Made by a program: the position numbers and the translations under genes. A DNA stretch of 64,000 nucleotides from Rubellicoccus peritrichatus. GTDB lineage: Bacteria; Verrucomicrobiota; Verrucomicrobiia; Opitutales; Cerasicoccaceae. The first letter of the stretch is position 1. Each line of letters opens with the position of its first letter. The notes beneath the pieces were generated by a model. The model saw only the letters and a list, made by a program, of their open reading frames with translations. It was not told the DNA's origin and ran no database searches. The DNA is taken from positions 4,645,001-4,709,000 of the forward strand of contig NZ_CP136920.1 in NCBI RefSeq assembly GCF_033100135.1, given 5' to 3'. Below, in pieces: positions 1 to 64,000 of this stretch.

Positions 1-77
1 TTATCCGCAGATTATCATAGATTGGGTTATAACAATCAGATGAGCATTCTTCTTGATCTGCGAAAATCTGTGGATGG
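1..77. repeat. Imperfect inverted repeat downstream of the histidine kinase gene
   Basis: Bases 1-23 and 55-77 are imperfect inverted copies: the left arm starts TTATCCGCAGATT and the reverse complement of the right arm starts CCATCCACAGATT, with about 16 of 23 positions matching. The element lies just past the stop codon of the leftward histidine kinase gene. It resembles the CCGCAGA-type intergenic palindromes scattered through many bacterial genomes; a second element of similar build lies at 15071-15200. There is no T-run typical of an intrinsic terminator. The left arm begins at the window edge and may extend further. Confidence 0.4.
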
Positions 78-90
78 ATCAAACCACAGG

Positions 91-1278
91 TCACTTGTCC
101 TCGGTTTCGAGCATGCGGACTCGACGGGATTTGAGAGGGAATTGCAGGGTTACGATCGTTCCGGTACCTTCGCGACTGTCGATGCCGATCTGACCGCCGT
201 GGTCCCGCATGATACGGCGAACCACCAGCATACCGAGACCGTGCCCATCCGCTTTGCTGGTGTAGTAAGGCTGAAAGACCCGCGGGAGATCATCCTGGGC
301 AATCCCCTTCCCTGTGTCGGCGACAAAGAGAAAAACGAAGGCATCATCGACACGAACCGAGAAACGCAGCTTGCCACCGGCATCCATGGCCTCCATCGCA
401 TTTTTCGCCACGTTGAAGAAGACCTGCTTGATCTGATGCCTGTCCCCGAGAATCATGGGCGGGGGTTCGTCAATATCGATAACCACTTCAATCCCGAGGT
501 CCTTCATCTCTGTGGCCTGGAAGTCTAATACTTCAGTCAGGATATCCAGCAACTGCACATCCTGCAAATCGGGCAACTGTGGACGAATGGCTTGGAGAAA
601 GTGGGTGATGATCCCGTCCAGACGCTGGACCTCTCCAATGCAAACATCGAGTGAGGAATCCATTTTTCCGGTCTGATCACATGACTCAACCTTGGCCAGT
701 TGCCGCTTGAGCAACTGCAAGTGAATGGTGAGCGAATTCAAAGGGTTGCCGATCTCATGGGCCACCCCTGCGGCCAGATCGAAAATCGACGAGAGCCGTT
801 CATTCTCGATCAACTCCTGAGTGGTGGCCTTTTCCTCTGAAATATCTGACAAAATCAGGGTAAAGCGGGCGCTGACCTCATCTTCCGGGCTTTCAAACGG
901 GACGAGATAGAGCCGCACAAAACGATGCTCCGGGTAGGAAATCTCAAATTCACGGGCCACTGCAGGTAAAACCTGAGCCGGCCCTTCAGCCGTGAAGTTC
1001 AGCGATTTGGCCAGCTCGGGCACAATCCGCCAGAGGATTGCCGTGCCAACATCCTCCTCCTTCAAACCAATGACCCGACACCCTGCCTCGTTGGCATATT
1101 CGATCCGCCCCAGTTCATCGATGACCAGAATGCCTTCTTGGATCGTGTTGAAAACTGTTTCAAGGAGTGCACGCTCGCGGGCCAGTCGCTGAACCAGAAT
1201 GGTCAGGTTAACTGAGTCCAAATCGTCAACACGCCCTAAAATGCGTTCGAGATGGCTTGATTTGCGAGCTGGAGGCAT
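91..1278 (-). CDS. Soluble PAS-domain sensor histidine kinase
   Basis: The 395-residue protein autophosphorylates on histidine and should pass phosphate to a response regulator, which is not seen nearby. A PAS-like sensor region spans about residues 35-150 (NTIQEGILVIDELGRIEYAN). The HisKA H-box GVAHEIGNPLNSL has phospho-acceptor His174. The HATPase region follows, with N-box NVAKNAMEAM, G1 box DTGKGIAQDDL and G2 box GHGLGM. No membrane segment or signal peptide is visible, so it is probably cytoplasmic, like NtrB-type kinases. The ATG at 1278 is the only good start. It is divergent from the TerB-like gene. The kinase assignment is firm; the signal and partner are unknown. Confidence 0.93.
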   Translation of the reverse strand: MPPARKSSHLERILGRVDDLDSVNLTILVQRLARERALLETVFNTIQEGILVIDELGRIEYANEAGCRVIGLKEEDVGTAILWRIVPELAKSLNFTAEGPAQVLPAVAREFEISYPEHRFVRLYLVPFESPEDEVSARFTLILSDISEEKATTQELIENERLSSIFDLAAGVAHEIGNPLNSLTIHLQLLKRQLAKVESCDQTGKMDSSLDVCIGEVQRLDGIITHFLQAIRPQLPDLQDVQLLDILTEVLDFQATEMKDLGIEVVIDIDEPPPMILGDRHQIKQVFFNVAKNAMEAMDAGGKLRFSVRVDDAFVFLFVADTGKGIAQDDLPRVFQPYYTSKADGHGLGMLVVRRIMRDHGGQIGIDSREGTGTIVTLQFPLKSRRVRMLETEDK

Positions 1279-1351
1279 TTCTTTTGTAAGTTAGTTAGTT
1301 TTGTGCAAGTGTTTCGTCTAAAGCTTAAAGGTATAGACGATTTAATAACGA

Positions 1352-1750
1352 ATGGACAAGCTCCGCTTATCAGTTGTCCTGGCCCGCGCGCTCATATGTG
1401 CAGCCTGGGCGGATGACGCTATCGATCCCGGCGAAAGAGAATTCCTGGATTCCTTCCTTCGCAACATAGACGGCATCAGTGAGACGGAGAGTAAGGGCCT
1501 GCAAGCGCTTCTCGATCATCGCCCGCTTCAATCCGACATTCTCCTGACCTTTAAAGAGCTCCGTGAAGTCGCGGCCATAAAGGAAGACCGGGAGTATATT
1601 CTCGAGACGGTTCATGGCATTTTCCAGTCAGATGGCAACTTCTGCGATAAGGAAGCCAGCTTTCTCCAAACCCTCGAAAAACTGCTCAATGCGGATAATG
1701 AAAACTTCTACCAGGAAATGTCCAAGGTGCTGGAGAGTTTGAAGTTTTAG
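1352..1750 (+). CDS. TerB-like domain protein
   Basis: A 132-residue, all-helical, acidic protein. The pattern AWADDAIDPGEREFLDSF near the N-terminus and FQSDGNFCDKEASFLQTL near the C-terminus matches the duplicated acidic-loop helical arrangement of the TerB/DjlA N-terminal family. The family was named from tellurite-resistance loci, but stand-alone members have no settled function; metal sensing or membrane-associated stress roles are proposed. No other ter genes are nearby. It is monocistronic and divergent from the histidine kinase, with 73 bp between the two start codons. The fold assignment is by pattern only. Confidence 0.7.
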   Translation: MDKLRLSVVLARALICAAWADDAIDPGEREFLDSFLRNIDGISETESKGLQALLDHRPLQSDILLTFKELREVAAIKEDREYILETVHGIFQSDGNFCDKEASFLQTLEKLLNADNENFYQEMSKVLESLKF

Positions 1751-1968
1751 GGCCAGCTGAGATTCTGGCTTAAAACTATCTTAAACGTTTATTAATCTTT
1801 GCAGAACCAATCAGAATGTGTGTTGGTCCGGCAAAAGTCCTGCCAAACTCGCTTAATCTCTAAGAAAAATTGATGCGATAACAAAGGATTGTCTCGCCTT
1901 ATTGAGTTTTACTTCTTGGTTAGGTTAATTTTCTATTAAGGAAACCTTGTACATTACTATTCCACAGA

Positions 1969-4158
1969 ATGAGCAACACTCCCCTAAGTAACGGATTACT
2001 CGTTTTCGAGCGATTCCGCCTCAAGATGTTACTTGGGCGTGGGGGGATGGGTGTTGTCTGGCTGGCACGCGACGAGGAACTGGAAATCGACATTGCGCTG
2101 AAATTCCTCTCGGAAGACCTTTTCCGGGACAGCTCGGCGCTCCGCGATTTGAAAAAAGAAACCCGTCGTGGCATGGCCTTGTCACATCCCAATATTGTTC
2201 GCGTCTACGGCTTCTATTCGAGTAATAATGGAGCTGCCGTCGCCATGGAATTCGTGGAAGGCAACACCCTTTGCAGCCTGCGAGACACCCGCCTGAATGA
2301 CGCCTTTGAGGTAGACGAGCTGAAGCCCTGGATTGCGGAGCTCTGCTCTGCCTTACACTATGCCCACACAGAAGCAGAAATTGTCCACCGGGATCTCAAA
2401 CCTGGTAATTTGATGGTGGATCATCGCAATCGCCTGAAAGTGGCTGATTTCGGCATCGCGTCCAGTCTGTCTGACGCGCAAACACGCATAACCGGAACGG
2501 TCTCGCCACGAGGCACGCTATCCTACATGAGCCCCCAGCAGCTGCTTGGACAGCGGCCCTGCATTTCTCACGACATCTATAGCCTTGGGGCGACCCTGTA
2601 TGACCTCCTGACTGGTAAACCACCTTTTTATTCCGGTGATATCAGCCTGCAAATTCGGGAAACTCAACCACCCTCCATTGCAGAAAGGCGGGAAGAGTTG
2701 GAATTCATTGGATATCCATTGACCAAGGAGTGGGAGGAAACGATTGCGGCATGCCTATCCAAGGATGCTTCCAAACGCCCGCGCACAGCAATGGAAGTCC
2801 TCCAGCGGTTGAATTTGCAGGACTATGAACCGGCTCGCAGTGGCAGCGCATTTCCCTTCGATAAGGCAGCCACCAGTAAAGACACGCCTGCGATTTCCGA
2901 ACCAACTGTCTATGAGCCCATTCCATTCACGCCAAGGGCTGAGCCCACTCAAGCCCAGCCAGAAACCAAGACTGGAAACACGGATGTCACAACGGAGCCT
3001 GCCTTAACGACCACACATAGTGTTGTCACAGCTTCTCGTTGGTCCGGACTCAGGACAGCCCTCATGGTTTTTGTCAGCGTTCTGGCAGGAGGTGCCATTG
3101 TCTTCTATGCGACCAAAGAACTGATCACTGTGGAATCTAGAAGTAACAAAATGGGTTTTGGAATCAATGAACCTGATTACAACCCGCCACCTGTCCAGCA
3201 ATTCCCGAATTCCCTTACGACATCCGAAGGAGAATGGAACCACCAGCCACCTAACAGCAATAATCGACCGATACCTCCACCAGGCATGGCTACAGGTACC
3301 ACTGGGCAAATGGCTCCACCACAGAATGCCAGGCCAGGAATGGGGCAAGCTGGACCACGGACACAGGGGCCTTTATTGCAAACTTCATCCGAGCCAAGAG
3401 AAGTTCTTGATGAACCCGTAGCCGGGAAAGACTTTGATTTACCTGGCAGTGATTTGATTTTTTCCTGGGTCCCGTCAAAGGAATTCCTGGTTGGATCTCC
3501 TCCTTTTGACACCCGGGCAAATGACGATGAGAAACCGATCACTCGGGTCATTTTCACCAGAGGCTACTGGATCAGTCGGTATGAAACAACTCAGGGCGAA
3601 TTCCAGAAGGCAATGGGCAGTAACCCAAGTCATCATAAAGGAGAGCCCAACCTGCCCGTGGACTCGGTCACCTGGTACGAAGCAATGAAGTTTTGCGATC
3701 GTTTAAACAAAAAATATGCAGATATCATTCCTGCTGGATATACCTTTTCTCTACCATCGCAGTCTCAATTTGAATATGCTTCCTCTGCTGGCATAAACAG
3801 AATACACGGTGGTGCTAATGTCAGGGAAAAGGCTTGGGGAAATTTCAAGGGAGTCAGCGAGACTCAGCCAGTGGGCCAACTGGAACCAAACAACTGGGAA
3901 GTTTACGACACTTTTGGCAATGTGGCGGAATGGTGCCTAGACTGGTATGCAGACACACTGCCTGGAAACGAAGTTGTTGACTGGGTCGGTCCGGCCAAGG
4001 GCGAATATAAGGTTGTCAAAGGTGGCACAATCAAGCACGACCCATGGGGTCTCCGAGTTTTTTCCCGGAATGCCATCGCCCCCAATGAACGAGACGCATT
4101 GATTGGCTTTCGCGTTGCATTGGTCCCAATTAACTCACACCATATCGCGCGAAACTAG
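1969..4158 (+). CDS. Membrane Ser/Thr protein kinase fused to an FGE-sulfatase-like domain
   Basis: Residues 15-285 form a Hanks-type kinase: glycine loop GRGGMGVV (23-30), Lys45, catalytic HRDLKPGN (140-147), DFG (160-162) and activation segment GTLSYMSPQQ. A Pro/Thr-rich linker leads to one transmembrane segment (about 361-380), then a Pro/Gln/Gly-rich stalk and an FGE-sulfatase/SUMF1-like domain (about 475-725: GYWISRYETTQGEFQKAMG, VDSVTWYEAMKFCDRLN, GNVAEWCLDWYAD, IGFRVAL). The cysteine pair that makes true formylglycine-generating enzymes catalytic is absent from the C-terminal RVFSRNAIAPNERD stretch, so the outer domain is probably a ligand or peptide binder. An FHA gene starts 9 bp after the stop. 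Kinase-FGE fusions are known in Planctomycetes and Verrucomicrobia. Confidence 0.93.
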   Translation: MSNTPLSNGLLVFERFRLKMLLGRGGMGVVWLARDEELEIDIALKFLSEDLFRDSSALRDLKKETRRGMALSHPNIVRVYGFYSSNNGAAVAMEFVEGNTLCSLRDTRLNDAFEVDELKPWIAELCSALHYAHTEAEIVHRDLKPGNLMVDHRNRLKVADFGIASSLSDAQTRITGTVSPRGTLSYMSPQQLLGQRPCISHDIYSLGATLYDLLTGKPPFYSGDISLQIRETQPPSIAERREELEFIGYPLTKEWEETIAACLSKDASKRPRTAMEVLQRLNLQDYEPARSGSAFPFDKAATSKDTPAISEPTVYEPIPFTPRAEPTQAQPETKTGNTDVTTEPALTTTHSVVTASRWSGLRTALMVFVSVLAGGAIVFYATKELITVESRSNKMGFGINEPDYNPPPVQQFPNSLTTSEGEWNHQPPNSNNRPIPPPGMATGTTGQMAPPQNARPGMGQAGPRTQGPLLQTSSEPREVLDEPVAGKDFDLPGSDLIFSWVPSKEFLVGSPPFDTRANDDEKPITRVIFTRGYWISRYETTQGEFQKAMGSNPSHHKGEPNLPVDSVTWYEAMKFCDRLNKKYADIIPAGYTFSLPSQSQFEYASSAGINRIHGGANVREKAWGNFKGVSETQPVGQLEPNNWEVYDTFGNVAEWCLDWYADTLPGNEVVDWVGPAKGEYKVVKGGTIKHDPWGLRVFSRNAIAPNERDALIGFRVALVPINSHHIARN

Positions 4159-4167
4159 CTTTTTGTT

Positions 4168-4500
4168 ATGTCAGAAGAACAATTCACGAACTCCACTACG
4201 ATTGAACCAGGCTTGAAAGTTACGATTCAAGGCACCACCTACATAGCACGGGATGGTGATGTTTTAGGCCGTGAAGGTACCGTTGCCACAGAAGAGCTTG
4301 GTTCAATCAACACCGTCTCACGTCGTCATGCAGTTGTCAGCAAGCGTGAAGGATTCTGGTTCATCACAATTCCCAAATCCGTAAATAACTCCACAAAGCT
4401 TGATGGCATGGAGGTGGAACGCGATGCACCACAAAAAATCAACGGTACGCGCATCCTCAAAATGTCAGAAAGCTGTGTCGTTACACTTAGTCCCGGCTAA
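4168..4500 (+). CDS. FHA-domain phosphothreonine-binding protein
   Basis: A 110-residue protein that is essentially one FHA domain: GREG in the first strand pair, then TVSRRHAVVS, which matches the conserved SxxH phosphopeptide-binding loop, then KSVNNSTKLDGMEV, which matches the conserved asparagine-glycine region. FHA domains bind phosphothreonine peptides. The start codon lies 9 bp after the stop of the Ser/Thr kinase gene, so the two are almost surely co-transcribed. By inference this is a reader of kinase autophosphorylation or substrate phosphorylation. No signal peptide is seen; it is cytoplasmic, matching the kinase side of the membrane. Confidence 0.88.
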   Translation: MSEEQFTNSTTIEPGLKVTIQGTTYIARDGDVLGREGTVATEELGSINTVSRRHAVVSKREGFWFITIPKSVNNSTKLDGMEVERDAPQKINGTRILKMSESCVVTLSPG

Positions 4501-4733
4501 GCAGCTGGACACTGGTTTCAGATCTTTGTGTCAGACTACAACCTCGCTCTTCCTAAGTGATGTAAGGAGCAGGATTACAATAGCAGCATTCCATCAAACA
4601 GTCGGTAACCTCTGCCAAATGAACTGGGAATATTCAAGGTGCTGGAGGTTCTTATGGGTGCCCTTATAAAATAAATTGCCGAATCAGGTGCAATTTAAGC
4701 ATTCCTGCTTACATTCTCCTGTTGCATCCAATT

Positions 4734-6827
4734 ATGATTCCCCAATCCCATCTCCGAGCGATCGCTTGTGCCCTTATCCTGGGGCTGACAATAACCTCAC
4801 TGGCAGAAGCGCAACAGAAAGTACTCTTTATTCGCGGAGGCAGCGGCACTGTCGGATTCTTTGAAGGCGGAGCGGATGAACAGGGAGCTGACATCAACAA
4901 TTACGCCACAACCAACGGAAACCATGGCTGGGGGGAGCTCCATGCAGCACTTATCGCTGAGGGATTTGATGTTGAGCAATTAAGTGAGGATCCGGTGACC
5001 AGTGCGTCGCCTTACAATATTCCGACGCCGGTTGCTCTTGATGCCATAGATTTAAGCCAATACGCTGTGATTGTTTTCGGTTCTAACAATGCCGAATACA
5101 CAACTGCACAAGTCAATGCGTTTATGACATATATTCAGAATGGCGGAGCCGGCCTGTTTATTTCTGACGCTAATTTCGGACAGTTTTGGGGAGATGCACC
5201 AAGTTCGGATCAACTTTTCCTCAGTCGCTTTGGTCTAACTATGAATCAGGATCAGGGGACTTATGATATTCGCCGTACTGACGAATTTCTTGTCCCGGCT
5301 CATCCAATTTTAAACGGCGTCAATTCTTTTGACGGCGAAGGAGTTTCTCCCATCTCGATCACTTCAACGGTGACCGATATCACGAGTACGATTCTGACAA
5401 GTGCCCGAGGAAGTGTTCGCCGAAACACGGGAGATGCTCAAGGCCCGTCAGAATCCAGTACAGTCAATGATGGTACCCTCGTTATTGCAACCTATGGCAC
5501 CGGCCGTGTTGCCGGCCACTTTGACCGCAATACCTTTTTCAACGATAATGGTGCCGGCACAAATATCAATCGATTCGAGAACGAGCAATACGCTCGTAAT
5601 CTTTTTAATTGGCTGGCTGGCAATCCAGACTTTGAAGTCGGCGTTGATAACTACGCCCCACGGGTGCATTTCCCCGACATAGCGGACGGAACAGTCCTGA
5701 CTGAAGGTTCCGATATCAGTGTCGATGCCATCGCCAAAGATATCGACGGAACCGTTAGCTATGTCGATCTTTTTCTTGATGACCAACTTGTTGCAAGAGA
5801 CAGCTCAAGTCCCTACAGCTGGAGTGGTGATGCACTGCTACAAGATCTCACTGCCGGCACCCGTGTTTTGAAAACAGTTGTTACCGACAATGACGGAGAC
5901 ACAACAGAAAGCAGTATCGAACTCACCGTTCAAGATGGTTCCGGCCTTGAGAATCCTTTGGATCGCAGCTTTTGGAACCTGAGTAGCTCCGTCAATAATT
6001 CAAACGAACTTGCCAATGCCATTGATGGAGACACCAGCACACGCTGGCCAACGCGACAATTTCAAACACCGGGTCAGACCTTCACCGTTGATTTCACTGA
6101 ACGTCAATTGATTCATCGCATTCTTCTCGAAACAGTGGATAATCCAGAGGACTATCCACGCGGATATATTGTAAGAGGATCAAATAACGGCACAGACTAC
6201 ACCGAAATCATCAGTGGATCCGGCAACGGTGCGACAACCAGTATTGAGCTCAGTCAACCAGTCACTTACCGCTATATCCAAATTGAGCAAACCGGCAGCT
6301 CAAACAATCGCTGGTGGTCGATTCACGAAATCAATATCTACAAGCCACCCACAAACAGTGTTTTGAATAGTGACTCATGGCTTCAGTTCTACTTTGGGGA
6401 TGATCTCGACGACCTGACCAAAGAAAGCACTCATTGGGGGACAACTGCGGATTTTGATAATGATGGCTTAAACACGCTCGAAGAACTCGCCTTCAATTCC
6501 AATCCGCTTATCGCATCTTCTTCAAACAGACCAATTCTTGTTGGACAGAGTTTTGCCAATGACAGCATTAATATTCAGATAAGCTATCGACAATGGAAAG
6601 ACGGCGCAGGTTCACCAGGAGCGATCACCGCAAATGGTATTAACTACAATTTCGAATTCAGTCCAGACCTTGAAACGTCATCATGGACGACTGCGGGAAT
6701 TACGGTTCAACAAGTTGGCGACGCAGTCGATAACTCGGACGGCACTGAAACCGTGACCTTACAAGTCACTCCACCAGTAACATCACCAGAGCGTGGCTTT
6801 TTTCGGCTCAATCTAACGCAGGATTAG
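4734..6827 (+). CDS. Secreted ThuA-like/discoidin-domain protein
   Basis: A 697-residue exported protein. The signal peptide runs from MIPQSHLRAIACALILG to about SLAEA|Q. The ATG at 4734 is preferred over the in-frame TTG at 4722. Residues about 25-310 resemble a glutamine-amidotransferase-like (ThuA-type) fold: VLFIRGGSG, AVIVFGSNNAEYTTAQVNAF, GGAGLFISDANFGQFW. Then come an Ig-like segment (VSYVDLFLDDQLVARDSSSP) and an F5/8-type-C (discoidin) domain, about 415-540 (AIDGDTSTRWPTRQ, RYIQIEQTGSSNNRWWSI). The C-terminal DFDNDGLNTLEELAF is the calcium-loop-like motif common at the ends of verrucomicrobial secreted proteins. It likely binds carbohydrate at the surface; catalytic activity is uncertain. 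Confidence 0.75.
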   Translation: MIPQSHLRAIACALILGLTITSLAEAQQKVLFIRGGSGTVGFFEGGADEQGADINNYATTNGNHGWGELHAALIAEGFDVEQLSEDPVTSASPYNIPTPVALDAIDLSQYAVIVFGSNNAEYTTAQVNAFMTYIQNGGAGLFISDANFGQFWGDAPSSDQLFLSRFGLTMNQDQGTYDIRRTDEFLVPAHPILNGVNSFDGEGVSPISITSTVTDITSTILTSARGSVRRNTGDAQGPSESSTVNDGTLVIATYGTGRVAGHFDRNTFFNDNGAGTNINRFENEQYARNLFNWLAGNPDFEVGVDNYAPRVHFPDIADGTVLTEGSDISVDAIAKDIDGTVSYVDLFLDDQLVARDSSSPYSWSGDALLQDLTAGTRVLKTVVTDNDGDTTESSIELTVQDGSGLENPLDRSFWNLSSSVNNSNELANAIDGDTSTRWPTRQFQTPGQTFTVDFTERQLIHRILLETVDNPEDYPRGYIVRGSNNGTDYTEIISGSGNGATTSIELSQPVTYRYIQIEQTGSSNNRWWSIHEINIYKPPTNSVLNSDSWLQFYFGDDLDDLTKESTHWGTTADFDNDGLNTLEELAFNSNPLIASSSNRPILVGQSFANDSINIQISYRQWKDGAGSPGAITANGINYNFEFSPDLETSSWTTAGITVQQVGDAVDNSDGTETVTLQVTPPVTSPERGFFRLNLTQD

Positions 6828-6845
6828 GCGATAGCTGATGCTGTC

Positions 6846-7637
6846 CTAAGACGGCAGAAACCAGACTCGAGGGTCGAGTCGGTAATAGGTTGAGAGCTCC
6901 TGATAAAGTTCCGGATGCTTTTTATACATCTGACGTGGTTTTTCAAAAAAAGATTCCGTCGCAACTGAAAAGAACTCAGCCATATTCGTTGCCCCATAGT
7001 GGTCCATCACTGACTTCTTGCCACGCTCTGCTCGATCAACCAAACGCTCGAAATCATCACTCAAGACATTGGCCCATGTCCGGTATGCTTCCGGGGTATG
7101 TAAAATGGGGACTCCGTCACTTCGCGCATTCTCTTGATCCAACTGATGAGCAAACTCATGGAGCGTAACATTATTCCCATCAAAGATATTTCGCGCTCCA
7201 TGGGCAACAGAATCCCAGGCCAGGACCACAGTTCCATTACTCCAGGATTCACCTGTACGGGCAATCTCTCTTTCTGTAACAATGCCCAATGCATCCACCT
7301 GGCGTTGGACAGACTTGAATGCGGCAGGATAGACAATCACCGTTTTTAAATTCGGGTAAGGCTCACCGGGATGATTAACAATAAGCAGACAGGCCTGGCC
7401 AGCTATAGTCAGGATAATCTCATCCGTCAGCTCCAAACCACCACAGGCCTCAAAGTAAGTGGTCGCAATGAACCGGGCAATTTTTTGTCTGAGGCAAATC
7501 TTGAGCTCATCTGGCAATCTTTTGTAGATGGGCAAATTGTGATTCAAATGCTCCAGCCAAGCCTCTTTGAACACAGCGTCAACAGGTTCTTCTGAAACAA
7601 ACAATGCCTTGATTTGCTCCCAAACACTCACTGACAA
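6846..7637 (-). CDS. mtfA: MtfA-family zinc peptidase (M90)
   Basis: A 263-residue protein with the HEFAHQLD motif (His160, Glu161, His164), the gluzincin-type zinc site of the M90/MtfA family. Downstream MAEFFSVATESFFEKP supplies the third-ligand region, and the DPRVWF end is also family-like. In E. coli MtfA binds the repressor Mlc and has aminopeptidase activity; whether that holds here is unknown. The start is non-ATG: TTG at 7637 or GTG at 7631, two to eight bases past the pgpA stop, which suggests translational coupling. It is the last gene of the pgsA-pgpA-mtfA operon. Confidence 0.9.
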   Translation of the reverse strand: MSVSVWEQIKALFVSEEPVDAVFKEAWLEHLNHNLPIYKRLPDELKICLRQKIARFIATTYFEACGGLELTDEIILTIAGQACLLIVNHPGEPYPNLKTVIVYPAAFKSVQRQVDALGIVTEREIARTGESWSNGTVVLAWDSVAHGARNIFDGNNVTLHEFAHQLDQENARSDGVPILHTPEAYRTWANVLSDDFERLVDRAERGKKSVMDHYGATNMAEFFSVATESFFEKPRQMYKKHPELYQELSTYYRLDPRVWFLPS

Positions 7638-7639
7638 AA

Positions 7640-8161
7640 CTATAAAAAATTCACAATGTATATAATCCAGCCAATGTGGAGCACGACACAGGTTGCCAGG
7701 GCTGCTGCTACATCATCTATGACAACACCCCACCCTCCTGGTTTGCTCTGAAGGCTTTTTATGCCCAGTGGCTTGAGGATATCGAAAAATCGAAAGACAC
7801 CAAATCCAGCAAGCAGCATGATCCACGCCCAGCTGCCAAGCTGAGTAATCGCGGGCTGAAGCCCGATAAAGCAAACGGGTATGGCAACAACCTCATCCAG
7901 AATGACTTCTCCAGGATCGCGTTTGAACATACGCACTTCCGCTTCACCACAGATCGCCACTGCAAAGTAAATCGATGCGGCAAGCAACAGGACATACCCA
8001 ACTGGATTCAGAAAATGAAACGCAGCGGTGTACCAAAGAATGCCTGCCACCGAGCCAACGGTCCCGGGAGCCTTTCCCCAGAAACCAAGCGGTCCAAGGG
8101 TTGCAAGATTAATGACCAATGGAGATGGTAATACCGTTGTCCAGCGGGCACCCGGCGTCAT
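7640..8161 (-). CDS. pgpA: Phosphatidylglycerophosphatase A
   Basis: A 173-residue membrane phosphatase that removes phosphate from phosphatidylglycerol phosphate to give phosphatidylglycerol. Diagnostic motifs are LGFWGKAPGTVGSVAG near the N-terminus, VILDEVVAIP in the middle and GGWGVVIDDVAAA near the C-terminus, with about four hydrophobic segments. Its ATG overlaps the stop of pgsA (ATGA at 8158-8161), so the enzyme making phosphatidylglycerol phosphate and the one dephosphorylating it are translationally coupled. mtfA follows almost immediately. Length fits the family. Confidence 0.95.
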   Translation of the reverse strand: MTPGARWTTVLPSPLVINLATLGPLGFWGKAPGTVGSVAGILWYTAAFHFLNPVGYVLLLAASIYFAVAICGEAEVRMFKRDPGEVILDEVVAIPVCFIGLQPAITQLGSWAWIMLLAGFGVFRFFDILKPLGIKSLQSKPGGWGVVIDDVAAALATCVVLHIGWIIYIVNFL

Positions 8162-8766
8162 TTTTTACCCTTTCCTTTGGCAGATGACGGCTCATCTGCC
8201 AGCAAGTGCCAGTATTTGGAGAGATACATATAACCTGATTGCAGCGTCATCAGAGTTGCGACAACTAACAGAATAATACCGATCCAGCGAAATGTCTCCG
8301 ACACAGCCGTTGATGCACCAAAGTCAGCGTGTAAGAACAACGCAGCCATCAAAAAACCTGCAGATACAATCTGGAACACCGTTTTTACTTTACCTGACTT
8401 CTCTGCTGCCAGGACGACACCGCGGACAGCTGCAACTTGACGCAATCCGGTGATGAGGAACTCCCGGGTTAAAATGATGAGCACCATAAAAACGGCCCAT
8501 ACGCCGAGCAGGTCGGGAATCGTGACCAGGACCACAAATATCCCAACATTCAGGACCTTGTCTGCCAAAGCGTCCATCAGCTTGCCGAAATCCGTGATCA
8601 TATTGAAACGGCGAGCCACCCAGCCATCAGCCCAGTCCGTCAGAGCGGCTATAATGTAGAGGACAAAAGCAAGCGTTGCAGCCCCTTTGAATGGGGCATA
8701 GAGCAAGATCGCGATTACGAATAGAAACGCGACTCGCGAGAGCGAAAGCAAGTTAGGCAGGTTCAA
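8158..8766 (-). CDS. pgsA: CDP-diacylglycerol-glycerol-3-phosphate 3-phosphatidyltransferase
   Basis: A 202-residue integral membrane enzyme of the CDP-alcohol phosphatidyltransferase family. It shows the signature D-x2-DG-x2-AR-x8-G-x3-D-x3-D at about residues 44-69 (DWADGWVARR, then DFGKLMDALAD). It makes phosphatidylglycerol phosphate from CDP-diacylglycerol and glycerol 3-phosphate. The start is TTG at 8766 giving MNLPNLLSLSR, the usual N-terminus of the family; no ATG lies upstream in frame. The C-terminal tail is Lys-rich (SSAKGKGKK). It is first in the operon with pgpA and mtfA and divergent from coaD. Confidence 0.95.
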   Translation of the reverse strand: MNLPNLLSLSRVAFLFVIAILLYAPFKGAATLAFVLYIIAALTDWADGWVARRFNMITDFGKLMDALADKVLNVGIFVVLVTIPDLLGVWAVFMVLIILTREFLITGLRQVAAVRGVVLAAEKSGKVKTVFQIVSAGFLMAALFLHADFGASTAVSETFRWIGIILLVVATLMTLQSGYMYLSKYWHLLADEPSSAKGKGKK

Positions 8767-8851
8767 TGCAATCCTTGATGAGTTCGCCGCCTAAGAAAGC
8801 AACCTCCGAAACACCTTGCAACCATCGAAATGCCCCTACATATCGATCCTC

Positions 8852-9340
8852 ATGAGACGCGCAGTATATGCAGGAACTTTCGATCCGGTAACCAACGGCC
8901 ATCTGGATATTCTGGAACGGGCCTGTCGTTTATTTGACGAGGTTGTGATCGCTGTTGCTCCCAATAAGGAGAAAAAGCCGATCTTCACCGTCGACGAGCG
9001 CATCGAGCTACTAGCGGAGCATCTCAAGAACATCCCCAATGCGCGAGCTGAGATCCTGGAGGGCCTGACTGTGGATTTTGCCAAAAAAATGGATGCCATC
9101 GCCATCGTCCGGGGGCTGAGGGCAGTATCGGACTTCGAATATGAATTCCAGATGGCTCAAATGAACCGGCATCTCGATGATGAGATAGAGACCATTTTCC
9201 TGATGCCAAGTGAGGATTACTTCTTCACCAGCTCCAATCTGATCAAGGCAGTCGCCTCCTATTCGTCACAGGAACGCATTGAGAAATTCATTCCAAGGAA
9301 TGTAGCAAAAGCGCTGAGCGAAAGGTTTGCAAAGCGATGA
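8852..9340 (+). CDS. coaD: Phosphopantetheine adenylyltransferase
   Basis: A 162-residue enzyme of coenzyme A synthesis that transfers AMP from ATP to 4'-phosphopantetheine. The nucleotidyltransferase motif TFDPVTNGHLDI lies at residues 9-20 and the family motif SSNLIKAVASY near the C-terminus corresponds to the SSTxVKEVA loop. The ATG at 8852, giving MRRAVYAGTFDP, fits the family far better than an in-frame TTG at 8816, which would add twelve unlikely residues. The stop overlaps the start of the next gene (ATGA at 9337-9340). Confidence 0.97.
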   Translation: MRRAVYAGTFDPVTNGHLDILERACRLFDEVVIAVAPNKEKKPIFTVDERIELLAEHLKNIPNARAEILEGLTVDFAKKMDAIAIVRGLRAVSDFEYEFQMAQMNRHLDDEIETIFLMPSEDYFFTSSNLIKAVASYSSQERIEKFIPRNVAKALSERFAKR

Positions 9341-9891
9341 GTGCCACTGAGGGCAACATGGGAACATTGGAGGGAAACCCACCAGCATCAGCAATTGGCA
9401 TGATCGGCGCCATCTGGGGGATTCTTGGTGTGACCGCCATTATCGGCAGCGCGGTCTGGCGTTTGACGCCCTATGCCATTCATGCTTTCGACTATTCATT
9501 CTCAGTGATGCAATGGGTGGTATTTGTTGGATTTACCATTTTCATGGCGTTCGGCGAAGGTTATCGTGGATTTCAGAAAGCATTTTCCCCGCGTGTCGCC
9601 GCCAGAGCCCTGCATTTATCGAAAAACCCGGTTCCATTGAGGGTGATCTTCGCCCCCTTTTTCTGCATGGGTTTTTTCGGAGCCACCAGGAAGCGAAAGA
9701 TCGTCACCTGGTGTCTAACTACTGGAATCGTGATTTTGGTCATCCTCGTAAGGCAACTGGAGCAACCTTGGCGGGGCATCATCGATTTTGGTGTCGTTCT
9801 GGGACTGGGCTGGGGCATCATTGCCATGTGGATTTTCTGCGCGAAGGCGTTTTTCGGTAGTAAATTCGACCGAGACCCGGAGGTGGCATAA
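9337..9891 (+). CDS. Small multi-pass membrane protein, unknown function
   Basis: A 184-residue protein with about four or five hydrophobic segments: IGMIGAIWGILGVTAIIGSA, VMQWVVFVGFTIFMAF, FAPFFCMGFFG, WCLTTGIVILVILV and DFGVVLGLGWGIIAMWIFCA. It overlaps the coaD stop by four bases, so translation is coupled. The loop GYRGFQKAFSPRVAARAL is basic and probably cytoplasmic. No family was recognised. A weak hairpin with a short T-run lies 12 bp after the stop. The gene is real by coupling and composition; the function is not known. Confidence 0.8.
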   Translation: MSATEGNMGTLEGNPPASAIGMIGAIWGILGVTAIIGSAVWRLTPYAIHAFDYSFSVMQWVVFVGFTIFMAFGEGYRGFQKAFSPRVAARALHLSKNPVPLRVIFAPFFCMGFFGATRKRKIVTWCLTTGIVILVILVRQLEQPWRGIIDFGVVLGLGWGIIAMWIFCAKAFFGSKFDRDPEVA

Positions 9892-9903
9892 CGACCAGAA
9901 CTG

Positions 9904-9924
9904 AGCCTTCGGTTGGCTTTTTCC
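9904..9924 (+). terminator. Weak intrinsic terminator candidate after the coaD operon
   Basis: GAGCC, a 7-base loop, then GGCT followed by five T residues. The four-base stem is short, but the position just after the membrane-protein stop at 9891 is right for the end of the coaD transcript. Confidence 0.35.
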
Positions 9925-9976
9925 ATCGCTATTTGGGCAAATCAAGCCAATCATTAACGGAAATTCACTAAAAACT

Positions 9977-10777
9977 ATGAAAAAGCTACTAATCGGAATT
10001 GGACTTGTCGTCGTCATCGCAATTGCTGTCTGCCTGATCATGCTTGGCAGCATTGCAAGCTCAGTTGTTAAAAGTGCAATCAACACTTATGGGCCTCAAA
10101 TGACTGGAACAGACGTAACAGTCGATAGTGTTTCCATTCAACCTTACATAGGACGTGGCGAAATCAGTGACCTCAAGGTAGCAAACCCGAAAGGATATAG
10201 TAGCCCGGAAGCCTTCACTCTCGAGTCCGTATCGATCAGCCTCTCTCCCAGCTCGTTACTTACAGACACCATCGTTATCAACGAAATCACCATCAGTAAG
10301 CCTGTTTTCGCCTACGAGCGTGAGCTTCTCTCAAGCAACATCAGCACCCTGCTTGATAATATCAAAACAAACACCAAGAAAACAGATAAGGCTGCCTCCG
10401 AAGATGCGGCCGCAGATGGTGACGGAACTCAGAAATCCTTTATCCTTAAGAAGGTTGTTGTGACCGGTGGAGTCGTCAACCTGGGCGTCCTTGGACAATC
10501 AAGCACGGTGAAATTACCGGAAATCAATCTGGAAAGCGTCAGCCCGGAAGGCATTAGCGCAGCAGAAGTAACCCAAAAAGTCCTCGATATCGTCCTGGAA
10601 AAAGTCATGGTCGCTGCAACAAAATTGGCCGTTAATGTCGCCACTGATCCAACTGGGACTGCCCAGGGAGTTACCGATGCAGCCCTCGGCACTGCAAGCG
10701 ATGTCACGAAAAGTGTCACCGGTGCAGTTGAAGGCCTTTTTGGCGGCAAGAAAAGTGACGACGAGAAGAAGGAGTAA
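9977..10777 (+). CDS. AsmA/DUF748-like exported protein
   Basis: A 266-residue protein anchored by an N-terminal hydrophobic segment (MKKLLIGIGLVVVIAIAV). Residues about 35-120 carry the beta-strand pattern VTVDSVSIQPYIGRGEISDLKVANPKGY, then FTLESVSISLSPSSLLTDTIVINEITI, typical of AsmA/DUF748 proteins, which are linked to outer-membrane assembly or lipid transport. The second half (FILKKVVVTGGVVNLGVLG) repeats the style. The C-terminus is Ala/Thr/Val-rich and ends in a charged KKSDDEKKE tail. It is much shorter than full AsmA. It converges with the GH64-like gene with only 12 bp between stops. Confidence 0.7.
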   Translation: MKKLLIGIGLVVVIAIAVCLIMLGSIASSVVKSAINTYGPQMTGTDVTVDSVSIQPYIGRGEISDLKVANPKGYSSPEAFTLESVSISLSPSSLLTDTIVINEITISKPVFAYERELLSSNISTLLDNIKTNTKKTDKAASEDAAADGDGTQKSFILKKVVVTGGVVNLGVLGQSSTVKLPEINLESVSPEGISAAEVTQKVLDIVLEKVMVAATKLAVNVATDPTGTAQGVTDAALGTASDVTKSVTGAVEGLFGGKKSDDEKKE

Positions 10778-10789
10778 GTTCAGGCGAAC

Positions 10790-13234
10790 TTACCTGCGCG
10801 GTGCACCATCAACAAAAGTCCACATGTCAGTGGATACATTGTAGACAAAGGCACCGCCTTCGACACTAAAGACGTATAGCCATGCATTGTCCATGTGACT
10901 GAAGATAAAACGCTCGGTCGAGGGGCTGCCCCAGTACCATGACTGCAGGTTGTGCTGCCAGAACCAGATGCCACCTTCGGTATTTCCCTGTGTGATAAAG
11001 ACCCAACCAAAATCAAAGGCATAAAGAAAATCATCTGACCCGTCATCGTTTTCAAAGAATGTCCCGAGGAAAGGTGAGTCGAAGAAATCTCCTCCCAGAA
11101 ACTCGGCTGGGCCAGCCTCGGTTGCATTCAAAACAACAACAGGTGATGAAAGCTTTGTTCCGACAGGAACATAAGTCACTGCAATGACGGCAGGAACCCC
11201 GGCAGCAAACGGCGACTGATTAGGATTGGTCACAATCACTGACTGCTCATTGTCATACATCGGGAATGATGTCCCACTGATAGTATATTTTGAACTGTCT
11301 CCTACATCGGCTGTGAGACTAAAGCTGGCCTGGCCGGCATAGACAATTCCATCGGAGTTAAAAACCTGGACAACAAAGTCCGTTTCACCTGCATCTGACG
11401 TAGGCCTTGCTGGCGTTCCATTCGAAGTCAGCCACTGGTTGCTTTGTAAAGTCAGCTTGATGTCATCGATCATGACATAATCGATCTCATCTGCCGGATC
11501 ACTGGCATTAAAAGTCACCTGATAAGTATAGGTTCCACTCGTATCTGCAGGCTGCTGATCTGGCGGATTGATCGTAACTGTCCGGTAAGCCGAACGGACA
11601 TCGTTGTTTCCAATTTCTCCGAGAGCAGAAACCTGAAACGCATACGGAATGCCCTGCTCAAGATCATCCAACGTATAGGAAACCGTTCCATCTGCAGCAG
11701 CGACTGGAATACCCGTCAAGAGTTCGGGAACAATCTGCTGAACAACATATCCTGTCGCATTGGAAATGGAATCCCAGGAAAGTGTCGCCGAGTAAGTTAC
11801 CGGACTCGAACCACTATTCTCCATTATGTCGCTGACAGTAACAGCAGGTGCATCCATGCGCGTATCCGGAAGAATTGTTAGGCGCATCGTGTAATTGTCT
11901 TCCAGTGAAACAGCCGGCGATGGCAAACTCCGGTCACTGAATGCAAAGCCATAAGCGTCGGAATTATTATAAATCAAAGCAGCCCATGGATTGTAATACC
12001 CATCATTGGTTGCCCGGGCAGCACCGAATGGTGGCTTGGGTACAACCATGCTGAACCAGTCCTGGGTATCGTCACCATCGACACTACCAAGGTAACCAAA
12101 GTTAATCGCCGAAATAACGTCACGCACGATCGCACTGTAAGTCGTATTGCTATTCTGATCGATGGCAGCTGAAGGAAGCCCGGCGACAGAATAACTAGTG
12201 GAATTCAGCGGCACGCCATAGATATTAAAGTTCAAGTCATCCTCAGGCAGAAGAACGTTCAAAGCAGCATTAGCAGGGACATCAACCGTCACTGGCGCCC
12301 CACCCCCCGAAGGCGTATAAGTGATACTCCCAAGATTACTGACAGGATCACCATTCAAGTCTGTTGTTGTTCCAGTAAGCGCTATGTTGTAATTACCATT
12401 ACCATCACCGGTTAAAGTCGCAGAATAATTATAATCAAAACCATCGGCTGTCCCGATAACAGAGAACGTCGCATTGTTTCCACTGTTTGCATTCACCAGC
12501 CAATGCAGGTAAGCACTGAAATCCGAGTATGGTGCCGGTGACTGGTCGCTAGACTGTTGCACCACTTGCTGAGGCCCCAGGATGCGTATAAACTCCTGTC
12601 CCGTTTGCCATGGTGAGTTCAAATCACCACTGACCAGGGCATAAATCGCGTCCGACAATCCCTCGGTCTGAAAAAGATCGATCAGCGTGGGTGTCGAGGT
12701 GTACATATAGCGTGCGTCAATCGGATCTCCAGTTACCGGTGTGCTGTCAAATAACTCCAGTTGGATTGGAATTCCAAACGAGTCGATCGTCGTCAAATTG
12801 GCCACGCTGTCCTGCCCCGGAATGAAGGTGTACTCCATCTGATCGAAACGGAATGTAGTCGTCGCCGGACTGGGAGCCGGAGTCGTAGGCGTGGACTGAA
12901 TCGCTGTCCCAAACGAAAAGTTCATCACCCCCGAATCAAGGGACGCCACGGTGTATTGATAAATCGGCAGAGTATCTCCTGAGTAAGGTGAAACAATCGT
13001 CCCACTGGCCTTGGTCAAAGTCGAAAGCGCTACAGAGCTAACCGTATCGGTTCCGTCAGCGACCGTCAGGCCAGTGACACTATTATTGGCATTGTTATTT
13101 GCCCGCAGGAGTACGTAAACATCGCTATCGGCAAGCCCAGTGTCATTGACGAGTTCTACCGTCAAATCCGCCCAAACTGGCGAAAGCGTTAAGGTCAGCA
13201 AGGTCAGAAGCGAGAGGAGCCTTTTTCGGTTCAT
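10790..13234 (-). CDS. Secreted GH64-like protein with FN3 region
   Basis: An 814-residue exported protein with signal peptide MNRKRLLSLLTLLTLTLSPVWA. The ATG at 13234 is preferred to the in-frame GTG at 13264. The N-terminal 440 residues match the GH64 beta-1,3-glucanase/thaumatin-like pattern: LTVELVNDTGLADSDVYVLL, FDQMEYTFIPGQDSVANLT, DSFGIPIQLELF, and late NPWAALIYNNSDAYGFAFSD. FN3-like segments follow (ATLSWDSISNATGYVVQQI). The C-terminus is rich in Phe and Trp (GGIWFWQHNLQSWYWGS), a tail type I associate with verrucomicrobial exported proteins. The likely role is a laminarin-type beta-glucan hydrolase or binder. The GH64 call is by motif memory, and the catalytic acids were not verified. 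Confidence 0.65.
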   Translation of the reverse strand: MNRKRLLSLLTLLTLTLSPVWADLTVELVNDTGLADSDVYVLLRANNNANNSVTGLTVADGTDTVSSVALSTLTKASGTIVSPYSGDTLPIYQYTVASLDSGVMNFSFGTAIQSTPTTPAPSPATTTFRFDQMEYTFIPGQDSVANLTTIDSFGIPIQLELFDSTPVTGDPIDARYMYTSTPTLIDLFQTEGLSDAIYALVSGDLNSPWQTGQEFIRILGPQQVVQQSSDQSPAPYSDFSAYLHWLVNANSGNNATFSVIGTADGFDYNYSATLTGDGNGNYNIALTGTTTDLNGDPVSNLGSITYTPSGGGAPVTVDVPANAALNVLLPEDDLNFNIYGVPLNSTSYSVAGLPSAAIDQNSNTTYSAIVRDVISAINFGYLGSVDGDDTQDWFSMVVPKPPFGAARATNDGYYNPWAALIYNNSDAYGFAFSDRSLPSPAVSLEDNYTMRLTILPDTRMDAPAVTVSDIMENSGSSPVTYSATLSWDSISNATGYVVQQIVPELLTGIPVAAADGTVSYTLDDLEQGIPYAFQVSALGEIGNNDVRSAYRTVTINPPDQQPADTSGTYTYQVTFNASDPADEIDYVMIDDIKLTLQSNQWLTSNGTPARPTSDAGETDFVVQVFNSDGIVYAGQASFSLTADVGDSSKYTISGTSFPMYDNEQSVIVTNPNQSPFAAGVPAVIAVTYVPVGTKLSSPVVVLNATEAGPAEFLGGDFFDSPFLGTFFENDDGSDDFLYAFDFGWVFITQGNTEGGIWFWQHNLQSWYWGSPSTERFIFSHMDNAWLYVFSVEGGAFVYNVSTDMWTFVDGAPRR

Positions 13235-13336
13235 GAACAATAATAAGTATGAAGTGAGTGTCACAAAGAAGAGACCTAACAGAGCATTTTATTCCCGGCA
13301 AGCTTCTCGTAAGGCCTAAATCTCACCGATGATGAA

Positions 13337-13420
13337 GCATCCGCGATAGCGGATGTGTCTCCCATGACGGCGAACGTGCCTCCCACGATGGTAAACGCAG
13401 CATCCGCAATGGCCGATGAA
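13337..13420. repeat. Four 21-base units arranged A-B-B'-A'
   Basis: Four adjacent 21-base blocks start at 13337, 13358, 13379 and 13400. The outer two share GCATCCGC and GATG; the inner two share CTCCCA, GATGG/GACGG and AACG. Block A contains the perfect hairpin ATCCGC-GATA-GCGGAT (13339-13354). It sits between the PhyH gene and the GH64-like gene, upstream of the latter. It has no obvious coding role, although one minus-strand frame stays open through it. Confidence 0.45.
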
Positions 13421-13452
13421 ACAACTGCCGAAGCCAGTAAGCTTATCCTACT

Positions 13453-14121
13453 TTATTGATCCCGCTCCTCAACCAGCTTTCCCGTTTCAGCAAAGCGACA
13501 ATTTGCCGCAGACACCTGAAAGGCAAAAGCCCGACGAGGCTTGTCTGTCTTATTCACCTTGCTGTGGTGTAAAGTCTCCCGGTGAAAAATGACAGCATCC
13601 CCGCGTTTCATTGGAGGAACGGACATGGCATTTTCGGGAGTTGCCGCCCTCCGATGGCCTTCGCCTTCATTGAGGTTTGGTTGCCGACCAAGACGATGCG
13701 AACGAGGTGCAATCCACAAACCAGCGTTCTCCGTATTAATATCGTCCAAGGCCACGAAGGCGTTGCACATATGTCCGAGAATGTGAGTGTATTGATTGTC
13801 CTGATGCCATTCGAGTCCTTTTCCGCCAGGCATGACGACGGCATACATTCCAAGCCAAAGCTGAATCGGGCCACCAAGCAGCCGCTCCATCATAGCCGCC
13901 ACACGCTCCGTCTGTAATTCCTGCTGGGCTTCTTGCGCAAACGGCAGCGACTGCCATTTGCGCTCACCTTCCAGAGTTTTCATTTCAGCATCATAGGCAG
14001 CGTTGATATTAAAGACGGCTTGTTCGGAAATAAAAGAGGGCGCCATAAAATAGCCCTCACGATAAAAAGATTCGATATGTTCTTCAGTTAATTCGAACTG
14101 TTGATTAGAGAATTTGATCAT
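13453..14121 (-). CDS. Phytanoyl-CoA dioxygenase (PhyH) family protein 1
   Basis: A 222-residue Fe(II)/2-oxoglutarate oxygenase of the PhyH family. The facial triad is visible: WHQD supplies His106 and Asp108, and the distal histidine lies in FHRETLHHSKVN (about 185), followed by Arg197 that would bind 2-oxoglutarate. SHRLGRQP is also typical. The substrate cannot be told; the family ranges from phytanoyl-CoA to phosphonates, ectoine and small metabolites. The start may be ATG 14121 (MIKFSNQQF) or ATG 14157, and neither has a clear ribosome site. It is divergent from an AraC gene, an arrangement repeated at 16 kb. Confidence 0.85.
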   Translation of the reverse strand: MIKFSNQQFELTEEHIESFYREGYFMAPSFISEQAVFNINAAYDAEMKTLEGERKWQSLPFAQEAQQELQTERVAAMMERLLGGPIQLWLGMYAVVMPGGKGLEWHQDNQYTHILGHMCNAFVALDDINTENAGLWIAPRSHRLGRQPNLNEGEGHRRAATPENAMSVPPMKRGDAVIFHRETLHHSKVNKTDKPRRAFAFQVSAANCRFAETGKLVEERDQ

Positions 14122-14237
14122 AGAATTATTTTCACAAAGATTGATAATTGGCTCCATATAATTAATAAATATGGATTCTTTTGCTTATTCGAGATAACTT
14201 AGATGGATAGAGTGAGCATCTTTTAGACAATTTGAGC

Positions 14238-15038
14238 ATGGATCATTTCTCACAAACAAAGATATTGTTTTGGGGTCATTACCCGGATTGCAAAGCTTGG
14301 GTCGATAAGCGATTTGACGGCTATTATGTCATCAATTACGCCCACTCAGGTTCACTTCAATATGCCTGCGGAGAACATGAACTGAGAACCATCAAAGGCC
14401 CCATCTCCTGGCTCTCCTACCCTGGACCACAAATCCGATTTGGTTGGCCGAAGTTGGATAACTCCTGGGAACATCGTTTCATCGCTTTTTCAGGCTCGGG
14501 AGTTGATTCTTACATTCGCAGCGGTTTGTTTTCAACAAATGACCAAGAGTCAGTCTACCCAATACAGCATCCTGAACGCCTGCGCATAGCATTCGATGAA
14601 CTCATTCAAACTCTGGAGGTAGGAAAAAAAGAAGCTCCCCGAACCATTCATATGCTTGAAGGATTATTGCTTCAACTTCATGAGCAGGATAGACCGGATG
14701 AACATACATCCGCTTTGGAAAAAGGAATCAAAATACTCGCGAACAAGATGGAAGATCACCCGGAAGTTGATTGGGATTTCCAGGTCGAAGCGAAACAACT
14801 AAATATCTCCTACCCACACTTCCGAAGACTTTGGCGTAAGATCAATCGCGATTCACCAAACAATTTCCTGATCAAAGCACGACTCAAGCTCGCCGCGACG
14901 CTCTTGCAAAAAAGTCCCCAATCAATCAAGGAAATCGCCTACAATGTCCAGTTCAGCGATGTTTACTACTTCAACCGCATGTTTAAAAAACATTATAAAA
15001 TTGCTCCCGGCAGATTCCGCGAGGAGACACGATTCTAA
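14238..15038 (+). CDS. AraC-family transcriptional regulator
   Basis: A 266-residue protein. The N-terminal half (1-150) looks like a cupin-type sensor domain (HYPDCKAWVDKRFDGYYVINY, KGPISWLSYPGPQIRFG). The C-terminal 100 residues form the AraC double helix-turn-helix: LNISYPHFRRLWRKINRDSP, then SIKEIAYNVQFSDVYYFNRM and FKKHYKIAPGRFR. ATG 14238 is chosen over the in-frame TTG at 14232. It is divergent from the PhyH gene across about 115 bp and probably controls it and itself. The ligand is unknown. Confidence 0.92.
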   Translation: MDHFSQTKILFWGHYPDCKAWVDKRFDGYYVINYAHSGSLQYACGEHELRTIKGPISWLSYPGPQIRFGWPKLDNSWEHRFIAFSGSGVDSYIRSGLFSTNDQESVYPIQHPERLRIAFDELIQTLEVGKKEAPRTIHMLEGLLLQLHEQDRPDEHTSALEKGIKILANKMEDHPEVDWDFQVEAKQLNISYPHFRRLWRKINRDSPNNFLIKARLKLAATLLQKSPQSIKEIAYNVQFSDVYYFNRMFKKHYKIAPGRFREETRF

Positions 15039-15070
15039 TGTGATGCCACATAAGTTCTTTTCATAAAATA

Positions 15071-15200
15071 TTTAACCGCAGAGAGCGCAGAGCACGCTAG
15101 GGAATTATTTATGATTTAATCCGTAAAGCCATTGTAGGGCAGCCATGTATAAGTCAATTATTACGAATACTCTGCGACCTTTGCCCGCTTTGCGGTTTAA
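15071..15200. repeat. Inverted-repeat element, MITE/REP-like
   Basis: The arms at 15071-15092 (TTTAACCGCAGAGAGCGCAG and two more bases) and 15170-15200 (ending TTTGCGGTTTAA) are imperfect inverted copies sharing TTAACCGCA and CGCAGAG. About 77 bp lie between the arms. It lies between the convergent AraC and PhyH genes. Its style resembles the mobile palindromic intergenic repeats common in many genomes. No coding potential was seen inside. Confidence 0.6.
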
Positions 15201-15243
15201 GTTTCTTACCTGACAATCTTCGAAAACACAGTCTGGTCTGTTG

Positions 15244-16038
15244 TCAAAGAGCGCCTTCCCCAAAGATCACTGGGTAATCATGAGGCTTTTCACGGGAATC
15301 AACAGACGCCTTATCCATGTAACAAATGCTGAACGCCCTGCGTGACTGACTGCTGCGGTTCACATCAGATGCATGAAGCAAATAATTGTGTAAAAAGACA
15401 ACATCGCCAGGCTCCAGTTCAACATAAACAATGTTCTCTGCTGTTGCATATTCTGCAGCTTGCTCGTCAGTTAAAAACCCGGAAGGATGAGACGGATTGA
15501 TCAGACCATTTCGATGAGAAGCAGGTACAATTTGTACGCAGCCGTTCTCCTTTGTCGCCGGATCAAGCGCGCACCAAATGGTCAACTGCGGATCGCGATC
15601 AAGAAAGGTCCAACGATCCTGATGCCAGGGAAGAAACGTTCCACGATTGGCAGGTTTGTTCATGAACATAGCCCTGAAGACAGCAATATCCGCCTCATTG
15701 CCATAGACTTGGCGGCAAGTGCTCTCAAAGAGCGGATGACGCATAAGCTCGAGAAACATTGGGTCGAACTCCAAGTCTTGAATCTTTCGGTAATTCAAAG
15801 TAGCGCCCTTGAACCCTTTTGACTGCTCACCCGCATCTGAGTAATCACCCGTTTCGCTGTCGAGTTGCATCAACATCCTGCCATAGTCGACCCGGGCTTT
15901 GCCCATCATGATGTCATCCAAGCGATTCTGCAAAGATTTCAAAGTAGTTGAATCGATGAGCCCTTTCGCAATGAAGTATCCATCCTCCAGAAAAGACTGC
16001 CATTGCTCGCAGTTAATAGACTGAGTTTCTGTTTCCAT
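15244..16038 (-). CDS. Phytanoyl-CoA dioxygenase (PhyH) family protein 2
   Basis: A 264-residue Fe(II)/2-oxoglutarate oxygenase. WHQD gives His139 and Asp141, and HNYLLHASDVNRSSQSRRAF gives the distal His222 and the 2-oxoglutarate arginine. ALDPATKENGCVQIVPASHR is the standard PhyH central motif. It is only distantly similar to the PhyH gene at 13.5 kb, so it is not a recent duplicate. ATG 16038 (METETQSIN) is preferred; the 30-residue extension to 16128 is unlike the family. It is divergent from an AraC regulator. The substrate is unknown. Confidence 0.87.
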   Translation of the reverse strand: METETQSINCEQWQSFLEDGYFIAKGLIDSTTLKSLQNRLDDIMMGKARVDYGRMLMQLDSETGDYSDAGEQSKGFKGATLNYRKIQDLEFDPMFLELMRHPLFESTCRQVYGNEADIAVFRAMFMNKPANRGTFLPWHQDRWTFLDRDPQLTIWCALDPATKENGCVQIVPASHRNGLINPSHPSGFLTDEQAAEYATAENIVYVELEPGDVVFLHNYLLHASDVNRSSQSRRAFSICYMDKASVDSREKPHDYPVIFGEGAL

Positions 16039-16097
16039 AAGCTTGTGCTGTTGACATCCATTATATTCACTTATTCGAAACAAAAATAGTCCATATA

Positions 16098-17006
16098 GTG
16101 CTTTTTTGTTATAAAAACCGAAACTCAAATCGCTTCGTGCAAAAGTCAGACTCCCTTCCCAATACCCTGAACCAGAGGCAAAGAGACACGATTCGTCTGC
16201 TCTTGGAGCAGTTCCAGGTCGAAATAATATCAGCTGTTTATTGGCGCAATGAAGCGCCCTGGTATCTCGATCTCCGAAAAGTCCATGACAGCTTCTTTCT
16301 TTTTCCTGTGAAAGGAGAATTGCACTTTTACAGCGAAGGACAATGTCACTCGGTCAAGCCTGGTCAGTTCGTCATGCTCGCCGATGGTGTGGAACACGCC
16401 ATAGAATTAAAGGACGGGCATTCCAAATTGGAGCAAATTGCGATTCATGCATACATTCAGAACATCTGGCAAATGCCCTTCCTCAGTCTTTGTCCAAATG
16501 TCATCGGGACATTACCCAATAAGGCATCATGGTTTCTGGAAATGAAAGAGTTCATTCACGTGCTCAATCTGGATAAGGTCTCAGGACAACAATGGGGCGA
16601 AGGCTTAATCAGGCGCTTGCTGATCTCTCAAATCACACAATTTGATCTTAGCATTGCTCAAGAAGTTAAAAATATTGATCCCCGTATTGAAGCCGCAGTC
16701 CTTAAAATACATAACCACTACAAAGACGGCATCATGATTGAACAGTTAGCCGAAGACTGCCGATTGAGCACTGTGCAGTTTCGTAAACTGTTCCTGCGCT
16801 ACACTGGATTAAGCCCCAAGATCTACCTTGAACAGTATCGATTAAAAAAAGCGGCATTTGCACTCAAGAACACAGCTTCCAGCATAAAAAGGATAGCAGC
16901 AGATGTTGCCGGCCTCAACAATGTCCAATACTTCCACGCTGTTTTCAAGAAAGCTTACGGCATGACTCCATCTCAATACCGAAATACCCCAACAGAGGGT
17001 CCTTGA
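16098..17006 (+). CDS. AraC-family transcriptional regulator
   Basis: Up to 302 residues. The N-terminal cupin-like sensor has YFxPVxGELHF style sequence (FLFPVKGELHFYSEGQC, KPGQFVMLADGVEHAIEL). The C-terminal AraC DNA-binding region has IEQLAEDCRLSTVQFRKLFL and IKRIAADVAGLNNVQYFHAV, ending YGMTPSQYR. No ATG is available; GTG at 16098 or GTG at 16137 must be used, so the start is uncertain. It is divergent from PhyH 2. A PanB-like gene begins 95 bp downstream and may be part of the same regulon. Confidence 0.88.
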   Translation: MLFCYKNRNSNRFVQKSDSLPNTLNQRQRDTIRLLLEQFQVEIISAVYWRNEAPWYLDLRKVHDSFFLFPVKGELHFYSEGQCHSVKPGQFVMLADGVEHAIELKDGHSKLEQIAIHAYIQNIWQMPFLSLCPNVIGTLPNKASWFLEMKEFIHVLNLDKVSGQQWGEGLIRRLLISQITQFDLSIAQEVKNIDPRIEAAVLKIHNHYKDGIMIEQLAEDCRLSTVQFRKLFLRYTGLSPKIYLEQYRLKKAAFALKNTASSIKRIAADVAGLNNVQYFHAVFKKAYGMTPSQYRNTPTEGP

Positions 17007-17101
17007 GTGAATTGGGATCATGGCAGAGACAAAAAACGACCGTCACTTGAGATTTTGCGTTTGCTCCCGTTGGCACTCTCAGCTTCCGTAAATGGAATAG
17101 T

Positions 17102-17899
17102 ATGCCAAAGTTAACCATCCACGATCTTTACCAGGCCAAAAAAGAAGGCCGTCAGCTAACCGAAGTCAGAACTGGTGACGTCAATGAAGCCATTGCATGC
17201 GCAGAAGCTGGCGTGGATATCATCATGTGCATGAAGGATGAGTTGGCAGCAATTCGTGCTGCGGTGCCCGACACATTTATCATCTCCGCGAACAAGCTGG
17301 ACCGCCCGCATATAGCCAGTCCGGACCAAGCAATTTCGGCAGGCTTTGAACTTATGAACATGGGTGCCGATGCTATCTATTCAGGAATGAGCATGAAGGT
17401 CGTCGAAGCCATGTCCCGAGAATACATTCCCGTAGTCGGCCATATCGGATTTGTTCCCTACCGCAGCACCTGGCTTGGTGGAACCCGTGCTGTGGGCAAA
17501 ACCGCAAGCGAGGCAATCGGCGTCTATGAAGCAGCAAAAGCCTATCAAGATGCTGGAGCAATTGGTGTGGAAATTGAAATCGTGCCCGCCAAAGTTACTG
17601 AAGAAATTGGTAAGCGACTCGATATCATTCTAATGTCGATGGGAAGTGGCTCTGTTGGGGCAACCGTTCAATATTTATTCGCCACCGACGTGCTTGGCAC
17701 CAACACAGGCCATATTCCACGTCACGCCAAAGTGTATGGCAATCTGGCCAAAGAGGAAGCACGTGTTCAGCAACTACGTGTTGAAGCATTCAAAGCATTT
17801 CAGGATGAAGTTACGGGAGGCGCCTACCCAACAGCAAAGCATAGCTTGAAGATCAAGGATGAGGAATTTGAAAAATTCCTCACGCAACTTCCTAAATAG
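17102..17899 (+). CDS. Diverged PanB-like (ketopantoate hydroxymethyltransferase-fold) protein
   Basis: A 265-residue protein of the PEP/pyruvate-type TIM-barrel superfamily, closest in pattern to PanB: VVGHIGFVPYRSTWLGGTRA aligns with the PanB GHxGLTPQ region, and VEIEIVPAKVTEEIGKRLDI with LECVPVELAKRI. The PanB metal and substrate residues are not conserved: the GDSLG segment is replaced by CMKDE with about 25 residues missing, and the VKIEGG lysine and glutamate are replaced by IYSGMS. It is therefore probably not a pantothenate enzyme. It follows an AraC gene and PhyH genes, suggesting an aldolase or lyase step in an unknown pathway. Confidence 0.7.
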   Translation: MPKLTIHDLYQAKKEGRQLTEVRTGDVNEAIACAEAGVDIIMCMKDELAAIRAAVPDTFIISANKLDRPHIASPDQAISAGFELMNMGADAIYSGMSMKVVEAMSREYIPVVGHIGFVPYRSTWLGGTRAVGKTASEAIGVYEAAKAYQDAGAIGVEIEIVPAKVTEEIGKRLDIILMSMGSGSVGATVQYLFATDVLGTNTGHIPRHAKVYGNLAKEEARVQQLRVEAFKAFQDEVTGGAYPTAKHSLKIKDEEFEKFLTQLPK

Positions 17900-18280
17900 T
17901 AGAAGAGCGAAGATCAAAATCTGTTAGTATATAAGTCTAGCACCTGAAGAGACGTGGCTTTGCTGTGTACGACATGATCGCCTGTCACCAGTTAAACCGC
18001 TTCGAAAACACTCTCCCTAAAGGGGTGTTTTAACTGCAATCGCTTGCAACTTGACACTAAAGACTGCATTGGTTTACTTTGTTGAACTTTATGGGTCGAT
18101 TTTATCAAAACAAGCCCTCCCCTGCTATGTATGAGTACTAGGTTCCCGAAACAGTTATAGAATGAAAAATGATGAACTGGAGCTCATATCAAACACCAAA
18201 AGGCGCACTAAAACCATCAAGAATTCATTATAGAATAACTTAGATCAGTACTTCCACGAAGCCTGAGCAATTTAAACATC
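17900..18280. other. Intergenic region upstream of the heparinase-like gene
   Basis: This 381-bp stretch has no convincing coding frame. It holds a possible hairpin at about 18008-18034 (AAAACAC and GTGTTTT with inner CCC/GGG) that could end the PanB-like transcript. Near the right end is ATAACTTAGAT (18235-18245), a string also present at 14197-14207 before the first AraC gene; it may be a shared regulatory site or chance. The promoter of the heparinase-kelch unit must lie here. Confidence 0.5.
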
Positions 18281-20851
18281 ATGATCGAAACCAAACAGCG
18301 CTTATCCCTACTAATCTACTTCGCAGCTTCAGGGCTCGTTGCATTGACGCATGCCAGTAATAGCAATCACCTTGCAGAAGTTCCGGGTGAACTAAGCGCA
18401 GAAGCAATACTCAATGGTGAATACCCCTGGCCTGATTCACCAGAGGTAGAAATAAATATTGTTGGTCCTGAAGCCGGTTTCGATCCCAATGCTTTCGGAA
18501 CAGCACCCGAACCTTATGTGCATCCACGTATCTTGTTTTCACCTGAAGACCTCCCTGAGATTCGTGCCGGGATTGAAAATACCGACCTTGGCAAAAAAGC
18601 ATACGCCAACTTGAAACGGCGTAATGCGCTGGCATTCAAAGATGGTACTGCATTTTCAAATGTTTATAACGCCTTACTCAAAGGCGATACTGCGAAAGCT
18701 TCCGAGCTATTGAGCGACTATCGAAACGCTGGTGACGGTGATGGCACAGCCTGGCATCACCGTCCTCAGTTTCCGTATATTTTAACATTAGAGTGTTTTA
18801 GTGCACTCATCGAAGACGATGCAGAAAAGGGTAAGGAACTGGCAATCGTCGTTACCAATTTAGCAAAAGTTTATCAAGGCAACCTTGATCAAATGGATGC
18901 GGCATTTCGCAAACAAAAAAGGGCAGATGACTTAGAGGCAACAGCAGATGCGAATGCAATGAAAGCTCACGGAGAGCTTAACTCTGATGTCTGGCGAAGT
19001 GGACGTAGAAGTGCTATTGGCCAGGAGCCCTGGTTCGCCTTGATGTATGATTATACATACAATTGGATGACCAGTGAACAGCAAGCTACCTGCCGTAAGG
19101 TCATTAATGATTATATACGTTCCAAAACAACGATGGGCTCACACATGCCTCACCATTTTCGCAATTGGAACTGGATTGCAGTCGGTGCCGGGCTCCTTCT
19201 CACAGCACTGGCAACTGAAGGAGAAGAAGGGAATGACCCACGCATATACGAACACACAAAGGACATCCAAACCGACTATGTCAAATATGGCTGGTCACAG
19301 GAAGGTTCTTCTCGCGAAGCAATCGGTTACACACAATTTGGATTAATCTGGAGCCAACCAGCGATGGTGGCCATGGCCCGACGTGGGCATAACATGTGGA
19401 ACTGGCAGCACTGGTATAACTCTTACAAATGGTATGCTCACTCAGCCCAGCCTGAGCCAGGCCGTTTCATCAGTCACGGAGATGGCGGGCATAGTGGCCC
19501 TACTCTGATGAACAGCCTCATGTTCAAAAAAGCTTACCCCAATAACCCTTTAATCGACTACGTGCACCAGGAAGCTCTCAATCACGAAAATGGCGGTGAT
19601 GATAAAGTTGATGGCGGACGCGGCTATGTGATGTATCAATGTATTTTTGCCAGCGACCCCACGGATACGGATTATCAGGACGGTGCGACTCTAGGTTTAG
19701 ACGAAACCTTCTTTGATCCTGAACGCAACGAGCTTATTACTCGCTCGGAGTTTGGCCCTGAAGCAGTACAACTTCAGTTTGAATGCAGAGCCGATTCCTA
19801 TACTGCCAATCACCAACACTCCGACCGCGGAGTTTTCACATTATCGGGTGTCGGCAAAACCTGGGCCATTGAACACTTTAGAAGCATTGAAAGTCGCCAT
19901 CACAATGTAGTTACGATTGATTACATGGGCCAGGGATATTTCGCACCGCCAGGCGAATGGCTTGAGCTGGTCGACAACGAAATGGCAACCTTCGGTGCAT
20001 GTGATGCGAAACATGCATATGACAACTATTGGCAAACGACAATCTCAGGCTTTGCCGACAAAGATCAACCTCGAAGGCAATTCAAGCGTTGGGCTCATTT
20101 CACGAAACAAACTGATAAATGGCTCGCTAATAACCCTGGCTTTGACTGGGAAGCGAATATCGACCGAACCCCACAATCTGAAGCATATTGGAATGGCTAC
20201 GAGTTCGGTGATCCACGCATGTGGGACGAATACTCAAGACCTGTAAACGTGCCACATAATTCAGTTCAAAAAGCATTCAGAACTGCCGGCTTAGTCCGTG
20301 GCAAACACCCCTACGCATTGATTATAGACGACATACGCAAAGACAACAATCAACATACGTATGATTGGAACATGATGGTTGACTATGACGTAAGGATGAT
20401 CAGCTGCAAAACCGATGAAGTAATCCTCGGAACCACAAACAACATACAAGACAGCTCCTTTGGCATAAAAAAGCCAACCCCTTCCAAGGGAGATCCATTA
20501 CTGTTCATTAAAATTCTGGAACGCAGTATTCCAGAGAACATTTTTAATAATCCCCAAATTCGCCTGGAGACAATCGAGCTAAAAGATGCACGTGACTGGC
20601 CTAATGGACGATCTTTTGGAATCACCAAGAGATTTGTGATTCCCAGCTTCAGTGTTGAACCAAAATTCAAGACACTTCTTTTTCCACATTACCACGGCGA
20701 TGAGCTTCCAAAAACTGTTTGGAACGAAGACCAAACCGTCTTGACCATCGAATGGAAAAATCAAAAAGACGTGCTGACTTTCACTGAAAATAATGCTGGC
20801 AGAACTCACCTTAAAATTGAGCGCGATGGTGAGATCATTATGGACATATAG
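18281..20851 (+). CDS. Secreted heparinase II/III-like polysaccharide lyase
   Basis: An 856-residue exported protein with a signal peptide (LSLLIYFAASGLVALTHAS). HPRILFSPEDLPEIRAGI is the usual opening of heparinase/alginate-lyase-like proteins. An alpha-toroid region follows (HHFRNWNWIAVGAGLLLTAL, GYTQFGLIWSQPAMVAMARR). The heparinase II/III-like C-terminal beta domain includes DSYTANHQHSDRGVFTLSG, with the family's histidine-containing motif. The probable activity is beta-elimination of a uronic-acid-containing polysaccharide; the exact substrate (alginate, ulvan-type, glycosaminoglycan-like) cannot be read from sequence. A kelch protein and a LacI regulator follow on the same strand. Confidence 0.8.
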   Translation: MIETKQRLSLLIYFAASGLVALTHASNSNHLAEVPGELSAEAILNGEYPWPDSPEVEINIVGPEAGFDPNAFGTAPEPYVHPRILFSPEDLPEIRAGIENTDLGKKAYANLKRRNALAFKDGTAFSNVYNALLKGDTAKASELLSDYRNAGDGDGTAWHHRPQFPYILTLECFSALIEDDAEKGKELAIVVTNLAKVYQGNLDQMDAAFRKQKRADDLEATADANAMKAHGELNSDVWRSGRRSAIGQEPWFALMYDYTYNWMTSEQQATCRKVINDYIRSKTTMGSHMPHHFRNWNWIAVGAGLLLTALATEGEEGNDPRIYEHTKDIQTDYVKYGWSQEGSSREAIGYTQFGLIWSQPAMVAMARRGHNMWNWQHWYNSYKWYAHSAQPEPGRFISHGDGGHSGPTLMNSLMFKKAYPNNPLIDYVHQEALNHENGGDDKVDGGRGYVMYQCIFASDPTDTDYQDGATLGLDETFFDPERNELITRSEFGPEAVQLQFECRADSYTANHQHSDRGVFTLSGVGKTWAIEHFRSIESRHHNVVTIDYMGQGYFAPPGEWLELVDNEMATFGACDAKHAYDNYWQTTISGFADKDQPRRQFKRWAHFTKQTDKWLANNPGFDWEANIDRTPQSEAYWNGYEFGDPRMWDEYSRPVNVPHNSVQKAFRTAGLVRGKHPYALIIDDIRKDNNQHTYDWNMMVDYDVRMISCKTDEVILGTTNNIQDSSFGIKKPTPSKGDPLLFIKILERSIPENIFNNPQIRLETIELKDARDWPNGRSFGITKRFVIPSFSVEPKFKTLLFPHYHGDELPKTVWNEDQTVLTIEWKNQKDVLTFTENNAGRTHLKIERDGEIIMDI

Positions 20852-20931
20852 CAGCAAAGAGAATCGGCAGCGACTTGGAAGCCCACATCAGGAATCTAGA
20901 AGTTCAAAGCAGATCTAACTGAACAAACTTA

Positions 20932-22470
20932 ATGTTAGAACGCACAAATATCCTCTCAGTAATCCTGTTAATCTGTTTTGCAAATATAGGCTATTCGCAT
21001 GACTTTGTTCCACAGGATATCAAAAACCTACCTACAGCATCATTCGGTCAACCAACACCACAGATTGATGCACCTCAAGGTGCTGGGCAGATCACGTTCG
21101 ACCGACATGGAAACTTCTGGACACTCGTGTCAGAAGGTAAAAATGGGAACAGCCTTCTCTATGTACTCCCAGCACAGAATCCAACAGTCTGGGAGCAGGA
21201 CTCACTTAGCAATCTGCCTGAAGGGAAATGGCGTTGGGTCTTAGCAGACTTTTTTGGATACATATGGATATCGGATGGTCGACAGCTGTTGCGAATGAGT
21301 CCTCATAATCCTCAAAACGGCTGGCAGGAGATTTCAGCCGATAACGCCTTTCCCAATGACTCCATAACAGCTATGGCGCTATCACCTTCGGGGCTTGTAA
21401 TGCTTGCTTTCCAAAAAGGTGGAATTGTGGAATTGGATCAAATCCGTCCCAATGGTAGCGAACGTCACCAAAACCAGATTTCTCAAATCGATTCACCCGC
21501 CAACATCAATCAGCTACAAACTGATATGGACGGCAATATCTGGGCAAAAGCCGGAAACAAGATTTACCGAAAAGCAGCAGAATCCAATGCCTGGCAAAAG
21601 GACTGGAAACGAGTCGCATCCATGCCTGGTGGCTCTCATGACCTTGGCGGCGAAGTACTTGATGGAGTTTTCTACATGGACTGGGCAATAACCGGCGAAT
21701 ATGGTTACCCTTCATATGATCTGATACACTCGAAACTTATCTCGTTTAATCCCAAGAATGCGAGTTGGAACATAGTTGCCGATTATGGATTGCCTCGAGG
21801 TTACTGCGGTGTCGGTATATTGAATGGTAAAATCTGGACGGCAGGCGGTGCGTCAATAAATGAAAATGGTGAACGCTATAACACAGCAATGACTCAAGTG
21901 TTTGACCCTGAGACAGGAGAAATAACCAAAGGCCCAGACCTCCCTCTCCCACTTCCCTCTGCTCTTGCCTTAAGCTCAGGAGGTCGTCTTTACATCCTTG
22001 GTTTTCCTGAGGGTGAAGAAGCCACTCTTAAACTTTACAGCATTGGAAGTGATGAAACTGAATGGCGCATAGAGCCTGAAGGCCCATCCGGTATTGGATC
22101 CTCATATGGAACCGCACTTAACGGAAAACTATATACAGTGATCTCACATAGCTGTATTGCAATTTTCGACCCCAAAACCAGAACTTGGGAAACGACCGAA
22201 GCTCCAAACTCACCACGTTCTCCTGCCGTCGGGCACTACAATGGGGAAATCTGGGTGATGGGCGGACGCAACAAAGAAGCAGAAAACATCAGCTACATCT
22301 ATACTCCGAAGAGCAAGACTTGGCGCAAAGGACCAAACCTACCACACAATCTGATTTGGGGCGCAGCTTTCAACATAGATGGCGAGCTCTATGTAACTGG
22401 CGGATGTGAAGGTCGCGGTTACAGTAATGCCACCTACAAATTACGCTCAAGCAATAAAGGTGCAAACTAA
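20932..22470 (+). CDS. Secreted kelch-repeat beta-propeller protein
   Basis: A 512-residue exported protein with signal peptide LSVILLICFANIGYSHD. The first third has two-component-propeller-like repeats (GNFWTLVSEGKNG, DMDGNIWAKAGNKIY). The remainder has kelch-type repeats: GVGILNGKIWTAGGASINEN, SALALSSGGRLYILG, AVGHYNGEIWVMGGRNKEAE and AAFNIDGELYVTGGCEGRG. Beta-propellers of this type bind ligands or act in sugar processing (for example sialate mutarotases); no catalytic call is made. It starts 80 bp after the heparinase-like gene, so co-transcription is likely. Confidence 0.82.
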   Translation: MLERTNILSVILLICFANIGYSHDFVPQDIKNLPTASFGQPTPQIDAPQGAGQITFDRHGNFWTLVSEGKNGNSLLYVLPAQNPTVWEQDSLSNLPEGKWRWVLADFFGYIWISDGRQLLRMSPHNPQNGWQEISADNAFPNDSITAMALSPSGLVMLAFQKGGIVELDQIRPNGSERHQNQISQIDSPANINQLQTDMDGNIWAKAGNKIYRKAAESNAWQKDWKRVASMPGGSHDLGGEVLDGVFYMDWAITGEYGYPSYDLIHSKLISFNPKNASWNIVADYGLPRGYCGVGILNGKIWTAGGASINENGERYNTAMTQVFDPETGEITKGPDLPLPLPSALALSSGGRLYILGFPEGEEATLKLYSIGSDETEWRIEPEGPSGIGSSYGTALNGKLYTVISHSCIAIFDPKTRTWETTEAPNSPRSPAVGHYNGEIWVMGGRNKEAENISYIYTPKSKTWRKGPNLPHNLIWGAAFNIDGELYVTGGCEGRGYSNATYKLRSSNKGAN

Positions 22471-22524
22471 CTCCAGCATTTTTAGAAGCGACAACATTTG
22501 CTATTTCATATAGGGCGTTAGGAT

Positions 22525-23553
22525 ATGCTCGAGAAAGTGAATATTCGCCAGGTCGCCAAAGCAGCTGGTGTTTCAGTGGCCACGGTTTCAGGTGTCCTTA
22601 ATCACTCAGGGCGTCACTCTCCAGCCACTGCTGCAAAGATCCGTGATGTTATGAGGGAATTGAATTACGTCCCCCGGCGTAATCGACTTCGCCGCAAAGC
22701 TGACAAAAACACGGGGTCACTCACCAAAGTAGGTATCTTCTTCCCTGACAACCATAAGGATGGAACGAAGACACCTCTGGGGATTGGTCTGGCAGAAGGA
22801 GCCAGGAAGGTTTTGGCAGAACACAACATACAGGCAACAATTCTGACATTAGGTGATGACGGCAGCTTGCCTGAAGAAATAACTCAAGGAAAGCTGGATG
22901 GGCTTATTATTCGATCAGGGTCAAAAGTAACCAATGGAGATGAAGGCCTCTGGTATGAGCTAAAAGAACTCGGCATCCCAACAGTATGGGCGTTTGGCAG
23001 TTCATCCGTATCTCAAGATGCTGATGTTGTCATGGTCGATGATCGCGGTTGTGGAATCTGGGCTGCGAATAAGATACCACTCAGCGATGATAATTGTATT
23101 TTTGTAGTAATGCCCGATCATAATCTGGATATCGAGATACGAAATCTCGCTTTCAATGCCTACCTTCAAGAACGTAATATCAAATCACAAATAATTCATT
23201 ACAAATCCGAGAAATCACTGGCTCCAATCAAAACGCAAAGTCTTAAGTCGATTGTCACGGTTTTCGTCCCTGGTCATGACGCCGAAGTCATGGCTGTTCA
23301 CAATCTTCTACTCTCTCAGAAAAAAAACAAAACTTCCAACGCCACACTTATAGCTATCATGACAGATGATGTTTCACTTCCGATTCGTCCCGGAATGAAT
23401 ATAGCAGTACAGCATATTGACCCTGTTCGCATCGGGATGACCGCAGGAAGGCAACTGTTGTGGCGGCATCAGAATCATTCAGGAGATCCGGTTCGACTTC
23501 TAATATCAGCCAAGGAGTTAAGCCACTCCAATAATGGCTCGGAGTTTATTTAA
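22525..23553 (+). CDS. LacI-family transcriptional regulator
   Basis: A 342-residue protein. The N-terminal HTH NIRQVAKAAGVSVATVSGVL and hinge-helix region AAKIRDVMRELNYVPRRNR are classic LacI. The rest is a periplasmic-binding-protein-like ligand domain (KVGIFFPDNHKDGTK, KLDGLIIRSGS). The start has a possible ribosome site, GTTAGGAT, just upstream of ATG 22525. It lies 54 bp after the kelch gene and likely regulates the heparinase-kelch unit in response to a sugar. Confidence 0.93.
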   Translation: MLEKVNIRQVAKAAGVSVATVSGVLNHSGRHSPATAAKIRDVMRELNYVPRRNRLRRKADKNTGSLTKVGIFFPDNHKDGTKTPLGIGLAEGARKVLAEHNIQATILTLGDDGSLPEEITQGKLDGLIIRSGSKVTNGDEGLWYELKELGIPTVWAFGSSSVSQDADVVMVDDRGCGIWAANKIPLSDDNCIFVVMPDHNLDIEIRNLAFNAYLQERNIKSQIIHYKSEKSLAPIKTQSLKSIVTVFVPGHDAEVMAVHNLLLSQKKNKTSNATLIAIMTDDVSLPIRPGMNIAVQHIDPVRIGMTAGRQLLWRHQNHSGDPVRLLISAKELSHSNNGSEFI

Positions 23554-23610
23554 GAAAAACCTATATCCTGAAAAAGAGTCAGCTTAATGTAAACTTGGAA
23601 TAGTCTTTGC

Positions 23611-24618
23611 CTATGGTAAGGAGGGAGGTTCCAGCGGTTCTTCACTTTTGACAGAGTTCAGTTCAATCTGACCAACCCATTCTGGCATTACAATTTCGAC
23701 CGGTGCAAGAGCGGCAGTTTCTTCATGAAAAGAGGCATCCACCGCCTCTCGCTTTTCTTTTAACAGCAAGGCGTTAAGTTGAGGCTTAATCGATTCAAAA
23801 GATGGCATGGTTTCAGGGCGAATTTCCACCAAACGTACAGCAGCCCAGCCGTCATCCAATTGTACTGGTTCACTGACCTGACCTTGTGTAGTAAGCCTAT
23901 CATAACCAATTTCAATCAAAGGTGCTGGAACAGTCGAAGGAAAATTCTTACGTGTTGTCCAACCGATATCACCACCACGATAGCGGCTTCGCTTCTCGTC
24001 CGACGACGTGAGTGCATGTTTCCCGAAACCTTTCTCGACCGGAACATTCCCCACAGAGGCAACCGCCGCAGCAACACGCTTCTGCGCCTGCCCTTCCCCG
24101 TTTCTCGCATATACAATAGCAAGGTGTCGCTGCTCTGGTTTGCGAAAAATATCAGTTCGCTCTTCATACGCCATAGCAAGCTCTTCATCCGTCAAATTTA
24201 CGGCGTCCATGCGTGGCGTAAGTACTCGCTTCTTTAGTTCACCGATCAACAATCGATTAATGCGACGCTGAACTTCAGGATCTGCCATAATCCCTTCCTT
24301 TTCCGCCCTGGCGAGTATTGCCTCAGCACGAAGCATACGTCCTAAAACCGCCTCTGGCTCTACCTGACCTTGCGCCCGCGTTACTTCCGCTTGAAGTTCC
24401 GGGAGTGTAATAGTACGTTCACCGATTCGCGCGACTATCGGTGGTCCTAAATCGACAGACGACGTCTCGGGCTCAGAACTAGGCTCACACCCTGCCACGA
24501 ACAATACCGCCGCAATGAGCAATAACATACTCTCTGGCCAAGTAAAAGCAGTCAGGCCATCCTTAAACAATTTTAATCGTCGAAGTCTCATCCCTTTAAA
24601 AACACTTTTCACATACAT
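23611..24618 (-). CDS. PpiC-type peptidyl-prolyl isomerase lipoprotein
   Basis: A 335-residue lipoprotein: hydrophobic run LLLIAAVLFVAGC with lipobox cysteine, so it is membrane-anchored outside the cytoplasm. An SurA/PrsA-like N-terminal helical region (IGERTITLPELQAEVTR, LLIGELKKRVLTPRM) precedes a parvulin domain (RHLAIVYARNGEGQAQK, RGGDIGWTTRKNFP, VSEPVQLDDGWAAVRLVEIR). It assists folding of exported proteins, plausibly the many secreted enzymes around it. The start may be ATG 24618, 24591 or 24528. It converges with the LacI gene. Confidence 0.88.
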   Translation of the reverse strand: MYVKSVFKGMRLRRLKLFKDGLTAFTWPESMLLLIAAVLFVAGCEPSSEPETSSVDLGPPIVARIGERTITLPELQAEVTRAQGQVEPEAVLGRMLRAEAILARAEKEGIMADPEVQRRINRLLIGELKKRVLTPRMDAVNLTDEELAMAYEERTDIFRKPEQRHLAIVYARNGEGQAQKRVAAAVASVGNVPVEKGFGKHALTSSDEKRSRYRGGDIGWTTRKNFPSTVPAPLIEIGYDRLTTQGQVSEPVQLDDGWAAVRLVEIRPETMPSFESIKPQLNALLLKEKREAVDASFHEETAALAPVEIVMPEWVGQIELNSVKSEEPLEPPSLP

Positions 24619-24673
24619 TAGTTTATAGCCTATAACTCCTTCTGTTAATCTTGAACACTAAAATTTGCTTTCG

Positions 24674-24943
24674 CTAATGTCCCTCAACAAATGCATCCAT
24701 TTTCCCTGTTTCCATTGATTCTGTCACCTGTCTAGGTTGGTAGGGCTGCGTTGGCGGTAATGCGAACCTTTTTCTCCAGTTTTTGAATTTCGTGTCCCGC
24801 AGGTAACCTTTGAGATGACAAGATGCAAAAGTCACGTAAAATTCGGGACGTTTTGGCGAATTTCTATGATTTGCTGCTGATTGCTCCTTAAAGAGACAAT
24901 CCTCTAAAATCTCTTGAAAGCTACTAATCAGCTTGTCCGTCAT
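24674..24943 (-). CDS. Possible small protein, unknown
   Basis: An 89-codon ATG frame between the DUF1080 gene and the PpiC gene, same strand as both. The product is basic with two cysteines (DCLFKEQ, FASCHLKGYLRD) and a stretch NWRKRFALPPTQPYQPRQ. No family was recognised and no ribosome site is evident. It may be real, a relic or chance; the approximately 400-bp gap holds nothing else recognisable. Confidence 0.3.
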   Translation of the reverse strand: MTDKLISSFQEILEDCLFKEQSAANHRNSPKRPEFYVTFASCHLKGYLRDTKFKNWRKRFALPPTQPYQPRQVTESMETGKMDAFVEGH

Positions 24944-25025
24944 ACTAATCCAAAGTTTAGTTCTTCCAAGCTTGCGGATACCGTCCCTCTAAATTAGCAG
25001 ACGGTTTGTTTTAGTATGTTGCAAA

Positions 25026-25874
25026 TTAAAGTTCACGAATCCGGATATTGCGATACATCGCAGAGCCGCCCGGTTTCCAACGGCCACCAGGATGAATCTG
25101 GAGCGCAATCGACCCTCGGTTACCCGTTATCCGTTGTACTTTTTCACTGTCCCAAGCGGAGGGCTGATCCCAATTTTGGACATTTTCGTGATTCAAGTGC
25201 CTGGCTTGGTAATCACTACCGTCCATCTCCATGATCTTTACCCCATTTACCCAAGTTGTGACAACTGGCTCCGAGCCCGTGCAGCGAATTTTCAACGTGT
25301 TCCATTCACCGTGACGCCAAACCTTATTCCATTCACTGGCGCCGATGGAATAAGTTAGATTATCAATTTCTACGCCATCGTAAATATCTTTAGCGAATAC
25401 GTTTTCGGCGTCCTGAGAATCAGGATGTCCGTAAAGGCGGATTGGTCTTGAAATGTAAGCACCGGTTCCCTGGCCGAACAAAAAACCGATGCAACCATTC
25501 TGGAGATAGTCGTTCAAAACTTGAATGCCCCGTCCATCTTCGGTACAGCGAAGAAAAATTCCGGAGTCGCAACCCCAATCACTCTTAACATCAATAATTA
25601 GTTCAAAATCACCATACTCATCATCTGATAGAATCAAGCCCCCTTTTCTGCTCGGCTGAGTTTGAAAACAATGAAGTACACCGTCTTTTACGAAGAAATT
25701 CTCTTCGGTTGCATAGTATGTATCATCCGCTTCTCTTTCCATGATATGCCATCCCTCAAGGGACTGGCCATTGAAAATTGGCGTAAAACCCTTCTTTGAG
25801 TTGGCATCGTCTGAATCGGCTTGCAAGCGGCACATAAAAATTCCGATTAAAATCACTTTAATTGAATATTTCAT
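25026..25874 (-). CDS. Secreted DUF1080 (3-keto-disaccharide hydrolase-like) protein
   Basis: A 282-residue exported protein with signal peptide MKYSIKVILIGIFMCRLQA. ATG 25874 is preferred to the longer frame opening at 25991. FTPIFNGQSLEGWHI is the hallmark opening of DUF1080 concanavalin-like domains. Further marks are DFELIIDVKSDWGCDSGIFL, EWNTLKIRCTG and GSIALQIHPGG. Family members include hydrolases acting on 3-keto-glycosides; many are uncharacterised. It is followed in the window by a PEP-CTERM gene and a XylR-like regulator, all leftward. Confidence 0.88.
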   Translation of the reverse strand: MKYSIKVILIGIFMCRLQADSDDANSKKGFTPIFNGQSLEGWHIMEREADDTYYATEENFFVKDGVLHCFQTQPSRKGGLILSDDEYGDFELIIDVKSDWGCDSGIFLRCTEDGRGIQVLNDYLQNGCIGFLFGQGTGAYISRPIRLYGHPDSQDAENVFAKDIYDGVEIDNLTYSIGASEWNKVWRHGEWNTLKIRCTGSEPVVTTWVNGVKIMEMDGSDYQARHLNHENVQNWDQPSAWDSEKVQRITGNRGSIALQIHPGGRWKPGGSAMYRNIRIREL

Positions 25875-25932
25875 AACTTGCCAATTAAGCTTTACAGAAA
25901 TCGTGGCCATATTTCCAACCATAGCGAACAAG

Positions 25933-26079
25933 TTATGAAATGTACTTGTTAGGCTCTGGTCGATTGGTAATACCTTTCTTTGACATTTCACTCAGTACGA
26001 CCAGCTGTGCTCCCTCATCCTTCTGATCATTAAAAACAAAGGTGAGCGCCTCTTCTTGCTCAAGATATATCTCAACCAC
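25933..26079 (-). pseudogene. Possible coding relic upstream of the DUF1080 gene
   Basis: A 48-codon frame opening with GTG. It has protein-like composition (LEQEEALTFVFNDQKDEGAQ, then LVVLSEMSKKG) and ends in TAA; the frame is closed by TGA just upstream. It could be the 3' remnant of a lost gene. No family was recognised. Confidence 0.2.
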
Positions 26080-26156
26080 TCAAGGCTAGCCTTGCGCATA
26101 ATCTGCACCCATGTGGATCAGTCAAAGGCTCTGTAAATGTATCCTTTTCAGACTCC

Positions 26157-26900
26157 TTACTTGCGACGGCGAATGATCATCACCCAAGCAAACGAGAGCA
26201 AACCAGCAAGGAATACGTAAGTGTTTGGTTCCGGGATGACTGTAAGCTGGAAGCCATTGATTGGCGTGAATCGAACACCCGGAGTGATAACAACATCAAA
26301 CGAAGTGAGTCCTGTAATGCCATCAAGAGTCGCGATGTTTTGCCCTTCAACAAAGCCCGTTGTGGATGCATTACCAATAGACGTGGCTGTGTCGATACCT
26401 GTGATAGTGAAGGTAGTAGCAGCATGACCACCTGCAGTGTCACCAGTCGAAAGCATAGTGAGCCGATATATGTCGGTTGCTGACAGTCCTGTGAACGAGA
26501 GGGTAAAAGTATTACCCGAAAGCGGTCCTCCGCCATCATCTACGGCCATATAATTATCAAAAACGCTTGGGCGGCCAACAATGCCAGCTTGTGACCAATC
26601 GTTAGCCTCATTAAAATCATTGAACGGATCACTGAATGCGAAGTCGATGGTCGATGTTCCACCAGCAGTGTCAAAGATGTTTTCGAGTCCACCTGGAGCA
26701 CCGTATTCGTTGAAGTCAGTACCATCAGTAGCTGAATTGTAACCATGCAGACCATTGAAGTCAGCTCCTACAACAGCGGCGTTGGGATTAGGACCACCTG
26801 ATGCAGTGTTGTAATTAACATTGTATACTTGTGCTTCCAGCACAGTCACGGCTGTTAATGCAAAGACAGATAATAGGGGTTTCGGGGGGAGATTCATCAT
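26157..26900 (-). CDS. PEP-CTERM exported protein
   Basis: A 247-residue exported protein with signal peptide PPKPLLSVFALTAVTVLEAQ. A Gly/Thr/Asp-rich beta-sheet body follows (ASGGPNPNAAVVGADFNGLH), then the tripartite PEP-CTERM signal VIPEPNTYVFLAGLLSFAWV with RRRK end. Such proteins are processed by an exosortase and linked to surface or exopolysaccharide structures; no exosortase gene is in this window. It lies downstream of the double XylR-like regulator gene, on the same strand with 143 bp between the two. Confidence 0.88.
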   Translation of the reverse strand: MMNLPPKPLLSVFALTAVTVLEAQVYNVNYNTASGGPNPNAAVVGADFNGLHGYNSATDGTDFNEYGAPGGLENIFDTAGGTSTIDFAFSDPFNDFNEANDWSQAGIVGRPSVFDNYMAVDDGGGPLSGNTFTLSFTGLSATDIYRLTMLSTGDTAGGHAATTFTITGIDTATSIGNASTTGFVEGQNIATLDGITGLTSFDVVITPGVRFTPINGFQLTVIPEPNTYVFLAGLLSFAWVMIIRRRK

Positions 26901-27043
26901 GGTTGGATCTTTGTGATTTGATTACATCTGTGAATACTTTCTGTTTACACTCAGTCAGTATATTGAATCCGAATTTACCTTTCAAGTATCTCGCGCGCAT
27001 ATAATTGTCATTTTCGCGCAAATGAGGCCAAGCGAAGTTACAA

Positions 27044-29419
27044 TTACTTGATACCCGCTCTTGCCCGACGAAAATCAAGAGGTTTGACGCCTATCCGTGC
27101 TTTAAATACCCGGGTAAGATAGTTGCTGTTATTGAATCCGACTATTTCAGCAATTTCTCCTACAGTATAGTCGCTAAGGATTAAAAGCCTTTGTATTTCA
27201 TTGATCCTCATTGATTCCAGATAGGCTTTGGGGCTGGTGTTCAATGTGCCTTTAAACTCATATTCCATCGCACGGCGGCTGATATTACTAGCTTCTGCGA
27301 TCTCTTTGCTACTAATCGGGGACTCCAGATTTTCCTGCATGAATTGAATGGCTCTATGAAGGGCTTGATTGTCCGTTGCCACCTGGCACGTGCTTTTTTT
27401 CTCCGCGATGAATCGCGGCAAGAAGCTTATGGTTCCGAAAGGTGGTTTCATTTTTCCTTGAATCATATCGACCAGTGACTCCATTGCCGTATAGCCAATA
27501 GCTTTAAAATCGACATCAATACTACTGATTGAGGGGCGCGCCAGCTGATTGAACAATTCGTCGTTATCAACTCCAAGCACTGCAATATCTCCTGGAACAG
27601 AAATCCCCATTCGGCTACAGGCTATCGTGATAAAAACAGCTAACTGATCACTGAACGCTAGTATTGCCGTATGTTTCGGTAGTTGTTTTAGCCAGTTTGC
27701 AAGATCGTTTAAATCTTTGTAGACCTTCCGATGAATTGTCTCTTCACTGATTCCCTGGTCTAATAACTCGTTTTTGTAGCCGATATAACGATCCTTCTTT
27801 CGAGTGTCGACAATGCTATTGTCTAGATCCGTATCCGCTCCGAAAAACTCACAATATGCAAAGCATCTATAGCCTTTGAATAGAAAGTGTTTTGCGGCCA
27901 GAGCCCCGACGTATTGATTATCGATACCGACTGTTAATGACATGGGAGCATCGCGACTATGGTCTAAGCAAACAACTGGTTTATTTGCTAAAAGCTCTGC
28001 GGGAATGCTTGCATTGGGTAGGACAAGAAAACCGTCATAAGATTCAAAAAATGTTTGTCTCGATTTTTTGAGGCCCAAGCTGGGACCTGAAGAAGGCGTT
28101 CCATCATTGAGTGCAATACGCACATCCTCATGGGAATTTATATAGAGTTCTACGCCAAATAAAACCTCACGCGCTGCCTGATGCATCAAGCCACTTAGAA
28201 TACAAACGGAGAGTTGGTTTGAATTCCGGTCAGATACCGGATTCTGAACGGACCAATTTCTTTTTCCATGGAACACTTCACGGTATTGCTGAGGATTCAT
28301 CTCAGTGAAGCGTTTGAATTGCTTACGCAGATTACCCACTACTTGATCGAGTGATTCAGCGATTTGCTCAAAGCTTTTATTAGTGTCACGTAAGAGGCGT
28401 TTTGCTCGGCGTACTCTTTCTGAGATGATTGTGTCTTGTATCGTTTTGTCTGTATTCTTTCGAAATGCAGCCTCTAGTTTGCGTAAACTGATGTTGGATT
28501 TTTCTGCCAACAAGGTCGGTGTGAGTTCATCGACTGGAAGCTTTTCAATCAAATCCAGGCACGGGCGAACAACTGCATGCTCGCATGAGCTAGTCCCGGT
28601 CGACTCCCTTCTATACGCCTTAGGTGTCATGGAGTTATTTAGGTCATGCGGTAATCCTGGGTATCGAATACGTTCCAGTAGCAGATGCATACCTTCATAG
28701 CCTATGGATTCAGCTCTGGAATCGATACTGGTTATATGCGGCTGGTTAAGCACACAAAGTAATCGATCGTTATCGACGCCTACGATAGACACTTCGTTTG
28801 GAATTTGAATGCCTTCTCTCTCACATGCTTCTGATACCAATAAGGCCCCAAGATCGTTATAAGCAAAGATACCCGCAGGTTTAACAAGTTTGCTTATCCA
28901 CGCTCTCAAACTTTCGAAATCTCCTGGCCGGTGTACTTCGAAATGCGAATTGATGAGCGGGCTGATCGACTCGGTTATCTTTTTCTTATAGGCAAGGAGA
29001 CGGTGGTCGCTACGCAATGAACAACTCTTACGGAACATTCTCGATCCGTCGTAGTAAGCGAAGGTAACGACTCCAAGATCAAGCAACAACTCGGCTGCTA
29101 ACTCTCCAATCAATTCGTGTCGTACTTGAAGATCGTAGGGCGCTTGTCCTTTTATTTCTTTGCCTAAACAAATGAGTGGATAATTGGGATCAATCGAGCC
29201 TAGTTTGGCATCATCTACACAAGTGATCACTCCATCGAAATCATTGAAATCCTCCTGTTTGTAAAAACATGCGCAATCGAGTAATTTAAGTAAAACATTG
29301 GGATGATAGTCTCGGATATATCTAGCCGCACCACGCAAAAGATTACGGCCATGAGCAAGCTGCGGATACACGATCATGCCAATGCGCAATGCAGATGGAT
29401 TACGTTCTGATGAAGACAA
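27044..29419 (-). CDS. Tandem-fused XylR-like regulator: two sugar-sensor/AraC-HTH modules
   Basis: A 791-residue protein with the order sensor 1 (about 11-272, LacI/XylR-type periplasmic-binding fold: IFAYNDLGALLVSEACEREG, VSIVGVDNDRLLCVLNQPHI), AraC HTH 1 (285-382), sensor 2 (403-673: ILAFSDQLAVFITIACSRMG, IAVLGVDNDELFNQLARPSI) and AraC HTH 2 (685-785: SSKEIAEASNISRRAMEYEF, TVGEIAEIVGFNNSNYLTRV). Each half equals a full XylR-type regulator of about 390 residues. The halves are clearly related but strongly diverged. The start is TTG at 29419; an in-frame stop lies 12 codons upstream and no ATG precedes the first beta-strand. The leader carries a 29-bp tandem duplication. Likely targets are the flanking sugar genes. 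Confidence 0.92.
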   Translation of the reverse strand: MSSSERNPSALRIGMIVYPQLAHGRNLLRGAARYIRDYHPNVLLKLLDCACFYKQEDFNDFDGVITCVDDAKLGSIDPNYPLICLGKEIKGQAPYDLQVRHELIGELAAELLLDLGVVTFAYYDGSRMFRKSCSLRSDHRLLAYKKKITESISPLINSHFEVHRPGDFESLRAWISKLVKPAGIFAYNDLGALLVSEACEREGIQIPNEVSIVGVDNDRLLCVLNQPHITSIDSRAESIGYEGMHLLLERIRYPGLPHDLNNSMTPKAYRRESTGTSSCEHAVVRPCLDLIEKLPVDELTPTLLAEKSNISLRKLEAAFRKNTDKTIQDTIISERVRRAKRLLRDTNKSFEQIAESLDQVVGNLRKQFKRFTEMNPQQYREVFHGKRNWSVQNPVSDRNSNQLSVCILSGLMHQAAREVLFGVELYINSHEDVRIALNDGTPSSGPSLGLKKSRQTFFESYDGFLVLPNASIPAELLANKPVVCLDHSRDAPMSLTVGIDNQYVGALAAKHFLFKGYRCFAYCEFFGADTDLDNSIVDTRKKDRYIGYKNELLDQGISEETIHRKVYKDLNDLANWLKQLPKHTAILAFSDQLAVFITIACSRMGISVPGDIAVLGVDNDELFNQLARPSISSIDVDFKAIGYTAMESLVDMIQGKMKPPFGTISFLPRFIAEKKSTCQVATDNQALHRAIQFMQENLESPISSKEIAEASNISRRAMEYEFKGTLNTSPKAYLESMRINEIQRLLILSDYTVGEIAEIVGFNNSNYLTRVFKARIGVKPLDFRRARAGIK

Positions 29420-29461
29420 TGGACTACCGGATGTTCTGATGAAGACAATGAACTACTGGAC
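29404..29461. repeat. 29-bp tandem duplication over the regulator start codon
   Basis: Two adjacent units (29404-29432 and 29433-29461) both begin GTTCTGATGAAGACAATG and differ at a few positions near the right end. The first unit contains the TTG start codon (29417-29419, minus strand) of the double regulator; the second carries an identical TTG in another frame. Confidence 0.8.
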
Positions 29462-29781
29462 CTTTATTTATTTCAATAACAATTTATAATTTACGGTTCG
29501 TCTATTGTTGATATCCTTGATACTCTACAATACAGCTAGCCTCCAAGCAGGCTCAAATGATTTTAGTAAGTCATTTGCTATCAGCCGTTAACGGCATTCG
29601 ATTTCTCACCTTCGAAAAAGACAATTGAAGGTCCCTAACGACAATGGAAATTACGATGGCCAATAGTAATAGACTGAAAACGATAATTGGTCCGGTTCTG
29701 CTGCGCAGACAGGTCTTGTCGATCATCGGCTTCGGCCCTGTACCATACCACGCTCAAGGGCCGCATCCAAGCCATCCTTCC

Positions 29782-29976
29782 TTATAGCATGCGTTGCAAC
29801 GATTCACTGTCGTCACACCCCACGCCGTAACTCTCGGCTATCAGACTCACGGGATTATCCGTCGAAAACACCATCTTCAGCACTGCTAAACGAGTCTGTT
29901 TCCAGTCTGGATTGTTCTTCTTCAACAGCCTTTTGATCTTACGGCGGTCTGCTGCGTCACCGATTCGTCGTCTCAT
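29782..29976 (-). pseudogene. Transposase N-terminal relic (IS630-like)
   Basis: A 64-codon frame encoding a basic helix-rich N-terminus (RRKIKRLLKKNNPDWKQTRL) followed by a helix-turn-helix-like stretch (DNPVSLIAESYGVG), then premature termination. The pattern matches the start of IS630-type transposases, in which the DDE catalytic part should follow; it is missing here. The rest of the gap from 29420 to 30035 shows no gene. It is taken as a decayed insertion element. Confidence 0.45.
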
Positions 29977-30034
29977 TTAGACAACATGACAGCATTGTAT
30001 ATAAATACCAGTATCGGATCGAATTTGTATTATG

Positions 30035-30069
30035 CAAAAAAAGCCCGTCGGAGTTAGGGACGGGCTTTT
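30035..30069 (-). terminator. Strong intrinsic terminator of the FucP-like gene
   Basis: A perfect 11-bp inverted repeat AAAAGCCCGTC / GACGGGCTTTT (30039-30049 and 30059-30069) with a 9-base loop. On the minus strand it is followed by a run of T residues. It lies 20 bp after the stop of the leftward permease gene. Confidence 0.93.
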
Positions 30070-30089
30070 GTTAAAGTTGCGGAATTGTT

Positions 30090-31589
30090 CTAGGCTTCGC
30101 TATAGTCCTTGTCGTGAGAGAGCATGCAGCGGAGGCCGTAGGCGGCGATCAGCACGAAGCAACCGACGGGCAGCCAGAAGGAGCTGCGGACGCCGTAGTC
30201 GGTGATCAGACCGCCTTGCAGCTTGGTGAGCACCGCGCCACCGACGATGGACATGATCAGGAAGGCGGAGCCGAGCTTGGCTTCCTCGATCTTGAGACCC
30301 TTCAGGGCGATGCCGTAGATGGTCGGGAACATAAGGGACATGCAACCGGATATGGCGACGAGGGACCAAAGGCCAGTTTGGCCCGGCAGGTAGATCGCAC
30401 CGATGGTGAAGGCCATACCGCCGAGCGAGAAGGCGAAGAGCATGACGCTTGGGCGGATAAAGCGCATCAGGAAAGTACAGATGAAACGACCGCTCACAAA
30501 GATAATCATCGCGATGATATTATAGCCCTGTGCTTCAGAGAGGCTTAGGCCGACTTCGGTCATGCCGTAGTGGATGACGAAGGTCCAGCACATGATCTGC
30601 GCACCGACGTAGAAGAGCTGTGCAAACACACCTTCGATGAAGCGCGCGCGCTTGAGCAGGTGACCGAGGATATCAAAGAAGGGGCCATCCTTGGTGCCGT
30701 CTTCGTGCTTGAAGCTCGGCATCTTGGTGAAGGCAAAGATCATGAAGAAGGTGAAGACCACAGCGGCAATCACCATGTAGGGGCCGCGGACGTTGCCGAG
30801 GTCTGTTTGCTGTAGTTCGTTGAACTGCTCTGGATCGCTGGCGCGGATGGCCTTCATGACGTTCGGCACCGAGCTGTCTAGTGCACCTGAGGTGTTCATG
30901 AAGTCGGGGAGACCTTCGGGGTAAAGGGTAACAGTGTGGCCGTCCTTGAGGGTGGCATTGCCATTGGCCAAGGCGATCTCGACGATCCATTCCTGGCTTG
31001 GCTCTTCGCCGACAGCGAGGTATTGGGTGTATTCGACGTTCCCCTCGCTGATCTCAGCGCGAATTTTGGTGACTTCGAGGCTCGGTGCGAGCACGACGGA
31101 GGCGACGGTCATACCGATCAAGGAGCCGATCGGGTTGAAAGACTGGGCGAGGTTGAGGCGCTGGGTGGCGGTTTCTTGTGGCCCCATCGCGAGGATGTAG
31201 GGGTTGCAGGCCGTTTCGAGGAAGGCCAGGCCGTAGGTGATCACATACGAGGCCAGGCAGAAGAGCGCGAATTGCGCCATGAGGCTGGCTGGGATGGTGA
31301 TGAGGGCACCAATCGCGTAGAGCGCGAGCCCCATCATGATGGCCGCCTTGTAGGAGAACTTGCGGATGAAGAACACCGCCGGAAGCGCCATGCAGAAGTA
31401 GCCGGTGTAAAAAGCGAACTGCAGCCAAGAGGCTTGCGAGGTGGTGATGATGAACACCTGCTCGAACACTTTGACCAGCGGATTGGTAAAGTCGTTTGCA
31501 AAGCCCCAGAGCGAGAAGCAGCAGGTGGTGAGAATGAAGGCGAGCAGATATTGCTTCGGGACGATGGGGATCTTAGAATTTGAACTCAT
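30090..31589 (-). CDS. FucP-like MFS sugar:proton symporter
   Basis: A 499-residue permease of the FHS/FucP branch of the MFS. YLLAFILTTCCFSLWGFAND and FLETACNPYI are hallmarks of L-fucose/glucose-galactose symporters. About twelve membrane segments are visible. Between the first and second halves, residues about 170-268 form a loop of roughly 100 residues, about twice that of E. coli FucP as I recall it. The gene is visibly richer in G and C than its neighbours (around 60% or more in sampled lines), so long shadow frames appear on the other strand; this suggests transfer or different codon selection. With the GH95-like gene nearby it likely imports L-fucose or a similar sugar. Confidence 0.88.
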   Translation of the reverse strand: MSSNSKIPIVPKQYLLAFILTTCCFSLWGFANDFTNPLVKVFEQVFIITTSQASWLQFAFYTGYFCMALPAVFFIRKFSYKAAIMMGLALYAIGALITIPASLMAQFALFCLASYVITYGLAFLETACNPYILAMGPQETATQRLNLAQSFNPIGSLIGMTVASVVLAPSLEVTKIRAEISEGNVEYTQYLAVGEEPSQEWIVEIALANGNATLKDGHTVTLYPEGLPDFMNTSGALDSSVPNVMKAIRASDPEQFNELQQTDLGNVRGPYMVIAAVVFTFFMIFAFTKMPSFKHEDGTKDGPFFDILGHLLKRARFIEGVFAQLFYVGAQIMCWTFVIHYGMTEVGLSLSEAQGYNIIAMIIFVSGRFICTFLMRFIRPSVMLFAFSLGGMAFTIGAIYLPGQTGLWSLVAISGCMSLMFPTIYGIALKGLKIEEAKLGSAFLIMSIVGGAVLTKLQGGLITDYGVRSSFWLPVGCFVLIAAYGLRCMLSHDKDYSEA

Positions 31590-31761
31590 GGGGGGGAAAA
31601 TCGGTTTTCTTTTATAGAGTGACGCCTACACAGCAACCACGACTCTCGCTTCTGAAGCCGAACTTAGTAGTTCCCTCCACAGCTTTTCGACCAAGTGAGA
31701 TGGAGGTGTACTCGTTGAAAAGAGATAGGTTTGCCTCGCCCTCATCAACAACAATAGAACA

Positions 31762-34700
31762 CTAACAAGGTGCTTTTTCATTTGATAGTACCTTCAGTCC
31801 TTTTTCAGCTAAGTTTATTAGTCGACTCATTTCATTAGTCTGCACCGCGTTGAGATCCTCTTCGAACACAAGAAGAAGTGGTAGCGATGTAGCAAAATAA
31901 TCGATACGTGCAGGTTCACTAAGTTGTTTTTCTGCGAAACGCTTTAATCCTTCGAACACAGTCAGCCCCTCATCGAGGCGATCTAGCTCAACAAGTGACA
32001 ACCCTCGGTAATAGGACAACTCGGAGTATTCAGTCACGGTCATCGCCTCAAAATCTCCGGCCTCTTCTGCACTCATCGTGAAGCTGGCAACCGCCTCCGT
32101 TTCGCGGCCTAAGGCACGAAGTGCTTTACCGATCCAATAGCTAACATCTGCTTTGGCTTGAAGTAGGTGATACGACTCACCGAGGTTCTCCGGCGGCTGC
32201 ATCGCCTGTTCAAAATGTTCGAGTGCAGTAGAACTCTCGCCAGCTACCAATGCCTGCTGACCGAGGAGCAAGTGTGCACGAGCAAATTGTTTCAGTACTT
32301 TACCTTCGCCACCCTCCCATGGGTGAAAACGGCGACTGCAGAGCCACTCCAGAGCCTTTTCAGGCGCACCTGTTTCGTTATACAATGTGGCTAGCGAGAC
32401 CGCGCAGTCATCGCGTTGCTCCACTAGATCCATTCTAGATAGCAGGTCACTCAGTCGCTCTGTAGCCGGTTCGCACAATTTTTCGCGAAGCTGGTCAAAC
32501 TCAGCAAAAATTCGGGCGTCGTCAGGATCGAACTCCAATGCTTCCTGATAAGCTAGACGAGCCGCCTCTGCATCGGAACGCACGTTCCAATAGGCAATAC
32601 CAAGATTACGCTTAACCGTTGCAAAAGGAGAAACGAACTCCCAGGTCGCAATCGCATCCTCGTGACGCTTGCGATCAAAGTAATAGTTGCCCAATGCATA
32701 GGAGGCATTGCCATCAGAGCGTGACTGACTCAACGCCCACTCAAGGACAACCTGATCCTGCAAACGCGACGGAAAAAAGTAATCGGGATCAAGCGCGCGC
32801 GCTTTCTGCAACAGCTCCGCATCGTTCCTTAGCCACGCAAGTGCATAGTGCGTGAGTTGAGATGTACTTAAGGGATTCGGAACAGCCACTTCTGTGACAT
32901 CAGAATTGTGATGCAGCTCCAACAAGTCAGCCGCTTTAGCTGTAAATCCGGTTTCTGCATAATCGTAGACGATATCCAGAACTGTCTGCGCGTCGTTACG
33001 GCTCTTCTCTAGAAAACCTTCGACATCGCCCAATTCATAACGGGCCCAGTGGTCCAAGGGATCAACCTGCAACAAAGCCTCAAGCACGGACTGCCATTCG
33101 TCACCCATTTCACGAAGGATCATTGCTTTGAGAATATGCGCCTTATTGTTCTGGCGGTTCGTTTCCAGCGATGCTTCGCAGTGCTCTAATGCAGTTGCCC
33201 AATCCTCTTTTCTACAATCAAGCGCAGCGAGCTCGTAAAACGCGGCAGCCCGCCATTCGTAATTCCAGGTTGCCTTGTAGAACGCAGCATAGGCCTCCGC
33301 AAACCGACCCTGATAGCGACGAACCAAACCTAGAAAATAGTGGGCTTCCCCTGTGCAGGGGTTCGGATGCCGGTGAGTAAGCCGCTGAATTGCGTTCACC
33401 AGATGTGCGGCGGCCTCTTCGAACAAGCCCTGAGTCAACTTGCGGCGGCCATAAGCGATGTTCGTCCGGGCATCCATCGGGTCACGCTTGAGCACCTCGT
33501 CCCAATAAAGTTCAGGATAGCGCGTCGGGTGGCGATATTGCTCCAGATGTTCTGCGGTCAGATATAACTCCTCGATCGTTTCGATTGCCTCTGGAAGTGG
33601 CGGTTCAGTCGCGACATCGCGGTTGCGCTCGAGTTTGGAAACATCAACCGGACGATAGGTAATGATATTCTCAATACGCAATTCGAGCGCTTCAATGTCA
33701 TCACCTTGAAATGTGATCTCCTTATTCTGCCATGGCTGATCGGGAGATAGGTCCACGACTTCGTCGAGTACAACCTTATCACCATTTGTCAGCACAATGC
33801 GCGCACCCTCCATCTTCCTCGAAACAACCGCCCCCAGATCCATGCGCCGGTCTTCGTTTACCACTAAACGCAGAGCTGCTTCTTCGTTGGCATTCTGGAC
33901 AGGACCAATCTTCTTATAAGGCCACCAGTATTGAGAGAAGGTCTTCGTCTCGTAGGGCAGCAAGTAGGTGAAATCCGGTTGATTATCGGTATAAACGCCA
34001 GCCATCAGCTCTACGTAAGGCGCAGGACGCCCGGTCTGACCAATACGGTCCGTCAACTCACGATCCCAGGCCCAACCGAACTCATGATTGCCCCATGTCC
34101 ATTGCTTTTTGCCGGGTGATACATGCTTGTTTGCGACGTGGATAAAACCGCCTTCAGCGTCGTAGTCATAACCACCAAAGAAGCTAAAGTCAGAATCACA
34201 TACCATGTAGCTGGTCGGCACAGGGAGATTCTTATAACGGCTGATATCGTTGGCTCCATCTCTGGAAGCATAATCAACACCGTAGTAGCGATTCATCGCG
34301 ATTGGAAACGAGCTCTGTGCCCGCACCGCATGATCGGCAACATAATGAACATCCGGCGGGAAGAAGCTCTGAAAGTTATCGTGCACTTCAGCAGCCACAT
34401 TAGCCCACCACAGAAAAGTATGTGTCAGAGCGGTGCGGTTATAGAGACGAGCCCTTAATTCAACCAAAGCACTGTCGGGCTTGAGACAGATACCGTGCAT
34501 TCCTTTAAGGCGATTGAGCGGATCATGCTCCGACATCCAAACAATCTTAGTGCCGTCTTCCTGCTCCTCGATATGCGTGTCTGTCGGCATGTAGGTTCCG
34601 GGACGATGGTGCTGCGGCCAGTTAAATTCAACGCCGCCCGATATCCATGGCCCGGCAAGCCCAACTAGCGCCGGTTTGATTTCCTCCTGACGGTAGAAGA

Positions 34701-34977
34701 AATCATAGTCGTTATTGACCTTATCTTGTCCCAGAAAGATACGCCCACCGATTTCTGGCAGTATCACTAAGCGGACAAAGTCATTCTCCAAATGAACCGA
34801 ATCGTAGTCCTGCGGCTCCGGCGTATCATAGACCTTATCGATGAAAGGAACTGGATACACTTTCCCGCAGGACCCTTGATAAACCCGCTTCTCAAAAAAG
34901 AGCGGATTTTTCTCCGGCTTGCCCAGTCCGTAAGTCGGAATGGGCAAGGGTTTTCGTGTGACGTCTATTGAGCTCAA
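31762..34977 (-). CDS. DUF5107/TPR protein of sugar-utilisation loci
   Basis: A 1071-residue cytoplasmic protein. The N-terminal 370 residues match DUF5107, a galactose-mutarotase-like beta-sandwich (LENDFVRLVILPEIGGRIFL, GGVEFNWPQHHRPGTYMP, NRTALTHTFLWWANVAAEVH). The C-terminal half is a tetratricopeptide-type solenoid (AHYFLGLVRRYQGRFAEAYA, ALGNYYFDRKRHEDAIATWE). DUF5107-TPR proteins recur in bacterial sugar loci with unknown reaction. The start is TTG at 34977, 19 bp after the GH95-like stop and in the same frame as that gene, so no upstream start is possible. It is co-transcribed with the fucosidase. Confidence 0.85.
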   Translation of the reverse strand: MSSIDVTRKPLPIPTYGLGKPEKNPLFFEKRVYQGSCGKVYPVPFIDKVYDTPEPQDYDSVHLENDFVRLVILPEIGGRIFLGQDKVNNDYDFFYRQEEIKPALVGLAGPWISGGVEFNWPQHHRPGTYMPTDTHIEEQEDGTKIVWMSEHDPLNRLKGMHGICLKPDSALVELRARLYNRTALTHTFLWWANVAAEVHDNFQSFFPPDVHYVADHAVRAQSSFPIAMNRYYGVDYASRDGANDISRYKNLPVPTSYMVCDSDFSFFGGYDYDAEGGFIHVANKHVSPGKKQWTWGNHEFGWAWDRELTDRIGQTGRPAPYVELMAGVYTDNQPDFTYLLPYETKTFSQYWWPYKKIGPVQNANEEAALRLVVNEDRRMDLGAVVSRKMEGARIVLTNGDKVVLDEVVDLSPDQPWQNKEITFQGDDIEALELRIENIITYRPVDVSKLERNRDVATEPPLPEAIETIEELYLTAEHLEQYRHPTRYPELYWDEVLKRDPMDARTNIAYGRRKLTQGLFEEAAAHLVNAIQRLTHRHPNPCTGEAHYFLGLVRRYQGRFAEAYAAFYKATWNYEWRAAAFYELAALDCRKEDWATALEHCEASLETNRQNNKAHILKAMILREMGDEWQSVLEALLQVDPLDHWARYELGDVEGFLEKSRNDAQTVLDIVYDYAETGFTAKAADLLELHHNSDVTEVAVPNPLSTSQLTHYALAWLRNDAELLQKARALDPDYFFPSRLQDQVVLEWALSQSRSDGNASYALGNYYFDRKRHEDAIATWEFVSPFATVKRNLGIAYWNVRSDAEAARLAYQEALEFDPDDARIFAEFDQLREKLCEPATERLSDLLSRMDLVEQRDDCAVSLATLYNETGAPEKALEWLCSRRFHPWEGGEGKVLKQFARAHLLLGQQALVAGESSTALEHFEQAMQPPENLGESYHLLQAKADVSYWIGKALRALGRETEAVASFTMSAEEAGDFEAMTVTEYSELSYYRGLSLVELDRLDEGLTVFEGLKRFAEKQLSEPARIDYFATSLPLLLVFEEDLNAVQTNEMSRLINLAEKGLKVLSNEKAPC

Positions 34978-34998
34978 GATTCTGGAACCTTTTGAAAT

Positions 34999-37503
34999 CT
35001 ACTTATTCTGCTTCGCTAATCTTTCAGCGTGGATTTGCTCAGCCTGCTCCAAGGTGAACGATGGCTCGTTCACCGGGAAGTCATTCGTGGCAGCCTCCAA
35101 GGAAACCGTCAGCTTCACTGGCTCCCCTTTCTTCAGATAAACTTCGCGGGCAAAATCACCATGTTCAGAGGACCTCATCTTCGCACTGGATTCGATTTCC
35201 TCAATTCCCTGACGAACAAAAATCGTAACCCACTGGTCTTTAAGGCTACGAATCGTCGCCGTGATTTCTTTCTGCTCCAAATCCCATTCGAGCGATTCAA
35301 CAGTCGCTTGTGTTCGCGTGCGAAGACCGTCAATCGAACCGGATGGCAATCTAGTCGACCACGCTGGCAAGAGCTCGATGACACCAGGTTTTGAATAGAG
35401 TAGAGCTTCAGCAACGAATCCCGGCAGCCCACAAAGCACGTCTGTATTCGGAGCCCAGTTAGGATTGTGGCGGGTAATCAAGTTACGCTCAATATAATCA
35501 TAGCGCATCAAGAGGTAGAGATACTGATAAAACAGTTCCGGATAATTTGTCCGCGCAGCAGCAAACGCACGCACTACAAAGCCGTGACCTGCCCAATGCT
35601 GCGGAAGCCTCTTTTCAATCGCGACACGCATTGCTTGCATCTCCTCAGGGTGTTCTTCCCAGTTCAACTCATGCGCTGGCCAGACCGGATAGCGGTGCGC
35701 CATATGGCGATGATCGTAGTGATCTTTGTATTTTGGATAAGCCCATTCCTTGAGAGCCCCTTCCTCGTTGATCAAGTATGGAGGCATTTTATCGAGCATG
35801 CCTTGCAAATGCTTTACTCTTTCGGGCTTAATCCCCAGATCTTGATATGCTTCGATCAAGTTGCGAATCGCCTGCTTAGCAGCTGCGATATCCTGAACTG
35901 AGTTCATCGACTGCCACTCCGAGTTCTCCGGCGAGAACGATGGCACAAAGAGGTAATTGCCGTTGTCGTCATACTCCGTCAGGAAGTCTTCATAAAAAAG
36001 CACGGTCTTTTCCATCAGTGGAAGCACGCGATCTTCCAGATATTGCTTATCACCCGTAACCAGATAATACTCGTAAAGCGGGTAGATCAGCCACGCTGCA
36101 CCAGCCGTCCAGCAATGAGAAGGGAAGCCATGGAAGTGTGTATTGTAATTCTCCCTAACACTGGTTCGGATACCTGACATATGACCGCGGAAACCGTAAA
36201 TGTTTTGCGCATTTACTTCCCAGCTGGGAGCAATTTCTTCAATCAAGCCCAGGTAGGCATATAAGGCCTCTGGAAGTGCGCAAGTATTTGCCCCAGCGAT
36301 CTGTTGATTCAGATTCGTGTCTAGCGTCCAGTCGGCCGACCATGGCGGGCCTTGATCACCGTTCCAGATACTTGTCAATGGTGGCGGATAACGACCACTG
36401 GACGACAGCAAAGTATAGCGGCCCATGTTAAACATCTTTTGTAGGAAAGCAGGAATTATCTCCTTGGAAGCCGCCTGCAGTTCTATCAATTCCTCAGAAG
36501 ACATGTAACGTTCATCCGAATCATCGAGATTGATGACAACGCGTCCCATCGCGCTCTCGTGCAGCGCGACGTGTGCATCAAACAGAGTGTCATAATCGGT
36601 TGGTAACTGAGCCAAGTCTTTCTGTATCGCGGCTAAATCCGCGTTAGCAAAATCGTCATGATCTTCGATTCGAGTGAGCATGAGGACGCTTTTGACGCCG
36701 ACGCACTTAAGAGAGTCTTCCCCGACTTCAACATCACCACCGTCGCAGATAACGCGTGTCACACCCTCGTAGCCACGGTCAGTAAGATTGTAAGTGGCCT
36801 GTGCGGTCATCCACTCCTCATCGTAAGTCGTCTCAATCAGCTCCATACCTTCCCTCCAATTGTGGTCTTGGTCGACAAGCTTGAGATTCACATTGAAATT
36901 ACGACCATCGAGAGACGTATAGTACTGAACAATCACATTGTCCGCACGTGAAACAAAGGTCTTGCTGATCCATTTACCGTCACGGTTGGTATAGCGCACA
37001 ACAGCCTCACCCGTCATAAAGTCGACTGAGCGAAGGTAGTCCCAAACCGAGCTTGCGTCTTCTAATTCTACCAACATGGAATAGGCAGGATGATACGATG
37101 GCGTCATAACAATACCAGTGTGCCCTTTCTCAGCCATAACCTCGCGCCAGTATGCCTGCGCATGATGGGTGTTGCCCTCTCGCATCATGCGCCGGACTTC
37201 GGGAAGTGCTTCCGAAATCTCAGGTGGCAGGGGACGCTCGTCTAATAACGGACGAAAGAGTCGCTCGTGATTAAAAACGACCTTATCTTTATATGGCTGG
37301 CCGAAAACTGATGCACCCAGCGTTCCATTACCCGTTACGATAGCCTCATCCCAGCGATTCGCAGGTCGGATGCTGCACATTCCGGGTATGTTCATCACTG
37401 CCTTCCGTTCTTCCAGCGGTAAGGGTTTGACGTGGATGGCATCCAAGCTACAGAAGCTAGCGGCAATAGCTGTCAAGAACAGATATATTATCGACTTTTT
37501 CAT
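34999..37503 (-). CDS. Secreted GH95-like alpha-fucosidase
   Basis: An 834-residue exported enzyme with signal peptide MKKSIIYLFLTAIAASFCSLDA. GH95 marks: RWDEAIVTGNGTLGASVFG with N-terminal beta domain, NHERLF, the WTLDTNLNQQIAGANTC segment with the catalytic-base-activating asparagines, FVPSFSPENSEWQ containing the candidate general-acid Glu, and HRHMAHRYPVWPAHEL. GH95 inverts alpha-L-fucosides and some alpha-L-galactosides; the galactosidase branch would also suit an agar or porphyran diet. ATG 37503 is chosen; a tandem 12-bp repeat supplies an extra in-frame ATG at 37515. It is co-transcribed with the DUF5107 gene. Confidence 0.85.
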   Translation of the reverse strand: MKKSIIYLFLTAIAASFCSLDAIHVKPLPLEERKAVMNIPGMCSIRPANRWDEAIVTGNGTLGASVFGQPYKDKVVFNHERLFRPLLDERPLPPEISEALPEVRRMMREGNTHHAQAYWREVMAEKGHTGIVMTPSYHPAYSMLVELEDASSVWDYLRSVDFMTGEAVVRYTNRDGKWISKTFVSRADNVIVQYYTSLDGRNFNVNLKLVDQDHNWREGMELIETTYDEEWMTAQATYNLTDRGYEGVTRVICDGGDVEVGEDSLKCVGVKSVLMLTRIEDHDDFANADLAAIQKDLAQLPTDYDTLFDAHVALHESAMGRVVINLDDSDERYMSSEELIELQAASKEIIPAFLQKMFNMGRYTLLSSSGRYPPPLTSIWNGDQGPPWSADWTLDTNLNQQIAGANTCALPEALYAYLGLIEEIAPSWEVNAQNIYGFRGHMSGIRTSVRENYNTHFHGFPSHCWTAGAAWLIYPLYEYYLVTGDKQYLEDRVLPLMEKTVLFYEDFLTEYDDNGNYLFVPSFSPENSEWQSMNSVQDIAAAKQAIRNLIEAYQDLGIKPERVKHLQGMLDKMPPYLINEEGALKEWAYPKYKDHYDHRHMAHRYPVWPAHELNWEEHPEEMQAMRVAIEKRLPQHWAGHGFVVRAFAAARTNYPELFYQYLYLLMRYDYIERNLITRHNPNWAPNTDVLCGLPGFVAEALLYSKPGVIELLPAWSTRLPSGSIDGLRTRTQATVESLEWDLEQKEITATIRSLKDQWVTIFVRQGIEEIESSAKMRSSEHGDFAREVYLKKGEPVKLTVSLEAATNDFPVNEPSFTLEQAEQIHAERLAKQNK

Positions 37504-37644
37504 TACTGATTTCATTACTGATTTAAACACTTATTTAAGAAATATTTTCGCATTACCGGTTAATCTTCATCTGGAGTTGTCAGCCGATAGACCTCCGCTA
37601 CTGCAGTGAGAAACGCACCTACGTCGGGGAAAGAATTGATTGGA

Positions 37645-39054
37645 TTAAGGACGTTCATCGACCAGTTCTCTTTCGATTTCCTCCAGCGACTTACCTTTCG
37701 TCTCAGGGACGAAGCGCTGCAGCACAACAAATCCGATCAGGCAAATAACCCCATAGAGCCAGAAAGTCCCTGCAGCTCCCATGGCCGCATTGATCGGCTT
37801 AAAAGTCACGGTTAGGCCAAAGCAGGCGATCCATAATGCGGACACACATAAACTCATCGCGCTGCCGCGGATACGGTTTGGGAATAGCTCGGAAAGCAAC
37901 ACCCATGTGATGGGTGCCAAGGTCATGGCATAACAAGCGATCGCGCTGAGCACAACGAGTAACACAGCAAGCCCTTTAACCTCAAAATAGTAACAGGCAC
38001 CGAGAATGGCATAGGTAACCATCAAGCCGGCAGAGCCAATAAGCATTAACGGTCTGCGCCCAAGCTTATCGACTGTTTTGATCGCAACAAAGGTGAAGAC
38101 CAGATTCACGACTCCAGTAATCACAATGTTGAACATCATACCACTGACATCGTAACCCGCCGCTTCAAAGATCTCCTGCGCGTAGTTGAAAATCACGTTG
38201 ATGCCGCACCATTGCTGGAAGACCGCAATAAAGATACCAAGGCCTACTATCTTTAACAACTTCGGGCTCAGAAGTTCGGCGTAGTTGATTCTGGGTGAAT
38301 GGTCTTCAACCGTTGCACCGATATCAGCAACTTCAAACTTCGCATAGGCTTCCCCGCCAATCCGCGCCAGAATGCTGTGGGCCTGTGCTTCACGCCCCCG
38401 CTTGAGCAACCATCGCGGCGACTCGGGAACAACCAAAGCGAGCAAAAGAAACAGCCCGGCCGGAATCGTCTCTGCAGCAAACATCCAACGCCAGCCTTGC
38501 TGCCCGTTCCAGGACTCAAGAATCATGGCAGCTGTTGCACCTTCCTCAACTGGATGCGCATTGTAGATTAGTAAATTCACAATCTGTGCCGCGAGCACCC
38601 CAATCACAATCGTAAGTTGATTGATCGATACAAACTTACCGCGCATCTCTGACGGCGCAATCTCGGCGATATACATCGGTGAGACATTCGAAGCCAAGCC
38701 GATCCCGATTCCCCCGAGAATCCGAGCGAGAATGAACATGTTGAACGAATATGACAGCGCCGTCCATACCGCTGAAGCAGTAAACATCGCTGCGGCAAGA
38801 ATCAGGACCTTCTTACGTCCGATGCGGTCGGTGATCACTCCGGAAAGCAACGCACCTGCCAGACAGCCCAACAATGCCGAGCTCATCGCCCAACCGGACT
38901 TCCATGCCTGCTCCTCGCCCGTTAGCCCAAAGTAGGCTTCATAAAACGGCTTTGCTCCGCCGATCACCACCCAGTCGTAACCAAAGAGCAAACCGCCCAT
39001 GGCCGCAACCAGACTGATCATCCAGATAAACTTAAGGTTGTAAGGGATATTCAC
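37645..39054 (-). CDS. MFS sugar porter (XylE/GalP type)
   Basis: A 469-residue, 12-helix permease of the sugar-porter family. Signatures: GGLLFGYDWVVIGG in helix 1, DRIGRKK in loop 2-3, RILGGIGIGLASNVSPMYIA, PESPRWLLKRGR before the central loop, QQWCGINVIFNYA in helix 7, DKLGRRPLMLIG in loop 8-9 and PETKGKSLEEIE at the C-terminus. It likely imports a monosaccharide with protons. The start is GTG 39054 or ATG 39021. It is divergent from an AraC gene and upstream of the GH95-like gene on the same strand (141 bp gap). Confidence 0.93.
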   Translation of the reverse strand: MNIPYNLKFIWMISLVAAMGGLLFGYDWVVIGGAKPFYEAYFGLTGEEQAWKSGWAMSSALLGCLAGALLSGVITDRIGRKKVLILAAAMFTASAVWTALSYSFNMFILARILGGIGIGLASNVSPMYIAEIAPSEMRGKFVSINQLTIVIGVLAAQIVNLLIYNAHPVEEGATAAMILESWNGQQGWRWMFAAETIPAGLFLLLALVVPESPRWLLKRGREAQAHSILARIGGEAYAKFEVADIGATVEDHSPRINYAELLSPKLLKIVGLGIFIAVFQQWCGINVIFNYAQEIFEAAGYDVSGMMFNIVITGVVNLVFTFVAIKTVDKLGRRPLMLIGSAGLMVTYAILGACYYFEVKGLAVLLVVLSAIACYAMTLAPITWVLLSELFPNRIRGSAMSLCVSALWIACFGLTVTFKPINAAMGAAGTFWLYGVICLIGFVVLQRFVPETKGKSLEEIERELVDERP

Positions 39055-39178
39055 TGATATTTAACAAGCCCCGCATGTGAACGAGACTGGCATAAAATAA
39101 CATATCAGGACCGTTCAAAACATAGCGTATTCGCTCTTTTAACATGGACTATCTTATTTGCATTGTCATATTGGACTA

Positions 39179-40060
39179 ATGAAGATTGAACAGCGCATCG
39201 CCGAAGGTTTCCCACAGCAGCGACTCGTGGTCGTGCCGACGATGTCAGTTCAACGCTGTAAGGAGCTTCCACTCGTAAACCAGCTGTATATTACGCACAT
39301 TGGATCCTACCCTTCCGCCCCGGGTCACTATGTAAAACGTGACGGCAGCAAGGAGGTCATTATGATCTATTGCATCAATGGCAGCGGCAGCATCGAGATA
39401 GACAATTTTCAACATAAGATGCGAAAGGGACACGCCGCATTGATTCCTCACAACACGCCTCATATCTATCGCAGTAGTCGCAAGGACCCATGGTCCATTT
39501 TCTGGATTCACTTCGCCGGCAGTCAAAAGGCACTCGCCATAGAAAGCCTTGGGCTGAGCCGTGCCAAACCGCTCCTCTTTGTCCCCGATTCCGCGAAGGT
39601 TCGCAATGCTTTCGAAGACATCTATGCCTGCCTCAAATATCAATATTCGGATGCCGGCCTACTCGCAACGACCAGTGAGCTGATGCGACTGCTAAGTATT
39701 CTGAAACTCCATTACGGCGCACCGCAAAAGCAGGAAAACGAAGATCGTATCCTCTCGACCATCGGCTTCATGCAGCAACATGTCCATCTGCAACTCACTC
39801 TCGAGGAACTGGCCACACAGGCCGCACTTTCGATTCCCCATTACAGCAAACTTTTCAGGCGATGCACCAGCAAATCTCCAATGGCGTATTTCTCGCAATT
39901 GAAAATTCGTAAAGCCTGCGAACTGCTGCAGCAAACCGAAGAACCGGTGCAGCACATTGCACTGCAACTCGGCTACGACGATCCCTTCTATTTCAGCCGC
40001 CTATTCAAAAAACTCCAAGGCGTCTCCCCCAGTGAGTATCGAAATCAGCTATTTCAATAG
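39179..40060 (+). CDS. AraC-family regulator with cupin sensor (paralogue A)
   Basis: A 293-residue protein. The N-terminal AraC-type arabinose-binding-like cupin (IGSYPSAPGHYVKR, IYCINGSGSIEI, KGHAALIPHNTPHIYRSS) precedes a double HTH (LEELATQAALSIPHYSKLFR, VQHIALQLGYDDPFYFSRLF, GVSPSEYR). ATG 39179 is preferred to the TTG at 39158. It is divergent from the sugar porter with a 125-bp shared region and is the probable activator of the porter-GH95-DUF5107 genes. It is about half identical by eye to the regulator at 40393. Confidence 0.93.
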   Translation: MKIEQRIAEGFPQQRLVVVPTMSVQRCKELPLVNQLYITHIGSYPSAPGHYVKRDGSKEVIMIYCINGSGSIEIDNFQHKMRKGHAALIPHNTPHIYRSSRKDPWSIFWIHFAGSQKALAIESLGLSRAKPLLFVPDSAKVRNAFEDIYACLKYQYSDAGLLATTSELMRLLSILKLHYGAPQKQENEDRILSTIGFMQQHVHLQLTLEELATQAALSIPHYSKLFRRCTSKSPMAYFSQLKIRKACELLQQTEEPVQHIALQLGYDDPFYFSRLFKKLQGVSPSEYRNQLFQ

Positions 40061-40153
40061 CGATCTCATAGGGCTTCTAAAATAATACTGATATTGTATA
40101 AATCTTAAGAAACGTTTGCTGAAGCGTGTATCCATCCTTTACCAACGAATCGT

Positions 40154-40282
40154 ATGACTCTGACCGGGTCTTCCCACCAGTCTCTGATTGAACTCGGACA
40201 GAAAGATGCGGCACTCGCACTGTTCATAGACTTAAAGGCATTTGCCGAGCAGAAACTCAATGAAGAGGCGCGTGTTGATTAA
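40154..40282 (+). CDS. Possible small ORF, unknown
   Basis: A 42-codon ATG frame (MTLTGSSHQSLIELG, later FIDLKAFAEQKLNEEARVD), Ala/Leu/Glu-rich and likely helical. Its 3' end overlaps the next small frame by 23 bp. No family was recognised. It sits in the 330-bp gap between two paralogous AraC genes, so it may also be leftover from the duplication. Confidence 0.25.
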   Translation: MTLTGSSHQSLIELGQKDAALALFIDLKAFAEQKLNEEARVD

Positions 40283-40415
40283 TTTCGCCATCTCACTACT
40301 TCTTTTGCTGGCCTTTGAAGACGATTTTACCGATCTTACTCGTTTACAAATAGAGCGCTTGATCGCTCTGGTTGAGAAAAGTGAAAAAGAAAATGACAAA
40401 GTGTGTGCAGGATGA
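40260..40415 (+). CDS. Possible small membrane ORF overlapping its neighbours
   Basis: A 51-codon ATG frame: MKRRVLINFAISLLLLLAFE is a basic start plus hydrophobic segment, followed by a charged helix (LTRLQIERLIALVEKSEKEN). It overlaps the preceding small frame by 23 bp and runs 23 bp into the following AraC gene in another frame. Overlapping starts suggest coupling, but the frame is short and unrecognised. Confidence 0.25.
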   Translation: MKRRVLINFAISLLLLLAFEDDFTDLTRLQIERLIALVEKSEKENDKVCAG

Positions 40416-41307
40416 ATCTGGCAAAGGAATCCGAGAAGGGTTCATTCGGCAGAGGCTGGCTGTTGTCCCGCCTCAGATCATCAAGCGTTGCCAGGCGCAC
40501 TCGCTTGTCAGCAACCTGTATATAACCGACATAGGGGAATTTCCTTTAGCGGAAAATCATTACGTATCACGAAAGGAAGCTGTCGCAGAAGCCATTTTGA
40601 TTTATTGCCTCGATGGATCAGGCGAGGTGACCATTGAGGACCAGTCATACACAGTGAAACCAGGCAATGCTGTTGTTATTCCGCCGAATCAGTCTCATAC
40701 CTATCGTGCGAGTTCCAATGAGCCATGGTCAATCTTTTGGATCCATTTTGGGGGTGAGCAATTGCCAGAGGTCATGGAATATTTGATTGAAGATAGGAAA
40801 ACCCCGCTGCTTTTCGTACCGGATCGGCAGATCATGAAGAATGCCTTTGAGGATATATATGTATGTCTGAGCTATAACTACTCAGATGCAGGTTTGCTGG
40901 CGATGAGCACGGCACTGATGTCTCTAGTCTCCAAGATTAAATTACACCACAAGGATAATAATCAGGAGGTTCGCAAAATCGAGCAACGAGTCGCAGGCAC
41001 AATTGCCTTCATGCATGAACACTTGCACATGCATCTGTGTCTTAGAGATTTTGCAAGGCGCGCGGGAATGTCGGGGCAGAATTACTCAAAGCGCTTTAAA
41101 GCCAAAACCGGTCAGTCGCCGATGGCCTACTTCATTCAACTTAAAATCCAGAAAGCCTGCCGCTTGTTGATCGAGACAGAGCAAAGCATCGGTGAAATTT
41201 CGCAGCAGCTAGGCTACGAAGACCAATATTACTTTAGCCGACAGTTCAAAAAAGTGCAGGGCTGCTCACCAAGTCATTATAGAGGCTCGGTAGGGGAAGA
41301 CGTTTAG
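40393..41307 (+). CDS. AraC-family regulator with cupin sensor (paralogue B)
   Basis: A 304-residue protein. The cupin sensor (YCLDGSGEVTIEDQSY, KPGNAVVIPPNQSHTYRASS, EPWSIFWIHFGGEQ) precedes a double HTH (LRDFARRAGMSGQNYSKRFK, IGEISQQLGYEDQYYFSRQF, GCSPSHYR). Nearly every motif has a counterpart in the 39179 gene, so this is an old tandem duplication with divergence mainly in the sensor half. ATG 40393 is chosen over TTG 40372. The target is probably another sugar gene set; the next genes on this strand are PEP-CTERM proteins. Confidence 0.92.
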   Translation: MTKCVQDESGKGIREGFIRQRLAVVPPQIIKRCQAHSLVSNLYITDIGEFPLAENHYVSRKEAVAEAILIYCLDGSGEVTIEDQSYTVKPGNAVVIPPNQSHTYRASSNEPWSIFWIHFGGEQLPEVMEYLIEDRKTPLLFVPDRQIMKNAFEDIYVCLSYNYSDAGLLAMSTALMSLVSKIKLHHKDNNQEVRKIEQRVAGTIAFMHEHLHMHLCLRDFARRAGMSGQNYSKRFKAKTGQSPMAYFIQLKIQKACRLLIETEQSIGEISQQLGYEDQYYFSRQFKKVQGCSPSHYRGSVGEDV

Positions 41308-41488
41308 TTATTAAACTTACTCGCTTGGTGATGGCGATCTGCAAGTGCATCAATGATCGTGGTTTAAGTAGTCAGAGTACTGTATAGTCCATCTTGAATT
41401 AGTGGATAATTCATGGACGTTAAAAGCGAAATTCTCTATAATATTGCCTTAGTTTTATTCCCTTGTTACTACCTTAAACATAACAATT

Positions 41489-42184
41489 ATGTCTATATAC
41501 AAAAAAACTCTAACCTACACTTCAGGAGCCTTGCTGTTCTGTGCAACCGCACTGCAAGCCCAACTAAGCATTACCAACGGCGATTTTGAGGCGCAGGTTG
41601 TCCCACAGCCCCCAGGTTACGACGAAAATGTCGCAGACTGGTTCCAGTCTCAAACTTCTAGTTTCTACGAATACGTTTATAATCAGCCTAGCGTCGGCGA
41701 TAACAATAGGTTAATGTTTGAAAACACTGCAGACCATCCGAACTATGTCTATCAGAGCATGGGCACTGTGACTGCCGGCGAAGTAGCGAGTGGTTCAATC
41801 CAGTTTTTTGCTGACGCTATTAAACGTAGTGATCGTGATTTTGGCGCAATAGAATTTGAATTATTTTCTGGGACTTTCGCTACACCTGGTAATGGTAATC
41901 CTTTGACCGGTTTAAGTTCATTGGGAACATACACGGTGCCAGCGAATACGTTTACTACAGACCCAGGATTTGCTGAAGCTCCTATTATAACTTCAGCATT
42001 TGATATCAGTAGTCTCTCGGCCGGCACAGAGGTATGGTTGCAACTAACAGCTCCTATTGCTGGCGGGGGTGTTAATCCAGGCATCGACAATATATCTTTC
42101 AGCGTTATCCCAGAGCCAAGCACATATGCTTTTCTTGGAGGTCTTTTAGCATTCGCTTTGGTGATGATTCGCCGCCGCAAGTGA
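41489..42184 (+). CDS. PEP-CTERM exported protein
   Basis: A 231-residue exported protein with signal peptide LTYTSGALLFCATALQAQ. The body resembles the carbohydrate-binding-like beta-sandwich found in such proteins (LSITNGDFEAQVVPQPPGY, NYVYQSMGTVTAGEVASGSI, PGIDNISFSVIPE). The C-terminus VIPEPSTYAFLGGLLAFALV ends MIRRRK, a canonical PEP-CTERM sorting signal. It is monocistronic. The C-terminal signal is closely related to that of the protein at 26.2 kb. Confidence 0.9.
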   Translation: MSIYKKTLTYTSGALLFCATALQAQLSITNGDFEAQVVPQPPGYDENVADWFQSQTSSFYEYVYNQPSVGDNNRLMFENTADHPNYVYQSMGTVTAGEVASGSIQFFADAIKRSDRDFGAIEFELFSGTFATPGNGNPLTGLSSLGTYTVPANTFTTDPGFAEAPIITSAFDISSLSAGTEVWLQLTAPIAGGGVNPGIDNISFSVIPEPSTYAFLGGLLAFALVMIRRRK

Positions 42185-42544
42185 CTGGAAATTTAAGAAG
42201 AATGGATATGATGTAAACATCATCGTTTCATTACTTCGAAGCTAAAATGTGAGCAAGGGTATACAATGCTCCGTATCTTAAGGGTCTTGAAAAGAGTGTT
42301 TTCACCAAGGCCGGTTAGGATTCGAGCATACGAGCCATCGAAGATTCGGTCAAGGATGGTGTGCTGTTCTTGACCGGATCTATCGCTCTTTGCAGTCCAT
42401 AGTCTCTTAGAATGGAATTCGGATACGAAGACCGACTACGAAGCAAAGCTCGGAGACGAGTTTGATCCCAGAATGGTGAATGGTATGCGCGATTCGCCAC
42501 GCTGGTTGAAGCCAATGTAATTTCCTAGCTTCAATACATAAACT
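42185..42544. other. Intergenic region with a possible coding relic
   Basis: No intact gene. On the plus strand a stop-to-stop frame from about 42376 to 42522 reads protein-like (LSLFAVHSLLEWNSDTKTDY, then EAKLGDEFDPRMVNGMRDSP) and ends WLKPM-stop. It may be the 3' end of a lost gene; no family was recognised. The promoter of the next PEP-CTERM-like gene should lie near 42500. Confidence 0.3.
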
Positions 42545-43222
42545 ATGCGAAAAAAAATATTATCCCTGGCACTTCTTTCGTTGGCTGCATGCTCAAGCGG
42601 AGTATCAGCTGCGACAATTAATTATGGATCGGCATTTAACATTGTCGATCAGAATTCGGTGGATACGTCTTTCGGGACTATTGAATATGCATACAACTTC
42701 TCGTTAGAAGAAACGACTACAGATGTTAATGGTGTTACATTTACCGGAATTCACTTGGATGGTATCAATTCGAGTCCTGACGGTAACATTTCTTATATCA
42801 CCGGAGGTAGCACTAGTGATGCTTCTGCTACGATTCCAGGAGGTACTAATGCTGGGCTCGCTACATTGCTCGGTGGGGGCACATTTACGGGCGGGAATGC
42901 TTCTGCAGAAATTACCCTCAACAACCTTACGATAGGAAACAAATATCAAGTTCAGCTCTTTTCATTCCAAACCAACTCTGGTGAGCAGTTCTCAGTTGAC
43001 GGCAACTTGCTAGACCCACAATCGGGTACGCTTGGACAAACAATCATAGGAACATTTACCGCCGATGCGGAGACTCAAACTATCAACACTTCGGGAAGCC
43101 AGCAGTTCGCGGTCGGTAACGGTCTTGTTCTCGTAAGGGTGCCGGAGCAAAGCAGCTTCGCCGTTGTGGCAGGGTTGTTAACGGTCAGCATCGTCGTTTT
43201 TACTCGCCGACGCCGCAGTTAA
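42545..43222 (+). CDS. PEP-CTERM-like exported protein with VPEQ variant
   Basis: A 225-residue exported protein with signal peptide MRKKILSLALLSLAACSSG then VSA|A. Its beta-rich body has Gly/Thr/Ser repeats (TSDASATIPGGTNAGLATLL). The C-terminus has VPEQSSFAVVAGLLTVSIVV then TRRRRS: the hydrophobic helix and arginine cluster of a PEP-CTERM signal, but the motif is PEQ rather than PEP. A strong terminator follows 30 bp later. Its body differs from the protein at 41.5 kb. Confidence 0.85.
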   Translation: MRKKILSLALLSLAACSSGVSAATINYGSAFNIVDQNSVDTSFGTIEYAYNFSLEETTTDVNGVTFTGIHLDGINSSPDGNISYITGGSTSDASATIPGGTNAGLATLLGGGTFTGGNASAEITLNNLTIGNKYQVQLFSFQTNSGEQFSVDGNLLDPQSGTLGQTIIGTFTADAETQTINTSGSQQFAVGNGLVLVRVPEQSSFAVVAGLLTVSIVVFTRRRRS

Positions 43223-43252
43223 AGCCAACAAAGCGTCAAGATTTCGTGAGAG

Positions 43253-43281
43253 TCCCTGCCTTCACCGGCAGGGATTTTTTT
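43253..43281 (+). terminator. Intrinsic terminator after the VPEQ protein gene
   Basis: An 8-bp perfect stem TCCCTGCC / GGCAGGGA with a 6-base loop TTCACC, followed by seven T residues, 30 bp past the stop codon. Confidence 0.95.
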
Positions 43282-43475
43282 GTAGACCGGAGGTATTGCT
43301 AAATTGCGATTGGTGCACAGTTTTCTACAATATGTCGGATTAGTAAGCCTCTATAGGGTAACAACAATCGGCCCGAGGTCCAAAGCAGTAAGGTCATTGG
43401 TCTGTTACCACGAACAAGTGCCCGCAGGCGTCCACATCGTCATGCTTCCTACATCAATATTGAGCAATCCTCCCT

Positions 43476-44459
43476 CTAAAAGTGAGGGACTTGGATCTTC
43501 GCACTCGGCGTTGTATCTGCTTCCAGATCACCGCAGGCAAATTGTATGCCAGCAAGATAATGCTTGAGCAAGGTAGGATCCCAATAGTGGTGATCATTGT
43601 GACCAATACTGGTGTAGAAGACTCGCCCATCTCCAACTTTTTGGATCCAGGCGACTGGAAAGTCATTGTCCTTACGCCTTACTTCACTCTTGGGCACTTC
43701 ACTTCGCTCTGGATCCAAATTCAGAAGAATACGCAGCTTCTCGCGCGAATACGGCTCTTCAGTGAATTGATAGATTTCTTCGATCATCTCAAACTCTGTT
43801 ACATCACCAAAGACTGGTTCATTCAGTTCATGCTCAGGATCCTCTACCCGTATCATGACCTTTTGGTTACCAACCCAAGGGTGCCCCCAGAAATAAGCGC
43901 CGATGGTATCACCATAACCCTTATGACCATAGCAACTATCCGTTGCCGCGTGAACTCCCACAAGACCACCACCGTTTGCAACGTATTCGACGAGATTCGC
44001 AATCAAGCGATCATTGCGCTCTTTAAGAAACGCCCATTCTTCATCAGTAAACTGATCTCGAATCGAACCATGATGCTGGGTATGTTGCGGCATGAAAAAG
44101 TCCTGCGTCGTATTCAGCAGCAAAACCGCATCAAAGGTCTTTAGGGCATCTTTTTCAAAATTAGCCGGATCATCGCTCACAACAGCTTCATACGCGCTGG
44201 AAGACTCCCCCATTTTCTCCATCGCAAACTTTCCTGTTGGAATCGATCCGTGGCGAAAACCTGCAGTCGCACTATAGACAAGAATTTTTCGCTTCGCCTT
44301 TGGTTCAATGATCGGTTCTGTCGGTACATTCTCCAGGATTTTCTTTTTGAAGTCTTCGTGAAGTGGTTTGTCATCATAGGTCGGCTTCCAGTCAATTGCA
44401 GAGGCACTTGAGACCACAGTTACAACTAGGAGAGCTTGTGCGATTTTAGGTAATACCAT
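43476..44459 (-). CDS. Secreted ThuA-like protein
   Basis: A 327-residue exported protein with signal peptide LPKIAQALLVVTVVSSASA. It shows the ThuA (trehalose-utilisation-type, glutamine-amidotransferase-like fold) pattern: ILVYSATAGFRHGSIPTGKF, FDAVLLLNTTQDFF, FLKERNDRLIANLVEYVANG, GGLVGVHAATDSCYGHKGYG, PVAWIQKVGDGRVFYTSIGH. The biochemical role of secreted ThuA proteins is unsettled; they recur beside DUF1080 proteins in sugar loci and may act on keto-sugars. It is leftward, downstream of the first GH2 gene with 170 bp between. Confidence 0.88.
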   Translation of the reverse strand: MVLPKIAQALLVVTVVSSASAIDWKPTYDDKPLHEDFKKKILENVPTEPIIEPKAKRKILVYSATAGFRHGSIPTGKFAMEKMGESSSAYEAVVSDDPANFEKDALKTFDAVLLLNTTQDFFMPQHTQHHGSIRDQFTDEEWAFLKERNDRLIANLVEYVANGGGLVGVHAATDSCYGHKGYGDTIGAYFWGHPWVGNQKVMIRVEDPEHELNEPVFGDVTEFEMIEEIYQFTEEPYSREKLRILLNLDPERSEVPKSEVRRKDNDFPVAWIQKVGDGRVFYTSIGHNDHHYWDPTLLKHYLAGIQFACGDLEADTTPSAKIQVPHF

Positions 44460-44629
44460 AATGAGTTAGGCTGAGATATAAGGTTACGGTTCCTTGCTGC
44501 CACTAAAGATTCAATCTGCAGAACCTACAAAGTAAAGGGAAACATTAGTGACTCCAAACGGCCAAAATGACGCGCATCACTGCGATCCTCAAAAGAACCT
44601 CAGGCAATGGCTCCGGTTAATATAATTTC

Positions 44630-46990
44630 CTAAGGTAAAGTTATAGTGCCGGCTTTGAGCCCTTTTGAATCGACAGTTAAGTTGACTTGTTCCTCTATGA
44701 CTCGAATCACTGCAAGGCATTTGCCTCCAAAGCTACTGCGCCTCGTGCGTGCCTGCATTTCGTCGAGTGCGGTCAAAGCACCATTGTCGAGCGCAATTAC
44801 TTCGCCGCCTTCTACTTTAAAATCGAGTTCACGATCTGTGTGCACAACAGGAATCCCGTTGGCATCCAAGAGCTGCACTTCGACATGAATAATATCCCCA
44901 GACGACACTGATTCATAGTCAGCCTTTAATTCAATTTGCTCAGGATCCCCCGCTGTCCGTATCTCAAACGAGCAAACTTCTTCTCCGTTACGGATGCCAA
45001 CGGCACGCAAAGTGCCGGGCTCGTAGGCCACAGAATACCAATTCATTACCCAGTTGCTGAAGTCAGCCAACTTTTGGCGCCCAATTTTTCGACCATTCAA
45101 ATAGAGATCAAGAAATTCGCAATTAGTATATGTCACCAGATCAAGCTCCGTGCCGTCGGGGTGATTCCAATTCCCCATAATAACAGGCGCACCCCAGTCC
45201 TTTGAAAAGTAGGTATCTCTGTCGTAAACCCCTATGTAAACCATAGGTTCATCGGTCCAGAGTGCTTGATATTGATAGAACATGGGGGTGCGAAAGCCTG
45301 CAGAATCCAGAAAATGGCCTGGCCAGCAAAAAATTTCCGGCCAACTGAGCGGTCCTTCCGCTGGAATTTCTCCGAGGTATTCGATACCGACCCATAAAAA
45401 CAGCCCCACATTATGGTCGTTTTCGACCACATCAAACCATGGACTTCGTTCCACATGAGCCCAACGCTCTGTTTCGGTTGAGCCGTAATAAGTGTAACTC
45501 TCTGTGCTAATGAAGGCTTTTCCCGGATTACGGTGACCAATGCGTTTCACCCATTGGTCACCATAGTTCATACCGATAAGATCCATATGCTGGGTGGATT
45601 CCAATATGTCGTCGACCTTTTGAGTCGGATCCATATCCAAGCCCCGTTCCATCCCAGAGACAACTGGGCGAGTGGGATCGATTGAACGAACAAAGTCGCA
45701 ATACAACTCAAGTCCTTCGGTCTGCTTTTGCGAACCAGCAGGATAGTTCTCATTGCCGACACTCCAGATAACCACGCTCGGGTGGTTCCGATCGCGACGG
45801 ATGGTTTCCCGGAAATTCTTACGCCACTCGAGCCCGAAATATGGATCTGCAAACTGCGGATGGTCCCACTTGTCCACAAACTCATCCATCACCAAAAAAC
45901 CAAGCTCATCGCAAAGCGCCATGAACTCTGGCCCCATTGCGTTATGCGCGGTACGAATCGCATTACAACCGGCCGCCTTCAACCCTCTCAAACGTCGCTC
46001 CCAGACCTCGGCTGGCACGGCAGAGCCAAAAGTCGACGCTTCGGCATGCAGATTAACCCCCTTCATTTTCATATTCTCCCCGTTCAGGAAAAAACCCTTC
46101 TCAGCATCGAAGATGATCTCCCGGATACCAAACCGGCTCTCGTAAGTATCGGTCACCTCTCCGGCAACCATCACTTTGCTCACAGCCGTGTACAGCTGCG
46201 GCGAATCAATTGACCAGAGCTTTGGGTGAAACACGTCGAAGCTCTGCTCGACGTCAACCGATTGGCCGGCCCCGATTAGCGTCTCGGCCGATGTACCCTT
46301 TGCAACGATCTCGCCTGCGCTATCAATGATCTCGGTATAAAGTGTGAATGCGGAATAGCTCTCCATTCGATTAGTGATCGTCGTTACAACGTTTACCTGC
46401 GCCTCCGAGTTCGAAACCTTTGGCGTTGTAATATACGTTCCCCAATTCTCCACATGCAAAGGTTCTTTTACGGTGAGCCATACATTACGATAAATTCCTG
46501 ATCCTGTATACCAGCGGCAGTTGGGCTGGAGTGAATTATCGGCTCTAACAGCGATCAAGTTAGTCCCCTCTTTTACATAAGGGCTGATATCGAAGTAGAA
46601 ACTCGTATAGCCGTCGTATTGAACACCGACAAACTCTCCATTCACCCACACCTTAGCGTGCTTGTAAACACCATCGAACTGAAGTTCGACGTATTGACTC
46701 GCATCTTCAGCGGAGAGTTCAAATTGCTTTCTATACCAGCCGATACCTCCGGGTAGCCAGGCGTTCTGCGGCGGGTTATCTTTACTGAAGGGTTGCTCAA
46801 TGGACCAGTCGTGCGGGACATTCAGCACACGCCATTCTTCATCATCAAATCCAACCATCTGCGCTAGATGATCCGCTTCTCCGAGAAAGAATTTCCAATC
46901 AGAATTGAAAGAAAGCCGCTCACGCGCGTCTGCAAAACTAAAAAAGATACAAGTGGTGAATACCGCGGCGAAACAGTGACGAAGTTTCAT
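44630..46990 (-). CDS. Secreted GH2 beta-galactosidase-like enzyme 1
   Basis: A 786-residue exported enzyme with signal peptide FAAVFTTCIFFSFADA. GH2 domain order: sugar-binding jelly roll (LNVPHDWSIEQPF, GIGWYRKQFEL, VWVNGEFVG), immunoglobulin-like domain, TIM barrel, C-terminal Ig-like domains. Acid/base Glu414 lies in VIWSVGNENYP and nucleophile Glu497 in AFISTESYTYYG; GCNAIRTAHN is also standard. Specificity is a beta-galactoside by family habit; beta-glucuronidase or mannosidase activity cannot be excluded. It is divergent from a second GH2 gene. Confidence 0.93.
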   Translation of the reverse strand: MKLRHCFAAVFTTCIFFSFADARERLSFNSDWKFFLGEADHLAQMVGFDDEEWRVLNVPHDWSIEQPFSKDNPPQNAWLPGGIGWYRKQFELSAEDASQYVELQFDGVYKHAKVWVNGEFVGVQYDGYTSFYFDISPYVKEGTNLIAVRADNSLQPNCRWYTGSGIYRNVWLTVKEPLHVENWGTYITTPKVSNSEAQVNVVTTITNRMESYSAFTLYTEIIDSAGEIVAKGTSAETLIGAGQSVDVEQSFDVFHPKLWSIDSPQLYTAVSKVMVAGEVTDTYESRFGIREIIFDAEKGFFLNGENMKMKGVNLHAEASTFGSAVPAEVWERRLRGLKAAGCNAIRTAHNAMGPEFMALCDELGFLVMDEFVDKWDHPQFADPYFGLEWRKNFRETIRRDRNHPSVVIWSVGNENYPAGSQKQTEGLELYCDFVRSIDPTRPVVSGMERGLDMDPTQKVDDILESTQHMDLIGMNYGDQWVKRIGHRNPGKAFISTESYTYYGSTETERWAHVERSPWFDVVENDHNVGLFLWVGIEYLGEIPAEGPLSWPEIFCWPGHFLDSAGFRTPMFYQYQALWTDEPMVYIGVYDRDTYFSKDWGAPVIMGNWNHPDGTELDLVTYTNCEFLDLYLNGRKIGRQKLADFSNWVMNWYSVAYEPGTLRAVGIRNGEEVCSFEIRTAGDPEQIELKADYESVSSGDIIHVEVQLLDANGIPVVHTDRELDFKVEGGEVIALDNGALTALDEMQARTRRSSFGGKCLAVIRVIEEQVNLTVDSKGLKAGTITLP

Positions 46991-47384
46991 AGATTTGTGG
47001 ATTAATTACGTTTGATCGAATGACTTTTCAGGGTGCTTCGTTATTGGAATAACTGCACCACATAAGTCTTCAAATTTTCATTAGATTTATATTCGTAATC
47101 AAGGCCTAGGCTGTGTCAAATGATATGTAGTAGTCAGCAGTTGATTTGACAGTTCGTGCTGCCTGGTCGGATAAAATCTCAAGCTGATTTTTCCACTAAT
47201 CATGTCTTGTTAAGCTCTTGCCACCGACTCTTGCCATGATATCCTGTCGCAACATATTTGCCCTTAATGAGTTCGCATTTGGGGATTCTATTTTTCTCTC
47301 TACCTCACATAATTTAATCCTTCAATGTCATTAAGTTGGTCCAAGTAATTTTCTTTGGCTTGATCTGCGGCGACTCACTTAAAT
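46991..47384. promoter_or_regulatory. Divergent promoter region between two GH2 genes
   Basis: This 394-bp stretch has no coding frame. It must hold the promoters of both GH2 genes. The 9-mer CTCTTGCCA occurs twice as a direct repeat (47215-47223 and 47228-47236), 13 bp apart start to start, a spacing compatible with paired regulator half-sites but unproven. Confidence 0.4.
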
Positions 47385-49856
47385 ATGTCACTACTTACTC
47401 GCATTAATAGCATGTTCTCTCAAATTTTTAAATTCTTTGTGATCATTCACTTTTTACACGCCCCACTTCTCTCATCTCCCCGAACAGAGATATTTCTAAA
47501 GGAAAATTGGCTGTTTCAACGTGGGCAAAATAACGGTGCTGAACAGGTTGGCTTTGACGATTCCGAATGGGAACCTGTAACCATACCCCACGACTGGGCA
47601 ATCAAAGGCCCATTCGACAGAGAAATCGACATACAGGACGTCCGCATCACCCAGAACCTTGAGCAAGAAGCTTCAGAAAAGACCGGCAGAACAGGCGCGC
47701 TCCCGCACATTGGTCAAGGCTGGTATCGTAAGACCTTTGACCTTCCCGACCTGAAAGATGATCAAAAAGTCCTTATCCTTTTCGAAGGCGCTATGTCCGA
47801 ACCTCAAGTCTATCTTAACGAAAAAAAGGTCGGAGAGTGGAACTACGGCTACAACTACTTCTATTTCGACATCACCGATGCAATACTTCGGGACGAGCCA
47901 AATCTACTCGCTGTGCATCTAACGAATCACCCTCAATCGTCTCGATGGTACCCAGGTGCTGGCCTTTATCGAAATGTCCGCCTGATCGTTAAAGACAAGG
48001 AGAGCATTGATCAATGGGGTCAGTTCGTCACGACTCCTCAAATCACCGATGATTGGGCTAAGGTGAATGTGAAGACTCGATTCAGCGGAGAAGGGTTAAG
48101 CCTCGTGACAACCATCTTCGACATGGAGAACAACATCGTTGCTAAACACGAAGCTGAACCGCCCTTTGGCAATGAGTTCGATCAGAATATTCTAATCGAC
48201 CAACCAAAGCTATGGAGCCCTGAAACGCCTTACCTCTACAAAGCAGTTACTAAGCTTCTCAAAAACGGCGTGCTCAAAGATGAGATAACGACGACCTTTG
48301 GAGTGCGAACGATAGAATACAATCCCGAAACGGGTTTCAGCTTGAACGGGCAAGTTCGTAAATTCAAAGGCGTCTGCCTGCACCACGATCTAGGGCCACT
48401 CGGAGCTGCAATCAACAAGACAGCCCTTCGTCGCCAAATGCGAATCATGAAGGAAATGGGCTGCGATTCGATTCGAAGCGCTCATAACATGCCGTCAATC
48501 GAACAACTCGAGTTAGCAGACGAGATGGGAATCATGTTTCTCGCCGAAAGCTTCGACGAATGGGCCAAGCCGAAAGTCCCTAACGGCTACAACAGATATT
48601 TCGAAACAGACGCCGAGAAGGACATCATCAATCTGGTCCATGCGACCCGCAACCACCCAAGTATTGTGATGTGGAGCTCAGGCAATGAAGTGCCGGACCA
48701 GCACGGAAGCGACGGTGTGAAACGGGCCAAATGGCTGCAGGAAATTTTCCACCGCGAGGACCCCACCCGCCCGGTCACCGTTGGCATGGATCAGGTCGAG
48801 GCAGTCATGGAAAACGGTTTTGGCGCCATTATGGATGTTCCCGGGTTAAATTATCGAGTCCATCTTTACGAAGAGGCCTACGAACGCTTTCCCCAAGGTT
48901 TCCTCCTCGGTTCCGAAACGGCATCGACGGTGAGCTCGCGTGGTATTTACAAATTTCCTGCCGAAAAGCTGAAGCATGTTACGCACCCGGACAATCAATG
49001 CTCTTCGTATGATTTGGAGTATTGCAACTGGTCCAACCTGCCGGATGACGATTTCGTTTTACAGGATGACAAAGACTGGGTGATTGGTGAGTTCGTCTGG
49101 ACCGGCTTTGATTACCTCGGTGAGCCGACGCCCTATCAGGGAATCTGGCCGGCCCGCAGCTCTTACTTTGGAATTTGTGATTTAGCAGGCCTCCCCAAAG
49201 ACCGATACTACCTCTACCGCAGTCGGTGGAACACAGAATCCCCCACACTACATATGCTGCCTCACTGGAACTGGGAAGGTCGCGAAGGAGAAACCACCCC
49301 CGTCTTTGTCTACACAAGCTATGACAGTGCTGAACTGTTCGTGAACGGAAAAAGCATGGGAGTTCAAAAGAAGCACGGAGCGACACCACAAAATCGCTAC
49401 CGATTGATGTGGACGGATGTGACGTATGAGCCCGGAACAATCAAGGTCTTAGCATACGATGAAAATGGTGATCCTGTAGCCGAGAAGGAAACCCATACCG
49501 CAGGCGAGCCCTACCAAATTATCTTGGAGGCGGACCGCACTGAACTGATAGCAAACGGAGAAGATTTATCATTCATCACTGTTTCGGTAGTGGATAAAAA
49601 CGGCATCCCCTGCCCCACTGCAACCAATCGGCTTCACTTCGAAGTAAGCGGCGCCGGAGTCTACCGCGCTGCCTGTAACGGCGACGCGACCTCACTCGAA
49701 ATGTTTCATGAGCCCACCATGAAGCTGTTCAGTGGTAAATTGGTCGTCATTGTTCAAAGCACCAACGAATCCGGAGAAATTAAGCTAAGTGTAAGTGGAA
49801 ACGGCTTGAAAGCTGAGAGCATTCAACTCGTTTCCACCTCAGAAACGGTGATCTAA
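47385..49856 (+). CDS. Secreted GH2 beta-galactosidase-like enzyme 2
   Basis: An 823-residue exported enzyme; the signal is MFSQIFKFFVIIHFLHAPLL with cleavage near LSS. GH2 order: jelly roll (VTIPHDWAIKGPF, GWYRKTFDL, VYLNEKKVG), Ig-like domain, barrel with acid/base Glu435 in IVMWSSGNEVPD and nucleophile Glu511 in FLLGSETASTVSS, then C-terminal Ig-like domains (VYTSYDSAELFVNGKSMG). An extra loop between residues 78 and 105 separates it from the enzyme encoded opposite. The two are not close paralogues. This subtype, with a WxGFDYLGEPTPY motif, is common in marine galactan loci. The target is probably a beta-linked galactose. Confidence 0.93.
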   Translation: MSLLTRINSMFSQIFKFFVIIHFLHAPLLSSPRTEIFLKENWLFQRGQNNGAEQVGFDDSEWEPVTIPHDWAIKGPFDREIDIQDVRITQNLEQEASEKTGRTGALPHIGQGWYRKTFDLPDLKDDQKVLILFEGAMSEPQVYLNEKKVGEWNYGYNYFYFDITDAILRDEPNLLAVHLTNHPQSSRWYPGAGLYRNVRLIVKDKESIDQWGQFVTTPQITDDWAKVNVKTRFSGEGLSLVTTIFDMENNIVAKHEAEPPFGNEFDQNILIDQPKLWSPETPYLYKAVTKLLKNGVLKDEITTTFGVRTIEYNPETGFSLNGQVRKFKGVCLHHDLGPLGAAINKTALRRQMRIMKEMGCDSIRSAHNMPSIEQLELADEMGIMFLAESFDEWAKPKVPNGYNRYFETDAEKDIINLVHATRNHPSIVMWSSGNEVPDQHGSDGVKRAKWLQEIFHREDPTRPVTVGMDQVEAVMENGFGAIMDVPGLNYRVHLYEEAYERFPQGFLLGSETASTVSSRGIYKFPAEKLKHVTHPDNQCSSYDLEYCNWSNLPDDDFVLQDDKDWVIGEFVWTGFDYLGEPTPYQGIWPARSSYFGICDLAGLPKDRYYLYRSRWNTESPTLHMLPHWNWEGREGETTPVFVYTSYDSAELFVNGKSMGVQKKHGATPQNRYRLMWTDVTYEPGTIKVLAYDENGDPVAEKETHTAGEPYQIILEADRTELIANGEDLSFITVSVVDKNGIPCPTATNRLHFEVSGAGVYRAACNGDATSLEMFHEPTMKLFSGKLVVIVQSTNESGEIKLSVSGNGLKAESIQLVSTSETVI

Positions 49857-50011
49857 AAACTTGTTCTCGACGCCCAACACACTGAATCAAAACGAGATCG
49901 ATTTCAGTAGGCTTATAAGCATAGATTCAAGCGACTGTCCTGCGAGTATCCAATGAATCGTTACGGCGTATGCGCAGTGATAGAGAAGACGAAATCATCC
50001 TTATTATCCTT

Positions 50012-51928
50012 CTACCAGAAGATCGCGTAGAGAACCAAAGTAAGTACCACGACACCGATACCGGCTACCTTCGCACCTGAAGATGATTCTAATTCGATCT
50101 CTTCGTTCACTGGCATCTGGACAGGCTCTTGCATCGGCCGCAGAAGCGTCAACACGAGCCCGATCACAATAACCAGACCCAGCGTGATCGCCATCCGGTT
50201 AAGGAATGCGATGTCGGTTGCGAAGACGAGAAGAGCACCATAAATCGCAATGCTCGCAACCATACCTAAGACGCCAAAATAGCGAGGCGTCCTGGGAGAG
50301 AAGAAGCCAAAGATAAAAACAGCAAGAATACCCGGTGATATAAAGCCCTGAAATTCTTGGATGTATGAAAAAATACTATCAAACTTATTGAGAGAAGGTG
50401 CGATCAAGCCAGCAACGATGACAAATAATAAGACGAAGCCCCTTCCGACTTTCACAAGTGTTGCGGGATCCTTCTGTCCAGTAAACTTGGAGTAGAGATC
50501 CATCGTCGCGATAGTCGATGCAGAGTTAAGCATCGAAGCCAGCGAACTAATCACGGCCCCACTCAAGGCCGCAAGAACGAACCAGGAGATCAAAGGTTTC
50601 GGCTGAATAAGATTTCGAACCAGAATTGGAAATGCCGCATCATAGTCATAGGACTTAAGTGTCCCAGCGCTCTGCGCGCCACCCTCGATAGCCTGAGCGG
50701 CAAAAGAGTTGATCTGTTTGACAGAAACAACTGGAGATGGGGCAACGCCGGCAACCACTGCATTGACCCTGAGAATCTGGGCAGCCAGATCTGGATGGGT
50801 TTCGACAAATTGTTCATCAACATCGAAAACCTGATCATCACCAAGCCTCTCAACCATAGCTTGATTAGTCTCTGCCATCGATTTCTTAAGATCACCGCTA
50901 AATAGGTTGAACGCCAACATACCCGGAATAACAACAATGAAAGGAATAATCAGTTTAAGGGCTGCGGCAAAAACGATTCCTCGCTGCCCCTCAGCAAGGG
51001 ATTTAGAACCAAGCGTTCGTTGCACGATGTACTGATTCAGCCCCCAATAGTAAAGATTCGGTATCCATAAGCCGATTATAAGCGCAGTCCAAGGGATATC
51101 GGAATCCTCTTTGGGCCGTATCATATGTACTTTACCTCCAGATCCATTGGGTCCGTTCTGGGCAATCGCTTCGCCATCTACTCCGTCATTGAGCAGCATA
51201 AATCGCTCCCAAGCACGTGCTTTCTCAATCTGCTCGATGGTCGCATCCGAGTTTGCAACTTTTGTTAGAATCAACTCTTCAGCGGGTTTATCCATGAGCA
51301 CATTGAACGCCAGATACATGACGATGGCACCGCCAACAATCAAAGCTGCACCCCAAATTAAGTCCGTCCATGCACACGCTTTGAGTCCACCAATGAAAAC
51401 ATAGAATGCTGCAAAAAGAGCGATCAACCAGCACATTGCAGTCAGGCTGTTTAAAACTGGCACTTCGTGGTAATACTCAGAAACAAACTTGGCGCCCGAA
51501 AAGATGACTGATGATGTTGTAACAAAAACAAGTGTAACTATCATCGGTATCGCCATCGACAAACGCGCAATTCCATTGAAACGATACTCCAAAAACTCGG
51601 GGATAGTGTAGAGTCCTGCCTTGAGAAATTTCGGCAGGAACCAAAATGCGACAAAAACCAAAGTGATGGCGGCCATCCATTCGTAAGAGGCGATGGCCAT
51701 ACCGAGCCAATTCGCTGAAGCCCCCGACATGCCAACGAACTGTTCTGTTGAAATGTTCGCCGCAATGAGCGAAAAGCCAACCAGCCACCAAGTCAATCCA
51801 CGGCCAGCAAGAAAGTAGTCAGAAGCACCTTTGTCACCACTGGTGTCCTCATCCCGGCTTTTCCATATTCCGAGTGCGATGACACCGATAACAGCAACAA
51901 CAAAGAGGGTAATTTCTAATAAAATCAT
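50012..51928 (-). CDS. SSS-family sodium:solute (sugar) symporter
   Basis: A 638-residue permease of the SSS/SGLT family with about 14 helices. Marks: YFLAGRGLTWWLVGFSLIAA, NISTEQFVGMSGASANWLG, WFLPKFLKAGLYTIPEFLEY, YYWGLNQYIVQRTLGSKSLA, and helix motifs SSLASMLNSASTIATMDLYS. Two soluble insertions (about 220-275 and 340-425) are acidic. It should import a monosaccharide with sodium, fitting a marine host. It converges with GH2 gene 2 and lies downstream of the P450 operon on the same strand, separated by 446 bp. It is the likely uptake route for galactose or methyl-galactose. Confidence 0.92.
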   Translation of the reverse strand: MILLEITLFVVAVIGVIALGIWKSRDEDTSGDKGASDYFLAGRGLTWWLVGFSLIAANISTEQFVGMSGASANWLGMAIASYEWMAAITLVFVAFWFLPKFLKAGLYTIPEFLEYRFNGIARLSMAIPMIVTLVFVTTSSVIFSGAKFVSEYYHEVPVLNSLTAMCWLIALFAAFYVFIGGLKACAWTDLIWGAALIVGGAIVMYLAFNVLMDKPAEELILTKVANSDATIEQIEKARAWERFMLLNDGVDGEAIAQNGPNGSGGKVHMIRPKEDSDIPWTALIIGLWIPNLYYWGLNQYIVQRTLGSKSLAEGQRGIVFAAALKLIIPFIVVIPGMLAFNLFSGDLKKSMAETNQAMVERLGDDQVFDVDEQFVETHPDLAAQILRVNAVVAGVAPSPVVSVKQINSFAAQAIEGGAQSAGTLKSYDYDAAFPILVRNLIQPKPLISWFVLAALSGAVISSLASMLNSASTIATMDLYSKFTGQKDPATLVKVGRGFVLLFVIVAGLIAPSLNKFDSIFSYIQEFQGFISPGILAVFIFGFFSPRTPRYFGVLGMVASIAIYGALLVFATDIAFLNRMAITLGLVIVIGLVLTLLRPMQEPVQMPVNEEIELESSSGAKVAGIGVVVLTLVLYAIFW

Positions 51929-52374
51929 GAGACTGGAGAAAAGTATATTTGGGAAAATCCGGACTTCTTGTCCGCTATTTTAAAAACTAAATTCGACAAA
52001 GAACTGAAGGTTATTTAATATGCAAATAAAATTTATAGTAAGAAAAAAAAGTATGCGATGTGTTGCGTCAAGCATTATATTTGAAGTCTACTATTTCTAA
52101 AAAACAAACATAGACTAAGCCGAACGCGAACTGCGGTCGAGGCGATGCTACCATAACTCTAGAACCCAATCTCCAAGATATCCGTCGGTTGGCAAATGAT
52201 TCTTCAAAGGGATTTTCGATGGCAAGATCATCTTCCAGCGACGCATAGAAAATCCCTCCACGAACGTATTGCTTAATCACACGGAAAGTCTTACGCTGAC
52301 GAACAGTAATACTCAGCAAGAACTGTAAAGACTTGGAAATGTTAATATGTGAGTTGGTAGTCAAATGGATAGGA
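51929..52374. other. Intergenic region upstream of the symporter gene
   Basis: 446 bp without a convincing gene. The right third is AT-poor and one minus-strand frame stays open (ending at 52068), but it begins inside the esterase gene in another frame, so it is treated as chance. The left part (about 51940-52060) is AT-rich and is the likely promoter of the symporter. Confidence 0.45.
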
Positions 52375-53187
52375 TTATAACTGCTCGGCAAAGAACTTGA
52401 AAGTCTTGACCACATGCGTTTCCCAGTATGACCATTCGTGGCCGCCAGGAAATTCTTGGTAGGTAAATTCCACTCCTGCGTCACCTAATGCTTTGGCCAG
52501 CGTGCGGTTGTGTTTGATGAGCAAGTCGTCAACTCCACAGTCAAAACGGAAAGGACCGATACTGTCGCAGTTGGCGAGTATCGCGTCCACAACATTGCGG
52601 TCAATGCCTTCTACTGCCGGATAGGCTTCCATCGGCTCCTCAACGAAGAGCGGCATCTGGTCTAGCGATGTGATGGACGAATGCCCTGCAAAGGCCTTGT
52701 AGCGATCGTGGTATTTAGCTCCCAAGCGAAGCGCCCCAAAGCCACCCATCGACAGCCCGCCGATGAAGTGAGGCGCGTCAATGTCGTTGCCGACATTCTC
52801 ACTAACGGCCTGTGGCACGTCCTGTGAGATCCAAGCTTCAAAGTCCTTGTCGATATGCGGCACGTAGCCACTACCATCACCCCAGAGACCATCCGAAGGC
52901 ATGACAAGAAGCATAGGTGGCACTTCGCCCACATCAATGAGACGCTGCAGAGTCATGTGCGCCTTGCCCATCAATGACCAGATCCAGTGGCTGCCATAGA
53001 CACCATGTAAAAGCGTGACCACAGGCAGGTCTGTGCGCCCTTCGGCTTGCTGCGGGATGTAGATCGAAAGATCAGCACGTGCCTTAAGCGCCGGGCTTTT
53101 GACGGTAACCAAGCGCAGCATTCCCCGCTCACAAGGAATGTCGCCAACCTCGGTCGTACGGAAATAGGATGCTCGACAATCAACCAT
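52375..53187 (-). CDS. Esterase-D-like alpha/beta hydrolase
   Basis: A 270-residue cytoplasmic serine hydrolase. LPVVTLLHGVYGSHWIW supplies the oxyanion strand, GGLSMGGFGALRLG the nucleophile elbow (GxSxG), CGVDDLLIKHN the acid, and PGGHEWSYW the catalytic histidine. The family includes S-formylglutathione hydrolase (FGH) and tributyrin/carbohydrate esterases. As the last gene of the P450-reductase-dehydrogenase operon and without a signal peptide, a formyl-thioester hydrolase role in formaldehyde disposal is attractive, but the elbow is GLSMGG rather than the GHSMGG usual in FGH, so a sugar acyl esterase is an equal alternative. Confidence 0.85.
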   Translation of the reverse strand: MVDCRASYFRTTEVGDIPCERGMLRLVTVKSPALKARADLSIYIPQQAEGRTDLPVVTLLHGVYGSHWIWSLMGKAHMTLQRLIDVGEVPPMLLVMPSDGLWGDGSGYVPHIDKDFEAWISQDVPQAVSENVGNDIDAPHFIGGLSMGGFGALRLGAKYHDRYKAFAGHSSITSLDQMPLFVEEPMEAYPAVEGIDRNVVDAILANCDSIGPFRFDCGVDDLLIKHNRTLAKALGDAGVEFTYQEFPGGHEWSYWETHVVKTFKFFAEQL

Positions 53188-53237
53188 TTAAAAACAACAA
53201 CTTTAAATTACATGTATCCATATTGGTTTTCAGAAAT

Positions 53238-54347
53238 TCACTCAAATGAAATCACGCCTTTGGCGTTACGACCAGCCATCATGTCGTCGATCGCTTGCTG
53301 CAAATCTTCGAGTGGATAACTACGGGTAATGAGCTCGTCGAGCTTGAGCTGTTTGCGTTCGTATAGTTCCAACAGCTTTGGAAAATCAAATTCGGGCATC
53401 GCTCCACCGTAAAGCGGGTTGATGTAAAGTTTGTCCCACTCAAAAAGGTTCATATCGATTGTAATTTCTTCCTCGATACCGGACACCTGCACAGCCGTTC
53501 CAGCACTACGCACCATGGCGAGCGGAGCAGCACCGAGCGCAGGCACACCTGTGCACTCGAAGGCGTAGTCCGCACCGCGGCCGCCGCAAAGCTCTTTCAC
53601 TTCTTCAGAGGCCTGCATGAGGCCCTTGTCTTCTCGGGAAGCCAATATCGTATGGGTCGCGCCAAACTGTTTTGCCATCTCAAGACGCTGCTTGTTAACA
53701 TCGATCGCGATAACCTTGGCCGCACCAGAAATGTGTGCGCCCTGTATCGAGTTGAGACCGACGCCGCCAGTGCCGAGCACAACGGCAGAACTACCAGCGG
53801 CGAGCTTGGCAGTATTAACCACCGAACCATAACCGGTCATCACGCCACATCCAATAATGCAGGCTGAGGTGAAAGGGATCTCAGTGGTGTATGGGATGAC
53901 GGCTTCCTTTTTGACTACTGTGTGGCTGCTCAATGTACCGATGTTGAAGGATCGCTTAACTGGTTCGCCCTTCCACATACTGGCTTCGGGATGCGCCATG
54001 CCTTCGAACTTATTTTGACTAGTGACCTGCGAGTTTACCTCACAAATGTTCTGTTTGCCGTTCTGGCACTGGAAGCAATCCTTACACGGGATCGCCCAAT
54101 TCAGGAGTACCTTGTCGCCAGCCTTTACATGGTCAACGCCTTCGCCCACCGCTTCAACGACGCCGGCGCCCTCATGCCCCATGACGTGTTCGAAGCCCCA
54201 AGTAAGAGAATCGTAATCCGTATGACACAGTCCTGACGCCTTGATGGCGACGAGGACTTCTCCACGCTTTGGCGGGTTGACTTGAATGGTTTCGATAGTA
54301 AAAGAACCCTTACCATCGGAAATAGCAGCACTTGCTTGGATAGACAT
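53238..54347 (-). CDS. Zn-dependent alcohol dehydrogenase, class III-like
   Basis: A 369-residue MDR dehydrogenase. Catalytic zinc ligands appear in ASGLCHTDYDS (Cys) and MGHEGAGVVEAVGEGV (His/Glu). The structural zinc lobe is CKDCFQCQNGKQNIC with four cysteines. The cofactor fold is VVLGTGGVGLNSIQGAH followed by VIAIDVNKQRLEMA (Asp, NAD-preferring). Overall it resembles class III ADH/formaldehyde dehydrogenase, but the segment between the catalytic Cys and GHEGAG is shorter than in FrmA-type enzymes, so glutathione dependence is uncertain. It lies 40 bp after the reductase and 50 bp before the esterase. It may oxidise formaldehyde adducts or a sugar alcohol. Confidence 0.9.
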   Translation of the reverse strand: MSIQASAAISDGKGSFTIETIQVNPPKRGEVLVAIKASGLCHTDYDSLTWGFEHVMGHEGAGVVEAVGEGVDHVKAGDKVLLNWAIPCKDCFQCQNGKQNICEVNSQVTSQNKFEGMAHPEASMWKGEPVKRSFNIGTLSSHTVVKKEAVIPYTTEIPFTSACIIGCGVMTGYGSVVNTAKLAAGSSAVVLGTGGVGLNSIQGAHISGAAKVIAIDVNKQRLEMAKQFGATHTILASREDKGLMQASEEVKELCGGRGADYAFECTGVPALGAAPLAMVRSAGTAVQVSGIEEEITIDMNLFEWDKLYINPLYGGAMPEFDFPKLLELYERKQLKLDELITRSYPLEDLQQAIDDMMAGRNAKGVISFE

Positions 54348-54387
54348 AAAAAGTGTTAGGTGGGAAATAGATTGATTAGCTCATCAG

Positions 54388-56124
54388 CTAGTAAACGTCG
54401 CGGGCATAGCGTTTTTCTTTCCTGAGGTTTCTGATGTAGTCTTGGGCCTCGTCCTCAGATTTTACTCCATGAACTTGGACGACTTCATGGAGCGCCTTAT
54501 CGACATCTTTGGCCATCCGAAGAGCATCGCCACACACAAAGAAGTACCCACCCTCTTGCAACCACTGCCAAATCTCCGCCCCACTTTCGAGCATGAGGTG
54601 CTGCACGTATAGTTTCTCTTCCTGGTCACGCGAAAAAGCAAGGTCCAGCTTATTGAGCAGACCACTCTCCTTCCAACCTTCCAAAAGCTCATCGTAAAGG
54701 TAGTCCGTCGCACGATAGGGATTTCCGAAAAGCAGCCAATTTTTCCCCTTCGCTCCCCTCACCTCACGCTCTTCCAAAAAGGCTCGAAAGGGAGCAATCC
54801 CAGTTCCCGGCCCTACCATTATCATCGGTGCATCATCATCCGCAGGAGGACGGAAAGCCTTGTTGGTCTGCACAAAAACTCCCGGCTGAGAATCTTCACT
54901 CCGGTTGGCCAGGTAAGTCGAGCAGACGCCTCCCCGGGAGCGACCATGCGTTTCATAGGTTACAACTCCCACCGTCAGGTGAACTTCATCGGGGTGAGCC
55001 TTGGGGCTGGAAGCAATGGAATAAAGTCGCGGATGCAGCTTTTTTAAAATGGCAACGAACTCTTCTCCATTCTGGAATTTCACCGGATAGTCGATCACGA
55101 GATCAACTAACTCACGTCCCCAGAAAAACTTCTCCCAAACTTCTTTTTTATCTTCTTCAATAATCGATTTCAGCACTTCTGAACTACTGCGCTTCTGCCA
55201 ATCGGTGACCAGCTTCTTGCTTAAGGTCCGGATGTCGTAACTCTTCAGCAAGGCCTCACGCAACGGCGCGTTTCCACCATCAGGCAGTGGAACCTCAGCT
55301 TCGGAATCCAAAGAAAGCACCGCGAGGATCTCATCGACCACTTTTTCGTCGTTCACCGGATAGACTCCAAGCGCATCTCCAGCTTCGTATTCCAAGCCGG
55401 ATCCCCTGAGTGACAATTCAACGTGGTGTGTGGACTTGAAGGCACCTTCGCGATTGAGATCGTAGTTCTTGAGAATCGAGGCAGGGAAAGGTTTATTCTT
55501 TCCAAAAGTCTCCCCATTCACCGAGGTCACCTGAGCCTTCGATGTCGTAGCTCCAGTTCCGAGCACGTCCAAAACACCTTTCTTCCAAAGCTCGAAAGGC
55601 TGATCAAAATCAACGTCACAATCCACACGCTCGTGAATACGCTCTCCCCCCAACTCGGCGAGACGTTGGTCGACAATTTTACCCGCTTGGCAAAAGTCAG
55701 GATATTGAGAATCGCCCAAAGCTAGAACGGAAAATTGGAGCCCTTCAACCCGTGGCGCGGATTCCGCGCAAAGGGCATCGACAAAATCGACTGCATTGTC
55801 GGGCGGCTCACCATCACCGTAGGTACTGGTCACCACGAGGAGGTTCTTCTCCGAAGCCAAATTTGCGACCTCGTAATCGACCACTTCAATGACAGACGGT
55901 TCAAAGCGACCTTCCGCAAGTGCAGCTGCCATCTGATTGGCAAGTCCTTCTGCATTTCCAGTCTGTGAGCCCCATAGAATAGTCACCGGAACCGCTGGTC
56001 CCTCATCCAGTGGCAACTCAAAGGAAGCAAGCTGCTTAGCGAATAGGCCAAATTGTTTGGCAAGGTGGTTATTGAGCCAAACAATTTGTTCATCGGTGAA
56101 CGGTGCTTTCTCAGGGCCAATCAT
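54388..56124 (-). CDS. NADPH diflavin reductase (CysJ/CPR type), probable P450 partner
   Basis: A 578-residue soluble flavoprotein. Its FMN flavodoxin domain has TILWGSQTGNAEGLA (48-62), VVTSTYGDGEPPDNA and ALGDSQYPDFCQ. The FAD/NADPH module has RLYSIASSPKAH (FAD), RGGVCSTYLAN, MVGPGTGIAPFRAFLEER (NADPH pyrophosphate), FGNPYRATDYLYDELL and FFVCGDALRMAKDV, ending RKEKRYARDVY with the usual C-terminal aromatic. ATG 56124 is chosen; the longer open frame to 56346 would overlap the P450 gene. It resembles the sulfite reductase alpha subunit, but no CysI gene is present and it starts 44 bp after a P450 gene. Electron donor to that P450 is the parsimonious role. Confidence 0.92.
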   Translation of the reverse strand: MIGPEKAPFTDEQIVWLNNHLAKQFGLFAKQLASFELPLDEGPAVPVTILWGSQTGNAEGLANQMAAALAEGRFEPSVIEVVDYEVANLASEKNLLVVTSTYGDGEPPDNAVDFVDALCAESAPRVEGLQFSVLALGDSQYPDFCQAGKIVDQRLAELGGERIHERVDCDVDFDQPFELWKKGVLDVLGTGATTSKAQVTSVNGETFGKNKPFPASILKNYDLNREGAFKSTHHVELSLRGSGLEYEAGDALGVYPVNDEKVVDEILAVLSLDSEAEVPLPDGGNAPLREALLKSYDIRTLSKKLVTDWQKRSSSEVLKSIIEEDKKEVWEKFFWGRELVDLVIDYPVKFQNGEEFVAILKKLHPRLYSIASSPKAHPDEVHLTVGVVTYETHGRSRGGVCSTYLANRSEDSQPGVFVQTNKAFRPPADDDAPMIMVGPGTGIAPFRAFLEEREVRGAKGKNWLLFGNPYRATDYLYDELLEGWKESGLLNKLDLAFSRDQEEKLYVQHLMLESGAEIWQWLQEGGYFFVCGDALRMAKDVDKALHEVVQVHGVKSEDEAQDYIRNLRKEKRYARDVY

Positions 56125-56168
56125 AGAAATTTCATAAGGGACTTTGAAGGAATCAGGCGTAAATAGAT

Positions 56169-57320
56169 TCACGCATTGCGTGAGAAGAAACGTACGTGAA
56201 CAGACTCGTAACCGACCTGCCGCTCGTAGGAAGATTCTTTCTCCATCTTGGGTTCTGACTCGATTAGAACCATGCGCTCTACATGCTTGCAAAGCGACTT
56301 CATCAAGCTTCGAAAAAGAAGACGGGCATGGTGTGCGCCGAGGCAATTATGACGACCAAATCCGTAGCCAATGTGGGGATTTGGGTCCCGATCCAACTTA
56401 AGTTCATCGGGGTCTTCAAATACCGTTTCATCCCGATTTGCAGAGGGCCAACAAATTGCAACCCGTCCTCCTTCAGGAACTTCCTGTTCTGCTAATTTTG
56501 CCATATGCGGACACTTCCGAGTGATGGCAGTCAACGGACTAACATAACGCACGAATTCTTCCCCAGCGAGATTGATTCGCGATTCGTCTTCCCTGAGGAA
56601 AGACAGCGAATCCGGATCCTCGGCAAGATGGGCAAAAATGCTCGCTGCCGTATTGATGATGGTGTCTCTCCCTCCCGCAAATGTCACATTGGCAAATCCT
56701 TGCTTCTCGTCGAAGGTCAACTTGCGACCACGGAATTCAACCTCGTTGAGGTAGCTGAAAAAGTCACCTCCAGGCTCCTTTTCTGCCTGCTTGAAACGAC
56801 TGCCGGTGTATTGCTCAAGCAAGTGTCCATCGCCCGCATCGTCATCCCGGTCGTGGAATACGTGCAGTCCCCAACTGATCCAAATATCAGCCTCGGACTC
56901 CGGCATCCCCAGCAATAGAGCAAGCGCCTTACTCTGCATCGGCAGCACAAATCCTCGCACTGCTTCAATTTCCCCCAGACTCACGGCGTCCCGAACCATT
57001 TTGTCGATCATCTGCTCGATCGCAGCGATGAACTTCGCATCACTCCTCGGCTTGTTGAAGAGCGGCTGAACCAGGGCCCGGAAATCGGCATGGTCCGGCG
57101 GGTCGATCTCAAGCGGAAGCTGCCTTACTCCACGCACATCCGCTTCCGAGTGCAAAACACACATGAGTGGATTATCGCTGCTGAAAGTCTCCCAGTCTTT
57201 CGCCGTCTCCTTAGCATCCTCATGGCGCAACACGAGCGGCACATTTTCACCATCACAATCGACATTCAAAACTCCCTCTTGGGTACGAGCTTTACGAAAT
57301 GGGTCAGAATGATCCGGCAT
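56169..57320 (-). CDS. Cytochrome P450 monooxygenase
   Basis: A 383-residue soluble bacterial P450 (no membrane anchor). The I-helix oxygen-binding motif is AGGRDT (215-220), the K-helix ExxR lies in EEFVRYVSP (254-262), and the heme-binding loop GYGFGRHNCLGAHHAR carries Cys326 as thiolate ligand. DPPDHADFRALVQPLF is the usual C-helix region. ATG 57320 (MPDHSDPFRKAR) is preferred over ATG 57371. It is first of a four-gene operon with diflavin reductase, dehydrogenase and hydrolase, flanked by galactan-type hydrolases. By analogy with marine Bacteroidetes P450s it may demethylate 6-O-methyl-galactose; other oxidations cannot be excluded. Confidence 0.95.
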   Translation of the reverse strand: MPDHSDPFRKARTQEGVLNVDCDGENVPLVLRHEDAKETAKDWETFSSDNPLMCVLHSEADVRGVRQLPLEIDPPDHADFRALVQPLFNKPRSDAKFIAAIEQMIDKMVRDAVSLGEIEAVRGFVLPMQSKALALLLGMPESEADIWISWGLHVFHDRDDDAGDGHLLEQYTGSRFKQAEKEPGGDFFSYLNEVEFRGRKLTFDEKQGFANVTFAGGRDTIINTAASIFAHLAEDPDSLSFLREDESRINLAGEEFVRYVSPLTAITRKCPHMAKLAEQEVPEGGRVAICWPSANRDETVFEDPDELKLDRDPNPHIGYGFGRHNCLGAHHARLLFRSLMKSLCKHVERMVLIESEPKMEKESSYERQVGYESVHVRFFSRNA

Positions 57321-57371
57321 AATAGTTGAACTTTTTTGGGATACGCGGTCATTCGACCAAATATAAACCAT

Positions 57372-57997
57372 TTACTATAGCAACTAGCCCTATTTCACGC
57401 AAACGAGATGATAACCACAACTGATACTATTTTCACACTTTAGAATGAAACGAGTCGCTTTATGGTTTTTGATAAACCGTCCAAAAGTCATCAAGACACA
57501 ATCTTGAGCAAAATAATTATCCGAGCTGATATAAAAAAAGTATAGAGTAAGATTCGACCGCCAAAACTACAAAATACGAAATCCGATAGAACGATTCATC
57601 AGGGTGCACTCCATAGGTCGTTACCATCGTGCCAACGGGCGCAGTAAGTTCCGTAACCTGATTAAACTTAATCCGATTTCACCAAGGCCTTGAACTCGAC
57701 CATCTGCACAGTCTCAAGATTAGTGGAACCTAACTTACTTTAGGAGTGACTAACTCGTATATTAGGATATTCCTATTTAATTTCGTTTATCAGCCTAAAA
57801 TGCCATTACAATACCTAAAATCAAAGTAATCGGACTGGCATAAGGCTAAAAATATGATAGCTTCTGGACAAACCTACAGGCTTTTTCGTCAGCAAACGAA
57901 GTTTGATCCGTAGCCATGAAAAATTGGAAAAAATTTTTGTTAAAAATTTGCCCAATAAGGTTGCAATTACAAATTATTATATACTTTTCTATAAGCC
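57372..57997. other. Large divergent intergenic region between P450 operon and GH42-like gene
   Basis: 626 bp without an intact gene. The right 120 bp (57880-57997) is strongly AT-rich and probably holds the GH42-like promoter. On the minus strand at about 57570-57740 two short frames read protein-like (LETVQMVEFKALVKSD then stop; VTELTAPVGTMVTTYG), possibly a frameshifted relic. No homology was recognised. Operator sites for co-control of the two divergent units would be expected here. Confidence 0.4.
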
Positions 57998-60358
57998 TTG
58001 AAAAAAACATCAAATGTATCTTTATTTGGATATCAACTATTCGTAGTTTTATTCATTGCGGTCGGATTTAGTCCATTGGCAAACGCAGAGAGCGAATGGG
58101 AGCAACTACTTGATAGTCTCAATGATCGACGAGAGGTCCTGGCGCACATGATTAGTGATGCACAAGAGCTGGAGATGGCGACTGAGTATGCGGAAACATC
58201 GGCTCTTGTGATCGACCTTTTCATCGCCGCAGCGGCCCAAGACAAAAAGAATCCGGAGCGAGTCCGTGAAATTTTCAGCAATCTGTGGTTCTACGACCGC
58301 TTCGACCCGAAATACACCACGGAGCTCCCCGAACGGGAGCTAAGAGCCTGCATCGCAGTTGCGGATCACGCGATTGATGAGTTGCAAAAACAATTGGACC
58401 ACGAACTTGAGCTGCGCCCTACTCCAGACCTCGGCAAAGGGACTGTCATTCTTAAAGACGGCAACTACCAGATCGATTCCGTTCCTTTTTTCCCGAGCAC
58501 TTTAATCTGGGCGCCGAGAACTCAAATCATGGCGGATGTCTTTGGGCGCCTCGGCGCAAGTTTCTACTCACTAAACGATCTCAATCCGGACGGGACGGCG
58601 AACTACCATCTAAATTCACAGATTCAGCAAATCAAAAAACAACAAGCACTTAATACGGCGCCCATCAGCTTTTTGACTTTGCACGAACTTCCGAAATGGC
58701 TGCGAGAGAACCATCCTGATGTGAGTCAGGGCGGTCGATTCTTTGTTCAATACGACATTGATAACCCTTACGTAACGCAAGCGATCAAAAGACTCTACGA
58801 GGTCATGATCCCGCCACTGGCGGAGGCCTGTGGAGAGACTCCGATGGTCCATCTTCTGGCAAATGAGCCCCATTTTGCAACGATCAAGGGTGGGTGGGAG
58901 AGCAACGGCTTGTCGGATTACACCGTCCGACACTTTCATGACTGGCTGAAGAAGAAATATCTCACTGTCACAAAGCTGAACCATTACCACGGAGAGAATT
59001 ATCGTGGTTTCGATGAGGTCTTATTTACCCTCAAAATGCCTGTCGAAGAACGTCAAGTCGATCCCAATCTGCGCGGAACTGCCGTATGGTATGACTGGAT
59101 ACGATTCAACCACGACCGGGTAAACCAATGGTTCACCTTTCTGAAAGAACAGTGCCAGGCGAACGACCCGAATCAATCCCCCGTATCCATCAAAGTTCTC
59201 GGATACAGTCTCTCTCAGGCCACCCGGGATGGCGGCATGGATATGGAGTACCTCACCAAACTTCAGGACATCGTAGGTGCAGACCTGCGCTGCACACCGC
59301 TCGGTGCCGGAATCAATGGAAAGACGGAACTTGGAGATATCCCGAAGACCGCTTGGCAGTCACAATTTTCCTACGACTGGGCGGAGCAAACGATGTTTCT
59401 GGACTTCTCCAAATCGCTGTGTCCGGAAAAACTATTTTACGATTCCGAATGGCACGGTTTCAGTTCCGTAAGTTGGCGCCATTGTGAGATTGAGAGAGAC
59501 TACGTGCGATCAGCTCTCTGGCTGGCATTTAGCCATGGGATGGGAATGATCGACGCATGGCTCTGGGGTCGAAAAGAAGACGGTGCCCTCAACAATTGGG
59601 CAGACCACTTCTGTGAGTTCAGTACTCAACCGATTGCAGCCGATGCCTTTGCCCGCACGATGAAAGAACTAAATGCATTTGCGCCGCAAGTGCTAGAATT
59701 CAGCAAAGTAGATAGGACCTTCATGATCTACTACTGCGAAGAAGCTGCAATACAGGACCAAAACTACACCAGAGGCCTGCATGATGCCTATGAGGCACTG
59801 AAGCTCCTCAACTGGCGCTGCGGTTTTACGACACCTTCGGAAATCCATAAATTAGATCCCGCAAAGCAGACTGTTGTCGTCACTCCAATCTCCCACATTA
59901 ACGATAACAGTCTGCGGCAGCTCCGGGAATTTGCCCAAGCGGGTGGCAAAGTGGTTTTAACAGATGCAGAAGGTAGCTTCCTGAAGTCAGAGCTCGCAAT
60001 CCCGCGAAATGAGAACCTTAGTTTCGCATACAAATCACTTCTCCACGGCAACTACAAGGAGCTGATGGAAACTTTCGAAAATGAGATTTCACACTTAAAT
60101 ACATCCAACGATCTGCCGGTTTCAATTATCGATTTGAACGGGGATCCATCTTTTGGAGTCATCGTCCAACAGATCCAGAATTATCAGAGCGGTAAGCGCT
60201 ACATTCTTTTAAATAATATAAGCAAAGAGACCAAAACGGTGAAGATCGCGACTGAAAAAAGTGGCTTTAAGGAAATAACCGATATAATCACTGCGAAGCC
60301 TGTTAGCTCAGACATCGAGCTCCGGCCCAAGGAAGTTCTACTTCTGGAATGCCAGTAA
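57998..60358 (+). CDS. Secreted GH42-like beta-galactosidase (clan GH-A)
   Basis: A 786-residue exported enzyme. The signal peptide is KKTSNVSLFGYQLFVVLFIA to about PLANA|E. The start must be TTG 57998: TAA is in frame two codons upstream and the next Met lies beyond the signal. The barrel has VHLLANEPHF (candidate acid/base Glu after Asn), HFHDWLKKKYLTVTKLNHYH (GH42-style WLK-LN motif) and FYDSEWHGF (candidate nucleophile). A Rossmann-like domain resembling the GH42 trimerisation region follows (QTVVVTPISHINDNSLRQL, GGKVVLTDAEG). GH50-type agarase is the main alternative. It is divergent from the P450 operon. A decayed copy of its 3' end lies at 62.5 kb. Confidence 0.75.
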   Translation: MKKTSNVSLFGYQLFVVLFIAVGFSPLANAESEWEQLLDSLNDRREVLAHMISDAQELEMATEYAETSALVIDLFIAAAAQDKKNPERVREIFSNLWFYDRFDPKYTTELPERELRACIAVADHAIDELQKQLDHELELRPTPDLGKGTVILKDGNYQIDSVPFFPSTLIWAPRTQIMADVFGRLGASFYSLNDLNPDGTANYHLNSQIQQIKKQQALNTAPISFLTLHELPKWLRENHPDVSQGGRFFVQYDIDNPYVTQAIKRLYEVMIPPLAEACGETPMVHLLANEPHFATIKGGWESNGLSDYTVRHFHDWLKKKYLTVTKLNHYHGENYRGFDEVLFTLKMPVEERQVDPNLRGTAVWYDWIRFNHDRVNQWFTFLKEQCQANDPNQSPVSIKVLGYSLSQATRDGGMDMEYLTKLQDIVGADLRCTPLGAGINGKTELGDIPKTAWQSQFSYDWAEQTMFLDFSKSLCPEKLFYDSEWHGFSSVSWRHCEIERDYVRSALWLAFSHGMGMIDAWLWGRKEDGALNNWADHFCEFSTQPIAADAFARTMKELNAFAPQVLEFSKVDRTFMIYYCEEAAIQDQNYTRGLHDAYEALKLLNWRCGFTTPSEIHKLDPAKQTVVVTPISHINDNSLRQLREFAQAGGKVVLTDAEGSFLKSELAIPRNENLSFAYKSLLHGNYKELMETFENEISHLNTSNDLPVSIIDLNGDPSFGVIVQQIQNYQSGKRYILLNNISKETKTVKIATEKSGFKEITDIITAKPVSSDIELRPKEVLLLECQ

Positions 60359-60573
60359 TGATGCTTGCAACTTACGGTGGCCTAAAATGTGTAAAACTGA
60401 AGTTTACCGTATTACCTGATACCCGGCTAAACGACTACGATCAACACTAACTATCAGCTTTGCCTGAATGCAACATACTCCAACTATGCCGGTCTAAAAA
60501 TCGGCTGAAAGAATCGCTCCAGCCTTCGCGTTTTGTTTGCACATTTTACGGTTTGCTTTATTAAATACAAACA

Positions 60574-62364
60574 ATGATCAAAAAGACTACTTTTGCCGCA
60601 TTTTGTTTCGCTGGCCTCCTACCCATAGCGAGTGCTAAGACGCTTTCAATTGCTGACTTCGGCGCCAAACCCGGAGGACCGGATACGATTCCGGCTCTCA
60701 AGCAAGCGCTTGCTGCCATCAAGAAAGAACAGGCTACGAAACTCATTTTTCCTTCCGGAACCTACCACTTCTTTCCTGATTATGCGGACGAACGGTATTG
60801 TTTCATTTCCAACAACGACGAAGGGCTAAAACGAATCGCCTTCAACTTGAAAGACTTTGAGAATCTGGAGATCGATGGAAACGGCTCTCTGTTCATGTTT
60901 CATGGCAAGATCAATCCGGTCATTCTCGAAGGCTCCAGCAACATTCGCCTGAAGAACTTTGCCATCGACTTCAAGCGCTCCTTTCACAGCGAAGGAGTGA
61001 TCGTTGCCGACCCGGAAGAAGGACTCGACCTCAGGATCGATCCAACTGTCTTCCCCTACGAAATTGCCGGCGGAATTCTCACCTTTACCGATGGTGATCA
61101 AACCGAGGAACGAAAGACCACAACTAAGTCCAAAAAGATCACCTTCCCTTACGGCGGTGGCCTTGAGTTCGATCCGGAGAAGAAAGAACCCGCTTACCTC
61201 GCCCGCGATCTTTGGGTGGGCCCCGCTGCGATAGCCAAGCCACTTGGAGACGGAGTCATTCGGATCATGGATCCAAAACTTACTGGCACCCCAGGAAACA
61301 TATTCATCTTCGGCCCAAGCCACCGGGAGCATCCCGGCATTGTCATATCCCGTTCCCAGGACACGGTCATTGAGGACATCACGATTCACCACGCTGCCGG
61401 AATGGCCCTCATTGCACAGCTCAGTCACAACGTGCAAATCCTTCGCATGAAAACCGGAGCTCGCGAGGGCTCGGGGCGCCTCCTCAGCGCCACCGCAGAT
61501 GCCACTCATTTCTCTAATTGCACCGGAAAAATCGAAATCGGGTACTGTAATTTTCAGGTTCAAAAAGACGATCCCTCAAACCTCCATGGTTTGTATGCCC
61601 GCATCTCTGCACAAGAAGACGATAAGACTTTTGTCATCGAAATGATCCATCCCCAACAATATGGCATTGACTTCGTAGACCCAAACGACGAGCTCGAATT
61701 TGTGAATAGCAGGAGCTTGGTCACTTATGGAACAGGTAAAGTCGCTTCGGTAGAACGCATCAACAAACAACTCACCCGTGTTGTCATGACAGAAGCCGTT
61801 CCAAAGGACTTTAAAGTTGGCGATGCTATCGCCGAGATCCGTGACTATCCAGAAATTCACATTCACAACTGCCGCATGCATGGCAACCGCGCTCGTGGGC
61901 TCCTGCTCAATTGTCGGGGTAAAACGCTCATCGAGGATAATCATTTCCATGTCCCCGGCACAGCCATCCTCTTCGAAAGCGACGCTTCTTTCTGGTATGA
62001 ACAAGGCGGAGTGCGAGACTGCACCATCCGGGGCAACGTTTTTGAAAACGGAAACTTCGGCCCACTGGAATGGGGCACCGGAGTGATCGAAGTGCGTGCG
62101 GGAATCGAAGACGAATTCAAGCCTAGTAGCCGCTACAATCAAAACATCACCATTGAGGATAACACCTTCATCCTCTTTGACCGGAATGCAGTGGTTCGGA
62201 CATTCTCTGTCGATGGACTCACTATCCGCAACAACACGATTATATACTCCGAAGCCTATCCAAATCGGGGACTCAAAGACGAACTCTTTGATATTTCATA
62301 CAGCGACAACGTCGTGATCGAAAACAATAAAGTTCAAGAGCTACCAGAAAATCTGACCGAGTAG
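60574..62364 (+). CDS. Secreted GH110-like alpha-1,3-galactosidase (beta-helix)
   Basis: A 596-residue exported enzyme with signal peptide TTFAAFCFAGLLPIASA. It is a right-handed parallel beta-helix: LIFPSGTYHFFPDYA, SNIRLKNFAIDFKRSF, TVIEDITIHHAAGMALIAQL, HIHNCRMHGNRARGLLLNCR, NITIEDNTFILFDRNAVV. The ATADATHFSNCTGKIEIG segment followed by QKDDPSNLHGLYARI matches the catalytic region of GH110 exo-alpha-1,3-galactosidases, with candidate Asp residues. Marine GH110 enzymes act on alpha-galactosyl ends of host or algal glycans including carrageenan-derived material. It lies 215 bp after the GH42-like gene on the same strand. Confidence 0.8.
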   Translation: MIKKTTFAAFCFAGLLPIASAKTLSIADFGAKPGGPDTIPALKQALAAIKKEQATKLIFPSGTYHFFPDYADERYCFISNNDEGLKRIAFNLKDFENLEIDGNGSLFMFHGKINPVILEGSSNIRLKNFAIDFKRSFHSEGVIVADPEEGLDLRIDPTVFPYEIAGGILTFTDGDQTEERKTTTKSKKITFPYGGGLEFDPEKKEPAYLARDLWVGPAAIAKPLGDGVIRIMDPKLTGTPGNIFIFGPSHREHPGIVISRSQDTVIEDITIHHAAGMALIAQLSHNVQILRMKTGAREGSGRLLSATADATHFSNCTGKIEIGYCNFQVQKDDPSNLHGLYARISAQEDDKTFVIEMIHPQQYGIDFVDPNDELEFVNSRSLVTYGTGKVASVERINKQLTRVVMTEAVPKDFKVGDAIAEIRDYPEIHIHNCRMHGNRARGLLLNCRGKTLIEDNHFHVPGTAILFESDASFWYEQGGVRDCTIRGNVFENGNFGPLEWGTGVIEVRAGIEDEFKPSSRYNQNITIEDNTFILFDRNAVVRTFSVDGLTIRNNTIIYSEAYPNRGLKDELFDISYSDNVVIENNKVQELPENLTE

Positions 62365-62484
62365 ACTGAAATATAATCACGGATTCTTTCACTGACAGAA
62401 GCATTGATGTAAACCCCTACGCCGCCGAACTTTCTGATAGCTTTAGCATGGCTGCATCCAGCTGAGCACAAGTACGGATAATAC

Positions 62485-62641
62485 AAACCAATACTACGTC
62501 TAAAAGAACCGTAGCGGTCTCAATATGGAATCAAACTGCGGCTTTAGGAACTAATCGATATGATTATGATGAAGGCAAAGCCTGTGAGCTCAGACATCAA
62601 GCTATAGCCAATGAAGTCTTTCTTCTTGAATGTAGACCTTA
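62485..62641 (+). pseudogene. Decayed duplicate of the GH42-like gene 3' end
   Basis: Bases about 62485-62641 align along their length with 60205-60358, the end of the GH42-like gene. The clearest block is AAGCCTGTGAGCTCAGACAT (62572 onward) against AAGCCTGTTAGCTCAGACAT, encoding KPVSSDIKL-stop-PMKSFFLEC where the intact gene has KPVSSDIELRPKEVLLLEC. An internal TAG and frame slips show decay. The rest of the 352-bp gap after the GH110-like gene has no recognised gene. Confidence 0.75.
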
Positions 62642-62716
62642 GACTCCGGTTAGCAGAGCGTAAGTATAACCTTGATCAATAGAGAGGACCGAGATTTTTC
62701 TCTCGTGATTTGAGCC

Positions 62717-64000
62717 TTAGCCACACTTTGCAAGGATGGCATTCAATTCGTTCGTAATATCCGTATCGTTTAGTATCGGCTCTGTTTTCCACTTGATTAT
62801 CCATTGGATGTTGGAAGGAGGCTCCTCGTAAACAGTGAGCAGTGAGAGCTTTGTTTTCTTATCCGGCGCATTTTGAATAGCTCGAGCCCAGGCCTCGACT
62901 TTGTTCATATCGTCGGACAACGTAACGTGACCGCCAGTCAACGTCCGCTTAATTTGATCCACAGCAAATTCACGTTTTTCCGGAAGCTTGTTAGCAACTT
63001 CAGACCATACATCGATAACGAGCACAGAAGCCCATCGACTCAGCGTGCGCGTGCATAAATCATTGAGAGGAGACTCTAAATCGAGCGCGTGTTCTTTGAG
63101 GTAATTCAGGCTCTCTTCACTATCAATTCCATCAAGGATAACAATAAAACGCTCGCGATCCTCGCTCGTCTCCGCGGAGTACAGCGCAGGTTTAAAGTAG
63201 TCGCGCCAAAGAGCAGACCCTGCGCGCAGATTCTGGCAGAGACGTTTCAAGCTCCGTTGAGCAGATCGATTTACCGAATCCCCCCTGCCAACTAATTTCA
63301 CCATGAGACCAACAGATTCAAGATCACCGATCGTCTCCAGTGATTTGAATAACTCATTGCTTAATTTTTTGTCAGACTCTTCAAAAAGCAAACGATTGAT
63401 CAATGCATTAGCACCCGGAGTGTTTCGAAGCGTTACCACTTTCAGTGCAGCGATCCGATCATCCACATCGCTGCCATTCTCGAGAGTTTCCATCGCCTTC
63501 CTATCAGCACTGGGAGCTTGCAGCCGAGAGAGAGCGTCGCCCACGACTCTGTTTTTTGGGTTGGACTGAAAAATCTCGTAGATGGGTTCAAAGCTCGCGT
63601 CACTTCCAATATCCCCAAGCGCATCGATGAGCCAATTGCGATAATTCGAGTCTCCCGTGGATGCGAGTGCTTCAAGAACCAAGCCCTCATACTCATTCAG
63701 GCCTGATTGAGCGAAAGCACTAGCCATAAGCACCTGGTCTTCAGCGCTTGCCGAAGGAAAATCATCCGCCAATGCCTCAAGCAATCCTTCGCGACCAGAC
63801 TCGGCTGCTAAAATGATGATCTGAGAACGTGCTATCGACTCGTCAGTAGCCAAGAGAGTCTCTAACTCGCGTTCAGCCAGATCTTCGTCGAGCGAGACGA
63901 GCTGGCTGAACGCCTCCACCTTGATTGAAGGTGCACTCGCGTCCGCGAATAGCTTGGCGACAAGTGCGGCATCAGGGCCTGTATCGAGAAGTGCACTTTC
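62717..64000 (-). CDS. HEAT-repeat protein, 5' end outside the window
   Basis: At least 427 codons are open to the window edge on the minus strand, so the N-terminus is missing; a GTG at 63919 is internal, because the upstream frame (TGPDAALVAKLFADASAPSI) reads on without a stop. The visible protein is an alpha-solenoid of HEAT/PBS-lyase-like helical pairs: NYRNWLIDALGDIGSDASFE, IYEIFQSNPKNRVVGDALSR, DDRIAALKVVTLRNTPGANA, SNELFKSLETIGDLESVGLM. In this phylum such repeats are often the C-terminal part of secreted heme-binding or dehydrogenase-like proteins; the missing part would decide. Confidence 0.8.
   Translation of the reverse strand, partial: ESALLDTGPDAALVAKLFADASAPSIKVEAFSQLVSLDEDLAERELETLLATDESIARSQIIILAAESGREGLLEALADDFPSASAEDQVLMASAFAQSGLNEYEGLVLEALASTGDSNYRNWLIDALGDIGSDASFEPIYEIFQSNPKNRVVGDALSRLQAPSADRKAMETLENGSDVDDRIAALKVVTLRNTPGANALINRLLFEESDKKLSNELFKSLETIGDLESVGLMVKLVGRGDSVNRSAQRSLKRLCQNLRAGSALWRDYFKPALYSAETSEDRERFIVILDGIDSEESLNYLKEHALDLESPLNDLCTRTLSRWASVLVIDVWSEVANKLPEKREFAVDQIKRTLTGGHVTLSDDMNKVEAWARAIQNAPDKKTKLSLLTVYEEPPSNIQWIIKWKTEPILNDTDITNELNAILAKCG

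Follow-up and report, generated by a model that had tools for sequence, protein, structure and literature searches.

A stretch of 64,000 nucleotides from Rubellicoccus peritrichatus (hereafter, the window) carries a gene for a cytochrome P450 immediately followed by one for an NADPH diflavin reductase, which raises the question of what this P450 acts on and whether the reductase is its electron donor. The P450 is followed by the alcohol dehydrogenase (ADH) and esterase genes that accompany a published sugar demethylation pathway in marine Bacteroidota. We consider it likely that the operon is the marine 6-O-methyl-D-galactose demethylase cassette in a class II-type, two-protein form, in which the reductase was recruited and the resulting block then moved; the reductase-P450 partnership, the direction of recruitment and the substrate are what we infer here. 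So understood, the operon is a new redox variant of the known 6-O-methyl-galactose demethylation pathway.

The four-gene operon and its neighbours

The preliminary description of this DNA had placed four leftward open reading frames with small gaps at 52375-57320. These coordinates proved exact, and Pfam/NCBIfam profiles, which we used for domain assignment of the window ORFs, confirmed the families of all four as well as those of the flanking GH2, GH42-like and GH110-like hydrolases and the SSS symporter (Table 1). Read leftward, the order is P450, diflavin reductase, ADH and esterase, with gaps of 44, 40 and 50 b. An alternative in-frame start of the P450 ORF is present at 57371. The likely start of the reductase is the ATG at 56124; the longest ORF, from a TTG at 56346, would overlap the P450 gene.

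Table 1. Genes of the operon and of its surroundings in the window.
Feature	Coordinates	Strand	Details
Cytochrome P450	56169..57320	-	ATG at 57320, 383 aa; PF00067
CysJ-type NADPH diflavin reductase (FMN + FAD)	54388..56124	-	578 aa; PF00258+PF00667+PF00175
Zn-dependent alcohol dehydrogenase (ADH)	53238..54347	-	PF08240+PF00107; close homologue of FoADH/ZoADH
Alpha/beta-hydrolase (esterase)	52375..53187	-	PF00756
SSS-family sodium:solute symporter	50012..51928	-	downstream neighbour of operon
GH2 beta-galactosidase (GalB-like)	47385..49856	+	neighbour; profile match
Second GH2	44630..46990		neighbour region; profile match
GH42-like hydrolase	57998..60358	+	neighbour; 31.1 bits (cut-off, 21)
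GH110-like hydrolase (GLAA-B domains)	60574..62364	+	neighbour

A search for the same four-gene order elsewhere, suggested in the preliminary description, found it in another genome (G210), where no SSS symporter was found beside the operon. Because the same genes recur there in the same order, and because the frame of P450, ADH and esterase recurs in Bacteroidota, the four-gene set is more than a chance grouping. The four-gene blocks of the window and G210 share 79.8% DNA identity, which stops at the operon edges; this conserved block is common to the reductase, P450, ADH and esterase genes, and the two loci are nearly the same operon. With identity confined to the operon, the four genes were probably transferred as one unit.

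The P450 family and its substrate

The best PDB matches of the window P450 are 6g5o/6g5q (315.5 bits, E = 4.9e-93), and the next is a CYP125 ancestor at 136.9 bits. The entry 6g5o is linked to Zobellia: a Zobellia russellii P450 scores 732.7 bits against it. With 10 duplicate loci removed, here as in the locus counts, and P450 matches below 250 bits left out, the tree contained a 91-row family, including the window sequence, that splits from six other P450s with an SH-aLRT of 100 (the outgroup having only these six rows). Each of the family-wide polar residues E59, R63, Q67, E71, Q129, H153 and D219 is kept by all 12 members of the Bacteroidota-type clade; among the other family members at least 77 of 78-79 have it, versus 0-1 of 5-6 outgroup P450s. 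A steroid or terpene P450 identity was rejected, since such enzymes rank far off in both the PDB matches and the tree. Judged by its sequence, the window P450 is a member of the 6-O-methyl-D-galactose demethylase family. It is also the one P450 found in the host genome; a pattern scan of genome contigs with this single P450 gave 20 matches, none of them a relative.

The earlier assignment of this enzyme to the 6-O-methyl-galactose type thus stands at the level of the family, on the evidence of 6g5o and the tree, but does not extend to the clade of the Zobellia enzymes. That Bacteroidota-type clade (12 rows, support 99) excludes the window P450, which is 38-42% identical to it and sits in a separate clade of 16 (support 100). 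Within the latter, 13 of the 16 members were scored as stand-alone, 7 of these 13 on a flank of only ~1.5 kb or less, and two of the stand-alone P450s are flanked by lipA-like and valS-like genes (judged by eye), which suggests that substrates may differ within the clade. On the one hand, these sister branches, some of them in non-sugar settings, the identity of only about 40% to the Bacteroidota enzymes, and the neighbouring GH2, GH42-like, GH110-like and GH95 hydrolases, which are not porphyranases, would fit a P450 that uses the same redox pair to demethylate or hydroxylate a different methylated sugar or small molecule of algal galactan degradation. On the other hand, the family-wide polar residues are kept, the operon carries the ADH homologue of the 6-O-methyl-galactose pathway, and the host genome has 10 matches to the GH86 model, one of them in a protein nearest a beta-porphyranase, although the nearest GH86 gene lies ~0.3 Mb from the operon. 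We therefore regard a different substrate as a possible but rather unlikely alternative to 6-O-methyl-galactose. A GH16 cluster was rejected as evidence of porphyran use: two of its GH16 proteins are laminarinase-like rather than porphyranase-like, which counts against it.

The electron donor

The usual order in Bacteroidota is P450-ferredoxin-ferredoxin reductase-ADH-esterase. AraC, P450, ferredoxin (Fd), ferredoxin reductase (FdR), ADH and esterase (EST) are found all together at nine loci (eight in Bacteroidota and one in a gammaproteobacterium); this gene set is also present on plasmid pSD15, adjoining a beta-agarase, and two loci (L053 and L193) share the order Fd-P450-ADH-EST. As in the published demethylation cluster, ADH and esterase accompany the P450 in the window, but the ferredoxin and its reductase are missing there and a diflavin reductase is present instead. 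Its occupation of the syntenic position of the ferredoxin and ferredoxin reductase bears out the earlier claim that it stands in place of the ferredoxin chain. The order P450-diflavin-ADH-EST, and with it the diflavin arrangement, occurs in only 2 of the 91 scored loci of the P450 family, those of the window and G210 (locus L041). Kinship labels of the compared whole genomes are tool-assigned, and in one match listing 39 of the 69 entries are without a locus row, their neighbours having been viewed in part.

In 67 of the 91 loci no donor gene was seen next door, and unlinked donors are thus probably common in the family, although 33 of the loci have less than 5.5 kb on one flank or both (16 of these having only ~1.5 kb or less on each), so that more distant ADH or donor genes would escape notice. 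The window P450 might accordingly draw on a ferredoxin and a reductase from genes elsewhere in the genome, with the diflavin reductase in the role of a helper or left over as a relic. The host genome has four Fer2 domains, two of which weakly resemble P450 ferredoxins, and a ferredoxin route is therefore conceivable. However, no Reductase_C-type ferredoxin reductase was found in the host genome with a model that matched in 3 of 14 control genomes, and the diflavin reductase is intact in both the window and G210 loci, where it is 81% identical, versus 59% and 53% for the other two CysJ pairs of the same genomes. We consider an unlinked donor very improbable.

The reductase itself is CysJ-like: it scores 638.7 bits against TIGR01931 (cysJ), below the curated cut-off of 668.15, matches 6efv (CysJ) in the PDB with E = 5.8e-130, and is nearer CysJ than cytochrome P450 reductase (CPR) in that comparison. 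CysJ aligns with it in the segments SQTGNA, STYGDGEPPDNA, RLYSIASS, SRDQEEKLYVQ and C-terminal RDVY, which we take to be its motifs for flavin and NADPH. In trees, the P450-linked reductases fall, as placed to clade level, in a clade (100/100) of mostly nitrite-reductase (NirA/NasA)-linked copies, and their stem branch is long (0.65 changes per site in one tree, 0.69 in another). These trees exclude L208, L224, L272, L283 and L284, where no diflavin ORF was called, and the careful tree also leaves out the long-branch rows L202 and L282.

Its CysJ-like profile and its place among mostly NirA/NasA-linked copies could also mean that the reductase is an extra sulfite or nitrite reductase subunit that came to lie in the operon by accident. 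However, the host genome already has a canonical CysJ (701 bits, over the TIGR01931 cut-off) and a further CysJ-like copy that is NirA-linked, within a nitrate/nitrite operon; moreover, the conserved block joins the window reductase to the P450, ADH and esterase, and it stands at the Fd-FdR position of other loci. An accidental subunit is thus hardly credible. The preliminary description had raised membership in a CysI set as a check, and the result sets the window copy apart. CysI lies ~0.84 Mb away and is not its genomic neighbour; the canonical CysJ is matched to CysI by family, these two genes being ~66 kb apart. With another CysJ over the cut-off in the genome, the window reductase was rejected as the CysI partner. 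In literature full text, we found nothing on CysJ/CysI interface residues and no Streptomyces class II system.

Accessory genes, proposed electron path and comparison with known systems

Formaldehyde handling built into the operon, as first proposed, is not supported. The ADH matches 8h2a at 556.4 bits (E = 2.5e-166) and 8h2b at 536.2 bits (next best, 212.7), and these are ADHs of the 6-O-methyl-galactose pathway. It falls below the cut-offs of the formaldehyde dehydrogenase models (231.1 of 543.95 for TIGR02818 and 243.9 of 512.9 for TIGR03451), and the esterase shows weak similarity to the S-formylglutathione hydrolase model TIGR02821 (33.9 bits, cut-off 281.7). Homologous Flavobacteriia ADHs showed no activity on formaldehyde, whether by itself or in the presence of eight named thiols, though an ADH knockout grows poorly on 6-O-methyl-galactose (PMC10033563). 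On these scores and assays, a dedicated formaldehyde route was rejected. An esterase homologue adjoins ADH in 11 of 16 ADH loci, and both genes are already part of the published cluster (PMC10033563); the pair is therefore not an addition peculiar to the window operon. For a DUF455-like protein beside ADH-EST in another genome (G763), no solved relative was found.

In the reading that we favour, the diflavin reductase would take a hydride from NADPH and pass single electrons via FMN to the P450, giving the path NADPH to FAD to FMN to heme over two proteins. The P450 would hydroxylate the 6-O-methyl group of galactose freed from porphyran or agar, and the resulting hemiacetal would break down to galactose and formaldehyde. 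ADH and esterase would be the pathway's usual accessory pair; Zobellia requires the ADH to grow well. The reductase probably derives from a CysJ-like lineage whose other members are mostly linked to nitrite reductase, and probably displaced the ferredoxin/ferredoxin-reductase pair, after which the four genes would have passed between families as a single block. More broadly, and a little more cautiously, we think it fairly probable that CysJ-type diflavin reductases in this lineage are a general, re-targetable electron plug, with paralogues serving sulfite reductase, nitrite/nitrate reductase, possibly glutamate synthase and, here, a sugar-demethylating P450; the operon would then record a natural class I to class II swap with a donor from a mostly nitrite-linked lineage.

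If the pair works as proposed, it amounts to a naturally occurring test of redox-partner exchange, with the same P450 family and accessory genes served by two donor types, ferredoxin plus reductase, driven by NADH according to the discussion in PMC10033563, or one NADPH diflavin protein. One could then test directly which features of a P450 determine its electron donor, a relative of nitrite reductase donors would appear to have been recruited to a heme monooxygenase, and the pair would provide a compact demethylase for algal sugars that consists of two proteins. The window would also extend the pathway to a phylum that neither PMC10033563, in whose main text the sole match to 'Verrucomicrobi' is a reference title, nor a passage of PMC12316285 that names Pseudomonadota, Bacteroidota and Planctomycetota mentions for it.

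The window system resembles the 6-O-methyl-D-galactose system of Zobellia galactanivorans and Formosa agariphila in its P450 family, ADH homologue, esterase gene beside ADH and galactan-degrading host. It differs in having one CysJ-type diflavin reductase rather than ferredoxin and ferredoxin reductase, in the phylum of its host, and in its P450, which shares about 40% identity with the Bacteroidota enzymes and falls outside the Bacteroidota-type clade. In domain make-up, motifs and clade, the reductase is like CysJ and the NirA-linked CysJ-like reductases; unlike them, it neighbours P450, ADH and esterase rather than CysI, NirA or NasA, and it has a long stem branch. The predicted flow from NADPH through FAD and FMN to heme is that of eukaryotic CPR with P450 and of P450 BM3. 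However, the window reductase is bacterial and nearer CysJ than the eukaryotic CPR, and whereas P450 BM3 is described in passages of PMC9687028 as a fusion, the window encodes two separate bacterial proteins.

Electron donors beside the P450 family

The four genes of the preliminary description, for a P450, a diflavin reductase, a zinc-dependent alcohol dehydrogenase (ADH) and an esterase, are all present as open reading frames on the minus strand, separated by 44, 40 and 50 b. We read in the sequence a heme loop GFGRHNCLG, an I-helix AGGRDT and ExxR in the P450, a four-cysteine loop CKDCFQCQNGKQNIC in the ADH and GLSMGG in the esterase, and presume that these motifs have their customary meanings. 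The longest reductase frame has a TTG start that lies within the P450 gene; an ATG at 56124, giving 578 aa, is the more plausible start.

Operon genes (window coordinates) and related genes elsewhere in the same genome, G000 (C1, position on its contig)
Feature	Position	Remarks
P450	56169-57320, minus	Pfam/NCBIfam: P450
Diflavin reductase	54388-56124, minus	Flavodoxin + FAD-binding + NAD-binding
Zn-ADH	53238-54347, minus	Zn-ADH
Esterase	52375-53187, minus	PF00756 esterase
Canonical CysJ	C1:3932050	701 bits, over cut-off
Nitrite-linked CysJ-like	C1:3796674	Directly after NirA-family protein, itself after molybdopterin-type protein (NasA label by eye)
NirA + CysJ-like locus (L071)	C1:3796671-3802430	
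CysI	C1:3864269	866 bits, over cut-off
GH86, first compared	C1:5003455-5005341	Nearest GH86A beta-porphyranase (4aw7, 415 bits)
GH86, second compared	C1:5027359-5029245	Closest to further GH86 chains, one of them named a beta-agarase
GH16 cluster (L249)	C1:4076614-4089944	Five GH16 genes, of which three carry CBM96, and one further gene among them, within 13 kb
941-aa frame (L009, L153)	C1:2989325-2990053 + upstream	Rieske-oxygenase-like start (by eye) + flavodoxin-like + Fer2 domains

Neighbours were scored at 91 loci of the P450 family, 10 with less than 600 b on one side and 33 with less than 5.5 kb. A diflavin reductase adjoins the P450 at two of the 91, the window and L041, its counterpart in genome G210; ferredoxin (Fd) and ferredoxin reductase (FdR) adjoin it at 12 (11 by script and L046 by eye, where Fd lies behind FdR, past the script's limit), Fd without FdR at 10, and no donor or ADH was seen nearby at 67, some with short flanks; these counts are not independent, because the loci are related by descent. 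An ADH (at least 45% identity) lies near the P450 at 14 loci, all 14 with an adjacent electron donor. Outside the 91, an ADH-esterase pair in G930 (L251) is convergent to a P450 (49% identical), and no Fd, FdR or diflavin match was found there in 13 kb.

The commonest layout is P450-Fd-FdR-ADH-esterase with an AraC gene nearby (L093, L095, L098, L100, L101, L104, L108); the ADH-esterase pair lies on the opposite side in L094 and L096, L102 has the ADH without the esterase, and L099 is without the ADH. Microscilla plasmid pSD15 (L294) has AraC, P450-Fd-FdR and ADH-esterase, with genes for a beta-agarase and an arylsulfatase close by, and L053 and L193 have AraC with Fd-P450-ADH-esterase. The same four-gene order was sought elsewhere and occurs in G210, as AraC followed by P450-diflavin reductase-ADH-esterase; no AraC gene adjoins the window operon, other AraC genes lying farther off. 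From these layouts, therefore, the diflavin gene stands at the syntenic place of the Fd and FdR genes, in line with the substitution first proposed. Its product would feed electrons to the P450. Reductase_C ferredoxin reductase had no match in G000 (the model matched 3 of 14 control genomes), and two of the genome's four Fer2 domains weakly resemble P450 ferredoxins (best E 9e-9, small database). On Catenovulum plasmid pCadTS8_2 (L293), a P450-Fd-FdR cassette is followed by an IS1 transposase.

Affiliation of the P450

Among 418 solved sequences matched, the window P450 is closest to 6g5o/6g5q (315.5 bits; second match 136.9). The Zobellia russellii P450 scores 732.7 bits on the 6g5o chain, which is thus a Zobellia-type enzyme; we take it to be the 6-O-methyl-galactose P450 described from Z. 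galactanivorans in 2018. Crystallisation of the Z. galactanivorans enzyme is reported in PMC10033563, with no code in the passages available. The family is common in the phylum, with matches in 33 of 387 phylum genomes (E 1e-20 or better; 24 of the 33 at 42% identity or above, own included) and 68 of 372 order genomes (E 1e-60 or better). A search of G000 found no second P450.

In a tree of 97 P450s, 91 family rows split from six others (SH-aLRT 100). The proposed kinship with 6-O-methyl-galactose P450s stands at this family level, but the window P450 falls outside the 12-row clade (99) that holds the Zobellia enzymes (11 Bacteroidota and one gammaproteobacterium). Its own 16-row clade (100) contains G210, two rows of G383/G035, eleven of one family (f81) and L044; the two and the eleven, 13 in all, were scored stand-alone, and L044 is Fd-linked, a sulfatase gene lying some 5 kb from it. 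P450s from relatives in the same order and class branch among those of named Verrucomicrobiota (Opitutia), which would place the host in Verrucomicrobiota as well. Each of seven polar residues (E59, R63, Q67, E71, Q129, H153, D219) is conserved in all 12 Bacteroidota-type rows, at least 77 of 78-79 other family rows and at most one of 5-6 outgroup rows. The substrate would be 6-O-methyl-D-galactose. At L042 and L043 the P450 sits between lipA-like and valS-like genes (by eye), with no donor or ADH nearby.

Likely origin of the reductase and probable movement of the operon

The window reductase is CysJ-like but under the NCBIfam cut-off (638.7 against 668.15 bits), and is one of three full CysJ-like proteins in G000 (one contig, 5,798,774 b). 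In a first diflavin tree of 49 rows (the window and 48 loci), it pairs with that of L041 (100) within a group at SH-aLRT 89; each of the 17 remaining members is near a NirA (14) or NasA-like (3) gene. Apart from the long-branched L202, copies linked to CysI lie elsewhere. In a careful tree of 47 rows, a clade of 20 (bootstrap/SH-aLRT 100/100) unites the pair with the same 17 copies and with L279, whose neighbour is a glutamate synthase-like gene. This company makes descent from a mostly nitrite-linked lineage likely; nesting within that lineage is not proven, and order inside the clade is poorly resolved (L279 outside, 51/60; L254 and L271 as sister pair, 58/87). The direction of reductase recruitment is one we infer.

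At 14 loci of the order, L071 among them, NirA-family and CysJ-like genes adjoin, usually with a NasA-like gene; here a diflavin reductase would drive nitrite reduction. CysJ-like diflavin reductases also stand beside glutamate synthase large-subunit-like genes (PF01645) in L279 (G450), where the two converge, and in L282 (G404), where both share a strand with 5 b between them.

G210 belongs to another family of the same order, and the P450 is absent from the three other genomes of that family searched. Window positions 52381-57326 match L041 at 79.8% identity over 4954 b, and the rest of 50001-58500 gave no alignment with L041 at E 1e-5. The P450s are 94% identical, the ADHs 92%, the reductases 82% and the esterases 77%; between the two genomes the canonical CysJ proteins share 59% identity and the nitrite-linked ones 53%. 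Unusual constraint rather than transfer is an alternative source of this likeness; the confinement of identity to four genes, at levels above both CysJ pairs, argues that they probably moved as one unit.

The ADH-esterase pair, diet and known pathways

The closest solved relatives of the ADH are FoADH and ZoADH (8H2A/8H2B, codes given in PMC10033563). In the available passages of that paper, homologous ADHs are inactive on formaldehyde alone and with glutathione, mycothiol, bacillithiol, cysteine, CoA, ergothioneine or two aromatic thiols, and an ADH knockout grows poorly on 6-O-methyl-galactose. Because of these negative assays, formaldehyde handling as a built-in function of the operon is not supported.

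Homologues of this ADH at 51% identity or above occur in 16 of 384 class genomes, own included, with an esterase homologue adjoining in 11 and a P450 near in 4; the two genes look like a portable pair that may follow different oxidative steps. In G163 (L250), G763 (L252) and G760 (L255), the pair has no P450 beside it and the ADH is preceded by an unnamed protein family (48-64% identical among the three), perhaps another oxidative step feeding the pair. The G763 member has weak DUF455 similarity, below cut-off, and the G760 member none at E 1e-5. An FNR-ferredoxin-type reductase lies between the unnamed protein and the ADH in G163. An FdhF/YdeP-family oxidoreductase follows the esterase in G763; this neighbour, formate-dehydrogenase-like and found in that one case, would fit a C1 role needing a thiol beyond those tried.

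The GH86 model PF18206 gave 10 matches in G000 (nine frames by length) and none in 14 control genomes; the two proteins compared with structures are encoded about 0.3 Mb from the operon. Neighbours in the window come from galactosidase-type families (two GH2, one GH42-like and one GH110-like) and from GH95. Two GH16 proteins of L249 compared with solved structures are laminarinase-like, which speaks against a simple porphyran picture. The 941-aa frame seems to join the domains listed for it in one protein, and is a candidate for an unusual, self-contained oxygenase.

A review tabulates class II chains for bacteria (PMC9112060, in the part available). Full-text literature on bacterial P450-diflavin systems, by listing and with most subscription papers outside coverage, showed no sugar P450 with a diflavin reductase. 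This absence from the literature surveyed is not proof of being unreported, because the subscription literature, the 2018 P450 papers included, lies mostly outside that coverage. We rate the diflavin redox form as new and the P450 demethylation pathway itself as already known, with P450, Fd and FdR in both PMC10033563 and PMC12316285, the two papers on it among those listed, as far as their available passages go. Published clusters for 6-O-methyl-galactose demethylation carry Fd and FdR genes, whereas the window and G210 have one diflavin reductase gene there instead.
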